From: an uncultured Verrucomicrobiota bacterium
GTDB taxonomy: Bacteria; Verrucomicrobiota; Verrucomicrobiia; Opitutales; Intestinicryptomonadaceae
Reading direction: 5' to 3'
Length of the DNA stretch: 51,215 nucleotides
Assembly (NCBI GenBank): GCA_949298545.1
Contig: CASFWX010000044.1
Location: 1 to 51,215, forward strand
The notes under the pieces are model-generated. The model did not search any database, was not told the DNA's origin, and was given only the letters and a program-made list of their open reading frames with translations. This document shows positions 1 to 51,215 of the stretch, piece after piece (position 1 is the stretch's first letter; every line of letters starts with the position of its first letter). Both the position numbers and the translations under genes were made by a program.

Positions 1-2266
1 CCTGTTGGGCTTTGGCTAATTCTTCGCGAGATTTTTCATTTTCTTTCGAGTCTTGAGATTCAGCGGATTTTTTATCCGCTTTGTCCTGTTCTTCTTGGCG
101 GGATTTTTTGTTTTCTACCGCCTGTTCGTCTTTTTGTTTTTCATTTTCCGAAGATTGGTCGGCCTTGTTTTTAGAACCGCTTTCTTCTTGGGATTTCTGT
201 TTGTCTTGATCTTTTGAATCGCGGTTTTCTTTCTTGTCCGATTGTTTTTGCTGCTGTTCTTGATTCTGTTGCTGGTTCTGGTTTTCGCCTTGCTGGTTTT
301 GTTTGTCGCCTTGGCTATTCTGGTTTTGGTTATCCTGATTCTGCTCTTGATTCTGCTGGTTATTTTCGTTTTTCTGGTTCTGGTCTTGGTTTTGCTGGTT
401 TTGCTGCTGATTCTGGTCCTGGTTTTGCTGGTTATCGTCACGCACAAGTTTCTGAAGGTTTTCCTTCATTTGGACAAGCTGTTTTTCTGTGAGTTTCTGA
501 ACTTTGTCTGATAGGGCATCGACGAGCTCGCGCGTTTCTTTCGCGCTATTTGAAAGCTTTTGCGCGGCAGTTTCTACGGAGGAGAGATTTTTTTGGGGTG
601 AGCTGAAACTCGGGTCGAGCTGTAATGAGCTTTTATAATTCGAGCGCGCCCCGTTCATTATTTCCTCAAACTGTTTCCATTTCGCCTCGTTTTTAGAGAG
701 GTTTGATTTTAGATCTTCCATGCCTTTCGAGATGGATTCTATCTGCGATATTCCCTGTTTGAGCTGCTGTTGGAATTGCTGGTTTTTTTTAAGGGGGCTG
801 TTTTCCATAGCGGCTTTTTTTTCATCGTCGGTTTTTGCCGCGGAAAGCATTTTTTTCTCCTCTTCGAGCAGTGGGATGCCTTGTTTGAGAAGTTCCTCTC
901 CTCCGGCGAGAGCAGCGCCCGCAGCGCCCGAGAGCTCCTTTGCAGATTTGGAAATATCTTGGGGCGTTTCAACTCCGTCGAGGGACTTTTTGGCGAGCTC
1001 ATAGTCGGCGTTCCCCATGTTGTAGAAAGACTTTGCATGGAGTTTAAAGTCATCATCGTCGAGTTTCATCGCGTTGATAAAACCCTCCTTGGCCTTTTCA
1101 AAATCGCCTTTTGAATAGTCGTCTACAGCTGCGTTAAAGGCATTTCGCGCGAGTTCGGATTTTTCCTCGACTGCCATGCCTTCATTTTTGAATGAGAAGA
1201 ATGCAGCCAATGCGCAGATGGCGACAACCGCGTTGCTGGAGCCATTGAATCCGCCGCGCCTTCCGCGTCCGGCGAAGAATTTTCGGGTGCCGATAAGGGT
1301 TTCAAGCGCCAATAAAATTATAGCGATTGATATCGGTATTTGGAATCTTTCTATGGCGAGCCTTCTCATTCTTGACGATAGCTCTTCCTGGGGAATCTTT
1401 TTGAGACCTTCGTTGTAGATTATATCCATTCCGTCTGCTGAGAGCGGCTCGTAAAAACCTCCGGTGGCCTTAGCCACTTCGGTCAGAGTTTCTTCATTTA
1501 ATTTGCTTGTGACGATATTTCCGCTGTCGTCCCGCAGCTGAACGAGCCTTCCGCTGTCGTCGCGCACGGGTATGGGCTGGCCCTTTGCGCCTCCAGCGCC
1601 GAGCGTGTAGATTACAACTCCGTCTTTAGCCGCTTCCCTGGCTTTTTCCAAAGCCGAGGACTCGAGCTCCTCGCCGTCGCTTATTAGAATTACAATTTTT
1701 TTATTTGTTGTGTCAGCGAAGGCCACTTCGGCTTCGGATATGGCTGCGGCTATATTGGTGCCACCGCGCTGTATGACTTCGGTGTCGATGGCTTCAAGCG
1801 ACATTCTAAAGGCGTCGTAATCTAGCGTCAGTGGGCATTGCAGAAAGGCTTGCCCGCTGAATGCAACCAGCCCTATCTTGTCTGAAGCGAGCACGTTGAC
1901 AAGGTCCAGAACGGCGAGTTTTGCGCGCTCAAGGCGATTTGGCTTCACGTCTTCGGCAAGCATGCTCTTTGAGGTGTCGATGGCGAAAACAATATCTATG
2001 CCGCGGGTTTTAGTTTCCTCCCACCTGTACCCCCACTGCGGGCGCGCGATGGCGACAAACACGGCGAACACGCCTAGGGCGAAAAGCAGTTTCTTCAGAA
2101 ATAGCTTTGTGTTGCTGACAGTCCTCGAGAGTTCGGGAAGAAGCCTTTCCGAGGCGAATTGGGCCAGGGCCGCTTTTCTGCGCCGCCCCGCCCATATGTT
2201 AAATGCGGCGATTATAGCAAGGGCAGCGGCTCCGCACCAGAGCCATATTGGATATTGGAAATTCAT
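1..2266 (-). CDS. BatB-BatC fusion protein (VWA + TPR + Q/N-rich), 3' end cut by window
   Basis: The frame stays open for 755 codons from the ATG at 2266 to the window edge. I translated it by hand from the start to about residue 435 and found no stop. Residues 1-95 hold two membrane segments. Residues 91-300 form a von Willebrand A domain with the MIDAS motif DTSKS (97-101) and the strand ending ILISDGEE. A third membrane segment lies near 309-328, where BatB proteins normally end. The frame then continues through a second hydrophobic segment (344-358) into a TPR-like region (NMGNADYELA, 416-425) typical of BatC. From about residue 596 to the edge it is extremely rich in Gln, Asn, Lys and Glu, as in many BatC tails. 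The start is fixed by an ATGA overlap with batA. Bat proteins sit in the inner membrane and periplasm and were linked to aerotolerance in Bacteroides; their molecular role is unsettled. The fusion is seen in the sequence; BatD and BatE, if present, lie outside the window. Confidence 0.9.
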   Translation of the reverse strand, partial: MNFQYPIWLWCGAAALAIIAAFNIWAGRRRKAALAQFASERLLPELSRTVSNTKLFLKKLLFALGVFAVFVAIARPQWGYRWEETKTRGIDIVFAIDTSKSMLAEDVKPNRLERAKLAVLDLVNVLASDKIGLVAFSGQAFLQCPLTLDYDAFRMSLEAIDTEVIQRGGTNIAAAISEAEVAFADTTNKKIVILISDGEELESSALEKAREAAKDGVVIYTLGAGGAKGQPIPVRDDSGRLVQLRDDSGNIVTSKLNEETLTEVAKATGGFYEPLSADGMDIIYNEGLKKIPQEELSSRMRRLAIERFQIPISIAIILLALETLIGTRKFFAGRGRRGGFNGSSNAVVAICALAAFFSFKNEGMAVEEKSELARNAFNAAVDDYSKGDFEKAKEGFINAMKLDDDDFKLHAKSFYNMGNADYELAKKSLDGVETPQDISKSAKELSGAAGAALAGGEELLKQGIPLLEEEKKMLSAAKTDDEKKAAMENSPLKKNQQFQQQLKQGISQIESISKGMEDLKSNLSKNEAKWKQFEEIMNGARSNYKSSLQLDPSFSSPQKNLSSVETAAQKLSNSAKETRELVDALSDKVQKLTEKQLVQMKENLQKLVRDDNQQNQDQNQQQNQQNQDQNQKNENNQQNQEQNQDNQNQNSQGDKQNQQGENQNQQQNQEQQQKQSDKKENRDSKDQDKQKSQEESGSKNKADQSSENEKQKDEQAVENKKSRQEEQDKADKKSAESQDSKENEKSREELAKAQQ

Positions 2267-3300
2267 GGCAAAGTCCTATAACGCGTGTTGACCAGAAGCA
2301 GTTTGAGTGCGAGTACGGCGAGCGCTGCTGCGGCGAACCATTGAAAAAGCTCGCGGTATTCGGTAAAATTGCGAAGTTTTACTTTAGTTTTTTCAAGAGA
2401 GTCGATTTGCGAATATATCTGCTCGAGTTGTTTGAGGTTGTTGGCCCGGTAAAATTCCCCGCCGGTGATTTCGGCGATTTTCTTTAGGGTTTCCTCGTCT
2501 ACGCCGCTTTGCATGTCACCGCCATAAACGGGATTCCCATAGCGGTCGCGCGCTATGGAACCGTCTCTGTTCATGGCGGCCGCGGGAACTATGCCGGATC
2601 GCCCGACAGCTATGGTATAGATTTTTATATCGTAGCTTGCGGCGGCTTCCGCGGCGGCTATGGGGGAAATTTTTCCGGAATTGTTTTCACCGTCTGTAAG
2701 GAGAATTATTACGCGGGATTTTACATTTTTTAAGTCTCGAAGCCTGTTTACGCTCATGCCTATTGCCGCTCCTATGGCGGTGCGGTTCGGGTCAATTACC
2801 CCGATGTCTAGCCGCTCGAGATTCTGCATGAGCCAGTCGTGATTGAGGGTCATTGGAGACACGAGAAATGGATTTGCGGCAAAAGCGATAAATCCGAGCC
2901 TGTCGTTTGGGCGTTTGCCGACAAAATCTCCGACGACTTGCTTTACGGCGTCTATGCGCGTCAGGGGATTGTGCCTGTCAAAGGTGAAATCGAGGGCGGC
3001 CATAGAGCCGGAAACGTCTATTGCCAGGACTATGTCTATTCCGCTTTCCTGCCTTTCGCTGTATCCCATTCCAAGGCGCGGCCGGGCGAGGGCGATTATC
3101 AGGAGCGCCAAGGCTATCAGGGAGAGCAGAAACCTGAAGAATCCCGCGCGCGCAACGCTTTTTTTAGCGGCGACTTTCGCTACCGCCACGCTCGAAAAAA
3201 TCAGCGATCCGCTTTTCCCTATCGACCCGCGCAAAAAGGCGAGCACTGGAAGTACAAGCAGGCACCAAAGCAGCTCCGGGTTGGCAAAATCGAATGTCAT
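2263..3300 (-). CDS. batA: BatA-like VWA-domain membrane protein
   Basis: This 345-residue protein has an N-terminal hydrophobic pair (about 8-24 and 57-71), a VWA domain with an intact MIDAS motif (DVSGSM) and the conserved strand ILLTDGENNSG, and a C-terminal membrane anchor (about 318-335). The domain should face the periplasm and bind a divalent metal. It is about the usual BatA length (320-350). The start ATG at 3300 is preceded by AAGGA. The stop overlaps the start of the BatB-BatC gene by 4 nt, so translation is probably coupled. It lies downstream of MoxR, DUF58 and DUF4381-like genes, the standard order of Bat operons. The MoxR ATPase is thought to act on the VWA partners, but no substrate can be named from sequence. 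Confidence 0.92.
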   Translation of the reverse strand: MTFDFANPELLWCLLVLPVLAFLRGSIGKSGSLIFSSVAVAKVAAKKSVARAGFFRFLLSLIALALLIIALARPRLGMGYSERQESGIDIVLAIDVSGSMAALDFTFDRHNPLTRIDAVKQVVGDFVGKRPNDRLGFIAFAANPFLVSPMTLNHDWLMQNLERLDIGVIDPNRTAIGAAIGMSVNRLRDLKNVKSRVIILLTDGENNSGKISPIAAAEAAASYDIKIYTIAVGRSGIVPAAAMNRDGSIARDRYGNPVYGGDMQSGVDEETLKKIAEITGGEFYRANNLKQLEQIYSQIDSLEKTKVKLRNFTEYRELFQWFAAAALAVLALKLLLVNTRYRTLP

Positions 3301-3314
3301 TGCTTTTCCTTAAA

Positions 3315-4121
3315 TTATTTTTCTAGTGTTGAGTTCTGAGAAGTTGGATTTTGGGGTTCGGGAGTTGTTTTAGGCTCAGGGGAATTATCTTCATTTATAA
3401 AGCTTCTCGCGTTTCCCAGCAGTTCGAGCTTTTCTTCGATTCGGAAAGAATGCTTGGCAAATTTTGCCATATCGGCGAGCCGGAGTATGTTTTCCAGCCT
3501 CTCTCTTTGCTGGGAGTCAAAAAGATTTGAATCGGCGGAGAGCTTCAGGAATTCCTCCGTAGTCCGCTCCGGAGCGGGAAGCTGTCTGGCGGCTTCAATA
3601 TAGTTTCTGACGGCCTGGCTTATTAAGCTGCCGTACTCCTTTGGGGAGAGCTTATCAGAATTGCCTTCGGCAAAGTCGAGGGCGGAGGAAGCGACTTCGT
3701 ACGGGCTTGGAGGGGGAGTTTTCTTTCTCCGGAAAAGAATCATTCCGGCGGCGGACGCGGCTATTGCAGCCAATGCCACCCAGATCCAGTTTGACTCCCA
3801 GAAACCCGCCCCTATTTTTCCAGTTATGCCGTCTATATCGGGAAAGTATTTTTCATAGACATTGACCGGGGGAGGTGGGGTCTGCGCCGTTTGGGGAGAT
3901 TGCGTCGAATTTAAACTGGAGCCGCCGGGCAATATTTGCTGAAGCGGAAGGCCTTGGTTTAGGTTTGCGCCGCTCGGGGGCATCTGCGCCGGAACATATT
4001 GCGGAGCGGGGGCGCCGTTCGGCGATATTTGCGGCGGGACACCCTGCGGAATGTTCTGATTTTGCGCGGGGGCGGCAATCGCCGCCGCGGCGAATAATGC
4101 TGTTATAAAAAATTTTTTCAT
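3315..4121 (-). CDS. DUF4381-like membrane protein of the Bat operon
   Basis: The 268-residue product begins with a signal peptide ending near PAQ. A Pro/Gln/Asn-rich linker (about 20-85) follows, then one membrane segment (about 112-130, followed by RRKK) and a cytoplasmic helical domain. That domain carries the pattern TTEEFLKLSAD and a later ADMAKFA motif, which resembles DUF4381 proteins found between DUF58 and VWA genes in MoxR operons. The Pro-rich periplasmic stretch replaces a folded extracytoplasmic domain. It overlaps the DUF58 gene by 4 nt and ends 14 nt before batA. The family match rests on domain pattern and position, so the family name is moderately sure and the function is unknown. 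Confidence 0.75.
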   Translation of the reverse strand: MKKFFITALFAAAAIAAPAQNQNIPQGVPPQISPNGAPAPQYVPAQMPPSGANLNQGLPLQQILPGGSSLNSTQSPQTAQTPPPPVNVYEKYFPDIDGITGKIGAGFWESNWIWVALAAIAASAAGMILFRRKKTPPPSPYEVASSALDFAEGNSDKLSPKEYGSLISQAVRNYIEAARQLPAPERTTEEFLKLSADSNLFDSQQRERLENILRLADMAKFAKHSFRIEEKLELLGNARSFINEDNSPEPKTTPEPQNPTSQNSTLEK

Positions 4122-5038
4122 CTGCGTGTGCGCCTTTCAAAGAATTTTCTCAAAGGCGTTATGAACGGCTTGTCCGACTGCACTTCAAGCAGGTCTATAT
4201 GCGACCTTGCCAAGGCGCGGCGAAAGTTTTTTAGGCGCTCCGCGTTTGCCTGCGAGTACGCCTTTAAAACCGACGCGCTCCCGGTATTGAGAGATACGAT
4301 ATCTCCTGTTTCGCTGTCTTCAAGCGTGATGACGCCGAGCTTGGGCAGGGTGAGTTCGCGGGGATCGACGAGTTCAAAGCATACGAGGTCGTGCCTGCGG
4401 TTGGTGATGTCGAGCGCCTTGAAAACGGCGTCCCCATAGCGGTCTTCCGGATTGGGCAGGCGCCCGTCCGGCCCCTGGAGGAAATCGCTTATTAAGACGA
4501 CGATGGCTTTTCGTTTGAGCATTCGGTTCACGTCGTCGAGGGCGGCAGCTATGTTCGTTCCGCGCTTTTGCGGCTCGAAATAGAGGATGTCGCGAATAAG
4601 GCGCAGAATGTGCCGCCTCCCCTTGCGCGGAGGTATGATGTGCTCTATTTCATCTGTAAACAGAGCAAGGCCGACTTTGTCGCCGTTGCGAGCGGCTGAA
4701 AAAGCCAAAGTGCTGGCCAATTCTGCTGCGAGTTCGCGCTTTGAAAGATCGGCGCTGCCGAACATTCCGCTCGCGGAGAGGTCGACCACCAGCATCATAG
4801 TCAGCTCGCGTTCTTCGCGGTATTTCTTTACATGGGCTTTCCCTGTGCGGGCGGTTACATTCCAGTCTATGGAGCGTATTTCGTCTCCAGGCTGGTATTC
4901 TCTTGCCTCCTCAAAGTCCATTCCGCGGCCTTTGAAAAGGCTGTGGTAGGCTCCGGCGAGGGCGTCGCTCACCTGCTTGTTGGTGCGGATTTCAATTTGC
5001 CGCACCTTTTTTAGCATATCTGTTATTTTGTCGGACAT
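4118..5038 (-). CDS. DUF58 family protein (MoxR/Bat operon)
   Basis: The protein carries the DUF58 signature: GRGMDFEEAREYQPGDEIRS followed by IDWNVTARTG and KKYREERELTMMLVVDLS. The C-terminal half is a VWA-like fold whose metal site begins DLSASG. DUF58 proteins are nearly always encoded next to a MoxR ATPase and are thought to be its partner; the reaction is not established. I chose the ATG at 5038 because GGAG lies 7 nt upstream. A TTG at 5053 would add five residues but has no such site. No membrane segment is visible, so it is probably cytoplasmic. The gene lies 33 nt after the MoxR gene and overlaps the next gene by 4 nt. Confidence 0.9.
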   Translation of the reverse strand: MSDKITDMLKKVRQIEIRTNKQVSDALAGAYHSLFKGRGMDFEEAREYQPGDEIRSIDWNVTARTGKAHVKKYREERELTMMLVVDLSASGMFGSADLSKRELAAELASTLAFSAARNGDKVGLALFTDEIEHIIPPRKGRRHILRLIRDILYFEPQKRGTNIAAALDDVNRMLKRKAIVVLISDFLQGPDGRLPNPEDRYGDAVFKALDITNRRHDLVCFELVDPRELTLPKLGVITLEDSETGDIVSLNTGSASVLKAYSQANAERLKNFRRALARSHIDLLEVQSDKPFITPLRKFFERRTRR

Positions 5039-5071
5039 TTTTTTGCTCCGCAAAATTGTCGGATATTTTTG

Positions 5072-6064
5072 TTAGGGAACCGCTACTTTGTTCAAAACTT
5101 TTTCCACGACGTTTTCGCTGGATACGTTTTCTGCCTCGGCTTCGTAGGTGACAATAATTCTGTGCCTCAGAACGTCGAGTGCCATGTCTTTTATATCCTG
5201 CGGGACCACGTATCCCCTGCCGTCTAGGAAGGCGTGTGCCTTTGCCGCCAAGGTGAGCGCTATTGTCGCTCGCGGACTCGCTCCGAATTGAATCATGTTG
5301 GATAATTCAGGCATGCCGTATTTCGCCGGTTCGCGGGTCGCGAAAACAATGTCCACGACGTAGTCTTTTATTTTGTCGTCCATGTAGACTTCGTCAACCA
5401 CCGCGCGCGCTTCCATTATCTTTTGAGGGCTGACGACGGTGTTTACGCTTTCCTTTACATCGGTTTTCGCCATGAGATCGAGTATCATGCGCTCCTCTTT
5501 CTTGTCGGGATAGCCGATTTTGAGCTTCAGCATGAATCTGTCGACTTGAGCTTCGGGAAGTTGATAGGTTCCCTCTTGGTCTATCGGATTCTGGGTTGCG
5601 AGCACCAAGAACGGTTCGGGGAGGGGATAGGTTTCTCCGCCTATGGTCACTTGGCGCTCTTGCATGGCTTCCAGAAGCGCGCTTTGGACTTTTGCAGGGG
5701 CGCGGTTGATTTCGTCGGCAAGGACGATATTTGCAAAAATAGGACCCTTTTGAGTTAGAAACTCCCCTTTTTGCTGGTTGTATATCAGCGTGCCGACTAT
5801 GTCGGAGGGAAGGAGGTCGGGAGTGAATTGTATCCTGCTGAATTTGGCTTCCATGCCCGAAGCCATCGTCTTGACTGCGAGAGTCTTGGCGAGTCCGGGG
5901 ACGCCTTCAAGAAGGACGTGCCCGTTCGCGAGAATGCCGGTCAGAAGGCGGTCCACAAGGTATCGCTGTCCGACTATGACTTTCCCGATTTCATTGCGCA
6001 AAAGCACGGTCCATTCGGACGCGGCCTTTACCTTGTCATTTATAACGCTTAGGTTTGTGCTCAT
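5072..6064 (-). CDS. MoxR-family AAA+ ATPase
   Basis: This is a 330-residue AAA+ ATPase of the MoxR type and usual length. Walker A is GVPGLAKT, Walker B is VLADEINRAPAKVQSALLEA, sensor 1 is ATQNP, and an arginine-finger region follows (QLPEAQVDRF). MoxR proteins act as chaperone-like remodelers of VWA-domain partners. Here the likely clients are the DUF58, BatA and BatB-BatC proteins encoded downstream in the same operon. It is the first gene of the minus-strand operon. No clear Shine-Dalgarno site precedes the start; the AT-rich upstream stretch probably carries the promoter, for example TTGGAA then TATTAA 16 nt later on the minus strand near 6088-6115, which is a weak match. Confidence 0.95.
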   Translation of the reverse strand: MSTNLSVINDKVKAASEWTVLLRNEIGKVIVGQRYLVDRLLTGILANGHVLLEGVPGLAKTLAVKTMASGMEAKFSRIQFTPDLLPSDIVGTLIYNQQKGEFLTQKGPIFANIVLADEINRAPAKVQSALLEAMQERQVTIGGETYPLPEPFLVLATQNPIDQEGTYQLPEAQVDRFMLKLKIGYPDKKEERMILDLMAKTDVKESVNTVVSPQKIMEARAVVDEVYMDDKIKDYVVDIVFATREPAKYGMPELSNMIQFGASPRATIALTLAAKAHAFLDGRGYVVPQDIKDMALDVLRHRIIVTYEAEAENVSSENVVEKVLNKVAVP

Positions 6065-6225
6065 AATATTTTTTCGACGTTAAAGACTTTTTTTTAATAA
6101 TTTAATTTAAATATATTCCAAAAGATAATCTCCTTTTCTGGGAGCATTTATGGAAAGGGACAAAGTTTTGCAAAGCCTTGTTCCAAGTTTTTATATCGGC
6201 TGCGGTCGATATCTGGAACTCTCGT

Positions 6226-7521
6226 CTAGTTGCCGGAACTCTCCTCCGCGCCCTGGTTCCCGTTCCCGTTTTCGCGCCTGAACGATTCGAATGTAATGCG
6301 CGGGCGCATGTCTTTGACAGTCTCTTTGGAGAAATCTCCGACGGCTTTGCCTTTTTTGTAGACATATTTCTCAAATATTATTTCGGATAATTTTCCGCCA
6401 TTTTTAGAAGAGAATTTTTCAAGGGCGCCCAATTCCGGATATTCGCTCTTCAGCGAGCCGCGCGCCGGCGGCGGAGGCTCCCCCGCGCGGGCTTCCATAG
6501 GCGGCAGATTTGCCGCCTGCGCGGATGCGAGATCGCGAGCTTCTTCCCCCACCTGAGTTTGCACCAGAGCTTGTCCGTCGCCTCGGGCTTCTTTATCGCC
6601 ATTTGGCGCGCTTTCGTCTCCGCTTTGTTCCTTGTCCGTTTCGTCTCCGATGGAGTCGGAGGAATAGAAAAAGATGCCGGAATGTCCCTCCTCTTGCAAA
6701 AGAATCAAGCAGGCGCGCCTGATGCGGCTCTTTGAAGTCTTGAATTTGGGTTCTTCTCCCCTCGCGGAAAGTATTCCGTAGGCAAAACACAAAAATTCCC
6801 GCAATTCTTCCGAGGTAAATTCTATTCTGTCCCCGTCGTCATAGCTTTCGTTGGCGGTGTCGAGCTCTATCGTTCCGAGCCGAACGAGGCCGGGCGCATC
6901 GCTTTCAAAATCACGGGTGTTGTGCTTCGGGGCGGGGGCGTCGCTCTTGCCGTCCCACGACACGCGAAAATTTTTTGAATTAGGCTCGAACGCCTCTTCG
7001 TCCGTTATTGCGTACACGGCTATCCTTATTTTATCCTTAAAGGCGGAATCTATTTTTTCCTCAGCGTATTTAGGCAGGTTTTCGGCTGCCTGCGAGATTT
7101 CCAGTGCACCAGCGTTTTCGGCTGATGGGTTATTGTTTCCGCCATCTTTCAGCTTGCCTTCGCGCGTGCCAGACTCATTGGCGTTGCTTTCGGGAAATAG
7201 CGGAACGCTTTTTATAAATAATGTCAGCGAACAAAGATAAATATCGTCAGACGACGTGTTTATTCCCGCGTCTTCCGCGCTTATTTCAAAGGGAATGTAA
7301 CTCACCGCTCTCTCTCCCTTGACGTGCGCCACGGCCAAAAAGTCCGATTTGGAAAATTCCTGGCCGGGCATTCCCTCAAATATAAATGTGTCGCTCTTTT
7401 GGGCGATGAGCTCGATGGAATATGCCTTCCCGCAAAATGAAATAAAAAATAACGCGGCAAACAACAGCGGCGCCGACGCGCGCCTCGCCCCGAACTTTTT
7501 ACTCTCCAAAAACCCCGCCAT
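6226..7521 (-). CDS. secreted protein of unknown function, low-complexity C-terminal half
   Basis: I do not recognise this protein. From the ATG at 7521 it has 431 residues: a basic N-terminus, a hydrophobic core (PLLFAALFFISF) and a likely signal-peptidase site after KAYS. A conserved-looking first half follows (residues 30-230), then a linker very rich in Glu, Gly, Asp and Ala (about 230-360), and a last segment ending in FESFRRENGNGNQG. An upstream in-frame start at 7746 would overlap the hpf gene and puts no recognisable domain before the signal peptide, so I reject it. It lies between hpf, which has its own terminator at 7655-7685, and the MoxR operon on the same strand. It is probably transcribed alone. 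A periplasmic or envelope location is inferred. Confidence 0.6.
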   Translation of the reverse strand: MAGFLESKKFGARRASAPLLFAALFFISFCGKAYSIELIAQKSDTFIFEGMPGQEFSKSDFLAVAHVKGERAVSYIPFEISAEDAGINTSSDDIYLCSLTLFIKSVPLFPESNANESGTREGKLKDGGNNNPSAENAGALEISQAAENLPKYAEEKIDSAFKDKIRIAVYAITDEEAFEPNSKNFRVSWDGKSDAPAPKHNTRDFESDAPGLVRLGTIELDTANESYDDGDRIEFTSEELREFLCFAYGILSARGEEPKFKTSKSRIRRACLILLQEEGHSGIFFYSSDSIGDETDKEQSGDESAPNGDKEARGDGQALVQTQVGEEARDLASAQAANLPPMEARAGEPPPPARGSLKSEYPELGALEKFSSKNGGKLSEIIFEKYVYKKGKAVGDFSKETVKDMRPRITFESFRRENGNGNQGAEESSGN

Positions 7522-7654
7522 ATGTGATATGCGAATATAATATTCTTCTAAGACAAAATTCCTGCCTTTTGCAAGATTCAAATTTGCGCGAAGAATGCCG
7601 TTGCTCTCTTGCAAGGCCGGGGCGCTATTTAGGTGCTGCCTTCCTTTCCGCCGC

Positions 7655-7685
7655 AAAAAAACCGCAGATTTTGGAAAATCTGCGG
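7655..7685 (-). terminator. Rho-independent terminator of hpf
   Basis: A perfect 10-bp stem (CCGCAGATTT paired with AAATCTGCGG, loop of 4) is followed on the minus strand by seven T residues. It begins 23 nt after the hpf stop codon and separates hpf from the downstream secreted-protein gene. Confidence 0.85.
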
Positions 7686-7708
7686 CATGAAATGCGCTTG
7701 ATGGATTG

Positions 7709-8071
7709 TTAGGCGATCTTGGGAAGCGCAGCGGGTATGTCGACATCGTGAAGTTTGTTGCGCTTTATCCTCTCAAGGCGGTGTCTGCGCCTTATTTTGC
7801 GGGCCAGTTTCACGATGAGTTCGTCTATGGATTTATACATGTCGTCGCTTGCGACGCTAACTACCATGTCTGGGCCGGGAATTTCTATGTGGCCCTTTGC
7901 CGAAAATTCGTTATGGTGATTTTTATTGGGCTTATACGCCAATTCTATTCGCAGTCTGATAATCCTGTCGTCGTGCGTAAACAACTTTTCCATCTTGCTC
8001 GTGACGTTTGTCTTGAGTGCATCCGTGAGTTCGAGGTTTTGGCCGGATATTATGATTTCGTTGTTGCTCAT
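7709..8071 (-). CDS. hpf: ribosome hibernation promoting factor (HPF/RaiA family, short form)
   Basis: The 120-residue protein has the beta-alpha-beta-beta-beta-alpha layout of the HPF/YfiA family: IIISGQNLELTDALKTNVTS, then ELAYKPNKN, KGHIEIPGPDMVVSV and DDMYKSIDELIVKLARKIRR with the basic tail HRLERIK. The helix DMYKSIDELIVKLARKIRR faces the 30S decoding site in relatives. HPF binds idle ribosomes in stationary phase and promotes dimer formation. It lacks the C-terminal dimerisation domain of long HPF. The start is preceded by AAGGA. It is monocistronic: a strong terminator follows and a divergent dehydrogenase gene lies upstream. Confidence 0.93.
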   Translation of the reverse strand: MSNNEIIISGQNLELTDALKTNVTSKMEKLFTHDDRIIRLRIELAYKPNKNHHNEFSAKGHIEIPGPDMVVSVASDDMYKSIDELIVKLARKIRRRHRLERIKRNKLHDVDIPAALPKIA

Positions 8072-8290
8072 TTCTTCCTTTGTGTTTGTCGGCGCTCGGC
8101 GATGTCGGAGTTGTTCCGAAGCCCCGCGCCGGTTATTGTTAAATTTTCTTGCGTCCTCCGGGCGCCGTTAAAGAACTTTTCGGGATTTTTAACTTTCATT
8201 TAAGTGAGAAATCCTCATAAACTCCCATAAGATTGGAATTCGGTTTAAATATGCCCCCTTTCACAAATAGATTATGCAAATAAACGGGAA

Positions 8291-9193
8291 ATGACAAGAA
8301 AAAAAACGAAAAGACAAAACTTTGAAAAACTCTTGGGCAAGCGCACTGTCTCGGAGTTGCGCTCGTATGACGCCGTTGTGATAAGCGGCGCATCATCGGG
8401 GATAGGTGAGGGGTTTGTGCGCGTTCTCGACGCAGTGTGCTTCCCCAAGTTGTGCAATTTGTCGCGTTCATTCCCGAACCTTTTATACGACAGGCAAAAT
8501 TTCCTGAATGTTCCATGCGATTTGCGAAAAACTTCGGAAATATCCTCCGCTTTTGAAAAAATTTGTTCGTGGCTCGAACTCCCGGATTTAACTGAAGGCT
8601 GCGAGAGCGCCTCAGCTCCGGGGAAACTTGCTGTAAAAGTTCCTAAAATCCTTCTTATAAACAATGCCGGCTTCGGCGCATACGGGGATTTCCCGTCCCC
8701 TTCAATCGGGCGCAACTGCGATATGATAGACGTCAACGTGCGCGCTCTCACTGAGCTTTGCGGACTTTTTATGCCGTATATCGCCTTGGGGGGAGGGGCA
8801 ATTATAAATATTTCGAGCACGGCTGCCTTTCAGGCATGCCCTCAACTTTCGGCTTATGCGGCCACAAAGGCGTATGTGAAGAGTTTTTCCCTCTCGCTTT
8901 GGTATGAATTGCGCAAGAGCGGTGCTAAATGCCTGTGCGTATGCCCGGGGCCTACATCGAGCAATTTCTTCTCGGCAGCAGGATTCAATTCGCCGCCATT
9001 GCCGTCTTGGTTCGGGCACTGCCCTGACGATGTGGCAATTTCCGCATACAGAGCGCTTTCGAAAGGAATGCCGATTAAGGTCGTGGGATTGCTGAATTCC
9101 CTGCAGGCGTTTTTTGTAAGGTTCGTTCCTCTGCGAGTTCTGACGGCGATTTCCGGCGCGGTGCTGAGCAGAATCAGGAAAATTAAAAAATAG
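8291..9193 (+). CDS. short-chain dehydrogenase/reductase (SDR family)
   Basis: This classical SDR has the cofactor loop GASSGIG (33-39), NNAG (124-127), the catalytic serine region NISS (173-176) and YAATK (Tyr189, Lys193). The 300-residue length and the C-terminal hydrophobic and basic tail (VRFVPLRVLTAISGAVLSRI, then RKIKK) are like those of SDR relatives that act on lipophilic substrates at membranes. NAD(P)H-dependent oxidation or reduction of an alcohol/ketone is expected; the substrate cannot be read from sequence. A serine-rich insertion (about 100-115) sits before the strand leading to NNAG. It diverges from hpf across a 219-bp gap and is not clearly co-transcribed with the next genes. 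Confidence 0.9.
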   Translation: MTRKKTKRQNFEKLLGKRTVSELRSYDAVVISGASSGIGEGFVRVLDAVCFPKLCNLSRSFPNLLYDRQNFLNVPCDLRKTSEISSAFEKICSWLELPDLTEGCESASAPGKLAVKVPKILLINNAGFGAYGDFPSPSIGRNCDMIDVNVRALTELCGLFMPYIALGGGAIINISSTAAFQACPQLSAYAATKAYVKSFSLSLWYELRKSGAKCLCVCPGPTSSNFFSAAGFNSPPLPSWFGHCPDDVAISAYRALSKGMPIKVVGLLNSLQAFFVRFVPLRVLTAISGAVLSRIRKIKK

Positions 9194-9329
9194 GCGCGCA
9201 TGGCCTTGTCAAAAAAATGGCGATTCCCGCGTCTCTCGCGCCATTCGGATCAGGCTTCAGTGCATTGGCCGAACCTTACAATCGGCTTGCAAAAATTTTA
9301 GGCGCCTGCAAGATGGAGAAAATTTTTTT

Positions 9330-9503
9330 ATGCCATTTCAGAAGAAAAAAGAAAAAACCGGCCCCGGCGATTCCTCCCGAGCCCATGTGATTCTAGCGGT
9401 AATTTATATAGTTGTATTTTCGGCTCTTTTTGCCGGAGCCGTCTACTGGGAGTTGAACTGCCGCGCGCCGGACTTAGAGGCGATTTCTAAAAGCGATTCT
9501 TAA
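9330..9503 (+). CDS. small single-pass membrane protein upstream of gpsA
   Basis: An open frame of 57 codons runs from ATG 9330 to TAA 9503. It encodes a very basic N-terminus (MPFQKKKEKTG), one membrane segment (VILAVIYIVVFSALFAGAVY, about residues 20-39) and a short polar tail. GGAG lies 11 nt upstream of the start. The stop is one nucleotide before the gpsA start, so the two are probably co-translated. Charge pattern and hydrophobicity look like a real inner-membrane miniprotein with its N-terminus in the cytoplasm. I know no family for it, and its length makes chance hard to exclude. Confidence 0.55.
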   Translation: MPFQKKKEKTGPGDSSRAHVILAVIYIVVFSALFAGAVYWELNCRAPDLEAISKSDS

Positions 9504-9504
9504 A

Positions 9505-10494
9505 ATGAGAAAATTTAACAAGGCTGCGGTAGTTGGAGCGGGAGCGTGGGGAAGCGCGCTTTCGATAATTCTTTCCCGCAATGTAAAGGGCGTGTCGGTA
9601 TGGGCGCGCGAAACAGAGGTTGTGGACTCTGTGAAAAATACCCGCATGAATTCGGTATTTCTTCCCGGAGTGGAGATCCCTGAAAGTGTCGAGTTTTCGT
9701 CCGACGGGACGAAGGTTCTGGAGGGTGCGGAGCTGATTGTATGGGTGGTTCCAATACACTTTCTGCAGGCGACAATAGAGAGCTTTTCCAGCTGCATAAG
9801 CGGCGGCGCGATACTCGTGAATGCCGGGAAAGGCATAGAGACTGGAACATGGAGAAGGCCGTCGGAAATTTTGGCCTCATGCGCTCCTCAGGCTTCGGCG
9901 GTTGGCTCCATGATGGGGCCTAACATTGCTTTCGAAGTCGCGCAGGGGAAGTACGCCGAAGCTGTTGTGGCACTCAATTCGCATGCGGCCGCCTTGGATG
10001 CGGCAGCGGCTTTTTGCACGGAAACTTTTCGCGTGAGGCCTTCCGATGATGTCGTCGGCGTCGAAATAGGAGCGGCCCTCAAAAACATTGTTGCGCTCGC
10101 GGCAGGATTTTGCGACGGCATGGGACTGGGTGCAAATACGAAAGCGATTGTAATGGCGCGCGGATTTCAGGAAATTTATCGGGCGGCTGCTTCACTGGGA
10201 GCGTGGAGCGATTCCTTCGTCAAGGAATCCGCCATTCTCGGGGACGTTTTGACGACATGCATGAGCCCCGATTCGCGCAACCGGACAACCGGCGAAAGGC
10301 TCGGGGCGGGAATGTCCGTTGCGGAGGCCTTGAAGCGCCTAAACGGAAGGGTTTGCGCGGGATTTGAAACCATACAGATTTGCAGAATGTTTGAAAAAAT
10401 GCAGATAAAATTGCCGATTATGAGCGCATTGTGCGACCTCTCCGAAGGAAAGATCGACCGCCGGACTTGTCTCAAACACATGCTCAATCCATAG
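9505..10494 (+). CDS. gpsA: NAD(P)-dependent glycerol-3-phosphate dehydrogenase
   Basis: GpsA reduces dihydroxyacetone phosphate to sn-glycerol 3-phosphate, the backbone for phospholipids. The 329-residue length is standard. The N-terminal Rossmann motif is GAGAWGSAL (11-19), followed by the conserved VWVVP segment. The C-terminal catalytic domain starts with EIGAALKNIVALAAGF, which contains the catalytic lysine (Lys193), and goes on with the GLGANTKA loop. It is cytosolic. It follows the small membrane-protein gene by one nucleotide. No terminator is obvious in the 163-nt convergent gap after it. Confidence 0.97.
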   Translation: MRKFNKAAVVGAGAWGSALSIILSRNVKGVSVWARETEVVDSVKNTRMNSVFLPGVEIPESVEFSSDGTKVLEGAELIVWVVPIHFLQATIESFSSCISGGAILVNAGKGIETGTWRRPSEILASCAPQASAVGSMMGPNIAFEVAQGKYAEAVVALNSHAAALDAAAAFCTETFRVRPSDDVVGVEIGAALKNIVALAAGFCDGMGLGANTKAIVMARGFQEIYRAAASLGAWSDSFVKESAILGDVLTTCMSPDSRNRTTGERLGAGMSVAEALKRLNGRVCAGFETIQICRMFEKMQIKLPIMSALCDLSEGKIDRRTCLKHMLNP

Positions 10495-10657
10495 GAGCTG
10501 CGGATTGTTTTATCTGGCTTGGAATTTGCCGGGCGAGCTGTGTGGAATAATTTCTCTGGCGCCGGCAATGCAAATTCGGAGCGCAAGTCTCAATAAGATT
10601 ATCGCATGCGGGGCGCGCGGATGCCTTCAAATTTTCCAGCGTGTTAAAATAAAAGTG

Positions 10658-11044
10658 TTAACGTATGCTCACTTCGTATGCCGAGCATTTCAAGGGGGCA
10701 TTTTCCCAGGGACGGGCATACTTGAATTTTAAGCTGCTTGTTCCAGCAGCGACGGCCTTGAAATAAAATGCGGTATTTCCTCCGGCACCGCAAAGGTTTT
10801 CGCTTGCGGAACTTGGGCGGTATTCCGAACCCAGCAGTTTCAAGTTTGGATTTCCGGCATCTACAACAAACCATTGGTATCCCGTTGTCGGATTGCTTTC
10901 GAGGAGAACCTCGATTGTTTCTCCTAAGCGGCATGAAAGTTTTTCAGGATTTGCAGCCGGGGCAACTGGGGCCTCGGGAGAGGCGCAGGACGGGGTAAAA
11001 AGGCATAGAAAAGATATCGAAAGAATTTTGAATATGTCTGCCAT
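10658..11044 (-). CDS. chagasin-type cysteine-protease inhibitor (I42 family), exported
   Basis: The 128-residue product has a hydrophobic N-terminal signal that ends at a cysteine (FTPSC20), possibly a lipoprotein site although the -3 and -2 residues are not ideal. The mature part has the three inhibitory loops of the chagasin/ICP family: NPTTGYQW (51-58), a glycine-rich loop GAGG (86-89) and RPWE (111-114). In the family these loops plug the active-site cleft of papain-like proteases. An envelope or extracellular role against host, competitor or self proteases is inferred. It is on the same strand downstream of rnpB but separated from it by a T-run. A nearby C1-type protease target is not seen. 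Confidence 0.88.
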   Translation of the reverse strand: MADIFKILSISFLCLFTPSCASPEAPVAPAANPEKLSCRLGETIEVLLESNPTTGYQWFVVDAGNPNLKLLGSEYRPSSASENLCGAGGNTAFYFKAVAAGTSSLKFKYARPWENAPLKCSAYEVSIR

Positions 11045-11104
11045 ATAGCGGAGGAGATTTTTCTTTATCGCAGTAAAAATCTGGTTTTATTCGAAAAAAA
11101 AGGG

Positions 11105-11469
11105 GGAAAATCGGAAGGCTGTAAGCCGAATTCTGTAGCCTTGCGGCCGGCATTCATTTATCTGCGCTTTCGCGCTCCCTTGCGGGATGCGACATACCCG
11201 AGACGTTATGGACGAGCAGCCCCGCCTCCTACATTGTCTTGCACCGAACTGGGTTTGCCTTGCCCGTCCCGGTTGCCCGAAACGGCGGTGGGCTCTTACC
11301 CCGCCTTTTCACCCTTGCGGCTTGCGCCGCGGTCTGTTTTCTGTGGCACTATCCATACGGACATCTTTACAAATGTCGTCCCGCCCTTTCGAACGGAGTT
11401 CCGCTCTGCGGTGTTCGGACTTTCCTCTCGCCGACAAGCGGCGAGCGAATGCCCGCCTCCCGATTTTCC
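11105..11469 (-). ncRNA. rnpB: RNase P RNA (bacterial A type)
   Basis: RNase P RNA is the catalytic RNA that trims tRNA 5' ends. On the minus strand the 5' region carries the universal GAGAGGAAAGTCCG (about 11416-11429), and the 3' region carries ACAGAATTCGGCTTACAG (about 11119-11136); together they form the P4 core. The first 15 bases (11469-11455) pair with the last 15 (11119-11105) as helix P1 with a single G-U. That pairing sets the ends and gives about 365 nt, a normal size. Eight T residues (11101-11094) follow directly and probably terminate it. A promoter-like pair lies just upstream. Confidence 0.95.
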
Positions 11470-11476
11470 TCTCCTT

Positions 11477-11504
11477 TACTTACATGGGGGGATTTTCTTT
11501 TCAA
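11477..11504 (-). promoter_or_regulatory. candidate sigma-70 promoter of rnpB
   Basis: On the minus strand TTGAAA (11504-11499) is followed after 16 nt by TAAGTA (11482-11477). Transcription would then start about 7-8 nt further on, which matches the 5' end of RNase P RNA deduced from the P1 helix. The agreement of two independent signs makes this more credible than the hexamers alone. Confidence 0.55.
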
Positions 11505-11551
11505 GAAAAATCGCCTTGTAATTTTTGCTGCTTCCACTTTAAGAATGCAGC

Positions 11552-11749
11552 ATGCGAGTTTTCAAATCCGCTTCTTTGTTTCTTTTCATCTTAGCCGCGC
11601 TTGTGTTTGCAGGGTGTCTCGCAGGGTGTCTTGGAGCTAAAGGTTCCCGCACTTCGGGAGGGGCGTCGACGACATATTCCATCGAGAAGGGTTTGGGTAT
11701 TATGGCCATTGACCGCTATCTTCAAAGCGGGGGCGGGAAGAACGAATAA
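11552..11749 (+). CDS. small lipoprotein-like protein
   Basis: The frame encodes 65 residues with a typical lipoprotein signal: MRVFKSASLF, a hydrophobic core, and two successive lipobox-like sites (VFAGC and CLAGC). The mature part is only about 40 residues and ends SGGGKNE. Anchoring in the outer or inner membrane is inferred. It diverges from rnpB, starting 83 nt from its 5' end. I know no family; the clear signal and lipobox support that it is expressed, but the short length leaves doubt. Confidence 0.6.
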   Translation: MRVFKSASLFLFILAALVFAGCLAGCLGAKGSRTSGGASTTYSIEKGLGIMAIDRYLQSGGGKNE

Positions 11750-11750
11750 A

Positions 11751-11775
11751 CCCCGCCCGAAGCGGGATTTATTGG
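11751..11775 (+). terminator. weak terminator-like hairpin after the small lipoprotein gene
   Basis: CCCGC and GCGGG (loop CCGAA) form a 5-bp GC stem just after the stop codon, followed by ATTTATT. The stem is short and the T-run interrupted, so function is uncertain. Confidence 0.35.
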
Positions 11776-11828
11776 GGAAGGGCTTGCTTACTCATTGGGG
11801 GAGGCAATTTCCTTCGCGTTAAAAATTA

Positions 11829-12962
11829 TTATCGCGCGAAGAAATCTTCAATAACTTTACACACGGCGTCTTGTTCGCCTGGAGTTATTGAGGAGTAAAT
11901 CGGGAGCCTTAGCATGCTGGCCGCCGCAAATTCGGCGACGGGCAGGCGAGTGTCCGGACAGCCGAGCCGTTTTGCCATCGGGCAGCTATGCAGCGGAGCG
12001 TAATGGGAAAGCATGGCGATATCCTGGGATTTTGCGCAGTCTCGAAGGCTTTGCGCCTCCGAGGGGCTTTTGCAAATTATAAAGAATATGTGCGCGTTGC
12101 CCTTACAGTCGGGGGGAATTTTACCCCGCTTAAAAAATCCCTCCCTCTCAAGGGGCTCTAGCCTTTTATCATAGTATTCCCACGCCTTGATTCGGGAATC
12201 CGTCAACGATTTTGAGTTCTCAAGCTGCGCAGCCAGGAACGCTGAGATCAATTCTCCCGGAATGAAGCTGCTGCCGTAGTCAACCCATGTGTATTTGTCT
12301 ATTTCGCCACGGATAAAGCGTATCCTGTTGGTGCCTTTTTCCCTTATGAAATTGGCTCTCTCGCAAAGCATTGGATCTTTGACAAGAAGCGCTCCGGCTT
12401 CTCCTCCTACTACGTTTTTTGTCCCGTGAAAACTAAGCGCCCCGATGTCGCCGAGAGTCCCGAGATGTTTCCCCTTGTAATATGAACAAAATCCCTGGGC
12501 TGCGTCTTCGACTACTTTTAGGCCGTATCTTTTTGCAATTGCAGTTATGGCGTCCATCTGGCACGACACCCCCGCGTAGTGCACAGGAACTATCAGTTTT
12601 GTGCGGGGAGTAATGAGGGATTCTATCTTTGTTTCGTCGATATTGAGTGTGTCGGGGCGTATGTCGCAAAAGACGGGCTTTGCTCCGCGGAGCACGAACG
12701 AGTTCACTGTCGATACAAAAGTGTATGTCGGAACTATAAATTCGTCTCCATCTTTCAAATCGCAAAGGATTGCAGCAATGTCGGTTGCCGACGTGCACGA
12801 TGTGGTAAGCAGGGCTGATTCGCTCGAGGCAGTTTCGGCGATTATCGCTTCGCACATCTTCATGAATTTTCCGCCACCTTCAAGGCGGCCGATGCTTATA
12901 GCTTCCTTTATATATTCCAATTCGCGGCCGCAGAGGGTAATTTTGTTAAAATTTACTTTCAT
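11829..12962 (-). CDS. wecE: dTDP-4-amino-4,6-dideoxygalactose transaminase
   Basis: This is a DegT/DnrJ/EryC1-family PLP enzyme of 377 residues. The PLP lysine is in SFHGTKNVVGGE (Lys182). The stretch EKGTNRIRFIRGEIDKYTW followed by VDYGSSFIP is typical of WecE/RffA, which converts dTDP-4-keto-6-deoxyglucose to dTDP-4-amino-4,6-dideoxygalactose (fucosamine) for surface polysaccharides. The substrate-binding SCTSATDIAA motif is also present. No other sugar-nucleotide gene is in the window, so it is an orphan here. It converges on the small lipoprotein gene and diverges from the ADP-ribosylglycohydrolase homologue. Confidence 0.93.
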   Translation of the reverse strand: MKVNFNKITLCGRELEYIKEAISIGRLEGGGKFMKMCEAIIAETASSESALLTTSCTSATDIAAILCDLKDGDEFIVPTYTFVSTVNSFVLRGAKPVFCDIRPDTLNIDETKIESLITPRTKLIVPVHYAGVSCQMDAITAIAKRYGLKVVEDAAQGFCSYYKGKHLGTLGDIGALSFHGTKNVVGGEAGALLVKDPMLCERANFIREKGTNRIRFIRGEIDKYTWVDYGSSFIPGELISAFLAAQLENSKSLTDSRIKAWEYYDKRLEPLEREGFFKRGKIPPDCKGNAHIFFIICKSPSEAQSLRDCAKSQDIAMLSHYAPLHSCPMAKRLGCPDTRLPVAEFAAASMLRLPIYSSITPGEQDAVCKVIEDFFAR

Positions 12963-13066
12963 CTCTAAAAAAGTTAAAAATATTATTTCAGGCCCTTGTA
13001 GGCAGTCAAAGAAAATTCTTCAGCTTTTTAAGCCGCGCTCTTATTTTCATTAATCTTTCCTTTGGC

Positions 13067-13094
13067 TTGACAATGCCAAAATCTTCTATAACTT
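13067..13094 (+). promoter_or_regulatory. candidate promoter of the ADP-ribosylglycohydrolase homologue
   Basis: TTGACA (13067-13072) is followed 16 nt later by TAACTT (13089-13094). A better hexamer, TATAAC (13087-13092), would have a spacer of only 14. The start would lie about 35 nt before the chosen ATG at 13136. Confidence 0.35.
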
Positions 13095-13135
13095 GTTCCA
13101 AACAGGGAGCGAACATAAACAGTATAGGAGACATT

Positions 13136-14179
13136 ATGAAAAACGCGTTAGCCGACAAATTCTATGGTGCATGGTGGGGAATGTTTCTTGGCGACTCGAT
13201 AGCAATGCCCTCCCATGGCTATTCCACGTCAAAGTTGTTAAATTTCGACTACGGGAAAATAGATTCTCTCCTGGCGCCGAAAGATCCCCATCCAGAGAGT
13301 ATCCTTCAAGGGTTGCCGCAGCCGGATTTGCCAGAGAATTGCGACTACCTTGGCTCCAACAGGCGAAGATTGTGGCGCAAGGCGGGAACCCATCCGCATC
13401 ACGGTCTCGAGGCCGGAGCGAATACTTTGCCGATGATTCTTGCTTTGCATCTTGGAGCGTCCATGGCGGAAAAGCGGAAGTTTGACCTTGACGCGTGGAT
13501 GGAAAGATATTGCGTAGTGATGACCTCTCCAGGAGGGCACGACGACACATTTATACCGTCTATACACAGGCGTTATTTTGAAAACGTAGCCGCTTCAAAG
13601 GATCCCGAAAAGAACGGGTGCCCGGACGCCCACATGAGCGATATTGCAATATTTTTGCCTCTGATGTTCGGGAGTTATCGGGACCCGGCGCGCACGCAGA
13701 TGACGCTTTACCGCGCGTTGAGGAAATTCACCATAGGAGAGGGCGCTTCTACAGGGGCTTTTTTCCTGTCCGAGATTCTCGCGTGGGTCATGCGCGGTTC
13801 GAGCATAGAAGACGCCATTTACAAGAATATGACTCCGGACAGGCACGGCAGCCTCGCATTTCCCTTCAGGCGCTGGATAAAAAACCGCGAGGACGAGACG
13901 GCCATAAGTTCAACCGGAAGGCTCGCGCCTATAGAAGAAGCGATACCTCTTAGCATATATTTTTCCCTAAAATATTCCAGCGACCTAGAGGCGGCGCTTT
14001 TTGCCAATGCGAATACGGGCGGAGAAACTACGGGGAGGGGAGCTGTTATTGGAGCGCTTGTGGGAGCCCAATGCGGATTTGAGGCGATGCCAAAGGAAAA
14101 TTTGGCAAAGCTTAAATATTCAGGCGAGATACAGGCTGTTGGCGACATTGTGTTTTCGGCGTTAAACCACATGATTTAA
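13136..14179 (+). CDS. ADP-ribosylglycohydrolase family protein
   Basis: This 347-residue protein belongs to the DraG/ADP-ribosylglycohydrolase fold, which removes ADP-ribose from proteins or small molecules using two metal ions. Visible family motifs are FYGAWWGMFLGDSIAMP at the start, the metal site GGHDDTF (usual form DDT) and the C-terminal ANTGGETTGRGAVIGALVGA. In classical members the last motif reads GGDTD; here the two acidic ligands are Glu and Thr, so the metal site is altered and the activity may differ. The ATG at 13136 is chosen because TAGGAG lies 5 nt upstream; the longer frame back to 13067 would start inside the TTGACA hexamer. It stands alone, divergent from wecE. The substrate is unknown. 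Confidence 0.85.
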   Translation: MKNALADKFYGAWWGMFLGDSIAMPSHGYSTSKLLNFDYGKIDSLLAPKDPHPESILQGLPQPDLPENCDYLGSNRRRLWRKAGTHPHHGLEAGANTLPMILALHLGASMAEKRKFDLDAWMERYCVVMTSPGGHDDTFIPSIHRRYFENVAASKDPEKNGCPDAHMSDIAIFLPLMFGSYRDPARTQMTLYRALRKFTIGEGASTGAFFLSEILAWVMRGSSIEDAIYKNMTPDRHGSLAFPFRRWIKNREDETAISSTGRLAPIEEAIPLSIYFSLKYSSDLEAALFANANTGGETTGRGAVIGALVGAQCGFEAMPKENLAKLKYSGEIQAVGDIVFSALNHMI

Positions 14180-14261
14180 CTCCCATTCAGCACGCGGAGC
14201 TCTTTGCTCAACTGTCTAGTTTGCCCTCTTTGCGCGAGTATTTGCACGGGCAGAAAAAGCC

Positions 14262-14291
14262 TTGACCGACGGGCATTATAAAGACTATTCT
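14262..14291 (+). promoter_or_regulatory. candidate promoter directly upstream of the ferredoxin start
   Basis: TTGACC (14262-14267) and TATTCT (14286-14291) are 18 nt apart. Transcription would start near 14298, only a few bases before the ATG at 14301, which would give an almost leaderless mRNA; no Shine-Dalgarno sequence is present. Confidence 0.45.
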
Positions 14292-14300
14292 CTTTTTATT

Positions 14301-14531
14301 ATGGCAGACAAAAGCGAAAAGAACAAGTTTAACGCACCGGGCAAATTCTATGTGGATTCCCAGTGCATAGGTTGCGCCCTTTGCAATTCGACGGCGGAGG
14401 CCTATTTTTCTATGAGTGACGAGGGTTGCGCGTATGTTAGCACGCAGCCTTCCGACGACGCTGGGAAAGCGCTTTGCACGGAGGCTATGGAATCATGCCC
14501 CGTCCAGGCGATAGGCGACGACGGAGAGTAA
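14301..14531 (+). CDS. small 4Fe-4S ferredoxin
   Basis: The protein of 76 residues has one ferredoxin cluster site: CIGCALC (CxxCxxC) and a distant CPVQAIG, with a helix and acidic region between. This matches single-cluster [4Fe-4S] ferredoxins of the Fer4_13/Fer4_15 kind, which carry electrons between cytosolic redox enzymes. I use the ATG at 14301; the longer frame starts at a TTG that forms part of a -35 hexamer. The partner enzyme is not evident from neighbours (ADP-ribosylglycohydrolase homologue upstream, xylB converging). Confidence 0.88.
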   Translation: MADKSEKNKFNAPGKFYVDSQCIGCALCNSTAEAYFSMSDEGCAYVSTQPSDDAGKALCTEAMESCPVQAIGDDGE

Positions 14532-14792
14532 ATTTTTTCCATTTTATTAGGACAAGGGGGCTTCGAAAACCGGAGTCCCTTTTTCATTTCATGCAATCTC
14601 TTTGGCGGGATATATTTTCAGAGTGTTTTCCGCTAAAGTATAAATACCAAAAGCTTCAATGGGAAGCAGATCTTTATTTTCTAAAGTTCAGGCGTGGATT
14701 TGGAAAAATCTGAATTGCTGCGTAAAAGTTGCGGCGATATTTGAAGAAAAGCTCAGGTTTTAGTTTGATGCCGATAGATGCCAAATGGCGGA

Positions 14793-16322
14793 TTAATGCA
14801 AAAATCCGCTAAAAGTTTCCAATTTCTCGGAATAGACCTTTGCAGCTTCAGGGCGGGGACTTTTTAGATGAATTAAAGGACAGAACTTTGCGGCAAGCGA
14901 GTCGATAGGAAAATCGCAAGATGCCGCTCTTATAGCGGCTCCAAGGGCGGCGGAATTTTGCGAAGCCTTTAAGCCGTAGATTTCCGAGTTAAAAACGTCG
15001 GCAAATGTTTGGGCAATTCCCTGGCTTTTCGATGCTCCTCCGGTTAGGATTATTTTTTTCGGCGTTTCACCGAACCTTCGAGCCTGCAGATAAATATTGA
15101 AAGCTTGCCCCTCTATAAAAGTCCTGATTTGAGTTTCTTTCGAGTCTTTTGGGCTCAATCCCACATAGCGGGGGCCGTTTGAGGATATCTTCGGCGAAAT
15201 TTCATCTATGAAAAACGGCAATATAAACTTTCCGTCGCATAATGGAGCATAATTTTCGAAAGCGGTTTCGTCAAAGAACTTCCAATCGACATTCATAAGC
15301 TGCCTAAATTTGTCGCGGGCAAGTGAACCGTTGCGGAAGCAGGCTAGTCCCATGTATGCGCCGGCAGGATTGCGGAAAATGTGGGCGTTTTCGATGGGGG
15401 AGAAATTTTTAATTGAGCAAAAATATGTGTCGCTCGTCCCGAGGCTAATGGCGGCTGTGTTTTCTGCGGAGGCTCCGAGCCCCACCAGGCTCGAAGGATT
15501 GTCTCCAGTAAATATTACAACTTTTGCATTACCATTAAAACCGTATTTTTTGCTGAAGTATTCCCCAACATTTCCCACGACCGTATTCGGAGAGGCGAGC
15601 GACGGAAGTTTTTTATCTAATTCTTGCGCGCATGCAGAAAGCATTTTCTGATCCCAGGAACAATCCTTTATGTTCATCAAGTTCATTCCCGCTCCATCGC
15701 AAAAATCTATAGGGGAATCCGAAGCGCTGAAGATTGAGCAGAGAAACGACGAATTTAAATGTATTCTTCTGGTGCCATCGTAAATACGAGGTTCGCGCTT
15801 GGAGATTTTTCTTATTTGAGCACCTGAAAAACGCTCCGTCATTACGGACCCCGTTCTTTGCATCACTTCTGGGTCCCCCCCGGCGAATTTCGCCATTTCC
15901 ATGCATTCCGCCGCCGTTGAGGCGTCCATCCACACGGGAGATTTTTCCCTGCTCAGATAAGGTTTGATGTTGTTGGCAAGGCTCTTTGAAGGTGAGAGGG
16001 ACGAGAAGGCTTTGCTTGAATTCAGCCATACGCTCGCATGTTGCTGTCCCGATCCGCTTATGGCGGATATTTCATTTATATTTATTTTTTCCGCAATCTT
16101 TTGGAGGAGCATATCGAGAGCATCCAGCCACATTAAGGGATACGAGTAAATTTCGAGAGGATTTTCGGGCGAGGAACATACTCCTGCCTTTGTCCCATAG
16201 GAGGGAAGGTCTCTTTCAAAGTTTATGTTTTCGCTCGCCAATACGGCGGAATTTTCGCAATCTATGACTATGCCGCTCATGGATTGGGTACTGGCGTCTA
16301 TACCTAAATAAACCGGTTTCAT
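14793..16322 (-). CDS. xylB: xylulokinase (FGGY family, animal XYLB-like)
   Basis: The enzyme phosphorylates D-xylulose to D-xylulose 5-phosphate. From ATG 16322 it has 509 residues: an N-terminal FGGY domain starting YLGIDASTQSMSGIV, the substrate loop SGSGQQHASV, and a C-terminal domain with FTGDNPSSLVGLGA, ISLGTSDTYF, LACFRNGSLARDK and LTGGASKSQGI. These segments resemble the eukaryotic XYLB type more than the usual E. coli XylB. An in-frame start at 16547 would run back through the rpmA gene and terminator, so I reject it. No xylose isomerase or transporter is adjacent. It is downstream of rplU-rpmA but insulated by the terminator at 16440-16473. Confidence 0.9.
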   Translation of the reverse strand: MKPVYLGIDASTQSMSGIVIDCENSAVLASENINFERDLPSYGTKAGVCSSPENPLEIYSYPLMWLDALDMLLQKIAEKININEISAISGSGQQHASVWLNSSKAFSSLSPSKSLANNIKPYLSREKSPVWMDASTAAECMEMAKFAGGDPEVMQRTGSVMTERFSGAQIRKISKREPRIYDGTRRIHLNSSFLCSIFSASDSPIDFCDGAGMNLMNIKDCSWDQKMLSACAQELDKKLPSLASPNTVVGNVGEYFSKKYGFNGNAKVVIFTGDNPSSLVGLGASAENTAAISLGTSDTYFCSIKNFSPIENAHIFRNPAGAYMGLACFRNGSLARDKFRQLMNVDWKFFDETAFENYAPLCDGKFILPFFIDEISPKISSNGPRYVGLSPKDSKETQIRTFIEGQAFNIYLQARRFGETPKKIILTGGASKSQGIAQTFADVFNSEIYGLKASQNSAALGAAIRAASCDFPIDSLAAKFCPLIHLKSPRPEAAKVYSEKLETFSGFLH

Positions 16323-16439
16323 GAATTTTATTATGTGTATGCGCTTTTGAAAAAAACTGGCAAGATTTTCTTTTACCGCGCCAGGCAATATAAAACTGGA
16401 AAAGCGCCTTGAGGATTTAAAGGATTCTGCGTAGTTCTT

Positions 16440-16473
16440 AAAAAAAAAGGAACTTCGCGCATTGCGAAGTTCC
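16440..16473 (-). terminator. Rho-independent terminator of rplU-rpmA
   Basis: A perfect 10-bp stem (GGAACTTCGC with GCGAAGTTCC, 5-nt loop) lies 31 nt after the rpmA stop and is followed on the minus strand by nine T residues. Confidence 0.88.
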
Positions 16474-16504
16474 CTTAAAAAATTTATAAATGGAGGCAGG
16501 CAGC

Positions 16505-16750
16505 TTAATCCGCCAAAACGGAAACTTTTCCGTGCGCTCCGTCCCACTTAACTTTTCCGTCTTTGAGGGCGAAGAGTGTATAATCCTTGCCCACTCCGAC
16601 GTTTTCTCCGGCATGGAATTTCGTGCCGCATTGGCGCACGATAATGCCTCCGGCGAGAATCGATTCCCCGCCGAATTTTTTTACTCCGCGGCGCTTTGCT
16701 TTTGAATCGCGTCCGTTCTTTGCGGAACTTTGACCTTTTTTATGTGCCAT
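16505..16750 (-). CDS. rpmA: 50S ribosomal protein L27
   Basis: L27 stabilises tRNA at the peptidyl-transferase centre of the large ribosomal subunit. The 81-residue protein starts [20 protein letters not shown] and carries [20 protein letters not shown] and [11 protein letters not shown], all diagnostic. The N-terminus has no cleavable extension of the Firmicutes type. It follows rplU by 16 nt on the same strand, the usual bacterial pair, and is closed by a strong terminator. Confidence 0.97.
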
Positions 16751-16766
16751 CGTGAAACCTTTCTTA

Positions 16767-17081
16767 TTATGCCTTAATGGAATCTATCTTGAGCACCGAG
16801 AGCTCTTGGCGATGCCCTTGTTTGCGCTGATAGCCCTTTCTGCGCTTTTTCTTTATTATCACAACTTTTTTGCCGCGCTTGTTTTCGAGAATTTTAGCCG
16901 AAACGCTAGCACCGTCGACATGCGGAGTGCCGAACTTTGAATTCTCGCCGTCTCCGAGCATTAGAACGTCTTTGATTTCGACCGTATCGCCCTCTTTCGA
17001 GCCTGCGAAGCGGTTGACAATCACAATATCGCCTTCGCTTACAGTCAACTGTTTCCCTTGTATCTTAATTGTAGCTTTCAT
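16767..17081 (-). CDS. rplU: 50S ribosomal protein L21
   Basis: L21 binds 23S rRNA near L20 in the large subunit. From ATG 17081 the protein has 104 residues, a normal length, with [18 protein letters not shown], then [15 protein letters not shown] and the basic [14 protein letters not shown] end that contacts RNA. An upstream alternative start at 17114 would add 11 non-conserved residues. It is the first gene of the rplU-rpmA operon; its promoter should lie in 17082-17160, but I see no convincing hexamer pair. Confidence 0.97.
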
Positions 17082-17392
17082 AAAAGTATCTAAAAGCGGG
17101 CAACTAAATAGCAATTTTGCCGCCGCGCAAGATTTTTTTTAGATTATTGTATTTTGATGAAAACAACTTTTATCTTCCATTCTCCGCTGAAAGGCAAGAT
17201 TAAACGCAAACTTTCTCGTATTTTAGAATGTATTTTCTTATTCAGCCAGTTTTGGGAATTGCGCGGAGGGAGAAATGCTTTTGATTAGAAATATGTCTAA
17301 AAATCGCGGAAAGGCAAATTTGGAATGCAGCCCCGCTGTTTTGCGCATCTAAAATAAATTTTTTATGCTAAATAGAATATAGGCGCATGCGA
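17082..17392. other. intergenic region between the anti-sigma gene and rplU
   Basis: These 311 nt contain no supported gene. A 43-codon frame from 17158 has no family signs or convincing ribosome site. The right-hand genes (sigma/anti-sigma) and rplU are all on the minus strand, so the region must hold the end of one transcript and the start of the next. I see no strong stem-loop. Confidence 0.5.
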
Positions 17393-17884
17393 TTATGGAT
17401 TTCTGTGTTTGGGAGACATCCTTATGACGCTTAAGATGGTACCGTCGGAAGAGAGTTCGGCGGTGGCGGCTATTGAGACTTCATAGTCTTCGTCCGGATA
17501 ATGGTAGGCGGAGGGGCACGGCTGCCGGTCCGCCAATAGGGCATTATTGGCTTGTTTTGGGGGAATTATTGCGAAAATAAAAAGAGTGAAGCTGAGCAGC
17601 ATCAGGACGGCTACGGCAGCCCATTCGGCTATAATGCGGTTCTTTGTTGCAGCACGGCGGGCTTTTAGAGGGGAAAAATCTACGCCGTCAAGCTTTCCAA
17701 AATGGGCTTCTTTGCCGTACATCGCACAGGTTGCAGCATGCACGCGGCAGGCCCGAAAAAACATGCCGGCCATTTGCGGATTTTCCCTGACGCAAAGAGA
17801 GAGAAGTGAGAGCTCGTCTTCGGACGCCTCGCCGTCGAGATAGAGCGAAACGAGCTCCTCAAACCTCTCTTTGGAAATCTTCAT
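17393..17884 (-). CDS. putative membrane anti-sigma factor
   Basis: The 163-residue product starts with a short helical domain (ERFEELVSLYLDGEASEDEL) of the kind that opens many anti-sigma and FecR-type proteins in this bacterial group. It has one membrane segment (about 89-108, VAVLMLLSFTLFIFAII) and a short outer tail. It lies 24 nt after an ECF sigma gene on the same strand, the classic arrangement in which the inner domain holds the sigma factor and the outer domain senses a signal. No zinc anti-sigma motif (HxxxCxxC) is present. Function is inferred from context and topology. Confidence 0.65.
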   Translation of the reverse strand: MKISKERFEELVSLYLDGEASEDELSLLSLCVRENPQMAGMFFRACRVHAATCAMYGKEAHFGKLDGVDFSPLKARRAATKNRIIAEWAAVAVLMLLSFTLFIFAIIPPKQANNALLADRQPCPSAYHYPDEDYEVSIAATAELSSDGTILSVIRMSPKHRNP

Positions 17885-17908
17885 TTTTCGCCAGTTGCTT
17901 GTTCGGCG

Positions 17909-18493
17909 TTATTTGCGCATTTTTTCAAGTGTTTCCCGCAGGAATTCCCTCGCTCGCGAGAGTCTGCTTTTTACGGTTCCAACGCTTATGTTCATGCGCT
18001 TGGCGATTTCCTCGTAGCTCAAGTCGTCCTCGTTGCGAAGCTTTAAAACTTCGCCGTATTTCGGGGGCAGGGAGGCTATTGCCCTGGGCAATAGCTCCAT
18101 AAGCTCCACATTAACCGCCTCCTGGGCAGGGGTGCGATCTTCCGATGGGAGAACGTCGGCTATTGTCATTTCAGCGTCTTCGGACAATGGCGTGTCGAGA
18201 GACACGGAGGAACCGCGCTTGCGCCTCCACCAGTACCAGTGCTTGTTGTGGGCAAGGTTCGTGGCTATGTGATAAAGCCAGGTGGAGAGGGAGCATTCTC
18301 CGCGGAAATTTCCTATGCTTTTGCGCGCCCTGATAAAGGTGTCCTGGGCCACTTCTTCGGCATCCTCCCTATTGTTGAGAAGTCCGTTTGCCCTGTTGTA
18401 CACCTTGTCCCAATGCGTATTTACAAACTCACCGAACGCGGCGTTGTCGCCGCATTTCAGGCGTTCTAAAAGCTCTGCGTTTTCCACATTCAT
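17909..18493 (-). CDS. ECF-type RNA polymerase sigma factor
   Basis: The 194-residue protein has sigma region 2 (about 10-80) with DAEEVAQDTFIRARKSI and FRGECSLSTWLYHIATNLA, and region 4 (about 130-190) with LPPKYGEVLKLRNEDDLSYE and EEIAKRMNISVGTVKSRLSR. Regions 1 and 3 are missing, which defines the extracytoplasmic-function class. The linker has an unusual WYWWRRKRG stretch. The start has AAAGGA 7 nt upstream. It is followed by the putative anti-sigma gene and diverges from the GTPase cassette, which makes that cassette a possible target, although I see no conserved ECF promoter in the gap. Confidence 0.93.
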   Translation of the reverse strand: MNVENAELLERLKCGDNAAFGEFVNTHWDKVYNRANGLLNNREDAEEVAQDTFIRARKSIGNFRGECSLSTWLYHIATNLAHNKHWYWWRRKRGSSVSLDTPLSEDAEMTIADVLPSEDRTPAQEAVNVELMELLPRAIASLPPKYGEVLKLRNEDDLSYEEIAKRMNISVGTVKSRLSRAREFLRETLEKMRK

Positions 18494-18887
18494 TTGGACA
18501 TCCTTTCTTCAAAAATGTTTTAGATTTTTTACAAGTTTTTTATTTTCATGCGCAAGGGTAGCTGCAAAACTTCAATCGCCGGTGGGCGCTCTTCCGCCAT
18601 TTGGCTCGTTTTTGTTTCGGATTGCATCCTTGCGTTGCTTCTTTGCTCCAATAGGTAGAAGCGGGAATGACATTTGCTTCTTTAACGAGATATTTTAGAG
18701 TTCAAACGCATATTTGCGTTTGGAAGTTTTTCACGCTCTTTCCATATGCCATGCAAGCATCATGCTGAAAGAGGCCATCCCCGCGAAAATATCCGCAAGT
18801 ACTATTGCTTATCGCACATTTTTCAAAATACTTTAAAAAAAGTTTGCAGAAAATTCTGGCGGGGCAAAAATGGAAGGAAAGGTTTTT
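18494..18887. other. divergent intergenic region between sigma factor and GTPase cassette
   Basis: These 394 nt hold no supported gene. They must contain the promoters of both divergent units. The only clear structure is the inverted repeat at 18703-18722. The last part (18810-18887) is A/T-rich and purine-rich before the GTPase start, with AAGGAAAGG at 18874-18882. Confidence 0.5.
18703..18722. repeat. 8-bp inverted repeat (possible operator or hairpin)
   Basis: CAAACGCA and TGCGTTTG form a perfect dyad around TATT. On the plus strand GAAGTTTTTC follows, which is terminator-like, yet no plus-strand gene ends here. An operator or leader hairpin for the GTPase cassette is as likely. Confidence 0.45.
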
Positions 18888-20633
18888 ATGTTTGGTTTTG
18901 CTAAAAAGAAAAAAAGCGGTTTTTTGGCTCTCGTGGATTGTTCCGATGCATCTGTGCAGGTTGAAAAGGCTTTTCCATGCACCGTCGGCGGAGGGAAAAA
19001 TTCCGCTCTCAGGATAGAGGGAGTGCCGGATTTATTTTCCGTTTCCGAAAATTCTTCCGGGAGGAGAGAGATTTCAACGCTCGATGTATCTAGCGTTTCG
19101 GTGAGGGTTAACGGAATGGAGCTTGCTTCTCCGACAGATATAGATTCAGTGGCGACCCTGCAAGTTGGCGAAAGGCTATTCTATCTCATTTCGGATCCAG
19201 AAACTCTCGAAAGAGCCAAGCGCATGGACGTTTCAAAGTGGCTCGTTTTTTACGCCGAGAGCGGCAGGATAGAGGATGAAGTTCCCTTTGCACGGATACG
19301 TTCGTCGGTGACTGGCCGGGGATTGAGCGGAGTGGGGATAGCGATATGCCCATCGAATTTTGAAATAGGCTTCATGTTTACCGCCGTATTTGGAGGCGCA
19401 GACGATAAAAATGGCGCATTGCAGACTGTCCCCATGCTTTCCGAATCCGCCGAGGCAGTTACTTGCCCGATGTGTTGGCTCAAGTTTGACCTCGGGGACG
19501 CGATGAGCATAGCGGTCCACGAGAGTTTGCGCGGCGACCCTCTGCTTGGACCCGACGAAATGATGCGCTTTCTCCCCACCGTTTTCAACGACGACGGTGT
19601 TCCGCTCGATGCCGCGGGAATGCCGTGCCCGGACATCGCTTGCCCGCATTGCCGCAAAAAGCTCCCTCCGAACTGTCTCGACATGCCACAAAAGATATTT
19701 TCGATAGTGGGCGCACCGAGTTCCGGGAAATCCTATTACTTAAGCGTCTTGATAAAGCGGCTTCAAGAGCGTTTGTACGGGGATTTTTCAGTAGTTTTTA
19801 AAGATTTGGATCCCACGGGGAACATGCTTCTGACGCAGATGAAAAACAAGCTCTTTTCCGCGCGGCGCCCGGAGGAGGCGATATTGGCTAAAACCGCGCT
19901 CGAGGGCGCCATGTACGAGCGCTATCCCCGCCACGGCAAGATGGTGGCATTGCCCAAGCCGATGACCTATTCCATTTCAAAAGGCGAAAAGACGCTCGCT
20001 TCGCTCGTATTTTACGACAATGCCGGCGAGCATTTTGAGCCAGGTTTAGACATAGAAGAATCTCCGGGGGCAATGCATGTGGCGAGTTCCTCGGCGATAT
20101 TTTTTCTTTTCGATCCCGCCTCCAACAGAAATTTCAAAATTGCCCTCGGAGATTATCCCGACCCGCAGTTGACCATTGAGGGGCGCCTCGACCAGCAGGA
20201 CACGATACTTTCCGAAATGGAAGTCCGCATAAAGAGGATTCTTTCAATAGAGCCGTCGCGCCGGATAAAGACGCCGATAGCGGTTTTGCTTGGCAAATGC
20301 GACATGTGGATGCATTTGCTTTCCAAACCTCTCGAACCCGTTATATCCGGAGGAATTCTCGATTTGGGGGCTGTGGATAGAAACAGCGAAATATTGCGGG
20401 ATTTCATGATGTCTATAGATTCGAGCGTGCCGATATCTGCCATGTCAATATCTGACAATGTCAGGTTTTTCGCAGTCAGCGCGCTCGGTCATTCCCCGCA
20501 GGTGATTCGCGAGGGCGAGTTTGCAGGCAAGATAGCTCCCATTCCCGAAAAGCTCAATCCTATCGACGTGGAAATTCCTACGATATGGACTCTTTCATTA
20601 TCCACCGACATCATTCCCACGAGGGGAAGCTGA
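18888..20633 (+). CDS. FHA-like / zinc-ribbon / TRAFAC-type GTPase (double-GTPase/GAP1-type system)
   Basis: From ATG 18888 the protein has 581 residues. I prefer this start to 18870 because AAGGAAAGG lies 5 nt upstream. Residues about 24-104 look like a divergent FHA domain (CTVGGGKNSALRIEG, then VRVNGMEL and LQVGERLFYLI). Residues 192-258 hold CPMC and CPHC pairs, a likely zinc ribbon. The C-terminal half is a GTPase: G1 GAPSSGKS (275-282), G3 DNAGEH (377-382), G4 as GKCD (469-472) instead of the usual NKxD, and G5 VSALG (529-533). The DxxGE and SA signs point to the TRAFAC class, and the layout recalls the double-GTPase proteins described with GAP1 partners in bacterial conflict systems. 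It is the first of four coupled genes and is probably a cytosolic GTP switch for its membrane partners. Confidence 0.8.
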   Translation: MFGFAKKKKSGFLALVDCSDASVQVEKAFPCTVGGGKNSALRIEGVPDLFSVSENSSGRREISTLDVSSVSVRVNGMELASPTDIDSVATLQVGERLFYLISDPETLERAKRMDVSKWLVFYAESGRIEDEVPFARIRSSVTGRGLSGVGIAICPSNFEIGFMFTAVFGGADDKNGALQTVPMLSESAEAVTCPMCWLKFDLGDAMSIAVHESLRGDPLLGPDEMMRFLPTVFNDDGVPLDAAGMPCPDIACPHCRKKLPPNCLDMPQKIFSIVGAPSSGKSYYLSVLIKRLQERLYGDFSVVFKDLDPTGNMLLTQMKNKLFSARRPEEAILAKTALEGAMYERYPRHGKMVALPKPMTYSISKGEKTLASLVFYDNAGEHFEPGLDIEESPGAMHVASSSAIFFLFDPASNRNFKIALGDYPDPQLTIEGRLDQQDTILSEMEVRIKRILSIEPSRRIKTPIAVLLGKCDMWMHLLSKPLEPVISGGILDLGAVDRNSEILRDFMMSIDSSVPISAMSISDNVRFFAVSALGHSPQVIREGEFAGKIAPIPEKLNPIDVEIPTIWTLSLSTDIIPTRGS

Positions 20634-20640
20634 GTTTTAA

Positions 20641-22050
20641 ATGGCCTACCAATTGATATACACGAGTTGGCCGACTTCTCTTGTGCGCGGCAGGAGCGGA
20701 TTCTCCACTGTGGCCAGAAGCGCAGGAATGGCGGAGAGGTTCGGTGCGGTTGTCGAGAGGTGCTGCGTTTACGATTCGTCCGTCCCTTTGGTATGGGCGC
20801 ATTCAAAAATAGAGTATGGGGGGGTCGTTTGGCATGTGCTGAGCAGAATTTGCGATGCGGGTGTTGATTATACAAACCGCAACAATTATTTGGCGCACCA
20901 TTTGGCGATTTCGGAAGAGGAGGTGGCGACCTTAAATCTCAATCCGGTCGACGTCATTCTGGGCTGGAAAGGTTGGGTGTCGAAATGGAACGAAGATCCA
21001 AGGCTCCTTGACGATGTTTCCGATCTTTCTTCCATCGTTCCTGAGATCAGCCTTCCGGCAAAGACTTGGGAGGGCGTTTTTGGAGATGCCGCTTGCGCGG
21101 CGCTTCTCGAACCGAATTCGCCGGTTTCCGTAAATGCGGATGCGGATTCTGCCGGAATCCTTCTGCGCCTGTTTGGCGAAAGCGCGGCCTTGTCAATAAA
21201 ACGTTCCGACATGTGGATTCCAACCTTCACTACGCGTTTCGCTTTTGGAGACAATCCGGCGAATTTTATTTGGAAGGGCGTCAATTCCGGGGCCCCCATT
21301 AGCCTGTGCCCCCCAAAATGTCCATCTCCGCCGCCGGGGAGGCGATCGGAGTACGCTCGCACCGGAGCTATGACCAATCTTGAGAAGTACAACTTGAAAG
21401 TAGGAACTCCAAAGAAGCATAAGCCTGATTTTAAAGTTGTAAAAGTGGAGGCGAAACCCTTTCCCTCCGGAATTGTCATAGGTTTGGGAGCGCTTGTCGC
21501 AATAGTGGCTGTGGCGGCTATTTTTTTGATATTTTATTCTTGGGGCAGTGAAAGGGATTTCGGAGCGGGGCGCGAGGGAATGCAAAAACTTTCGGAAATG
21601 GAAGATGTTGTGCTCACCACTCCGAGCGTCCATTCTCAGGTTGATTCGGCAAGTTTAGAAGGCGTTAGCGGAAAAAAATCCGGGCTTTCCAACCGGCGCG
21701 CAAATAGCCCGGAGGGTTCAGAAACAGTCTACGAACTCGTTGAAAGAGCGAGGGAATGCGTGGCAGGCAACAAATTTGCAAAGGCCATTGAAACGCTTGA
21801 AAATTCTTCTTATAGCGGAGATGAAAAGTTGCGGGAAAGCTTGCTTGCAGATATAGCCCACAGGATTGATTATCTGCTCAGATACGCAGACAACGTTTTG
21901 ACCCTGAGCGCTCCGGGGGCCGAAGATTTAACTCGCGCTATTTCCTATATTTCGGCCGCGCGCGCAGGATTGGAAACAGATCCCTCCTTGAGGACTGCCG
22001 GCCGCATGGAAAAGTTAAAATATTTAAACGAAAAAGCAAAAGACAAATGA
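20641..22050 (+). CDS. membrane-anchored protein with GAP1-N-like domain
   Basis: The 469-residue product starts MAYQLIYTSWPTSLVRGRSG followed by FSTVARSAGM. This combination (YTS, then GRSGFSTVAR) resembles the N-terminal domain of GTPase-associated protein 1 (GAP1-N2), known from Planctomycetes and actinobacterial GTPase systems. Residues 1-220 make up this domain. A Pro-rich linker (KCPSPPPGRR) leads to one membrane segment (about 278-300) and a helical tail of 170 residues. The middle and C-terminal GAP1 domains of the usual proteins are replaced by the membrane anchor. It starts 7 nt after the GTPase gene and overlaps the next gene by 4 nt. A role as GTPase partner or regulator is inferred from domain pattern and linkage. 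Confidence 0.72.
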   Translation: MAYQLIYTSWPTSLVRGRSGFSTVARSAGMAERFGAVVERCCVYDSSVPLVWAHSKIEYGGVVWHVLSRICDAGVDYTNRNNYLAHHLAISEEEVATLNLNPVDVILGWKGWVSKWNEDPRLLDDVSDLSSIVPEISLPAKTWEGVFGDAACAALLEPNSPVSVNADADSAGILLRLFGESAALSIKRSDMWIPTFTTRFAFGDNPANFIWKGVNSGAPISLCPPKCPSPPPGRRSEYARTGAMTNLEKYNLKVGTPKKHKPDFKVVKVEAKPFPSGIVIGLGALVAIVAVAAIFLIFYSWGSERDFGAGREGMQKLSEMEDVVLTTPSVHSQVDSASLEGVSGKKSGLSNRRANSPEGSETVYELVERARECVAGNKFAKAIETLENSSYSGDEKLRESLLADIAHRIDYLLRYADNVLTLSAPGAEDLTRAISYISAARAGLETDPSLRTAGRMEKLKYLNEKAKDK

Positions 22051-24800
22051 CGCCACAACTGTTGACAGTAAAAATACAAGCTTTGCTCGGGGGCCGCCTC
22101 GAACTTTCGGACGTGCAGAAGCGCTCTCTGGCTTTGGAATATTATAGGCAGTGCGGGGAAGCGGAAGCGCACATTGAGCATTGCGTATCGCTTATAAAGA
22201 CCGGAAGGGAATATCCAGCCATACAAGTTGCGGAGGCGTCGGATTTGCTCGAAACTGTAAACGCTCTGATGTTTCCCGAGCACGGTGTATGGCGCCAGAT
22301 GTGCCTCAAGGAGGGGCTTCCGGTGCCGCAGCCTTTTGACGACGAACAGATACTCCTAATATCGTCTCTCTATTCCAAAGGCATAACACAGGCTCATCCG
22401 CTGTATCGCGATTACAGGCGCGCCATGCGCAAGAGGGATTGGCCTGGGGCGCTTTCAATTATAAGGACGATTGCAAAAATCAACAGCTATGACGCTGAAG
22501 CGGCAAGGGAGTTTGGAAGGCTCCGCAAGCGCGTGACCGACGGCGTCCTCGAAGAAATAGACGCGGCGATGAAGCGCGGGGACGCTTCGAAAGTTAGCGC
22601 CCTTTGCGAGTCGATAGAAGCCGACGCCGAGCTTTTTTCCGACAATCCCGTATGGCGCAGCGCTCTCGAAATGAAATGCGCCGAAGACAAGAGAATCGGG
22701 GCTTTGGAGTGCCGGAAAATACTCTCCGAGTTGGCTGCGGCAGACCCGGTGAAAGATTGGGAGCGCGTCGCCGAATTGGTGACCCGGTTTAATTTTGCGC
22801 GGGGAGATTTGGAATTTTCCAAGGAGGATTTGGAGCTTCTTGAAAGCCGTTCCAGAGAGGCGTCAAAATATCAGGACGAGTCCATCGCCTCCGAGCGCGG
22901 GGCGCGCTTTGGAAACCTCATATCATTGGAGCTCGAGAAAAATGTAAAAGACGCGGGGCAGTCTCTGAAAACATTGGCGTCTCTCGTTCGCGATGGCGGT
23001 TCTTGCGTGGATCCGGAGATACTGTCGCGGGCGAAGGCAAAGATGTCATCCTTGCGCCGCGCAGTGTTTTTCAGGGGTTTTGCGCGCTTCTCCATGCGGC
23101 TTTGCGCCTTGGCTTTGGCCGTGTTTTTCATTTGGGCGGCTGCCGATAAAATGGCTTCCGAAAACCGCAGGAATGGAGCGCTTTCCGAACTCGACGACAT
23201 CGCCCTCATTGACGATTATTCAGAATTTGAAAAGCGCATGGAAGAGTTTTCCCTAAAATACGCCGATCTCCTTGGCGACACTTCTTTAAAGTCGAAGATA
23301 TCGGCTTTGAAGGGTGATATGGACGTTCTCAAGAGCGACACCGACAGGTTGTTTCGCGGCGTCTTGGCAATAGAGAAGACAGACTTGAAAACCGCCGGGT
23401 CGAAATTCTTTGACGAAGCCAGAAACGATCTCGAAAGGGCATATTCGGAAATGGCGTCTCTTTCGAGGCGTTCGCAGATATCTCTCAAGGAAAAAATCGA
23501 CCTTCAGACAAAGCGCCTTAATTCGGAAATAGATAGGCGCAAAATGGAGAACGCATCAAAAGTTCGCGTTCTGCTCGACAAATACGAGGCGGCACTCGGC
23601 AAATATTTGGCCCTTTCTGGCGACAGGTCTGAAATAGACCGCGAGTGCGATGCAGTTCTAAAAGATTTGCGCCCGCTGATGGAGGACACCAGTCGGATAT
23701 TTAAGGCGCACCAGATAGATTTGGACAGATATGGAGACCTGTCCGCGCGCATCGCCGACGCCCGGGCGAAATTTGCCAAATTCGACTCTTTGCGGGACGC
23801 TCTTTTGTCCGCGCGCACATCGGACGAATATCTCGCCGCGCTCGACATGGTTTCGATAAGCGGCGAAGTTCCTCCCGAATTCTCCAAGAAGGTATCCCGT
23901 ATAGTCCCCCAAAAAGACGCTATAAAAGCGGGAAATCTCACAGATTTCATCGATATGCGATATGTCGGCGAGCCTCTTCCGAAAACTTTTACGAAGTGCG
24001 CTTTTCCAGAAAATAAAATTTTTGTGGACGTTTGGAAATACTCCCACCCCAAGCGCGGCGATATTTATACAATAGGCGAAATACGTCAAACTTCGCAAAA
24101 ATGGCGCGGGGGAGGCGAAACCGTACAGTATGCCGAGGAGATAAATCTCGGAGGGCGCGCTACGACAATGGTCTACAGGCTGACCGAGATAGCCGGAAAG
24201 CCGCAGCGCGGGGAGCTGCTTTCAAACGGGGCCCTTTCCGCCGAATCGGCGCTCGGGCGCTCCGTAAAGTCGATTATGGAGAAAGAGCCGGCTCTGGCAG
24301 CGATAAAAGTATTGAGGGACGCGGAGGCCAACGCGGTATACAAGGCGTATCTTGAAAACATGATTTTTTCCGAATTGTCGAAGAATCCGGTCGAGAGCGG
24401 TTTGGCCTTTTCGGACTCGGCGCGCCGCCGCGCGGCAAAGGTTCGCGAGTGCGCGGCTGCGCTTTTCGATTACTCGTGGATTTTTGAAAACCCCTCAAAG
24501 ATGAAATATTTGGCTGAAACTCTATATTCGTCAGGATCTCCCGACTATTTTTCGGAGGCAGCCATAGGTTTGGAGACCGTAAAGATCGCGCAAAAAAATC
24601 CTTTGCGGTTTGTGGGCGTCTGCGATGAAAAGGGAGTTCCGCGCATCTTTGAAAATGGCGGAGGCGGAGCGCAGTGGGGCGTCGATTCGTCGAGCGGGCT
24701 TTTCAAGCGAATAGGTCCGGATTCGTCTTTCTTGCCGCTTTCCCCGATATTTGAGGAGAGCATGTCGAAAGAAGACATAATAAAGTCCGCAAGCAAATGA
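22047..24800 (+). CDS. large helical membrane protein of the GTPase cassette, unknown family
   Basis: I do not recognise a named family in these 917 residues. Residues 1-345 are helical and highly charged. One membrane segment lies near 348-367 (RLCALALAVFFIWAAADKMA). The stretch 370-640 has heptad-like repeats rich in Leu, Lys, Glu and Asp, which suggests coiled coils. The last 270 residues look globular (GNLTDFIDMRYVGEPLPKTF, then the WKYSHPKRGDIYTIGEIRQT region). There is no cleavable signal. The gene overlaps its neighbours by 4 nt on both sides, so it is made together with the GAP1-N-like and GYF_2-like proteins. It could be the structural or effector component of a membrane complex; this is inference from position only. 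Confidence 0.72.
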   Translation: MTPQLLTVKIQALLGGRLELSDVQKRSLALEYYRQCGEAEAHIEHCVSLIKTGREYPAIQVAEASDLLETVNALMFPEHGVWRQMCLKEGLPVPQPFDDEQILLISSLYSKGITQAHPLYRDYRRAMRKRDWPGALSIIRTIAKINSYDAEAAREFGRLRKRVTDGVLEEIDAAMKRGDASKVSALCESIEADAELFSDNPVWRSALEMKCAEDKRIGALECRKILSELAAADPVKDWERVAELVTRFNFARGDLEFSKEDLELLESRSREASKYQDESIASERGARFGNLISLELEKNVKDAGQSLKTLASLVRDGGSCVDPEILSRAKAKMSSLRRAVFFRGFARFSMRLCALALAVFFIWAAADKMASENRRNGALSELDDIALIDDYSEFEKRMEEFSLKYADLLGDTSLKSKISALKGDMDVLKSDTDRLFRGVLAIEKTDLKTAGSKFFDEARNDLERAYSEMASLSRRSQISLKEKIDLQTKRLNSEIDRRKMENASKVRVLLDKYEAALGKYLALSGDRSEIDRECDAVLKDLRPLMEDTSRIFKAHQIDLDRYGDLSARIADARAKFAKFDSLRDALLSARTSDEYLAALDMVSISGEVPPEFSKKVSRIVPQKDAIKAGNLTDFIDMRYVGEPLPKTFTKCAFPENKIFVDVWKYSHPKRGDIYTIGEIRQTSQKWRGGGETVQYAEEINLGGRATTMVYRLTEIAGKPQRGELLSNGALSAESALGRSVKSIMEKEPALAAIKVLRDAEANAVYKAYLENMIFSELSKNPVESGLAFSDSARRRAAKVRECAAALFDYSWIFENPSKMKYLAETLYSSGSPDYFSEAAIGLETVKIAQKNPLRFVGVCDEKGVPRIFENGGGGAQWGVDSSSGLFKRIGPDSSFLPLSPIFEESMSKEDIIKSASK

Positions 24801-25513
24801 ATTCCGGTGAAAAAAATCTTTTTCTTCGCTGGAAGGGCGCTGTCAGCGGGCCTTTCACGCGCTCTGAAATCTCCTCCATGCTGGATAGGGGCAGGGCGGG
24901 GATCTTTTATGAGATACGGGAAGATAAGGGGCAATGGATATTGCTCAAGGATTTCGACGGGGCGTATTTTTTTAAATCCGGTAAAATTTCCGATATGGAT
25001 TTTCAGCCTGAGGATTCAAACATAGATCTATCCCGTGGGGATCAAATCCTGGAATCGGACCAGCCTCGGGCTGCCTTCGACAGCTCGGCTGAAAACAGCC
25101 TTAGCCATTCGGGTCCTGTATCCTATCCAGACCGATGCGGCCTTTCGGGCGAAGCGGAATTGGACAAAAGCGAAATGGCTTCGATCGGCGAAAGCGGAGG
25201 GGAATTGAACGTTCCCGCATCTGAGGCCGAAGTTTCATCTACGAAGACGGAGGGCGTTTCGGAATTTGGGTTTTCGCGGGAAAGGCAGGGTAGAGCCAAT
25301 AGTGCGAGTGAGCTTTGGCAATATTTTGTCTACGGATTGTGCGGGGCATCGTTTCTCTCTTTTTGGATTTATATGGCATGTCTGGTTTTTGCGGCCATTT
25401 CATACAGGGAGGGGAATCCTGCTTCGGCTTTGCGCGTAGCTTTATTTTCAAGCCTTTCGGCTGTTGCCGGATTCATGTTTTTTCATATTTTTCTGCCCGC
25501 GGTCGCGTCTTGA
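24797..25513 (+). CDS. GYF_2-like domain membrane protein of the GTPase cassette
   Basis: The 238-residue protein opens with a GYF_2-type pattern (residues 7-55): LRWKGAVSGPFTRSEISSML, then a Trp in QWILLKDF. GYF_2 domains bind proline-rich or other short peptides. A long acidic, Ser-rich linker (70-165) connects it to two membrane segments (about 176-202 and 212-236) at the C-terminus. It overlaps the 917-residue protein's gene by 4 nt and is the last gene of the cassette. A possible partner for its GYF_2 domain is the Pro-rich linker of the GAP1-N-like protein; that is speculation based on domain type. Confidence 0.7.
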   Translation: MNSGEKNLFLRWKGAVSGPFTRSEISSMLDRGRAGIFYEIREDKGQWILLKDFDGAYFFKSGKISDMDFQPEDSNIDLSRGDQILESDQPRAAFDSSAENSLSHSGPVSYPDRCGLSGEAELDKSEMASIGESGGELNVPASEAEVSSTKTEGVSEFGFSRERQGRANSASELWQYFVYGLCGASFLSFWIYMACLVFAAISYREGNPASALRVALFSSLSAVAGFMFFHIFLPAVAS

Positions 25514-25587
25514 GCGAGGGAAAATTATTGCCCTGGCTGGATATTTTACAGTTGCGCGTTAGGCCGGAATATTGTTTTATCCTGCTT

Positions 25588-26418
25588 GTGGATGAAAAAA
25601 GAAAAATACTTTTTGTCGTAAACAAGACAAAGGGCGGTGCCCTTGAAATAGCCTCAAGGCTCTCCAATTTGGCCGCTTCCAACGGCATGATTTCTGAATT
25701 GTGCCTTGACTTTCCCGCGCCCGAATCGGCATTTGAGGGTAAAGATGTCTGCTGCGTTGTCGGCGGAGACGGAACCATACTTTCATGCGCGCCGATGATA
25801 GCGAAATATTCGCTGTCGGTGTTCGGCATAAACATGGGGAAATTGGGATTCTTGGCAACCTATACGGACGACATAAGCGACGAATCCTTCTTGTCGCTAT
25901 GCCGCGGCGAAGGCAGGGTATTGGAGCGGGCCATGCTCGAGGTCCGATGCGGAAAGACTCGCCACTTGGCGCTGAACGATTTTGTCCTCAAGGATTCGCG
26001 CGTGGGCGGAATTTCCAACTTTAAAATTTTTGCCGATAAGGAGTTTATAGCCGATTATGTCGGCGACGGGCTGATATTTGCCACACCGACGGGTGCTACC
26101 GCCTATAATCTCTCCGCCGGCGGCCCTATAATCCACCCGAAAGCGAGGGCTTTTGTAATGACCCCGATATGCCCGCATACGCTATCCAACAGGAGCCTTG
26201 TCTACGACTATGGAGCCTTGATTAGAATCGTTTGCACAGGGGGAGAGAGCGCTCTTTTGGCCGACGGACGCAATATTTCCACAATACGCAAGGGCTCTGA
26301 AATAGAGCTGGACATGCCTCCCGTTTCAATAAAATTTGCAAGGCTGCGCGGACATTCGCATTTTAGCATACTTAGGAACAAATTAGGCTGGGCTGAAGAT
26401 CCGCGAAGCCATGCCTAA
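25588..26418 (+). CDS. nadK: NAD kinase
   Basis: NadK makes NADP from NAD with ATP or polyphosphate. The catalytic GGDGT motif, the INMGKLGFL segment, LNDFVLKD and GDGLIFATPTGATAYNLSAG are all present. The frame is open much further upstream (to 25315) but overlaps the previous gene; family alignment suggests a start near VDEKRKILFVVNK, so I place a GTG start at 25588 (276 residues). No ribosome site supports any of the candidates, so the start is the weak point. It follows the GTPase cassette by 74 nt on the same strand and could be read through from it. Confidence 0.92.
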   Translation: MDEKRKILFVVNKTKGGALEIASRLSNLAASNGMISELCLDFPAPESAFEGKDVCCVVGGDGTILSCAPMIAKYSLSVFGINMGKLGFLATYTDDISDESFLSLCRGEGRVLERAMLEVRCGKTRHLALNDFVLKDSRVGGISNFKIFADKEFIADYVGDGLIFATPTGATAYNLSAGGPIIHPKARAFVMTPICPHTLSNRSLVYDYGALIRIVCTGGESALLADGRNISTIRKGSEIELDMPPVSIKFARLRGHSHFSILRNKLGWAEDPRSHA

Positions 26419-26443
26419 GCTTTTGCTCCAAGGAATTAATAAT

Positions 26444-26923
26444 ATGCCGAACCCCGAAACAGTCCAAGTTGAAAAGCTCGATATTCGCGTCTGCCCGGTA
26501 AGTCGCGACATTTTTCGCGCTGGGGTATGTGCGCGCATATTTGCCGGAGCTTCGCTCGGAGTAAACATTCTTTCATTTTGCCTTTCAAATTCCTTTTTTA
26601 CGGGAATCTTTTGTGAGGAAGCTTCGTCGGCGGATTTTTTTTGCGCGTTTTACAGCGCGAATGGAGTTTCGACATTATTTGACGCGCTTATATTTTTTCC
26701 GCTCATTTTAGGATTTAACGCGTGGGGTTTTCTGCGTTTTAAAGCGTTTGCGAGCGCGGGGGCGTTTCTATATGTGTCCTATTCTCTTGGCGAGGCAGAT
26801 TGGATTCAATTTGCCGCATGGATCGCGCTGGGGCTCCTGTCTGTAAGGCTTCCTTTTAGGGCCGTGCTAATATTGGGAATTATCTCGCTGGCTTTGGCGA
26901 TACTTTGGAATTTAGGATATTGA
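26444..26923 (+). CDS. small polytopic membrane protein, unknown function
   Basis: The ATG at 26444 has AAGGA 9 nt upstream and gives a protein of 159 residues; an ATG at 26411 would add 11 residues and overlap nadK. Four hydrophobic stretches are visible: near the SLGVNILSFCLSNSFF, LFDALIFFPLILGFNAW, FASAGAFLYVSYSLG and FRAVLILGIISLALAILW segments. I recognise no family. It is 6 nt before the YihY gene and probably co-transcribed with it. Confidence 0.65.
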   Translation: MPNPETVQVEKLDIRVCPVSRDIFRAGVCARIFAGASLGVNILSFCLSNSFFTGIFCEEASSADFFCAFYSANGVSTLFDALIFFPLILGFNAWGFLRFKAFASAGAFLYVSYSLGEADWIQFAAWIALGLLSVRLPFRAVLILGIISLALAILWNLGY

Positions 26924-26929
26924 CCGCTT

Positions 26930-28360
26930 ATGAATGATTTAAAACATACAAATAAAAGCTCCCTAATTAGGCGCAGTAAAATATTTTTTGAACGGGAAAT
27001 TTGGGAGATGTCGCTGTCGGGAATGAGTGCTTGGAAGACATTTTTCGTATCCGCTATAAAAGTCGTGGTGACGACTCTCAGCGGAATTGTCAACAAGCGC
27101 ATTCTCGTGCAGGCTTCTTCCCTGTCTTATGCAACCCTATTGGCGATAGGGCCGATATTGGCCATAACCATCCTCTTCTCGGGAATATTTTTTAAGGACA
27201 AGGGCGAGGGATTTATATACGGAAAAATTATAGACGCCGCAACTTTCGTCATTCCCGCGTTCAACGAAATGGCGCCCCAAGACGCAATGACGGAGGGCGA
27301 AAAGGGGAGGCGTTTGAATCCGCGAGTGTTCGAATTTATAAACAATATTTCCAAGGGCAGTTCGTCTGCGGGGACTCTCGGCGTGGCTACAATGATTCTC
27401 ACTTGCCTGCTGCTCTGCATAAATATGGAGTCCGCTTTAAACTATATGTGGGAAGTCCGCAAGGGGCGCAAGTGGATTGACAGGATTGTTTTTTACTTCG
27501 CGATGATTTTTTTCGGAGCGGTAGGCACGATTTTCTGCACGACTTTTTTGGCGACTTCCAGATTGTACGGGTTCCTGAAAGACATACCGGTTTTGTCCAA
27601 TTATCTGACGGATTACGTTTCTTGGATAGCATTTATTATAGGTTTCTCGCTTTTGATCGTCATGTTGGCCTGCTTTTATAAGTTTTTCCCCTGTGCGCGG
27701 GTCCGATGGAGGCCGGCTTTTATCGGGGCTGTCGTGGTGTCGCTGCTGCTAATCCTCAACAATAAAATGTCCTTCCTTTACATAAGCTACATTGTCAAAC
27801 AGCAGAACTTTTACGGCTATTTGGCAATAGTGGCAGTGGCGATGTTCAGCCTTTATGTATTTTGGGTAATGATTCTTTCGGGCGGCATGATCGCTTATGC
27901 AGTTCAGTATGTCGATGTGCTTTCCGACGAGGACGCCTGGCGCAAAATGGGATACCGCGCAAAAGGCATGGCGGCTCTGGCGGTCTTTTCGCGCGTTTGC
28001 GCCTCTTTCGGGAAATCGGCGCTTTCCAATCCGGACGCGCCAACGCTTGAAACTTTGAGCTCGGCATTGCATCTGCCGCGCAAAGTGGTCAGCGAATGCG
28101 CGGATTGGCTCGTCTCAAAAAATCTCGTCTGCCGCGCCGAAGTATTAAACTCTTCGGAATTTTGTTTTAAGCCGGCTGTTTCGCCCGAAAAAGTGACCTT
28201 ATCGCTCTTTTTTGAAAGCATGAGTTCCCAAAAGGGCGACGATTTGATCATGGATTTGCTCGCGCGTTCGGATCCCGCCGCGGCGTGCGCAGAGGCGGCT
28301 TTGGCGGAATTTTCCAAAACTGATTTGATGAAGAAGAACCTGGCGGAAATACTAAGCTGA
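26930..28360 (+). CDS. YihY/BrkB-family inner-membrane protein with C-terminal winged-helix-like domain
   Basis: The 476-residue protein has the YihY/BrkB membrane domain of about six helices (residues 45-325), with the typical ILVQASSLSYATLLAIGPIL first helix and a late YFAMIFFGAVGTIFC segment. The C-terminal 130 residues look like a MarR-like winged helix (LETLSSALHLPRKVVSECAD and WLVSKNLVCRAE), an extension known in many homologues. The family was once annotated as RNase BN in error; its real function is unknown. Stop and next start overlap (TGATG), coupling it to pdxH. Confidence 0.9.
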   Translation: MNDLKHTNKSSLIRRSKIFFEREIWEMSLSGMSAWKTFFVSAIKVVVTTLSGIVNKRILVQASSLSYATLLAIGPILAITILFSGIFFKDKGEGFIYGKIIDAATFVIPAFNEMAPQDAMTEGEKGRRLNPRVFEFINNISKGSSSAGTLGVATMILTCLLLCINMESALNYMWEVRKGRKWIDRIVFYFAMIFFGAVGTIFCTTFLATSRLYGFLKDIPVLSNYLTDYVSWIAFIIGFSLLIVMLACFYKFFPCARVRWRPAFIGAVVVSLLLILNNKMSFLYISYIVKQQNFYGYLAIVAVAMFSLYVFWVMILSGGMIAYAVQYVDVLSDEDAWRKMGYRAKGMAALAVFSRVCASFGKSALSNPDAPTLETLSSALHLPRKVVSECADWLVSKNLVCRAEVLNSSEFCFKPAVSPEKVTLSLFFESMSSQKGDDLIMDLLARSDPAAACAEAALAEFSKTDLMKKNLAEILS

Positions 28361-29010
28361 TGGACATTTTTAATTTTAGAAACGAATACCTCAAGTCGGG
28401 TCTCGATGAAAAAGACTTGAATCCCAATCCCTTTGAGCAGTTCGCCAAATGGTTTAAGGACGCCTGCGACTGCAACTTGAAGGAACCCAACGCAATGGCG
28501 GTGTCGACCGTCTCTCCGGCGGGGGCTCCGACAAGCAGAGTTGTGCTCTTGAAATCGTGGGACGAGAGGGGGTTCGTCTTTTTTACAAACTACTCCAGCG
28601 CGAAGGCGCGGGATATCGCATCAAACAACAATGTAAGCGCGCTTTTCATATGGCTCGACCTCGAGAGGCAGCTGCGCATAAACGGAAAAGCCGAAAAGGT
28701 TTCCACCGCTGAATCGCTGAGATACTTTTTAAGCAGGCCTTTCGGAAGCCGCCTGGGGGCGTGGGTGTCTCACCAGAGCAGCATAATAACGTCCCGATCG
28801 CTTCTCGAAATGCAGTTCGACAAGATGAAGCGCAAGTTTGCCGACGGCAAAGTCCCCTTGCCAGATTTTTGGGGGGGATTCCGCATAGTGCCGAGTTATT
28901 TTGAATTTTGGCAAGGCAGGGAAAACCGGCTTCACGACAGATTTGCATATTCTTCGGAAATATCCAATGACGGAGAAAAAGTCTGGAAAATAAACCGCCT
29001 CGCCCCATAA
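28360..29010 (+). CDS. pdxH: pyridoxamine 5'-phosphate oxidase
   Basis: PdxH oxidises pyridoxine or pyridoxamine 5'-phosphate to PLP with FMN. The 216-residue length fits. Family signs are NAMAVSTVSPAGAPTSRVVL, GFVFFTNYSSAKARDI, RQLRINGKAEKVS, SRPFGSRLGAWVSHQSS and the end WQGRENRLHDRFAY with WKINRLAP, which hold the FMN and substrate contacts. It is cytosolic and overlaps the YihY gene stop by one base. Confidence 0.95.
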   Translation: MDIFNFRNEYLKSGLDEKDLNPNPFEQFAKWFKDACDCNLKEPNAMAVSTVSPAGAPTSRVVLLKSWDERGFVFFTNYSSAKARDIASNNNVSALFIWLDLERQLRINGKAEKVSTAESLRYFLSRPFGSRLGAWVSHQSSIITSRSLLEMQFDKMKRKFADGKVPLPDFWGGFRIVPSYFEFWQGRENRLHDRFAYSSEISNDGEKVWKINRLAP

Positions 29011-29023
29011 TGCTATTTTTGAC

Positions 29024-30061
29024 ATGCAAAAGAAAGAACACTCACTCAGGCCCAAACGCATAACGATAAAAGACATAGCCAAATATTGCGATTTGTCGAT
29101 AGGCGCCGTTTCAAGCGTCCTTCAAAATAAACAGGTCGAAAGGCGCCTCCCGCGAAGTACGGTTAAAAAAGTTTCAAATGCGGTCCGCAAGCTTGGTTAC
29201 ATACCTGATCTTGGCGCGCGCAGGCTCAGGATTTCAAATTACGGCAAGACTCCCATTGTCATGGCTCTCTTGAGCTCCTACGAGGCTCCGCTTAACGCCA
29301 TCACGACTTTTCTATTTCAGATGAGGAATGTCATAGATTCCACTCCCGCCATCTCCGAGCGCTTCGACGTTTCAATATCAATGGAGATGTTTCGGGCTGG
29401 ACATTTGAGGGAGAAAAAATCTGTGCTCGCCGGAAATTCTTTCAACGCGGCGATTATAGCAAACACGACAAAGGAGGACGACGAATTTCTCAGTTCGGCT
29501 TTTCTCCCTTATCCCAACGTTTTGGCTGGCCGCAGAATAGACGGTTATTACGGCGTAGTCGATCCTCCAAGCCACGGTTCTGAAGTGGCAGCGCTTTTTA
29601 AGAAGGCGGGAAAAAAACGTTTGGCGGTAATTTACGGAACCCCCATGACTCAACTCACCAGAAACCGCGTGGAAGGTTTCGTCAATGCCATGAACGGCGA
29701 CGTCATCAGGGTTGAATCCCCGGCGCTGAACGAGTTGTCGGGTTACGAGACCGTGCGCAATTACCTTGCGAAAGGTGTTCGCTTCGACGGTTTGTTTTGC
29801 GTGACCGACTCTTTTGCAATGGGCGCATACAGGGCAATAAAAGGGTTCGGCTTGAGAATACCGCAGGACGTCGGGGTAATTGGAATAGGCGATTACTCTT
29901 ATGCCGATTATTTCGATCCTCCCCTGACCACAGTGGGCGTAATAAATTCAGAATTCGCATATCAAGGCAGCATGCTCTTGATAAAGCAGATTACGGGCGA
30001 ATTAAAAGATCCGGAAATCATAGAGCTTAAAGTAAACACAATCGAGCGGGCCTCGCTTTAG
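29024..30061 (+). CDS. LacI-family transcriptional regulator
   Basis: The N-terminus is a LacI helix-turn-helix with hinge: ITIKDIAKYCDLSIGAVSSV (13-32) and LPRSTVKKVSNAVRKLGYIP, then ARRLR. The rest is a periplasmic-binding-type effector domain ending in GVIGIGDYSYADYFDPPLTT and VGVINSEFAYQGSMLLIKQI. The spread of residues before LQNK and the RRLP stretch differ from E. coli LacI. Its gene lies directly upstream of, and in the same direction as, the kdgK-tct-eda operon, whose promoter has two palindromes; it is the best candidate to bind them. The ligand would be a sugar acid, by inference. It starts 13 nt after pdxH without a clear ribosome site. Confidence 0.92.
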   Translation: MQKKEHSLRPKRITIKDIAKYCDLSIGAVSSVLQNKQVERRLPRSTVKKVSNAVRKLGYIPDLGARRLRISNYGKTPIVMALLSSYEAPLNAITTFLFQMRNVIDSTPAISERFDVSISMEMFRAGHLREKKSVLAGNSFNAAIIANTTKEDDEFLSSAFLPYPNVLAGRRIDGYYGVVDPPSHGSEVAALFKKAGKKRLAVIYGTPMTQLTRNRVEGFVNAMNGDVIRVESPALNELSGYETVRNYLAKGVRFDGLFCVTDSFAMGAYRAIKGFGLRIPQDVGVIGIGDYSYADYFDPPLTTVGVINSEFAYQGSMLLIKQITGELKDPEIIELKVNTIERASL

Positions 30062-30177
30062 TCTGGATTATATTTTTTTCGGGTTTCAAAATTTGGCAAA
30101 GGCGTTCTTGCGCAGAAATCCGCAAAAATGCGCATATTATAAAACAGCTCGCCTTAAACAGACGGGCATTTTCGGCG

Positions 30178-30199
30178 TTAGATAAAATATTTTATCTAA
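30178..30199. promoter_or_regulatory. operator 1: perfect 22-bp palindrome upstream of kdgK
   Basis: TTAGATAAAAT is followed immediately by its exact reverse complement. The site lies just upstream of a -35-like TTGACT. Its centre is 42 bp, about four helical turns, from operator 2. A dimeric repressor such as the adjacent LacI-family protein is the likely ligand. Confidence 0.65.
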
Positions 30200-30203
30200 A
30201 GGC

Positions 30204-30230
30204 TTGACTCGCTTGGAAAATAAATAAAAT
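30204..30230 (+). promoter_or_regulatory. candidate promoter of the kdgK-tctCBA-eda operon
   Basis: TTGACT (30204-30209) and TAAAAT (30225-30230) are separated by 15 nt, shorter than ideal. The -35 lies between the two palindromes and the -10 is inside operator 2, which fits repression by a bound dimer. Confidence 0.45.
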
Positions 30231-30241
30231 GTTTTGCCTAA
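30220..30241. promoter_or_regulatory. operator 2: degenerate copy of the kdgK palindrome
   Basis: ATAAATAAAAT followed by GTTTTGCCTAA matches operator 1 at 17 of 22 positions. It covers the candidate -10 element. The region is A/T-rich, so part of the match could be chance. Confidence 0.5.
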
Positions 30242-30323
30242 AGAGGGGTTTAATAGGGCAAATTTTTGTCGCTTTAATTTCCATCCCCAAAATATGCCAG
30301 AACAACTTGAAGATAAAAACCGC

Positions 30324-31412
30324 ATGAAGATACTATGCTTTGGAGAAGTGATGCTCAGGCTGTCAGCGCCCAGGCACCAACTTTTATTGCAATCCGTTCC
30401 CGGAGAGCTTTGCGCCACATTTGGAGGGGCGGAAGCCAATGTTGCATGGGGAATATCAAGGCTCGGAGGAGAGTCGTCGTTTGTCACGGCTTTGCCGGAC
30501 AACCCAATGGCACGCGCCTGCATAAATCAACTCCGCGGAATAGGAGTGGACGTTTCGGGAGTGATATTCGGAGCGGGGCGCATGGGGACTTATTACGTCG
30601 AAGCGGGGGCAAACCAGCTTTCGAGCAAAGTGTATTACGACAGGGAATACTCGCTCGTTTCACAGACGCCTTTCGAGGCATACGATTTTGATGGAGCTCT
30701 CAGAGGCGTCTCGCGCGTCCATCTCAGCGGGATTACACCCGCTATTTCCGAGACGGCGGCTTCAGCGTGCATAAAACTTGCAGGTTTGGCGCGTTCAAAA
30801 GGCGTGGCGGTTTCGTGCGACCTGAATTTTAGGGGCAAACTTTGGAAATGGCGAACCGGAGTTGCGGCGCGAGATCTGGCGAGGGAAATTATGCCCGATA
30901 TACTCTGCAATACAGACTTGGTAATAGGAAACGAAGAGGACGCTTTTGACGTATTAGGCATAAAATCCGGAGAAAGCGACGTTGACAGCGGCAGACTTGA
31001 TATTTCCGGATACAAATGCACGGCGCGGAAAATATCGGAGAAATTTCCCAGTGTGAAGAAAGTTGCGTTCACCCTGCGCGAGAGCGTTTCAGCCACGCAC
31101 AATAATTGGGGGGCGATGATATACAGCGCATCTGGCGATTTTATCGCGCTGGCGCCGCTGGGCGGAGGCGGCGATTATATGCCATATAAAATAAAAAATA
31201 TAATTGACAGGGTCGGCGGCGGAGATTCCTTCGCGGCGGGTCTCATATACGGCCTCGACAGCGGAGAGTTTGCCTGCGACGCCGAAGCGCTTTCTTTTGC
31301 CGTAGCGAATTCCTGCCTTGCGCATTCTGTGTCGGGGGACTATAACTACGTTTCAAAATCCGACGTGCTTGCTCTGATGAGGGGTTCGGCTTCGGGAAGG
31401 GTTCAACGTTAA
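30324..31412 (+). CDS. kdgK: 2-dehydro-3-deoxygluconokinase (PfkB family)
   Basis: KdgK phosphorylates 2-keto-3-deoxygluconate (KDG) to KDPG. The PfkB family signs are KILCFGEVMLRLSAP at the start, GGAEANVAWGISRLG, CDLNFRGKLW and the catalytic GGGDSFAAGL near the end. The GEVMLRL start and NFRGKLW are typical of KDG kinases. The product, 362 residues, is cytosolic. I place the start at ATG 30324, where homologues begin; ATG 30294 would add ten residues. It heads the operon kdgK-tctC-tctB-tctA-eda, and its product is the substrate of the eda aldolase, which supports the substrate call. Regulation by the two operators upstream is likely. Confidence 0.88.
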   Translation: MKILCFGEVMLRLSAPRHQLLLQSVPGELCATFGGAEANVAWGISRLGGESSFVTALPDNPMARACINQLRGIGVDVSGVIFGAGRMGTYYVEAGANQLSSKVYYDREYSLVSQTPFEAYDFDGALRGVSRVHLSGITPAISETAASACIKLAGLARSKGVAVSCDLNFRGKLWKWRTGVAARDLAREIMPDILCNTDLVIGNEEDAFDVLGIKSGESDVDSGRLDISGYKCTARKISEKFPSVKKVAFTLRESVSATHNNWGAMIYSASGDFIALAPLGGGGDYMPYKIKNIIDRVGGGDSFAAGLIYGLDSGEFACDAEALSFAVANSCLAHSVSGDYNYVSKSDVLALMRGSASGRVQR

Positions 31413-31427
31413 CTTTCAGATGTTTAA

Positions 31428-32399
31428 ATGCGCGTAAAATACGCAGTATCCTGTGCTGTTATTTTGGCGGTTCTTGCGTGGTGCGCATGGTGCGCGATAA
31501 CGCGCGGGAGCGACATTGGCGCGTATCCATCAAAATATTTGGCGCTCATATGCCCGTTTTCTGCGGGAGGGGGGACAGATCTGCTCTCAAGGACATGCGC
31601 GTCGGAGCTCTCAAAGTCTCTCGGCAAGCCCGTAGCGGTATTTAATATTACGGGCGGGGCAGGCACGCTTGGCTTCATCGAGGGCGCTGGCGCCCCGGCG
31701 GATGGCTATACGCTTACTATGTTGACATTTGAAATTAATACTCATTGGCTGCGCGGCTTCACTTCGGTGTCGGCGAAGGATTTTGAAATCGTGGCTCTGT
31801 TAAATTCCGACCCTGCATGCATAGCAGTCCCCGTGGAATCTCCGATAAAGGATATTTCGGATTTTGCAAGGGCCGGGAAATCCGGCGAGAGATTAACTGT
31901 GGGCAATTCCGGGATTGGCGGAGTATGGCACTTGGCTTCGGAGTCCTTCGCACGAAAACTCGGGATAGAGACAATTTCAATTCCTTTTGAGGGCGCTTCC
32001 GGGGCGATTACGGCAATGCTCGGCTCGCACATAGACGCAGTCTGCGCGGGCGCTGCCGAACTCAAGCGGCATGTGGATTCCGGAAAAATCCGCGTATTGG
32101 CGGTCATGGACAAAACGCGCGTGGGATATTTTCCCGATGTTCCAACGTGTGCTGAAACCGGGACTAACCTCAGGTTTTGCACATGGAGGGCAGTGGCCGT
32201 CCCGCGCGGCACTCCGCAAAACGTAATAGAATTGTTGGCTGCGAAACTCGAAGATTTTTCAAAATCCGGGTCTGCCGATGATTTTGCAAAGCGCACGGGT
32301 ACGAATATAGCATTTAGAAAGGGCGACGGATTTTTGCGGGAGATCTCCGGGAGTGAAGCGGAGCTCAAGGAGTTAATGGAGCGCCTAAAACTCTTGTGA
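31428..32399 (+). CDS. tctC: TctC/Bug-family extracytoplasmic solute receptor
   Basis: The 323-residue protein begins with a membrane or signal segment (about 5-24) and has the Bug fold: PFSAGGGTDLLSR for ligand binding, NITGGAGTLGF, ADGYTLTMLT, then VGNSGIGGVWHLASE and PFEGASGAITAMLGSHIDAV. Such receptors deliver carboxylates to TctAB permeases in the periplasm. It lies 15 nt after kdgK and 6 nt before tctB, and the operon predicts a sugar acid such as KDG or a uronate as ligand. The relatives named TctC bind citrate, so the ligand is inferred from context. Confidence 0.92.
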   Translation: MRVKYAVSCAVILAVLAWCAWCAITRGSDIGAYPSKYLALICPFSAGGGTDLLSRTCASELSKSLGKPVAVFNITGGAGTLGFIEGAGAPADGYTLTMLTFEINTHWLRGFTSVSAKDFEIVALLNSDPACIAVPVESPIKDISDFARAGKSGERLTVGNSGIGGVWHLASESFARKLGIETISIPFEGASGAITAMLGSHIDAVCAGAAELKRHVDSGKIRVLAVMDKTRVGYFPDVPTCAETGTNLRFCTWRAVAVPRGTPQNVIELLAAKLEDFSKSGSADDFAKRTGTNIAFRKGDGFLREISGSEAELKELMERLKLL

Positions 32400-32405
32400 C
32401 AAGTT

Positions 32406-32858
32406 ATGAAAAATGCTTTTCTAACGCTATTCTTTTCGCTCTTTTGCGCGTATGAGGCATTTAGCCTTGCCGCCGATAAAGGCGGCATTTCAGGGGCGTC
32501 CGCTTGCCCCATGGCGGCGGCTTTGCTAATGGCGGCGTTTTCCTTGGGTGATCTGCTTTGGACACATTGCAGGGGGAAGAGAGGCAAGAAAGATTCGCCC
32601 GATGTGAGCTCTCGCAAGCCGGATTTATCTTTGGGCATATTTTTCAAGCTCGCCTTTGCGAGTGCAATTTACGCGCTTTTAATGCCCCATATCGGGTTTG
32701 TCGTTTCGACCGGTTTGTATTGTGCAGCAGTGCTTTGGATATTTTCTTATCGGGACATTCTTGTGTCTCTGGCTTTTGGGTATGCGGGAGCGGCTATATT
32801 GTATTTCGTATTTTCGGCGATTATGAAAGTGGCGCTTCCGGCGGGATTTTTGAACTAA
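32406..32858 (+). CDS. tctB: TctB small membrane subunit of tripartite tricarboxylate-type transporter
   Basis: The 150-residue protein has four hydrophobic stretches, as in the TctB/DUF1468 family: near FLTLFFSLFCAYEAFSL, MAAALLMAAFSLGDLLW, FFKLAFASAIYALLMPHIGF and DILVSLAFGYAGAAILYFVF. The loop PHIGFVVSTGLY matches the family's second half. TctB pairs with TctA in the inner membrane to form the sodium- or proton-driven permease. It sits between tctC and tctA with short gaps. Confidence 0.86.
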   Translation: MKNAFLTLFFSLFCAYEAFSLAADKGGISGASACPMAAALLMAAFSLGDLLWTHCRGKRGKKDSPDVSSRKPDLSLGIFFKLAFASAIYALLMPHIGFVVSTGLYCAAVLWIFSYRDILVSLAFGYAGAAILYFVFSAIMKVALPAGFLN

Positions 32859-32872
32859 GACTTAAACTGGCT

Positions 32873-34357
32873 ATGGATATTTTTTCCCAGATAGCTTTAA
32901 ATTTTTTAGAACCTGCATACTGGATAGCGATATGCGCTGGCGCTTTTATTGGACTCATACTTGGCGCCATACCCGGGGTTTCCGCTACAATGGCAGTTGC
33001 GCTGATTCTTCCGTTTACTTTCGGAATGCCGATAATATTTGCTCTTGCGCTCATGCTCGGCATTTACTCCGGATCCGTGTACGGTGGAAGCATTCCCGCC
33101 ATACTCTTTAAGACGCCAGGCACACCCGCCTCCGCCGCCGTTATATTCGACGGATACGCGATGACTCGGAACGGGGAGGCTGGAACGGCTTTAAAAGTTG
33201 CCGCATTCTCCATGTTGGGAGGAGGGCTGATAGGAGCTTTTATACTTCTTTTACTCGCGCCCCAGATTGCGGTTTTAGCGGTTAAGTTTGGGCCGTCGGA
33301 ATTTTTTGCAATGGCGCTTTTCGGAATACTCGTGATAGTATCCGTATCGGAAGAGCCTTTCTTTAAGACGATGGTGGCGACTCTCGCAGGGCTTATGCTT
33401 TCATGCGTTGGCATGGATCCCCTATCGGGGTGCGCGCGCTTTACGTTCGGTTGTGCCAGCCTTATGGAGGGCTTGCCATTTGTTCCGGTTTTAATCGGTC
33501 TTTTCGCGGTTGCCGGAGTCTTTGGAAGTTCCTCTGACGAGCTTATGGCGCATGGGGAAAGGCTGAAAAGTGCGGGAGGCGCTTTGATCCCCGCGCTCGG
33601 CCGCGTTTGGAGAACCGTGGCAAAATCCAGCCTTATAGGAACTTTCATCGGTTCGACTCCCGGCGCGGGATGCGATATAGCCGCTTTTGTTTCCTACGGG
33701 ATTGCGCGCAATTCGGCGGGAGACAAAGATAAGTTCGGCGCGGGTGAGCCAAAGGGAGTTGCCGCTGTCGAATCGTCGAAAGCCGCCTGTACTTCTGGAG
33801 CGCTTATACCCCTTTTATCATTGGGAATACCCGGCGATTCTGTCACGGCCATTTTAATAGGCGCTTTTATGGTCCACGGTATTGCCCCCGGGCCTTTGCT
33901 CATCGAAAATTCGGCTCCGCTGGCGTATTCAATATTTACGACTGTCGTGTTTGTTCAGATAGCCGTTTTTATTGTGGCATTTCTTTCAATCAAGTGGAGC
34001 GCGTTGGTCCTAAAGTGCGATCCGCGCTTTGTTAAGGTTTCGATACTTGCGCTTTCTATGGTCGGATCCTACGCAATGCGCAACAATATGTTTGACGTCT
34101 GGATAGCGATTATTTTTGGAATTGTGGGCGTTATAATGAGCCGCGGAAGATATCCTGTGGCTCCCTTTCTCTTGGCATTGATTCTTGGGCAAATGGCGGA
34201 AGTGAATTTTAGGCGGGCATTTTTAATAGGGGGGGATTCAGCAGCATTTATTTTTGAGCGCCCGGCGACTCTTTTCATACTTGCGCTTGCGGCGCTTTTT
34301 ATAATTTTTTCCATCGCGCGCAGGATAAAATTCCATTTTGGAAGAATAAAACAATAA
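32873..34357 (+). CDS. tctA: TctA large membrane subunit of tripartite tricarboxylate-type transporter
   Basis: From ATG 32873 the product has 494 residues, the usual TctA length, and about ten to twelve membrane helices. The family signature is GLILGAIPGVSATMAVALIL and GSVYGGSIPAILFKTPGTPA with DGYAMTRNGEAGTAL; the second copy reads IGTFIGSTPGAGCDIAAFVS and later LIPLLSLGIPGDSVTAIL. These internal repeats form the translocation path. An in-frame extension to 32558 would overlap all of tctB and is rejected. Together with TctC and TctB it probably imports a sugar acid for KdgK and Eda. Confidence 0.93.
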   Translation: MDIFSQIALNFLEPAYWIAICAGAFIGLILGAIPGVSATMAVALILPFTFGMPIIFALALMLGIYSGSVYGGSIPAILFKTPGTPASAAVIFDGYAMTRNGEAGTALKVAAFSMLGGGLIGAFILLLLAPQIAVLAVKFGPSEFFAMALFGILVIVSVSEEPFFKTMVATLAGLMLSCVGMDPLSGCARFTFGCASLMEGLPFVPVLIGLFAVAGVFGSSSDELMAHGERLKSAGGALIPALGRVWRTVAKSSLIGTFIGSTPGAGCDIAAFVSYGIARNSAGDKDKFGAGEPKGVAAVESSKAACTSGALIPLLSLGIPGDSVTAILIGAFMVHGIAPGPLLIENSAPLAYSIFTTVVFVQIAVFIVAFLSIKWSALVLKCDPRFVKVSILALSMVGSYAMRNNMFDVWIAIIFGIVGVIMSRGRYPVAPFLLALILGQMAEVNFRRAFLIGGDSAAFIFERPATLFILALAALFIIFSIARRIKFHFGRIKQ

Positions 34358-34374
34358 AACAAAAGGTTCGGGAA

Positions 34375-35007
34375 ATGCCGTCATTAAAAGAAAAACTCGA
34401 AAAATTGCGAATAGTAGCAGTTGTAAGCGTCGACAACCCTTCGGACGCCGTTGATTTGGCGGAAACCCTTTGCGAAGGCGGAATCAATGCGGTGGAAATG
34501 ACTTTGAGGTCTCCGAACGCCCTAAGGTGCATAGAGGCGGTAGTTTCCAAGGTCTCAGCAATGTGCGTAGGGGCGGGGACTGTCTTGACTCAAAATCAGG
34601 CGGAGGCCGTATCCGAAGCGGGAGCGGCATTTGCTGTGGCTCCCGGCTGCAATGCGCGCGTGCTCGAAAAGGCGCGAGAGTTGGATTTGCCTTTCGCTCC
34701 TGGCATCATGACCCCGAGCGATATTGAAAAATCTCTTGAATTCGGACTCGCCACGATGAAGTTTTTCCCCGCCGAATCAAGCGGCGGAATAAAACATTTG
34801 GAGAGCATGGCGGCCCCATACAAGCATCTCGGCGTTTCCTTCCTCCCATTGGGGGGGCTCAATGCGGAAAACATGAAAACATATTTATCTTCTCCTTTGG
34901 TTTGCGCTATAGGGGGGTCTTGGATAGCGCCGGCACCTCTGATAAAGGATAGAGATTGGAAACATATTTTACAAAACGCGAGATCCGCGGTAGCGAACCT
35001 TTCTTAA
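34375..35007 (+). CDS. eda: KDPG aldolase (2-dehydro-3-deoxyphosphogluconate aldolase)
   Basis: Eda splits KDPG into pyruvate and glyceraldehyde 3-phosphate through a Schiff-base lysine. The 210-residue TIM-barrel protein has the catalytic glutamate in AVEMTLRS (Glu41), GAGTVLT, FAVAPGCN, PFAPGIMTPSD and the Schiff-base lysine in MKFFPAES (Lys129). It closes the kdgK-tctCBA-eda operon and supplies the second step of the pathway, from KDG to central metabolism. It is cytosolic and 17 nt after tctA. Confidence 0.95.
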   Translation: MPSLKEKLEKLRIVAVVSVDNPSDAVDLAETLCEGGINAVEMTLRSPNALRCIEAVVSKVSAMCVGAGTVLTQNQAEAVSEAGAAFAVAPGCNARVLEKARELDLPFAPGIMTPSDIEKSLEFGLATMKFFPAESSGGIKHLESMAAPYKHLGVSFLPLGGLNAENMKTYLSSPLVCAIGGSWIAPAPLIKDRDWKHILQNARSAVANLS

Positions 35008-35015
35008 AGAGCTTC

Positions 35016-35058
35016 ATTTGGTCAGCTATCAATCTATTGTTTTGATAGGTCTCCAAAT
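35016..35058. repeat. two-step inverted repeat between eda and ribE
   Basis: ATTTGG and CCAAAT form the outer arms, CTATCAA and TTGATAG the inner ones, with 4-nt mismatched sides and a 9-nt loop. It lacks a following T-run, so it is not a typical terminator. It could be an operator, an attenuator-type leader hairpin of ribE, or a 3' stabilising structure for the sugar-acid operon. It does not resemble an FMN riboswitch. Confidence 0.5.
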
Positions 35059-35137
35059 AACCTGTTAAAAGCGCATCGCGGGATTCAAAGAGCTTGACTG
35101 GACTTTTTACACAATTAGCCTGTTTTTACTTTTTTAT

Positions 35138-35145
35138 GAGGAGGT
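35138..35145 (+). promoter_or_regulatory. strong Shine-Dalgarno sequence of ribE
   Basis: GAGGAGGT lies 4 nt before the ribE ATG and is the best anti-16S complement in the window, where many genes have weak sites. Confidence 0.75.
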
Positions 35146-35149
35146 CCTT

Positions 35150-35767
35150 ATGTTTACAGGCATTGTTGAAGCCACAGGCAAAGTCGTGTCATTAACCGAA
35201 GGGAAGGCGGCTTGGACGCTCAAGCTAGAGCTTCCGCAATTTATTGCGGAAACTTTGTCGCTTGGAGATTCGCTCGCGTGCAACGGTTGCTGCTTGACCG
35301 TCGTGTCCATAGAGTCAAACGCGGCTTCTTTCGAGCTCCTCGAGGAGACATTGCGCCTCACTTCCTTTGAAGGGATAAAGCCAGGCACTCCCGTAAATCT
35401 CGAGCGCCCGCTTTCAGCCGGGGCGAGGCTCGGAGGGCACTTCGTTTCGGGGCATGTGGACGCGCGCGCTGAGATTTTGGATTTTGAACAAAGGGGCAAA
35501 AATTTCTTTTTGAAAGTCCGCGTTCCAGGGGAATTTTCAAAGTATGTAGTTTATAAAGGAAGCATAGCTATAGATGGAATATCTCTAACTATAGCCGAAG
35601 ACGGATCGGATTCTTTGGCGGTTTGGCTCATTCCCCACACGTTGGCCGTCACAAACCTCGGAGCATGTAAAAAAGGAGGACTCGTAAATCTCGAGTTCGA
35701 TTTGCTCGCAAAATATGCCGAAAAAATAATCGCGGGGAATCGTGAAAAATCGCCGTATCAGCCGTAG
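35150..35767 (+). CDS. ribE: riboflavin synthase (alpha subunit)
   Basis: The enzyme joins two lumazine molecules into riboflavin. The 205 residues are two similar lumazine-binding barrels: MFTGIVEATGKV with CNGCCLTVVS in the first, and GGHFVSGHVDARAEI with IAIDGISLTIAED in the second. Length is standard. No other rib gene is in the window. It starts after a strong ribosome site and overlaps the next gene by 26 nt. A possible -35 (TTGACT, 35094-35099) lies upstream but no good -10 is paired with it, and no FMN riboswitch is seen. Confidence 0.95.
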   Translation: MFTGIVEATGKVVSLTEGKAAWTLKLELPQFIAETLSLGDSLACNGCCLTVVSIESNAASFELLEETLRLTSFEGIKPGTPVNLERPLSAGARLGGHFVSGHVDARAEILDFEQRGKNFFLKVRVPGEFSKYVVYKGSIAIDGISLTIAEDGSDSLAVWLIPHTLAVTNLGACKKGGLVNLEFDLLAKYAEKIIAGNREKSPYQP

Positions 35768-36776
35768 CGACATGCGCCTTTTGAAGGCGCTTTTAAAAAG
35801 GATTCCCAAGGGAGAACGCGCATTTTTTCTTGCGATTCTCGCATTCCTTTGGGGATTGTGGGCTATCGGGGGATTCTTTTTTGGAAAAAATTCTTCAGAG
35901 CTGGAGAGTCACGATTCCTTCTCTCAAAATCAGCCTTCGGAACGCGGATCGGGTTTTGCTAATCCGGACTGCGTGCGGGTGTGTTCATGGAATGTTCGCA
36001 ACTATTCGGTCGCGAATAGGAGGGTTGGGGAGGAATGGAGAGAGTTTCCAAAACCTGAGAGCGAAAAGTTCCAGCTGAGAAAGTCTCTTAGAACCATAAA
36101 CGCAGATATTGTCTTGCTTCAAGAAATGGGCGATCCAGCATTTCTCGATGAATTGCGCTCGGATTTGCGCTCGGAAGGGATTGATTATCCATTCGCAGCA
36201 ATCACATCTCGCGATTCGTCCATGCGCTTGGCGATGCTTTCGCGTTTGCGGCCGGAAAAAATTCTCGATGCGCATTCGATTTCTTTTAATTTCAAAGGCG
36301 ATCGCCGATTTTCTCCGCGGGGAACTCTCGGAGCGCAATTTAGAACAAACGGCGTCAAGTGGTGCGTCTTTACCGTACACTTAAAAAGCAAGCAGGGAGG
36401 GCGGAAATCAGATAAAAATTTTTTTCCGTTTAGATGTTCCGAGGCCTCGGCTATAAGCTCAAAAATCGTGGATTTTGCGGGAAACTCCAATATGATCATG
36501 CTGTGCGGTGATTTTAACGACGAGCCGTCGACCGGGTTATATTTGAGATTTTCAAACAGAATTCTGACTTTCGCGCTCCTGCCTTTTGTCGATGGTGATA
36601 AGGCTTGGACGTATTATTGGGCAAAGAAAGATGCGCATTATGTTTACGACTATTTTCTCTTGTCTAATTCTCTTATGAAAATAGCCAGCCCTGCAATGCT
36701 TGCTCCGTTTTCTGTGGCTAGCGACCACCGTCCGATCTATACAGATTTGGACTTTTCCAAAATTAAAGAAAATTAA
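35742..36776 (+). CDS. membrane-anchored endonuclease/exonuclease/phosphatase family protein
   Basis: After a basic start and one membrane segment (about 29-48) the protein (344 residues, GTG start) has the EEP catalytic fold: CSWNVRN, the metal ligand in VLLQEMGDP, TVHLKSKQGG, CGDFNDEPS and the final SDHRPIY. All main active-site residues are present. Members cut phosphodiesters in nucleic acids, phosphoinositides or sphingolipids; the anchor suggests it works outside the inner membrane. The start overlaps ribE by 26 nt, with GGGG upstream; an ATG at 35772 is the alternative. Confidence 0.88.
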   Translation: MKNRRISRSDMRLLKALLKRIPKGERAFFLAILAFLWGLWAIGGFFFGKNSSELESHDSFSQNQPSERGSGFANPDCVRVCSWNVRNYSVANRRVGEEWREFPKPESEKFQLRKSLRTINADIVLLQEMGDPAFLDELRSDLRSEGIDYPFAAITSRDSSMRLAMLSRLRPEKILDAHSISFNFKGDRRFSPRGTLGAQFRTNGVKWCVFTVHLKSKQGGRKSDKNFFPFRCSEASAISSKIVDFAGNSNMIMLCGDFNDEPSTGLYLRFSNRILTFALLPFVDGDKAWTYYWAKKDAHYVYDYFLLSNSLMKIASPAMLAPFSVASDHRPIYTDLDFSKIKEN

Positions 36777-36780
36777 ATTA

Positions 36781-37653
36781 TCAGGGCCGAGATTTCGACT
36801 TTTGAGCACGCACATTGAAAGCGCTTGAGGAAAAAATTTTTTTCTGCATGCGCTCGACAGTGCTCACTATTGCAATAAATAGCATAGCTGTTGCTATTAA
36901 CATGGCGTCCGTATAAATTGAAAAACAAAAAACAGCTTCGATTTTATCGATAGTTAGGACTGAATTTGAACCAAGCCGGACTATATATAGGGAAATGGTA
37001 AGAACCCATATAAACCACCATGTTGAGGTTAGAATAATATCGCTTATATTATCCCCCTCCCTTAAAGCGCGTCTTGACGCCTTAAAAATATTTTGAATTA
37101 CTTTTACAGGAAAAATAAAATTTATAAATGGCAGGAAATACGAGATAGCTGACGCAAAAGGAGAATATGGAAAAATTTTACTGGCTGATTTCGCATTTTC
37201 AGCTGCGCAATAAGTCCATTTATATGCCGCATACATAGTCGCCAGCAGCATTGTGTTCAACATCATATTTAGAAGATAGTTTATGAGCTTGTTTTCCTTT
37301 ACTGTGAGAAAGTATTCAACTGCGGACATTCCGAGATCATCTTTTACATAGCCAGAATAGATTTCTATATTCCCTAAAGTGAAATATATTTTAGCCATGC
37401 AGAATATGCAAAAGGAAATTAAGACAGCCCTGAAAACGGAGGAAAAGAAGCTGATGTTTTTTAGCATCTCCTCGCTTGAGGAATTATAGCGTATATTTTT
37501 GATTAGGTCCGAATCTGATAAAGGCTTCCAGGCTTTTTGGAGAGGAGACCACACGAGTGTGGCATCGCTGATTTTTCCGTCGGAATATAGTTTCAAAATG
37601 GCTGCGTCGGCCAAAGGTCCGATTTTTTTTCTGTTGTCAACGTAATACCACAT
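36781..37653 (-). CDS. GYF_2 domain - DUF4328 membrane protein
   Basis: The 290-residue protein starts with a GYF_2 domain (1-50: MWYYVDNRKKIGPLADAAIL, then LVWSPLQKAWKPLSD). Membrane helices follow in a DUF4328-like layout, including YAAYKWTYCAAENAKS and the conserved PYSPFASAISYFLPFINFIF segment, and a short basic tail. Five or six helices are visible. Function is unknown; GYF_2 domains recruit peptide partners. It converges on the EEP gene with 4 nt between the stops and has no partner genes. Confidence 0.8.
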   Translation of the reverse strand: MWYYVDNRKKIGPLADAAILKLYSDGKISDATLVWSPLQKAWKPLSDSDLIKNIRYNSSSEEMLKNISFFSSVFRAVLISFCIFCMAKIYFTLGNIEIYSGYVKDDLGMSAVEYFLTVKENKLINYLLNMMLNTMLLATMYAAYKWTYCAAENAKSASKIFPYSPFASAISYFLPFINFIFPVKVIQNIFKASRRALREGDNISDIILTSTWWFIWVLTISLYIVRLGSNSVLTIDKIEAVFCFSIYTDAMLIATAMLFIAIVSTVERMQKKIFSSSAFNVRAQKSKSRP

Positions 37654-37725
37654 CGGGCGATAAATTTTTTAGTCGGTATTGCTTACACGCGCCTTGTTGT
37701 CAAACGATTTTAAAATAAAATACTT

Positions 37726-39081
37726 TCATTTTCCGATGCAGAACGAGGAGAATATCCTGTCGAGAATCTCGTCATTTTCGGTTTTCCCAACGATTTCTCC
37801 GAGGCTATCAAGGGCTTCCCGCAAATCTGACGCTGCCAGTTCGCGCAGGCCGTCGTTCGATATCTTTTCCGAGGCGGCGAGCAATGCGTCTTTAGCCCGT
37901 GCAAGGGCATCTGCATGGCGCGCGCTCACAAGTATGTCGTCGGCGGAAGCGGCAATTTTATTCTTTTCGGCGAATCTTAAAATGGAAGTTTTGAGTTCGG
38001 AGATGCCCTCGCCGGTTTTACAGGATACTTTTACAGCTTCATAGCCGGGGAAAGCTTGTTCTAAAACAATGCTTGGAGACGCGCTAATATCGGTTTTATT
38101 AAGCACTATGATAGTGTCTCCTTTGGATATCAGCTTGTAAAACTTTTTGGGGAAATCCGGCATCGGCGCGGAGGAATCCAATATGAGAAGCTTCATGTCG
38201 GCATGCGAAATTTTTTCCATTGCGAGGGCTATCCCTTCTGCTTCTATTGCATCTTCTGCATCGCGCAGCCCCGCAGTATCGAGAAGATTTGCGAAATGGT
38301 CTCCGACGGGCATTCGCTCTCCTATTACATCGCGCGTAGTTCCCGCTACCGGGCTGACTATAGCGCGCTTTTCTCCGAGCAGAGCGTTCATTATTGAGGA
38401 TTTTCCCGCATTTGGAGCGCCCGCTATTGAAATGTTAATTCCGCCGCGCAGAATCGGGGCATATCGGGCGGTATCAATGAGCTTTTGCATATTCCCGGAT
38501 ATTTCGGCGGCAGATTTTGCAATGGCGTCCTTGTTTTCATCGGGCAAATCCTCGTCTGGGAAGTCTATGTAGGCTTCGATAATGGCGCTAATATCGGCTA
38601 TTGCGCCGCTAAATCCACGGATTTTTTCTCCCAATTCACCCGACATTTGCCTTCGCGCCGCTTCAAGGGATCGCAGGCTTTTTGCTTCAATTGTCAAAGC
38701 TACCGCTTCTGCCTGAGAGAGATCCATTTTGTCGTTTAGGAAGGCGCGCCTTGTAAATTCTCCAGGCTGTGCGGGCGAGCATCCGCGCTCGAACAGATCC
38801 CGCAGGATTTCCGAACATATGAGAGGATTTCCGTGGCAGGATATTTCGAGCATATCTTCTCCCGTATACGAAGCGGGGGATTTGAAATATGTAAAGAGCA
38901 CATCGTCAAGGATTCGTCCGGACATGTTTTTATATTGAGCCAGGCGGGTTCGGCGCGCTTCTGGTTCCTTCGTAGAAAAGATTTCCATTGCAAGCTTTGC
39001 GCAATCCGGACCGCTAAGCCTTATAACGGCTATTGCGGAAGGGCTGTTTGGAGTTGAGAGTGCGGCTATTGTTCCGTTCAT
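37726..39081 (-). CDS. mnmE: tRNA modification GTPase MnmE
   Basis: MnmE, with MnmG, modifies U34 of certain tRNAs (cmnm5U and related). From ATG 39081 the protein has 451 residues: an N-terminal tetrahydrofolate-binding domain (TIAALSTPNSPSAIAVIRLS, then GDMLEISCHGN-like TGEDMLEISCHGN), a helical domain, and an inserted G domain with GAPNAGKSS, GTTRDVI, DTAGLRD and NKTD. The C-terminal CIGK tetrapeptide, needed for catalysis, is intact. The start overlaps the previous gene's stop by 4 nt (ATGA). Upstream in-frame codons to 39132 are not needed. mnmG is not in the window. Confidence 0.96.
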   Translation of the reverse strand: MNGTIAALSTPNSPSAIAVIRLSGPDCAKLAMEIFSTKEPEARRTRLAQYKNMSGRILDDVLFTYFKSPASYTGEDMLEISCHGNPLICSEILRDLFERGCSPAQPGEFTRRAFLNDKMDLSQAEAVALTIEAKSLRSLEAARRQMSGELGEKIRGFSGAIADISAIIEAYIDFPDEDLPDENKDAIAKSAAEISGNMQKLIDTARYAPILRGGINISIAGAPNAGKSSIMNALLGEKRAIVSPVAGTTRDVIGERMPVGDHFANLLDTAGLRDAEDAIEAEGIALAMEKISHADMKLLILDSSAPMPDFPKKFYKLISKGDTIIVLNKTDISASPSIVLEQAFPGYEAVKVSCKTGEGISELKTSILRFAEKNKIAASADDILVSARHADALARAKDALLAASEKISNDGLRELAASDLREALDSLGEIVGKTENDEILDRIFSSFCIGK

Positions 39082-39338
39082 TTTCCGCCTTTTATTCGCG
39101 CGTATGCCGATATGAAAATCGCAGATATGCAAAACGCTATTCCGCCTGCCGTGGCGGCTTTTAGATGCGCTTCAAATTTAGAGGCGCCCGTATTATTTTC
39201 AAAGCTTATGGCCTGTCTTTTTTGCCATGGCGAAAGTCTGCTTTCGTAAATTGAATAGCTGCCGAAATAGCCAGAAATGCCCACTAGCAGTGATGCGACC
39301 AATATTAGAAATTTTTGCTTGTTTGAGCGCGCTCTCAT
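39078..39338 (-). CDS. small two-helix membrane protein between DUF192 gene and mnmE
   Basis: From ATG 39338 the product has 86 residues with two membrane segments (about 11-28 and 63-81) and a polar middle. I know no family. Both ends overlap neighbouring genes by exactly 4 nt (ATGA with the DUF192 gene stop, and with the mnmE start), which argues that this start is used and that all three genes are translated as a coupled unit. The longer in-frame start at 39362 is less likely for that reason. Confidence 0.68.
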   Translation of the reverse strand: MRARSNKQKFLILVASLLVGISGYFGSYSIYESRLSPWQKRQAISFENNTGASKFEAHLKAATAGGIAFCISAIFISAYARIKGGK

Positions 39339-39877
39339 TTCGATTTTCTCGCAGAAAGGCATTGCGAGAGTTTTTTCATGTTAAATTTTGCACCTGGAAG
39401 TATGCGGTTCTTTTCAAACCAGCCGCGGTTTACCTCGAGGCAATATGATATGTCGCTGCGCGAAGATGTCACTGAATCGAGATTAAAAGGATGAAGTGGG
39501 CGCGTCTCGGTAAGGACGCCGTCCTTGTCGAAGAAGCCAATGTCAAGGGGAATAGATGTGTTTTTCATCCAGAACGACGCGCGAGCGGGAGCGTCGTAAA
39601 CGAAAAGCATGCCGGAATTTTCCGGCAGGCTTTCGCGCCCCATCAATCCGCGCGCCTTTTCAAAGTCGCTTACGGCTATTTGCGCACGTATCGGCTTCCC
39701 GCCTATCTCAAGATTAAACCATGTATCCGACGTCGCGCGCGGCATTTGCTCCGCATTGGGCGAACAAGCGCATGCAAACAATGCGATAGCGCCCATTAGT
39801 TTGGCGGGCAGTTTTTTTAATGTGCATTTTGCGGCACCGCGCAGATTTTGTGAGATGCTTCGCTTGTCCGGAGACAT
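39335..39877 (-). CDS. DUF192 family envelope protein
   Basis: The 180-residue product has an N-terminal hydrophobic signal ending ALFACACS, which looks like a lipoprotein site. The DUF192 domain follows: EIGGKPIRAQIAVSDFEKAR, GLMGRESLPENSGMLFVYD and FWMKNTSIPLDIGFFDKDG. The WMKNT motif and the GLM...L..GMLF pattern define the family, which is found in many bacteria and archaea and has no settled function. I choose ATG 39877 because AAAGGA lies 8 nt upstream. It heads the minus-strand operon with the two-helix protein and mnmE. Confidence 0.88.
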   Translation of the reverse strand: MSPDKRSISQNLRGAAKCTLKKLPAKLMGAIALFACACSPNAEQMPRATSDTWFNLEIGGKPIRAQIAVSDFEKARGLMGRESLPENSGMLFVYDAPARASFWMKNTSIPLDIGFFDKDGVLTETRPLHPFNLDSVTSSRSDISYCLEVNRGWFEKNRILPGAKFNMKKLSQCLSARKSK

Positions 39878-39969
39878 TTCAGCATTCCTTTGAAATTCTA
39901 AAATCATTTGCTTTTTAGTCTGTACATAGAGAAGTGTTCGGCAATAATAAATTTCGAATCTCTATAATT

Positions 39970-41094
39970 ATGAAAACTGCAAAAGTCCTCTACGGCGGCA
40001 GCGGGGATTCCGCCGATATCCTTTGGCTTACGGGTATTAAGATTCACGATCCCTTTTACTCTTTCATCGTTGACGGAAAGGTATGCGCCCTGCTAAATGC
40101 CTTGGAAATAGGAAGGGCGCGTAAAAATTCAAAAATAGAGGTTTTTTATGATTTGAACTCGATTTCCGGTTCTGCAGGAGTGAAAAAGAATCAATGCGCC
40201 TCTGAAATTCTTGCCGGCATACTCAAGAAAGCGCGCGTAAAGCTCTTGGAAGTCCCGTCGGATTTCCCGGCTCTTGAATTTTTGCGGCTGAAAAATCTCG
40301 GCTTTCAAGTCGAGGTTGTCGATGGGGAATTCTTTCCCGAACGCGCGGTAAAAAATCGCTGTGAAGTATCGGAAATAATAAAAGCCAACACTGTCGCCGC
40401 CGCCGGTTTTGCTCTCGTTCAGCAAATACTGGAATCTTCAAAGATTGAAAAGGGGATATTATTCTTTGAGGGGAAGCCCCTAACGAGCGAATTTTTGCGC
40501 TCCGAGATAGAGAAACTATCATCGGCGATGGGAGCTTGCGCGGAGAATACTATCGCCGCCGCCGGCGATTTGGCTTGCGATCCCCACGAAGTCGGCAGGG
40601 GAAAAATACGTGCCGATTCCTTAATTGTCGTTGACATTTTCCCCCGCCTCGTATCGTCCGGCTACTTCGGAGATATGACGCGAACATTTTTGAAGGGAAC
40701 TCCGTCAGAATCCCAGGTTTCACTTGTCGAAACAGTCATGCTCGCGCACGACGAAGCCATAAAAAAAGTGCGTTCCGGAATTACCGGTTCTGAAGTTCAT
40801 GCCGCAGTTGAGGAGATTTTTGAAGATAGCGGGTATCGCACATATTGCCGCAAGGGCGCATGGGAAGGCTTCATACATTCCACCGGGCATGGGCTCGGAT
40901 TGGACGTTCACGAATTTCCCTCGCTGTCGCCGAGATGCAATCGCAATTTGGAGGCGGGGAATGTCGTCACTATAGAACCCGGGCTCTATTATAGGGGCGT
41001 TGGAGCTTGCAGAATAGAAGACAATGTTCTCATACGGAAAAGTGGAGGAGCAAAAATACTATCGGAATATCATTATGAATGGGTTGTGGATTAG
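39970..41094 (+). CDS. M24-family metallopeptidase (Xaa-Pro aminopeptidase-like)
   Basis: From ATG 39970 the protein has 374 residues. The C-terminal pita-bread domain has the five metal ligands of the M24 family: Asp in IVVDIFPR, Asp in FGDMTRTF, His in STGHGLGLDVHE, Glu in TIEPGLYY and Glu in RIEDNVLI. The N-terminal creatinase-like domain (1-130) is shorter than in E. coli PepP. It probably trims Xaa-Pro N-termini in the cytosol. The in-frame GTG at 39934 is a weaker start. It diverges from the DUF192 operon with a 92-nt gap. Confidence 0.9.
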   Translation: MKTAKVLYGGSGDSADILWLTGIKIHDPFYSFIVDGKVCALLNALEIGRARKNSKIEVFYDLNSISGSAGVKKNQCASEILAGILKKARVKLLEVPSDFPALEFLRLKNLGFQVEVVDGEFFPERAVKNRCEVSEIIKANTVAAAGFALVQQILESSKIEKGILFFEGKPLTSEFLRSEIEKLSSAMGACAENTIAAAGDLACDPHEVGRGKIRADSLIVVDIFPRLVSSGYFGDMTRTFLKGTPSESQVSLVETVMLAHDEAIKKVRSGITGSEVHAAVEEIFEDSGYRTYCRKGAWEGFIHSTGHGLGLDVHEFPSLSPRCNRNLEAGNVVTIEPGLYYRGVGACRIEDNVLIRKSGGAKILSEYHYEWVVD

Positions 41095-41154
41095 CGGAGG
41101 GTTTTGCTTTAAAAATGGTTGCCAAGCTATGGCGTTATTATAAAACGTCCGTCT

Positions 41155-42552
41155 ATGTTCAGGTTGCTGTTTCCTTTGTTTGCTTGTCTTCTAAGCTGCC
41201 TTCCATTTAAGGCGCAGTGTGCTGACATTTCAGATTTGTTTAAAGAGCGTTCTAAAAGTTTGGTTTGCGTGCGGTTTGTCGTAGAGAGAGAAGAAAGCCG
41301 CGAGCAGAATTGGACTTGGGGCAGTTTAGCCAATGAGGAAGGTCTAATTTTAATTCCAAGTTTTCAAGTGCCTTACGAGCGCATATCCGCACTTAGAGAA
41401 TTCAAGGTGTTTTGGAACGGCTGCGACCCAGACGGTGTTGATGCGGAGTATCTCGGCCGCGATAAGCGCGGATTAATAGATTATATTCGTTTAAAAGAGG
41501 TACCGGAAGATTTGGTTCCCTTGTCGCGGTTTGTCCGCGGCAAGCCTCCAAAGATAGGCGATAAGGTTTGGGGAGTGGGAATGTATTCCAAGGAGATAGA
41601 ATGGTTGCCGCGTTGCTATACTTCATATGTGAGCGTTTTAATTGACAAGCCTCTATTGAGCTATTATTGCGATTCAAAAGTCGCACAAATAGGAGGTCCG
41701 GTTTTCAACATGCAAGGCGATTTTATTGGATTTGCATTCTGTCGTGTCGAAAAAATTTATATCATTGCAGACCAGAAATTCAATCAAGCACTTATAAAAT
41801 TTGCCAGTCCCGACTCGTCGGATTTCTTTTATTCGGCAGAAGAATTCGATAAGCTAACCAAAGATTTGCCGTCAACCCCGGAGGGAGATATATTGCCATG
41901 GATAGGGGTAATTCAAGTGCAGACGCTTAAGCGCGATGTTGCCAAACTCATGGGGCTCGAAAATAAAACAGCAATTGTCGTTGGGGACGTTATAGATAAA
42001 TCTCCTGCGCAGAAAGCTGGAATCTCCAAGGGCGATATCATTCTTTCTATTGACGGCAAAGAGTTGGAACATTTTGTTTCGGAACCATTCCTTTATATGG
42101 ATTTTGCTTGGAAACTTATGGAAAAAAAGCCCGGCGATAAAGTGTCGTGGGGAGTAATTTCAGCAGGGGAATCCCAGCCAAAGAACGTCGAGATAGTATT
42201 GGCTAAAGATCCGAAGGATTTCCGCAGAAGCGAATATAAATATTTTAAGCGCCTCGGCTTTTCCATCAGAGAGTTTTTACTTGATGATTCCATTAATCGC
42301 AGGATTTTGAAGCTCGATGTAGACGCGGCAGTAGTGCAGTTTGTAAAACCTAACAGCCCTGCCAGTTCCGCTTTGCCTACGCCACTTTCCAAAGGAGATA
42401 TGCTGAAAGAAATAAATTCGCGCCCGGTGAACAGCTATTCTGAAGCTGTAAAAGTGCTTTCAGAAATCGCCGAAGATAAAAATGCCAAAGATCTCGTATT
42501 GCTGGTCGAAGACTTCAATGAAACGAAAGTGATAAGGATAAAGCTCGACTAA
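41155..42552 (+). CDS. HtrA-like protein with degenerate protease domain and two PDZ domains
   Basis: The 465-residue product has a signal peptide (about 1-22, MFRLLFPLFACLLSCLPF). A trypsin-like domain (30-210) follows in which the catalytic histidine is missing and the usual GNSGGP reads QIGGPVFN, so the serine is lost; only an Asp-like position (LIDYIRLK) is kept. Two PDZ domains follow: one with DVIDKSPAQKAGISKGDIIL (about 275-305), the second near VDAAVVQFVKPNSPASSALP. It should be a periplasmic binding protein, not a protease. ATG 41155 opens the signal peptide; a TTG at 41119 is the only upstream choice. It heads the TonB operon and abuts the next gene by one shared base. Confidence 0.82.
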   Translation: MFRLLFPLFACLLSCLPFKAQCADISDLFKERSKSLVCVRFVVEREESREQNWTWGSLANEEGLILIPSFQVPYERISALREFKVFWNGCDPDGVDAEYLGRDKRGLIDYIRLKEVPEDLVPLSRFVRGKPPKIGDKVWGVGMYSKEIEWLPRCYTSYVSVLIDKPLLSYYCDSKVAQIGGPVFNMQGDFIGFAFCRVEKIYIIADQKFNQALIKFASPDSSDFFYSAEEFDKLTKDLPSTPEGDILPWIGVIQVQTLKRDVAKLMGLENKTAIVVGDVIDKSPAQKAGISKGDIILSIDGKELEHFVSEPFLYMDFAWKLMEKKPGDKVSWGVISAGESQPKNVEIVLAKDPKDFRRSEYKYFKRLGFSIREFLLDDSINRRILKLDVDAAVVQFVKPNSPASSALPTPLSKGDMLKEINSRPVNSYSEAVKVLSEIAEDKNAKDLVLLVEDFNETKVIRIKLD

Positions 42553-43169
42553 TGAAAAAAATTGCGTTTTTTGCGCTTTTGTTCCCGTTCCTGTTCAATC
42601 TCTGCCTTTCTGAGAAGACATCGGCTGAGGCGGAGAATTCGTATGCGGCGATTGAAGCTATGGTTCGCGAATCCACGGATTTGCTTTCTGAAAACGCGTC
42701 GGCAGATGAGAAATGGCGCAGGGAGAAAGCCGAAATGCAATCCCAAAGAGATGTATTGTTGGCGCATATAAAGATTCTCGAGGATAAAATTGCCGCACTT
42801 GAGGCAGCATTGCAAGATCTCCATTCGAGAAATGCCGATGCGGACAAGAGGATTCTTCTGCTCGACGAGGCGGAAAAAAAATTCGAAGAGCAGACAGACA
42901 AGTGCATTCAAAACCTGCTTTCAAACGCCGCTGCGCGTAGCATTTTAAAAGAAGCGCACGCCATGCCTCAAAATCTCGCTGATTGCGATCCGCTTGAAAA
43001 ATTCGCCCTTTTTTCAGATGCGGTAAAAATACTTCTTCGCGCGGACACGGCGCTTGAACGAAAGCCGGGTTTTGTTTCAACCGGACTCTTTTCCCGCTTT
43101 TCCGGAACAGGCGGGGAAGGCGTAGTTTTCCTAAAAAAGACATCATCTGGCCTGGAGGGGAGCGAATGA
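42552..43169 (+). CDS. periplasmic coiled-coil protein (DUF3450-like position) of TonB operon
   Basis: The 205-residue product has a signal peptide (FFALLFPFLFNLCLS) and a coiled coil at about 60-115 (DVLLAHIKILEDKIAALEAA, then LDEAEKKFEEQTD), followed by a helical tail. In many TonB-ExbB operons a DUF3450 protein with signal and coiled coil sits just before the large ExbB, and this gene occupies that place; I am not certain it is a true DUF3450 member. It overlaps its downstream neighbour by 4 nt. Confidence 0.65.
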   Translation: MKKIAFFALLFPFLFNLCLSEKTSAEAENSYAAIEAMVRESTDLLSENASADEKWRREKAEMQSQRDVLLAHIKILEDKIAALEAALQDLHSRNADADKRILLLDEAEKKFEEQTDKCIQNLLSNAAARSILKEAHAMPQNLADCDPLEKFALFSDAVKILLRADTALERKPGFVSTGLFSRFSGTGGEGVVFLKKTSSGLEGSE

Positions 43170-44428
43170 AGCCAGTTTTAAAAATATTTTTTCTTTATTT
43201 GCTGTCTGTTTCCTTCGCGAGCGGAAGCGGCGATGTTGCTGGGCTTGCGGATTGGGCGAAATCTGACCTCCAAACGGCGCGCGAGAATTTTTCAAAGGCC
43301 GAATCTGCGCGCGGCTCCGAGCGTAAAAAATTGTCTGCTGAGCTTTCCGCATTGGGGGAAAAACTTGCGTCGCTTCAAAAGAGGATCGACGAGTTGGAGC
43401 AGCTAAAACGAAAGGCTGAAAATACTGGCAGGCTTTTGCAATACAAGGAATCGCGCGCCAAAGAAATGGCGTATGCGCTGTCAGCGTTTGCAGGTTCAGA
43501 CGATATCCCGGGCTCATTGTCGAATTTTAGTAGCTTTGCCGAAAAAATTATGGCTCGGGAAACTTCAAAAATTCTTTCCCCCGAACTTCCCCAAAAGTGT
43601 GATGTTTCGGATTTGCGGGGAGATATTTTGTCTGGCGAGAGTTTTCGTGTAGGGGCTTTTCGCTATTTTGTTTCTGGCGACAGGGCGGGGTTTCTCTCAG
43701 CGGATTCTGTCCTGTATGGCGAGGATTGGGGAAGGGATATACGGAATTTTTTCGAAGGGAAATCCGACGCAATACCAGCCGATTTGAGCGGCGGTGAACT
43801 TTATAAGCGAGAGCGGAGCGGCGGTGGAATAGCTTCAGATTTCGCGCGCGGAGGCGTGTGGATGTGGCCTATAGCATTTTTCGGATTGATATCTCTTGGA
43901 GTTTGCGTGTTGAAGGCGTTTAGTTTTTCACGCCTGCGCCGCGCGCCTGATGGAACTGTAAAAAGAATATGTACTGCGCTCGATTCCGGAGACGAAGGCA
44001 GGGCTCTAAAATTAAGCGAGTCTTTAGGCGAGCCTTATTCGGATATGCTTTCCGAACTTATAAAATCGCGCGGGCTCGGGCAGGCTACGCTCGAGGAGTT
44101 ATCCTACGAATATATGTTGCGCGCCGGAGACAGGCTATTTTCAAAACTTTCAATATTGTCCGTCAGTGCTTCGGTATCTCCGCTATTCGGTTTGCTCGGA
44201 ACTGTTACGGGCATAATAAAAACTTTTGGGGATCTTTCGACTTACGGCGCTGAACAGGCCAGAGCCATTAGTGCGGGCATAAGCGAGGCCCTCATCACGA
44301 CCGAATATGGTCTTGTTGTAGCGATACCGGCATTCGTGGCTCACGTATTGTTTTCCAGAAGGGCAAAGGCAATAATATCGGATATGGAAAAAATAGCTTC
44401 CGGTTTTCTCGGAGCTTTGGAGAAGTGA
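43166..44428 (+). CDS. exbB: MotA/TolQ/ExbB-type proton channel with large periplasmic N-terminal domain (TtpC-like)
   Basis: The 420-residue protein has a signal peptide, a periplasmic part with a coiled coil (about 55-95, LSALGEKLASLQKRIDELEQ) and a globular region to 225. An ExbB/TolQ domain follows from about 228 (MWPIAFFGLISLGVCVL) with the conserved FGLLGTVTGIIKTFGDLSTY and SEALITTEYGLVVAIPAFVA helices. This is the TtpC type found beside TonB2 systems in Vibrio and relatives. It uses proton flow to energise TonB. It lies 1 nt before the second exbB. Confidence 0.88.
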   Translation: MKPVLKIFFLYLLSVSFASGSGDVAGLADWAKSDLQTARENFSKAESARGSERKKLSAELSALGEKLASLQKRIDELEQLKRKAENTGRLLQYKESRAKEMAYALSAFAGSDDIPGSLSNFSSFAEKIMARETSKILSPELPQKCDVSDLRGDILSGESFRVGAFRYFVSGDRAGFLSADSVLYGEDWGRDIRNFFEGKSDAIPADLSGGELYKRERSGGGIASDFARGGVWMWPIAFFGLISLGVCVLKAFSFSRLRRAPDGTVKRICTALDSGDEGRALKLSESLGEPYSDMLSELIKSRGLGQATLEELSYEYMLRAGDRLFSKLSILSVSASVSPLFGLLGTVTGIIKTFGDLSTYGAEQARAISAGISEALITTEYGLVVAIPAFVAHVLFSRRAKAIISDMEKIASGFLGALEK

Positions 44429-44429
44429 C

Positions 44430-44975
44430 ATGGATTCGTTTTGCGAGGCTTTTATAAAAATATTCGAGGCAGGGGGAGTGTTAATGTACCCTATTGTCGC
44501 TATGGCTTTTTTCCTGTATTTCTCGGGGTTTGAAGTTTGTTTTAGAATGAGGCGCTGGAATAAAATATGTTCCGACGATGCGCTTTTTAAGGCTGCTTAT
44601 TCCAGATATGTTTTGTCTCTTCCACGCCCCCCAGGAGAGTCTTTTGCAGATCTAAAAAAAACATTCTCACTGCTCCGTTCAGATTTGACATCCGGCATAG
44701 ACAGGCGTTTGGCAACACTTAAGGCGCTTTCCGCGGCCGTCCCCCTCTTGGGACTTTTAGGAACTGTCTCGGGCATGATGCTTTCGATATCTTCGGCGGC
44801 AAATGATCCCTCGGGGGTTGCGGAAGGAATTTCAAGCGCTTTGATTACTACTCAAGCCGGGCTCGTCGCAGCCATTCCTGCCTGGATAGTAGTCGTTTTT
44901 GCGGGGGCGCAAACCCAGCGCTTGATGATAAGCATAGCACAAAGGGAATCCGATTCCATTAGGAGGGCATTATGA
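44430..44975 (+). CDS. exbB: ExbB/TolQ-type proton channel subunit, short form
   Basis: The 181-residue protein has three membrane helices: VLMYPIVAMAFFLYFSGFEV near the start, and the PLLGLLGTVSGMMLSI and SSALITTQAGLVAAIPAWIV pair that forms the channel. The GTVSGMM and TTQAGL motifs are characteristic. It forms the inner-membrane motor with ExbD. The stop overlaps exbD by 4 nt. Confidence 0.92.
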   Translation: MDSFCEAFIKIFEAGGVLMYPIVAMAFFLYFSGFEVCFRMRRWNKICSDDALFKAAYSRYVLSLPRPPGESFADLKKTFSLLRSDLTSGIDRRLATLKALSAAVPLLGLLGTVSGMMLSISSAANDPSGVAEGISSALITTQAGLVAAIPAWIVVVFAGAQTQRLMISIAQRESDSIRRAL

Positions 44976-45379
44976 GCTTGCGCCGACCCAGATTTGACGA
45001 GGAGAACGCCGTCGAAGCGATAAATATATCCCCGCTTATAGACGTTATTTTTATTCTCCTAATATTTTTTATCGTCACAATGTCTTTTGCCGACGGAGCT
45101 GCCATGAAGCTTGAAGTTCCGAAAGCTGCCAGCGCCGTTCGTTCAGAGGCGTCTGCCGTCACGCTTGTTTTGGACGAAGATTCCTCAGTCTTCCTCGACG
45201 GAGTTCGCTACGGCGTATCCTCGCTGCAGGCTCCGCTAAAAGAGAAGCTCGCCAATACGGGAAAAATAGTAATACGCTGCGACTCCCGCGCCAATGTCAA
45301 AGGTTTGGTGGAAATTATGGATTGCGCAAAGCTTTGCGGAGCGCGCGAAATTTACGTGGGGGTGGATAAAAAGAAATGA
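44972..45379 (+). CDS. exbD: ExbD/TolR-type transport motor subunit
   Basis: The 135 residues have the ExbD signature: INISPLIDVIFILLIFFIVT with the proton-carrying aspartate in the membrane segment (Asp24 region), then a periplasmic domain with VTLVLDEDSSVFLDG and KIVIRCDSRANVKGLVEIMD. It pairs with the two ExbB proteins. Overlaps of 4 nt with both neighbours show translational coupling. Confidence 0.93.
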   Translation: MSLRRPRFDEENAVEAINISPLIDVIFILLIFFIVTMSFADGAAMKLEVPKAASAVRSEASAVTLVLDEDSSVFLDGVRYGVSSLQAPLKEKLANTGKIVIRCDSRANVKGLVEIMDCAKLCGAREIYVGVDKKK

Positions 45380-46074
45380 ACGAAGCAAATGCCAGTTTTG
45401 CAAGGCGTTCCGATTTTGCCCCGAGTCTGCTTTGCGCGGCTTTGCTTACGGCGGCTATGTTTTCCATATTGCCATTCTCAACGGGCGGCAATTTCGCATC
45501 CGAGCTCTCTCTGGGAAAGCCTGTCAAAGTATGGTCTTTAGAGAAGAGTTTTTCGTCGGAGACTTCTTCTCCTAATTCCGCCCGTGGCCTTTCGCTTGAT
45601 GTTCCATCTATTTCGCCGGAATTGCCTATTCCGGATTCTTCAGAAATCCTCTCCATTCTCGAATCGAATATTTTTCCGCGCGGCATTCAAATGGCAGATA
45701 TTTCCGAATCACCGGAGAAATCTTTTGTTATGCGGGAATTTGCCGTCTCCTCGGACTCGCGGAACTTTTCTTCGGCGGTATTTGAACTTTCGTCTCTTGA
45801 CAAAATTCCTCGAATGCTTCGGCATGCGGCCGTAAAATATCCCCAAAATCTTTTTGAGGCAGGCAGGGAAGGGGAGGTTCGGCTTTCAGTAGTAATAGAA
45901 TTCGACGGGACTCTCACCGTGGAAGGAGTTGAAGATGGCAGCGATGCAGATTTTATTGAATCGGCTCGTTCGGCGGTCGAAAAAATGCTTTTCGAAGTTC
46001 CTACCAGGGGTGGAATGCCTGTAAGGGCACGCTTTATTCTTCCGATACCTTTTAAAATTCAAAACGGCAGATGA
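45376..46074 (+). CDS. tonB: TonB-like energy transducer
   Basis: The 232-residue protein has an N-terminal membrane anchor (about 16-35) and a C-terminal TonB domain (about 150-232): KYPQNLFEAGREGEVRLSVV, then FDGTLTVEGVEDG, and the end MPVRARFILPIPFKI. The linker is Ser/Pro-rich but lacks the EP/KP repeats of classical TonB. It should span the periplasm and pull on outer-membrane TonB-dependent receptors. Its place after exbB-exbB-exbD makes the call firm despite weak linker similarity. No receptor gene is in the window. Confidence 0.82.
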   Translation: MNEANASFARRSDFAPSLLCAALLTAAMFSILPFSTGGNFASELSLGKPVKVWSLEKSFSSETSSPNSARGLSLDVPSISPELPIPDSSEILSILESNIFPRGIQMADISESPEKSFVMREFAVSSDSRNFSSAVFELSSLDKIPRMLRHAAVKYPQNLFEAGREGEVRLSVVIEFDGTLTVEGVEDGSDADFIESARSAVEKMLFEVPTRGGMPVRARFILPIPFKIQNGR

Positions 46075-47333
46075 AAAAATTTTGCGCGATATTTCTGTCT
46101 TATCTCTCATTCAGCATTTCTCCGGCAGAGGATGCGGCTCGGGATAGTTTTGAATCGCTCTTTGGCAATGTGCCGTCTGTTTCAAAGAAAGAGGCGGAAT
46201 TGCTTAGGTCGGCGGCGAATTCCGGCAGCGACGAGGAGGCTTTGAAGATTTTGGAGGCTTCGCGTTCCGAAGATTGGTTCGGGGCGGGAGCTTCCTTCAA
46301 TTTGGGGAATGCGTATTATAGAATGGGCGCCTATTCCGACGCGGCGCGTGCATACAATGCGGCAATTAAAAAAATGCCTGCCTTTTTTATGGCTCGAAAG
46401 AATTTGGGCTTTGCCCTGTCTGCCTTGGGCGACAGAGAGGGTGCCCGGGGAGAATTTTTAAAAGCATTGGCTTTATCCGGCGGATCGGATTCGGATATTC
46501 TTCTTTGGCTTGCTTCTATGCACCTTGAAAAAGGAGATTTTTCATCGGCATTAACTTGTTGCAATCAGGCTCTTGTATACTCGCCGGGATTGGAGCGGGC
46601 AAAGTTTTATAAGGCTCTTTCACTTTGCGAATTGAAGCTTAATGACGAAGCTGAAAAGCTTTGTCTGGAACTTTTGTCAGACAGGGCGAATAACGCCGAG
46701 GTCATGAAGCTGCTTGCGCGTGTGAGAGCCGCGAAAGGAGACAGGCGTGGGGCGATCGCAGCACTTAAAATACTGTCGGCGGCGGGAAAGTGCGATGCCG
46801 GCACTTCGGAGTTTCTCGGGGCGCTATACTATTCAGAGGGGCTTTACGGGCTTTCAGCTGCCACTTTGGGAAAGCGGAGGGCGGTTGATTGCGCTTATGC
46901 GGCTTTCAGGTCGGGCGATATTGAATCCGCTTTAAAAATTGCCCAGAGCGCGCGAGGCGAACCAGGTGCTTCCAAAGTAATAGCTTTGTGCCACTTGTTC
47001 TCTGGGGATTTTAATTCGGCATTTGAAACTTTTTCATCAATACCTAAAAACTTGTCGCCAGATCCGGAACTGGATTTCTATGCCGCGCGCGCGGCTGCCG
47101 CTTTGGGAAAAATTTCGGAGGCGATATCGCTTTATTCATCGGCAGCGCAAAGCGCCGGTTTTGAAAAGGCTGCAATGTACGGCATTTTAGCGGTTTATTC
47201 CCGCAATGGGGATATTTTTAATGCCTTGCAAACGGCGAGAAAAATAGAATCCTCTTTTCCTTCTGATGAAATCGGAAAGTACAGGAAAAGATTGGAGGAT
47301 CGCTTAAATGACATGGAAAAGCCCGCACGGTAG
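46071..47333 (+). CDS. periplasmic TPR-repeat protein of the TonB operon
   Basis: The 420-residue product has a signal peptide and about ten tetratricopeptide repeats, for instance GAGASFNLGNAYYRMGAYSD, then ARAYNAAIKKMPAF, LLWLASMHLEKGDFSSALTC and ERAKFYKALSLCELKLNDEA. TPR proteins follow TonB2-type systems in other bacteria and help uptake, perhaps as a scaffold for the transducer. It overlaps tonB by 4 nt and folP by 26 nt. Confidence 0.88.
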   Translation: MKKFCAIFLSYLSFSISPAEDAARDSFESLFGNVPSVSKKEAELLRSAANSGSDEEALKILEASRSEDWFGAGASFNLGNAYYRMGAYSDAARAYNAAIKKMPAFFMARKNLGFALSALGDREGARGEFLKALALSGGSDSDILLWLASMHLEKGDFSSALTCCNQALVYSPGLERAKFYKALSLCELKLNDEAEKLCLELLSDRANNAEVMKLLARVRAAKGDRRGAIAALKILSAAGKCDAGTSEFLGALYYSEGLYGLSAATLGKRRAVDCAYAAFRSGDIESALKIAQSARGEPGASKVIALCHLFSGDFNSAFETFSSIPKNLSPDPELDFYAARAAAALGKISEAISLYSSAAQSAGFEKAAMYGILAVYSRNGDIFNALQTARKIESSFPSDEIGKYRKRLEDRLNDMEKPAR

Positions 47334-48135
47334 AAAGCTTCCTGAACGCGTCGGTCCGCCGCTGATAATGGGAATTCTAAATGTTTCTTCGGATTCCTTT
47401 TCAGATGGAGGGGAATATTCCGATATGGGTTCAGCGCTTGAAAGGGTGGCTTGCATGCTTCAAGAGGGAGCCGATTTTATAGATATTGGAGCCGAATCTA
47501 CCCGCCCCGGTGCCGTTGAATTATCAGAGTCCGCAGAAATGGATCTCCTCATGCCAAAGCTTGAAAAAATCCGCGCGGATTTTCCGGATTTGGCGATATC
47601 CGTAGATACATATAAGCCTTCAGTCGCCCGCGCTGCAATTTCTGCCGGGGCGGATATCATCAACGACGTTAGAATGGGAAGCGGGGAAAATGCTTATCCT
47701 ATGGCTCAAACTGCCGCGGAACTTGCATGCCCGATTATAATCACCCACAATAGCAGGGGCAGAAACTTTAAAATATCGCACTTCTTGAGCGAAATGGATT
47801 CCCTCGTATCGCTTGCGATGTCCGAAGGAATGGTCAAATCCCAAATAATTCTCGATCCCGGCATAGGCTTCGGAAAAACCGAGCGGGAAAACATTGAGAT
47901 ATTGCGCGAGCTTTCAAAGTTGCGCGAGCTCGACTGCCCGGTTCTCCTCGGCGTTTCAAGGAAATCCATGTTTAAAGGAATCGTGGGTGACGACTTTTCC
48001 GATAGGGACGACGCAAGCGCTGCAGTGTCTGCCATAGCCGCCTTTCAAAATTCCGCCGACATATTGCGCGTGCACGACGTCAGAAAAACTTTCAACGCAG
48101 TCAAAACCGCATATAAAATAGGATGGACGAAATAG
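47308..48135 (+). CDS. folP: dihydropteroate synthase
   Basis: FolP joins p-aminobenzoate and the pterin diphosphate; it is the sulfonamide target. The 275-residue barrel has PLIMGILNVSSDSFSDGG, DIGAESTRPGA, ISVDTYKP, DIINDVRMG, ILDPGIGFGKT and VLLGVSRKSMFKG, all conserved pterin, pABA and phosphate contacts. It overlaps the TPR gene by 26 nt and folB by 13 nt. It is the first of three adjacent folate genes. Confidence 0.95.
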   Translation: MTWKSPHGRKLPERVGPPLIMGILNVSSDSFSDGGEYSDMGSALERVACMLQEGADFIDIGAESTRPGAVELSESAEMDLLMPKLEKIRADFPDLAISVDTYKPSVARAAISAGADIINDVRMGSGENAYPMAQTAAELACPIIITHNSRGRNFKISHFLSEMDSLVSLAMSEGMVKSQIILDPGIGFGKTERENIEILRELSKLRELDCPVLLGVSRKSMFKGIVGDDFSDRDDASAAVSAIAAFQNSADILRVHDVRKTFNAVKTAYKIGWTK

Positions 48136-48497
48136 TAATAAAAAATTTAAAAGTCAGGGGAAGGCACGGTTGCTTTGCCGCCGAGCGCGATAAGCCCGGA
48201 GATTTTGAAGTCTCCATGAGACTATTTTTGGACTTTTCTCGCGCAGCTCAAAGCGACGAGCTATCCGACACGGTTGATTACCCTTCCGCAATGAAAATTG
48301 TCGAAGAGGTTTTTTCCGGACCGAGCGTTAGGCTCATAGAAAAACTTGCCGATAAAACAGCAAGAGAGTTATTCGTCCGATTCCCAGTTTTAGAGGCGGC
48401 GGAGATTGAAGTTGCTAAATTGGGGGTTGATGTCGGATTTGAATTTGGAAGAATATCTGCCGCAATAAGGCGAAACAGATCGGAGTATGGCATATGA
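48123..48497 (+). CDS. folB: dihydroneopterin aldolase
   Basis: FolB cleaves dihydroneopterin to 6-hydroxymethyl-dihydropterin. The 124-residue protein starts IVIKNLKVRGRHGCFAAERD (the family RG.HG motif), has DTVDYPSAMKIVEE and RLIEKLADKTA near the active site, and ends with a strand pair typical of the T-fold. It supplies the substrate of FolK, encoded next with a 4-nt overlap. Confidence 0.92.
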   Translation: MDEIVIKNLKVRGRHGCFAAERDKPGDFEVSMRLFLDFSRAAQSDELSDTVDYPSAMKIVEEVFSGPSVRLIEKLADKTARELFVRFPVLEAAEIEVAKLGVDVGFEFGRISAAIRRNRSEYGI

Positions 48498-48970
48498 GAA
48501 GAATAGTGTTGGCGATAGGTTCTAATGAGGGCGACAGGCGGGGAAACCTTGTAAGGGCGCTCTCGGAAATAAGCGAGTTCGCATCGCTTTTGGCTCATTC
48601 CATGATTTACGAGACGCCCCCGGAGGGGTATTTTGAACAGAGAGATTTCTTAAACGCGGCTATCCTTGCCGAGACTCCGGAAGATCCTTTCTCGCTCTTG
48701 CGCCTATGTAAAAAAACTGAAGCGAAGCTTGGCAGAAAAGCAAATTTCCGCAATGGCCCCCGCCCGATAGATATCGACATAATTTTTTACGAGGGGGTTG
48801 AAATTCACGATGAGCTTCTCGAGATACCCCATCCCAGATGGAGCGGCCGCGATTTCGTTTTGACCCCACTGCAGGATTTGTTTGCCCTGCCGGAAATGTC
48901 TATATTTGAAGACGCGCGCGCGGCATTGATGTCGCGCCCAAAAAAATTCAGACCCTTCGGAGCATTTTAA
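48494..48970 (+). CDS. folK: HPPK, 6-hydroxymethyl-dihydropterin pyrophosphokinase
   Basis: FolK transfers diphosphate from ATP to the pterin before FolP acts. The 158 residues show LAIGSNEGDRRGNL, IYETPPEGYFEQRDFLNAA, CKKTEAKLGRK and the signature GPRPIDIDIIFYEG with the catalytic aspartates, then HPRWSGRDFVLTPL. Length is normal. It follows folB with a 4-nt overlap and precedes rsmI by 1 nt. Confidence 0.95.
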   Translation: MRRIVLAIGSNEGDRRGNLVRALSEISEFASLLAHSMIYETPPEGYFEQRDFLNAAILAETPEDPFSLLRLCKKTEAKLGRKANFRNGPRPIDIDIIFYEGVEIHDELLEIPHPRWSGRDFVLTPLQDLFALPEMSIFEDARAALMSRPKKFRPFGAF

Positions 48971-48971
48971 A

Positions 48972-49667
48972 ATGCCTTCCTCCGCCGGAATACTTTATAT
49001 TGTCGCCACCCCAATAGGAAACCTTCGCGATATTTCTGAGCGCGCAATTCAAACATTGCGCGAATGCGATTTGGTTGTTTGCGAAGACACGCGGGTTACG
49101 GGCGCTTTGCTTGCCAAACTCGGAATTTCCAAGGAGATGTTTGTGTGCGAAGATTCGCGCGAAAGGAGGGTGTGCCCGGTTCTTCTCGAAAAATTGCGCG
49201 GAGGCAAAAATGTGGCTGTCGTTAGCGACGCCGGAACTCCGCTCGTAAGCGACCCAGGATTCAGGTTGGTTCGCGCTTGCCGCAAGGAGGGAATAAGCGT
49301 AGTCCCTGTGCCGGGCGCGTGTGCGGCAATGGCGGCTCTTTCCGCTTCTGGATTGCCATGCGATTCATTTCTCTTCGCTGGATTCCTTCCTCCTAAGACT
49401 TCAGCAAGGAGGAATTTTTTCGAGAAATATAAAAATTTTCCGCATACGCTGATTTTTTATGAGTCTCCGCACAGGATAGACAAATTTGTTTCCGACGCGC
49501 TCGAAATATTCGGAGAAAATAGAACAGTATGCATTGCGAAGGAAATGACAAAATTACATGAGGCATTCTTCGTGGGCCGCTTGGGAGATGTCCTAAAAGC
49601 TTTGCTTGTTGCCTCTTTGAAAGGCGAGTTTTGCGCGCTTATAGCGCCTGAAGATTTCGAGTTGTGA
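48972..49667 (+). CDS. rsmI: 16S rRNA (cytidine1402-2'-O)-methyltransferase
   Basis: RsmI methylates the 2'-O of C1402 in the ribosomal P site using S-adenosylmethionine. The 231-residue protein begins ILYIVATPIGNLRDISERAI and has CEDTRVTGALLAK, VVSDAGTPLVSDPGFRLV, FAGFLPPK and IFYESPHRI, the full signature. It is shorter than E. coli RsmI (286) because the C-terminal helical part is missing, as in several phyla. It overlaps the Ppx/GppA gene by 4 nt. Confidence 0.96.
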   Translation: MPSSAGILYIVATPIGNLRDISERAIQTLRECDLVVCEDTRVTGALLAKLGISKEMFVCEDSRERRVCPVLLEKLRGGKNVAVVSDAGTPLVSDPGFRLVRACRKEGISVVPVPGACAAMAALSASGLPCDSFLFAGFLPPKTSARRNFFEKYKNFPHTLIFYESPHRIDKFVSDALEIFGENRTVCIAKEMTKLHEAFFVGRLGDVLKALLVASLKGEFCALIAPEDFEL

Positions 49668-50599
49668 AAAGGGTCTTGGCAATAGACGTCGGATCGAACA
49701 CTATAAAGAGCCTTCTGGTTGAGAAGATCTCGGAGGGATCTTCCATATCCATAAAAAAGCTTTATGAGAAAACTTGCGAAAGGCGAATATCAAACGGGGC
49801 GGGCGGTCTTATCGACGGCGCGGAACGCCTTATAATTGACTCCATTCGGGAGTTTTTGGGCGATGCGCACCGGATTTGCGGGGGAGACTTTAAAATCGCC
49901 GCCGCCGGTACTTCCGCTTTGAGAGACGCTCCTAACGCGAAGGAAATCTTAGAATCGGTAAGGCTTGCTTCAGGGTGCGATATAAGGGTGCTTTCGGGGG
50001 TTGAGGAAGCGCGTTTGGCGCGCTTAGGCGCATTTTGCGACCCGTCCCTTTCGCGCGCGCGCCCATTAAAAACGGCTTTTTTTGATTTAGGCGGCGGAAG
50101 CATTGACATGAATCTTGGGAGAGGGGGAGACATTGTGGATTCCTGTAGCCTTCCATTAGGAGCAGTTAGATTGACAAAGAGATTTATTGGAGATGCCGCC
50201 ACTTCGCTCTCTTCGGAAGTGGCGAATGAGATGAGGTTGGATATCGAAAACATTTTAGGTAAAAATTTTTCGAGCGAAAGGATTGCCGCATATAGGCAAT
50301 CTGATATTTTAATAGCTTGCGGCGGAGCTGTGGGGGCGGCGCGAATTATAAAGGCCAGCCGCGGTATTCCTGAAACAGATAATGCGATTTCCGACTCTGA
50401 GATCCGCCAAATGTTTGCTGAGGTATCTCGGCTAAATTCCGAAGATAGGTGCAAACGCTTCCATATTTCGCCGGCGCGTGCGGATATTTTACCTGCGGCA
50501 TTTCTCGTTATTTCCGGCATCATGCAGCTCCTTAATAAGCGGGAATTATTGCACACGTTTTACAATCTTCGCTGGGGAATAGCCTCGGAGATCTTGTAG
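49664..50599 (+). CDS. ppx: Ppx/GppA-type exopolyphosphatase/guanosine pentaphosphatase
   Basis: The 311-residue protein, with a GTG start in a GTGA overlap, has the actin-like fold of the Ppx/GppA family: VLAIDVGSNTIKSLLVE, AAAGTSALRDAPN, VLSGVEEARLARLG, FFDLGGGSIDMN and PLGAVRLTKRF. It hydrolyses polyphosphate or pppGpp. It lacks the C-terminal HD-like domains of E. coli Ppx, so it is of the short form. Which substrate it prefers cannot be told. It is the last gene of the long operon. Confidence 0.92.
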   Translation: MKRVLAIDVGSNTIKSLLVEKISEGSSISIKKLYEKTCERRISNGAGGLIDGAERLIIDSIREFLGDAHRICGGDFKIAAAGTSALRDAPNAKEILESVRLASGCDIRVLSGVEEARLARLGAFCDPSLSRARPLKTAFFDLGGGSIDMNLGRGGDIVDSCSLPLGAVRLTKRFIGDAATSLSSEVANEMRLDIENILGKNFSSERIAAYRQSDILIACGGAVGAARIIKASRGIPETDNAISDSEIRQMFAEVSRLNSEDRCKRFHISPARADILPAAFLVISGIMQLLNKRELLHTFYNLRWGIASEIL

Positions 50600-50702
50600 C
50601 ATATTTTTGTTTTCCAAGTGTTTGAAAATTGCCATTCCGGTAGCGATTAAGCCCTCTGGTCGATTTGGCATTTTAAAATAAAGAATTTTTTTGTAAAAAA
50701 AA

Positions 50703-50731
50703 TTGACATCCGTTAAATAAAAAGTTTTATC
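50703..50731 (+). promoter_or_regulatory. candidate sigma-70 promoter
   Basis: TTGACA (50703-50708) and TTTATC (50726-50731) are 17 nt apart, an ideal spacing. It points toward the secreted-protein gene at 51051. Confidence 0.55.
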
Positions 50732-50734
50732 TGA
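50713..50734. promoter_or_regulatory. third copy of the kdgK-type operator
   Basis: TTAAATAAAAA followed by GTTTTATCTGA matches kdgK operator 1 at 18 of 22 positions and keeps most of its symmetry. It spans the spacer and -10 of the candidate promoter, where a bound repressor would block transcription. Confidence 0.5.
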
Positions 50735-51050
50735 TTTATCAAACATAGCAAGTATAACAATGAACATATTGTTTTATTTATTCGTTGCTAAAGTGCAGTT
50801 TCGCCGCCTGCTTTTTGGAGGCGATAGGTTTAGTTTTTTTGCGCGGGCATTTCTCGAGGAAAATTTCCATTCTTTTATAATTGCGGAAATATTTTTTAAA
50901 AAGCTTCCTTTTACAACTCGATCAAAGACTATTTGCTTCTCCAATTTAAAGGATTCAGCGAGCAGACTAGAATTTGGTTATGTATAGTTTTTTTAATTTT
51001 AATAATAAATTCATTTCATACAAACCTACTAACTAAAAGGAAAATCAACA

Positions 51051-51215
51051 ATGAAAAATAGAACTATCACAGCTCTTGGCGCATATTGCGCCTTTGCATG
51101 CGGATTGAATGCCGCAGACTATTATTTTACAAATGCCGGCGGCTCATCGTGCGAGATGAACGACGGAGCAATTTATAGTATAACGTGGTCAGACGCAAAC
51201 GCATGTAGCGCAACA
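51051..51215 (+). CDS. secreted protein, N-terminal part only (cut by right edge)
   Basis: The 55 codons in the window start MKNRTITALGAYCAFACGLN with AAAAGG 10 nt upstream. The first 21 residues form a signal peptide with a cleavage site after LNA. The mature start (ADYYFTNAGGSSCEMNDGAI) is rich in Gly, Ser, Asn and aromatic residues and has cysteines at least at two places. Such starts are common in large surface or autotransporter-like proteins of Verrucomicrobiota, but no domain can be seen yet. It may be regulated with the sugar-acid operon through the operator-like site upstream. Confidence 0.7.
   Translation, partial: MKNRTITALGAYCAFACGLNAADYYFTNAGGSSCEMNDGAIYSITWSDANACSAT

Follow-up and report, generated by a model that had tools for sequence, protein, structure and literature searches.

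What reads the pair of palindromes lying between a LacI-family regulator gene and an operon for a probable KDG kinase, a tripartite tricarboxylate-type transporter and a KDPG/KHG aldolase, and do two sites at a helical distance mean that two dimers bind there together? The palindromes lie within a window (the whole stretch of DNA that was analysed) of 51,215 nucleotides, whose relevant features are as follows.

Positions 29024 to 30061, plus strand: LacI-family regulator gene, 345 aa, the proposed repressor (Pfam LacI and Peripla_BP_3; alignments).
Positions 30178 to 30199, no strand: operator 1, perfect 22-bp palindrome TTAGATAAAATATTTTATCTAA, centre TA.
Positions 30204 to 30209, plus strand: putative −35 hexamer TTGACT (read from the sequence; not flagged by the promoter scanner).
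Positions 30220 to 30241, no strand: operator 2, ATAAATAAAATGTTTTGCCTAA, 17/22 identical to operator 1, centre TG.
Positions 30225 to 30230, plus strand: putative −10 hexamer TAAAAT, 15 bp after the −35 (read from the sequence).
Positions 30324 to 31412, plus strand: PfkB-family kinase, probable KDG kinase (Pfam PfkB).
Positions 31428 to 32399, plus strand: TctC, receptor of a tripartite tricarboxylate-type transporter (Pfam).
Positions 32406 to 32858, plus strand: TctB (Pfam).
Positions 32858 to 34357, plus strand: TctA (Pfam), with a putative start codon.
Positions 34375 to 35007, plus strand: KDPG/KHG aldolase (Pfam; TIGR01182 over cut-off).
Positions 50713 to 50734, no strand: further operator with the same motif, TTAAATAAAAAGTTTTATCTGA, beginning 4 bp after TTGACA (50703 to 50708).

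The original prediction of a perfect palindrome followed by a 17/22 copy was borne out by the sequence: the two centres, at 30188.5 and 30230.5, are 42 bp apart and lie at −135.5 and −93.5 relative to the kinase ATG at 30324. Such an arrangement is not readily produced at random. When the 262-bp intergenic region was simulated 4000 times as Markov-1 sequence, a perfect 22-bp palindrome arose in six cases, and it arose once in 2 Mb of window-like sequence; copies of site 1 identical at 17 or more of 22 positions appeared in 0.37% of 222-bp Markov-1 versions; allowing up to three mismatches, a search with site 1 returned only site 1 itself in the window and nothing in 100 shuffles of it. Taken together, the two sites are far beyond chance. 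The gene downstream is probably a KDG kinase, judging by its family and its neighbour, with the nearest NCBIfam models, all below cut-off, including KDG kinases and a KDPG aldolase/kinase fusion.

The best explanation is that a LacI-family repressor, most probably the one encoded next to them, uses the palindromes as operators to control the KDG-kinase/TctCBA/KDPG-aldolase operon, and we consider this reading probable. The regulator passes no NCBIfam equivalog cut-off; alignments place its recognition helix at SIGAVSSVLQN and its hinge at GARRLR. In length, C-terminal end and hinge leucine it resembles E. coli PurR, a dimeric LacI-family repressor, so that a dimer is expected here too, whereas ligand and operator differ from those of PurR and the recognition helix carries I-G..S at the main contact positions. 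As long as no ligand is present, a PurR-like dimer on operator 2 would cover the spacer and the −10 hexamer and thereby block RNA polymerase, and operator 1, as an auxiliary site about 48 bp upstream of the presumed transcription start, would either strengthen occupancy or block the upstream promoter region. A breakdown product of uronic acids would then release the repressor, with KDG as the natural candidate.

This scheme depends on a promoter whose −35 element had been placed between the two sites and whose −10 element had been placed in the second. Both hexamers are present, in the order TTGACT, 10 bp, operator 2, and TAAAAT, the best −10-like hexamer at the operon, does fall within operator 2; the spacer that they imply is less canonical. 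A consensus scanner, which allows spacers of 16–18 bp, reported no plus-strand promoter at the operator pair, where the two putative hexamers TTGACT and TAAAAT are 15 bp apart.

A search of the genome with the full palindrome (the original prediction had proposed one with the half-site) extended the pattern to two further promoters. With TNAGATAAAANNTTTTATCTNA and at most two mismatches, three sites were found in 1.88 Mb (operator 1 at the KDG operon, window 50713–50734 and G000:C1:15825–15846), and the reversed pattern used as a control gave none; these genome-wide counts come from pattern searches with at most three mismatches, in which weaker sites may be missed. At both additional sites the operator starts 4 bp after TTGACA and covers TTTATC at 17-bp spacing, so that a protein bound to it would block the TTGACA-17-TTTATC promoter. 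Each has one convincing site, with AG as the central pair. The C1 site precedes two minus-strand genes, encoding a BNR-repeat protein and a GH28 polygalacturonase, and the site at 50713 lies upstream of an ORF at 51051 that is cut by the contig end; its distance of about 330 bp from that start codon is greater than usual, and no relatives of the first 55 residues of the ORF were found. Another match, at window 50241, lies inside an ORF (49664–50599) and was taken as chance. By the C1 operator, TGTTTTGCC, as in operator 2, recurs downstream with its centre 16 bp away (L062 6781–6860, minus strand), possibly as a weak overlapping second site.

A KdgR-type regulator controls KDG kinase and KDPG aldolase and senses KDG; here the operators precede the probable KDG kinase/aldolase operon and a GH28 operon, and KDG would be a candidate ligand. 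No site was found at a UxaC/UxuA-like operon at C79, which has its own, different LacI gene; the UxaC gene sits in this separate operon, as by eye does UxuA, and a search of the genome gave no KduI. The regulon would therefore cover the lower KDG steps, uptake and polygalacturonase. What emerges is a candidate operator open to test, with a regulon of three promoters (those of the KDG operon, the GH28 operon and one cut-off gene); for the LacI subfamily concerned, no described motif was found in the open-access papers searched.

Further support for the family assignment comes from related loci. Close relatives of the regulator are scattered, occurring in 23 of 373 genomes of the order at E ≤ 1e-30, and a search of genome contigs with the LacI protein alone gave one distant relative only; palindromes such as ATTGCTAAATGGATTTAGCATT and GTTGCTAAATGGATTTAGCAAC recur beside related LacI genes outside the family. 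Palindromic expectation-maximisation on the intergenic flanks of subfamily loci, with the window's own family left out, converged on ATTGCTAAAACGTTTTAGCAAT. Among about 51,200 window positions this blind motif puts 30178 in second, 50713 in fourth and 30220 in eighth place, and it places the C1 site first in the 7.9-kb stretch around it; its half-sites align in register with those of the genome sites, nTnGnTAAA being common to both. The top score in the window, slightly above that of operator 1, goes to TCTTCAAAAATGTTTTAGATTT at 18506–18527.

Regulators that come closest to this one in their recognition helix (first two contact positions IG or VG) are accompanied by sites such as TAAACAAAAACGTTTTTGCAAA and TTAGAAAAAACGTTTTTGTTAT, and a motif built from six sites beside such regulators ranks 30178, 30220 and 50713 first, second and third in the window. 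Only 0.13% of 3000 column-shuffled versions place all three in the top three, and with a larger site set none of 3000 shuffled motifs equalled the true one. The blind result is nonetheless the fairer test, because the six helix-matched sites had been chosen manually among the palindromes. A motif derived as a control from LacI loci outside the subfamily ended up GC-rich and of no use, and its place was taken by column-shuffled motifs. The genome sites share the motif of operators beside related LacI genes, ranking at the top of the window against shuffled controls, and the prediction of LacI-family operators at a sugar-acid operon holds, given the adjacent LacI gene, the motif at two more promoters and the recovery of the sites by a motif from other families. 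From the sites and their relatedness to the subfamily operators, their identity as LacI-family operators appears well supported by computation, and the conserved subfamily motif ATTGCTAAAACGTTTTAGCAAT may help in mapping sugar regulons throughout the order.

Conservation in relatives, which had been set as a test, gives a divided answer: similar sites occur beside LacI-subfamily genes and at sugar genes of G008, and none was found upstream of ten KDG-kinase orthologues in relatives. In nine of these ten genomes a close LacI orthologue is missing as well (best E weaker than 1e-9); the tenth, G008, has two LacI orthologues, yet no site at the kinase gene. It carries two similar sites with CG centres, one upstream of a D-lyxose isomerase gene and one upstream of a further PfkB-like kinase gene, the former (TTGGATAAAACGTTTTATCGAA) lying 11–12 bp after TTGACA in a similar layout. 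In two relatives, a pair of subfamily operators stands 79–80 bp apart between a LacI gene and a TonB-dependent receptor gene (L045 1312/1391; L046 1284/1364). Similar palindromes, TCAGATAAAAATTTTGTTCTGA and TCAGATAAAACATTTCTTCTGA, are found between plsX-like and fabH-like genes (L076 and L081, 1501–1522) in G005 and G004, which have no close LacI orthologue; these are perhaps an unrelated conserved regulatory element.

Comparison with the LacI-family sugar regulons of Ravcheev et al. 2014 (PMC4052901), which include KdgR, UxaR, UxuR and ExuR of the glucuronate/galacturonate pathways, reveals both agreement and departure. As in those regulons, the site is an even palindrome of 22 nt, perfect in operator 1 and within the 16–22 nt of LacI-family operators, lies within 140 bp of the start codon, and adjoins a LacI-family gene and a uronate-pathway operon; its position at −135 and −93 fits the survey, where most sites occupy the −140 to −30 zone (PMC4052901). 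Tandem sites are also common there: roughly 20% of the operons under LacI-type regulation have them upstream, and the distances between them peak at 13, 22 and 32 bp (PMC4052901). Unlike the surveyed sites, those at the KDG operon have TA and TG at the centre and those at the two other targets AG, which counts against the preferred reading inasmuch as 1173 of 1303 surveyed regulators have a central CG; the rule is not strict, 78 of 1251 even-palindrome regulators having a different or degenerate centre (PMC4052901). Also against it are the KDG-kinase orthologues without a site, including that of G008 with its LacI orthologues, and the lacI gene at 29024–30061, which has no site in front of it although 72% of the surveyed regulators are autoregulated (PMC4052901). 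The pair is very probably an ordinary one of LacI type, well supported by computation, and the general principle of such operators is well known.

The central pair also invites other views: that some regulator from outside the LacI family binds the palindrome, or that no LacI-type ligand is involved and the palindrome is an AT-rich element of a promoter or hairpin. AT-rich palindromes are indeed more easily found in AT-rich intergenic DNA, and those between plsX and fabH occur in relatives devoid of a close LacI orthologue. Such an origin is nonetheless very improbable, since a motif derived from LacI-subfamily flanks alone finds these sites and the pattern recurs at three promoters of the genome, as against none for the reversed control. 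A reading as a terminator was dropped, the stem being AT-rich with no T-run after it and the scan showing no plus-strand terminator, and the same features speak against a hairpin element.

Which LacI-family protein occupies the sites is a more delicate matter, and the claim that binding is specifically by the adjacent protein is not established. A paralogue at G000:C36 is 49% identical to the regulator and has the same recognition helix, SIGAVSSVLQN, which weighs against the preferred assignment and means that the sites may be shared. That the operators are bound mainly by this paralogue, or by both proteins with overlapping regulons as a result, is a reading to which its neighbourhood lends some colour, as it adjoins a BNR/sialidase-like gene and one of the three genome sites precedes another BNR gene; with the best sites beside the window gene and no strong site in 20 kb around the paralogue, it appears unlikely.

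Similar caution applies to the proposal that two dimers bind cooperatively on one face of the DNA and that this is essential for repression. The arithmetic of four helical turns is correct (42/10.5 = 4.0), and authors of the survey read tandem LacI sites at helical distances of 22 and 32 bp as cooperative (PMC4052901); 42 bp is the next helical multiple after 32 bp, but is not among the reported peaks (PMC4052901). The phasing alone says little: with spacings drawn at random, about three in ten would come to within 1 bp of a whole number of turns and look in phase, so that it is weak evidence for a shared face. Nor does the spacing recur: the two other targets have a single convincing site each, and paired sites in relatives are 79–80 bp apart.

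The Lac repressor acts as a tetramer, bringing distant operators together in a DNA loop. The present locus resembles the Lac repressor system in having more than one operator at one promoter, but its sites are only 42 bp apart and the regulator, whose C-terminus aligns to the end of PurR and stops where the dimeric PurR core ends, has no LacI-type C-terminal tetramerisation helix; looping is unlikely for this reason. With no tetramerisation tail, no reported peak at 42 bp and single sites at the other targets, cooperative binding is not established, its being essential for repression is unlikely, and same-face cooperation at the two sites is possible but unsupported.

A broader and bolder model would combine several of these elements: a subfamily with an unusual helix (IG..S) would, in this lineage, have shifted its half-site from TTGCTAAAAC to TTAGATAAAAY and relaxed the central CG, two paralogues with the same helix would share a small pectin/uronate regulon, and non-looping cooperation would act over 42 bp at the main operon. 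As a whole, this model is improbable.

The surroundings of the regulator and its relatives offer two further observations. In the window (28360–30061), the lacI-operator-kdgK block comes after a pdxH-like gene; in G008 (L077 118–756) the homologous pdxH-like gene is followed by a HAD gene, a similar operator and the D-lyxose isomerase, and the stretch behind pdxH may be a place where sugar genes vary. Moreover, directly downstream of a second LacI paralogue at G000:C15 lie, by eye, a 1059-aa type II Cas9-like ORF and then a Cas1-like ORF (L064 8345–12459).

Follow-up and report, generated by a model that had tools for sequence, protein, structure and literature searches.

The KdgR regulator of Bacillus subtilis belongs to the LacI family and is encoded within the kdgRKAT operon. 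PurR, a repressor of the same family for which the structure has been solved, recognizes an even palindrome with A-tracts beside its centre, a feature also of the sites described below. KdgR of Bacteroides (BT0487) is likewise a LacI-family protein and governs a glucuronate/galacturonate regulon, which is counted among the regulons that take in a few periplasmic or extracellular proteins (PMC3878776). The operators of the family have been surveyed: 1251 of 1303 motifs are even palindromes, with even palindromes of 16-22 bp the rule, and the central pair is CG in 1173 of the 1303, another pair in 49 and degenerate in 29 (PMC4052901). According to the same survey, tandem sites are common, their spacing being a multiple of the helical repeat with maxima at 22 and 32 bp, and more than 75% of the sites lie 140-30 bp upstream, about 7% lying beyond 200 bp (PMC4052901).

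The window analysed here, the whole of a contig (C44) of 51,215 nucleotides, is part of an assembly (G000) of 1.88 Mb in 112 contigs that is 92% complete and whose gene content suggests a Verrucomicrobiota-like lineage. It contains a gene row of the KdgR type, all on the plus strand: i) a LacI-family regulator gene (29024-30061, 345 aa), directly upstream of kdgK; ii) kdgK, encoding a 2-keto-3-deoxygluconate (KDG) kinase of the PfkB family (30324-31412; Pfam PfkB on the longer frame 30234-31412); iii) tctC (31428-32399; Pfam TctC 1.1e-38), encoding the receptor of a tripartite tricarboxylate transporter, tctB (32406-32858; TctB 1.7e-15) and tctA (32873-34357; TctA 8.7e-130 from residue 124 of the frame 32558-34357, start set by eye); and iv) kdgA, encoding a KDPG/KHG aldolase (34375-35007; Pfam Aldolase 8.2e-62). 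The start of kdgK at 30324 was picked by likeness to its orthologues, and the best match of the protein in the PDB is a KDG kinase (2afb, 1.5e-67). The regulator is placed in the LacI family by its Pfam LacI domain (2.6e-8, 34.0 bits against a cut-off of 27), carries a Peripla_BP_3 domain (5.7e-18, 66 bits, cut-off 26.5) and has LacI family/PurR proteins as its closest solved structures. A search bearing on its identity as a KdgR matched 18 NCBIfam models, all below their cut-offs; its position beside kdgK would make it the natural regulator of the operon and a candidate KdgR-like repressor. Elsewhere in the window, three adjacent genes (18870-24800) resemble a GTPase-associated conflict system: one has a DO-GTPase2 match that stays under the cut-off, one a GAP1-N2 match that exceeds it, and the third is a 917-aa frame that matched no family.

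Two operator-like sites are found between the LacI-family gene and the kdgK-tctCBA-kdgA operon, so that a kinase, an aldolase and uptake genes follow the sites as is expected of a KdgR-type regulon. The first, O1 (30178-30199, TTAGATAAAATATTTTATCTAA), is a perfect 22-bp palindrome in which 11 of 11 half-site pairs match; it is the only one in the window and is presumed to be the main operator of kdgK. The second, O2 (30220-30241), is identical to O1 at 17 of 22 positions, lies at a centre-to-centre distance of 42 bp and is less regular, with three mismatches to the symmetric pattern. They end 124 bp (O1) and 82 bp (O2) before the start codon at 30324, within the typical 140-30 bp. A possible kdgK promoter (TTGACT-15-TAAAAT, 30204-30230, plus strand) follows O1 and overlaps O2; it is weak because of its short spacing and was not listed by the promoter scan, which accepts spacings of 16-18 nt only. 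Before the lacI gene itself there is no site, the best match in 600 bp being 15/22.

A third operator-like site, O3 (50713-50734), lies far downstream and is near-palindromic, with 8 of 11 half-site pairs matching. The first-pass annotation had reported that these positions match the kdgK palindrome at 18 of 22 positions, and this is borne out: O3 shares 18/22 positions with O1 and 17/22 with O2, and the next best place in the window, beyond O1, O2 and O3, reaches 16/22 to O1. The finding is confirmed as an observation. O3 is located in a spacer of 451 bp (30% GC) between a gene of the Ppx/GppA family (49664-50599) and a gene for an exported-looking protein that starts at 51051, and it ends 316 bp before that start codon, outside the typical 140-30 bp. 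It overlaps the promoter-like TTGACA-17-TTTATC (50703-50731, plus strand), with a perfect -35 (50703-50708) and a poor -10 (50726-50731). The positions of this promoter were given correctly before; the promoter itself is weaker than had been implied, since its -10 agrees with TATAAT at 3 of 6 positions and the promoter scan around the spacer did not list it, giving two other weak promoters. We consider it fairly probable that the LacI-family repressor encoded at 29024-30061 uses O3 as an operator, and that the same repressor acts at O1/O2 and at a further site on contig C1, described in the following.

A degenerate consensus built from the three sites in the window, searched with up to 3 mismatches, occurs at 6 places in the assembly against 3 for the reversed pattern: the three window sites, C1:15825-15846 with one mismatch, and two places with three. 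The exact 16-bp core (RATAAAANNTTTTATY) occurs at three places only, namely O1, O3 and C1:15828, which are thus even palindromes within the 16-22 bp of LacI-family operators. Of the symmetric 22-mer three places were found with no mismatch (O1, O3 and C1), none with one, one with two and thirteen with three, including O2, the control giving 14 places at up to 3 mismatches. These patterns were composed after the sites had been seen, so that the counts without mismatch for these sites are partly by construction; the fairer evidence is that no further strict places exist, the rate in other genomes and the context of the site on C1. The first-pass annotation had warned of chance matches in A/T-rich gaps; over the whole genome strict matches proved few and loose ones came near the control rate, and the sole new strict site is found at a locus with a glycoside hydrolase of family GH28, an enzyme type that degrades pectin and that such a regulon would lead one to expect.

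On contig C1 the site lies between a BNR_2/GH28 gene pair, which reads away from it, and a divergent gene of the 3-keto-disaccharide hydrolase family, the product of which has a lipoprotein-like start. Its distance is 87 bp to the BNR gene (longest frame; 165 bp to the next likely start) and 236 bp to the 3-keto-disaccharide-hydrolase-family gene, the latter outside 140-30 bp. The BNR_2 protein (504 aa, longest frame) had no match in the PDB. The GH28 protein (486 aa) belongs to the family by Pfam (PF00295, 1e-10, 41.6 bits against a cut-off of 22.9); its best NCBIfam model is that of the alpha-D-galacturonidase BT4155, of which it is only a relative (42 bits, cut-off 800), and in the PDB it matches, at 1e-4 or better, 5olp alone (8.5e-10), deposited as a pectate lyase. 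BNR orthologues occur in 3 of 18 other genomes (G007, G008 and G010), and 10-11 kb around each contained no strict site; the best matches were 18/22, 18/22 and 19/22, respectively. The match in G008 lies directly before the BNR orthologue and was taken as an A/T coincidence.

Galacturonate reaches KDG by the uronate isomerase route. Two GH28 genes were found in the assembly, the second of them on contig C79, where uxaC is found nearby (1e-188). In 13 kb of that contig the best match to the symmetric 22-mer is 18/22, 86 bp before the frame of the second GH28 gene; it falls short of a strict site and could be an A/T coincidence. A different palindrome, CTCAAACGTTTGAG, of the canonical LacI type, occurs directly before uxaC (L130 3836-3849) and again on contig C75 before a second kdgK-kdgA-BNR operon (L013 5417-5432), which suggests that this genome has a second uronate regulon, with CG-centred sites. 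A place before that second operon (C75:20645, 2 mismatches) had been considered as a fourth member of the regulon described here and was dropped: the second regulon explains it better, because a perfect TCTCAAACGTTTGAGA lies nearer the gene and CTCAAACGTTTGAG stands before uxaC.

The A/T-rich setting raises the question whether O3 arose by chance, in which case the operators would be O1, O2 and perhaps C1 only. We regard this as rather unlikely. Dinucleotide-shuffling the 451-bp spacer 20,000 times gave 22 sequences with a match to O1 of at least 18/22 (about 3.0 per Mb at its 30% GC), and in the assembly at least 2 places besides O1 reach this level, as found by a scan that allowed up to 3 mismatches. 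Core matches with up to 2 mismatches are only mildly above control (137 versus 97), so that the loose ones are mostly noise; among the 14 places with one mismatch, 12 were placed as coding or spacer, and one in the window (36411) lies inside the frame 35742-36776. The poor -10 and the long distance from O3 to the gene also fit a coincidence. O3 nevertheless retains the entire core exactly, which shuffled spacers contained 53 times in 30.9 Mb (1.7 per Mb), and is an exact match to the consensus of O1, O2 and C1 from which it had been left out, a consensus that occurred once in 30.9 Mb of shuffles of the three spacers (0.03 per Mb) and that is not fully independent of O3, because the pattern that found C1 included it. 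Taking about 0.25 Mb of the assembly as such spacer, an assumed figure, between about 0.4 (core) and about 0.75 (O1 only) chance sites are expected per genome and two are seen, which makes O3 likely, not certain, on these grounds.

Two facts add weight to O3: the GH28 locus at which C1 is found, and an exact 21-mer, extending past the palindrome, that C1 and O3 have in common. When 0.25 Mb of shuffled spacer was simulated 120 times and searched on both strands, a 21-mer was never reached and 20 was reached 4 times, so that the shared stretch is a tail event and not an impossibility. The rate in other genomes argues in the same direction. When 53 further genomes from the same genus, family and order (about 142 Mb in sum) were scanned with 2 mismatches allowed, the O1/O2/C1 consensus matched 35 times and its reversed control 36 times; of the 35 no match was exact and a single one had one mismatch. 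The own assembly contains 4 exact places and none for the control.

O3 and C1 might instead be the operators of a different regulator, either the LacI paralogue on contig C36 or a protein of another family, O1 being merely similar. In favour of this is that O3 and C1, identical at 20 of 22 positions, are closer to each other than either is to O1 (18/22 each), and that the C36 paralogue (50% identity) has the same recognition helix as the regulator at 29024 (LSIGAVSSVLQN). Speaking against it, 16 kb around the C36 paralogue contained no strict site (best 18/22, inside a frame) and a CG-centred site is found there at the start of a gene of the DHDPS family, while all three places carry the exact core and the functions encoded behind them (KDG kinase, aldolase, GH28) cohere. 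We therefore consider a separate regulator improbable.

The central base pair deserves attention with respect to the preferred reading, that of one repressor acting at all these sites. The CG centre, typical though not universal in the family, is absent from the sites: it is TA in O1, TG in O2 and AG in O3 and C1. The recognition helix that the regulator shares with the C36 paralogue is the same or nearly the same in a homologue in genome G014 (LSIGAVSGVLQN), and CG-centred AAACGTTT sites occur at the starts of DHDPS-family genes near both of these LacI homologues (L049 11577 on C36, within the opening codons of the longest frame and before the first ATG; L053 7506 in G014). These are probably the corresponding operators. 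As AAACGTTT adjoins the DHDPS start at the C36 paralogue and at its G014 counterpart, this type of recognition helix may prefer CG. When the centres are aligned by eye, the half-sites differ only in the central base and at one or two outer positions; this likeness is compatible with one protein family, yet it is the main ground for doubt. It is conceivable, though we hold it to be doubtful, that the operator centre of a LacI-family repressor has moved away from CG, to TA/TG/AG, although the repressor has kept the recognition helix found in a paralogue which, judged by its neighbourhood, still uses AAACGTTT, and that the repressor so ties uronate uptake by Tct, the GH28/BNR locus and a cell-surface protein into one small regulon.

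The distribution of the regulator and its sites was compared between genomes. Homologues of the LacI protein at 1e-10 or better were found in 10 of 54 genomes, the own one included; among the 13 other genomes of the genus only G008 has them, on contigs other than that of its kdgK. The own genome has, besides the C36 paralogue, one on C15 (45%), which is followed by genes for a Cas9-like protein (1059 aa), Cas1 and Cas2, a type II CRISPR set (L050 8345-12769). In the 10 stretches around LacI homologues that were inspected, own paralogues included, a GH28 gene (2.8e-33) divergent to lacI was found once, in G031 (39% identity). In G014 (51%) lacI is followed by genes for a beta-helix protein and an exported protein, and the best symmetric 22-mer match in 17 kb (19/22, CG-centred) ends 20 bp before the latter; one of the two G008 homologues has a nearby beta-helix protein with a pectate-lyase-like stretch. 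The other neighbours scanned belong to the DHDPS, FGGY kinase, RraA-like, SASA, BNR and oxidoreductase families, that is, to other sugar genes, and the subfamily therefore seems to serve several sugar pathways and is not tied to GH28. A wider contig search with the LacI protein gave one locus, in a MAG of the Christensenellaceae (best segment 41%), where the best symmetric match in 20 kb was 17/22.

Orthologues of kdgK (at least 58% identity) are present in 7 of the 13 other genomes of the genus. In none of the 7 does a lacI gene lie beside it, the row in G008 being kdgK-tctC-tctB-tctA, and the 400 bp before these orthologues gave best symmetric matches of 14-18/22, versus 22 in the window. 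The site at kdgK thus appears to have no phylogenetic footprint among the 7 orthologues of the genus. That the neighbouring lacI and the site are absent together fits the proposed regulon, but it is weak evidence.

It is very improbable that O3 is a terminator or RNA element that closes the upstream gene row, of which the Ppx/GppA-family gene is the last, and has nothing to do with the gene at 51051: O3 does follow the stop codon of the Ppx/GppA-family gene (end at 50599) at a distance of 113 bp, but the terminator scan found none in the spacer, Rfam gave no match on 49400-51215, the 451-nt spacer RNA folded no better than its shuffles (z -0.10) and the same 21-mer stands at an unrelated locus.

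The gene at 51051 had been described before as a secreted-protein gene, and its open frame and its exported-looking N-terminus, as judged by eye, hold up; only 55 codons are present (51051-51215, plus strand), because the window is the whole contig and ends at 51215. The 55-aa protein was not found in the 13 other genomes of the genus and matched no NCBIfam or Pfam model. Its N-terminus resembles that of the exported protein of G014 (29% over 52 columns, pairwise E 1e-4) and that of a paralogue on contig C5 of the own genome (pairwise E 2e-4), and these two are themselves related (E 5e-21, 26% across 481 columns of alignment). Relative to the G014 protein the window gene breaks off near residue 52, and contig C74 opens inside a frame (C74:1-1422, L154) homologous to residues 67-497 of that protein, which suggests that this frame could be the continuation of the 51051 gene; the ends of the window and of C74 have no exact overlap of 8 or more bases. 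C5 and C95 could form a similar broken pair. Neither the C74 fragment nor the C5 paralogue matched a Pfam or NCBIfam family at a useful E-value, Pfam gave a single match for the G014 protein (at E 0.17 only), the G014, C74, C5 and window proteins matched nothing in NCBIfam up to E 0.01, and the gene following C74:1-1422 had no match in the PDB. Judged by eye, three of these sequences, the G014 homologue and the fragments on C74 and C95, have a C-terminus made up of PEP-S, a membrane-like stretch and a basic tail.

Taken together, the sites and the gene families behind them argue for a small regulon of a KdgR-like kind, with three places or more, probably comprising KDG catabolism, the GH28 locus and the exported protein. 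The first-pass annotation had proposed that a single regulator controls uptake and catabolism of a sugar acid and a secreted protein; the regulatory half of this is strengthened by the few strict sites, the one at the GH28 locus and the LacI-family gene beside kdgK, and the product of 51051 cannot be assigned, being truncated and having relatives that matched no family at useful E-values. The link to glycans rests on kdgK and C1 and not yet on the 51051 protein, which may act on or near the same glycan. Mechanistically, a dimer of the LacI-family protein encoded at 29024 would bind the A/T-rich palindrome GATAAAA-NN-TTTTATC and act as a repressor: in the kdgK operon two dimers would sit on O1 and O2, 42 bp and thus four helical turns apart, around and over the promoter; at O3 one dimer would cover the spacer and -10 region ahead of the exported-protein gene, provided that the promoter at 50703 is the one used; and at C1 one dimer would occupy the interval that separates the BNR/GH28 pair from the divergent 3-keto-disaccharide-hydrolase-family gene. 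The effector that releases the repressor would be KDG or a related compound formed as galacturonate is broken down. If this is true, a regulator, an operator and a likely class of inducer are assigned to an otherwise anonymous exported protein. It would also provide a natural test of how the central base step is read, as two paralogues with the same helix lie, within one genome, beside non-CG, A/T-rich sites and beside a CG-centred site, respectively.

Among the literature matches listed, no title describes such a regulon in this kind of bacterium, which is no proof of absence. The exported proteins are like PEP-CTERM proteins in the PEP-S, membrane-like stretch and basic tail of the G014, C74 and C95 proteins, and unlike them in matching no NCBIfam model, the window gene itself being present without its C-terminus. 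KdgR of B. subtilis is similar in gene order, the regulator gene standing directly beside kdgK and kdgA in both; it differs in being from a Firmicute and in its transporter. With KdgR of Bacteroides (BT0487) the system would share a LacI-family regulator of uronate/KDG genes, whereas here TctCBA serves uptake and the operators have no CG at their centre. Compared with PurR and the other LacI-family repressors of solved structure, the effector class is different and the central CG that most of them read is absent, while the helix-turn-helix with its sugar-binding-protein-like domain and the even palindrome are the same. The regulon is thus ordinary in kind, and what is atypical is its A/T-rich operator with a centre other than CG.
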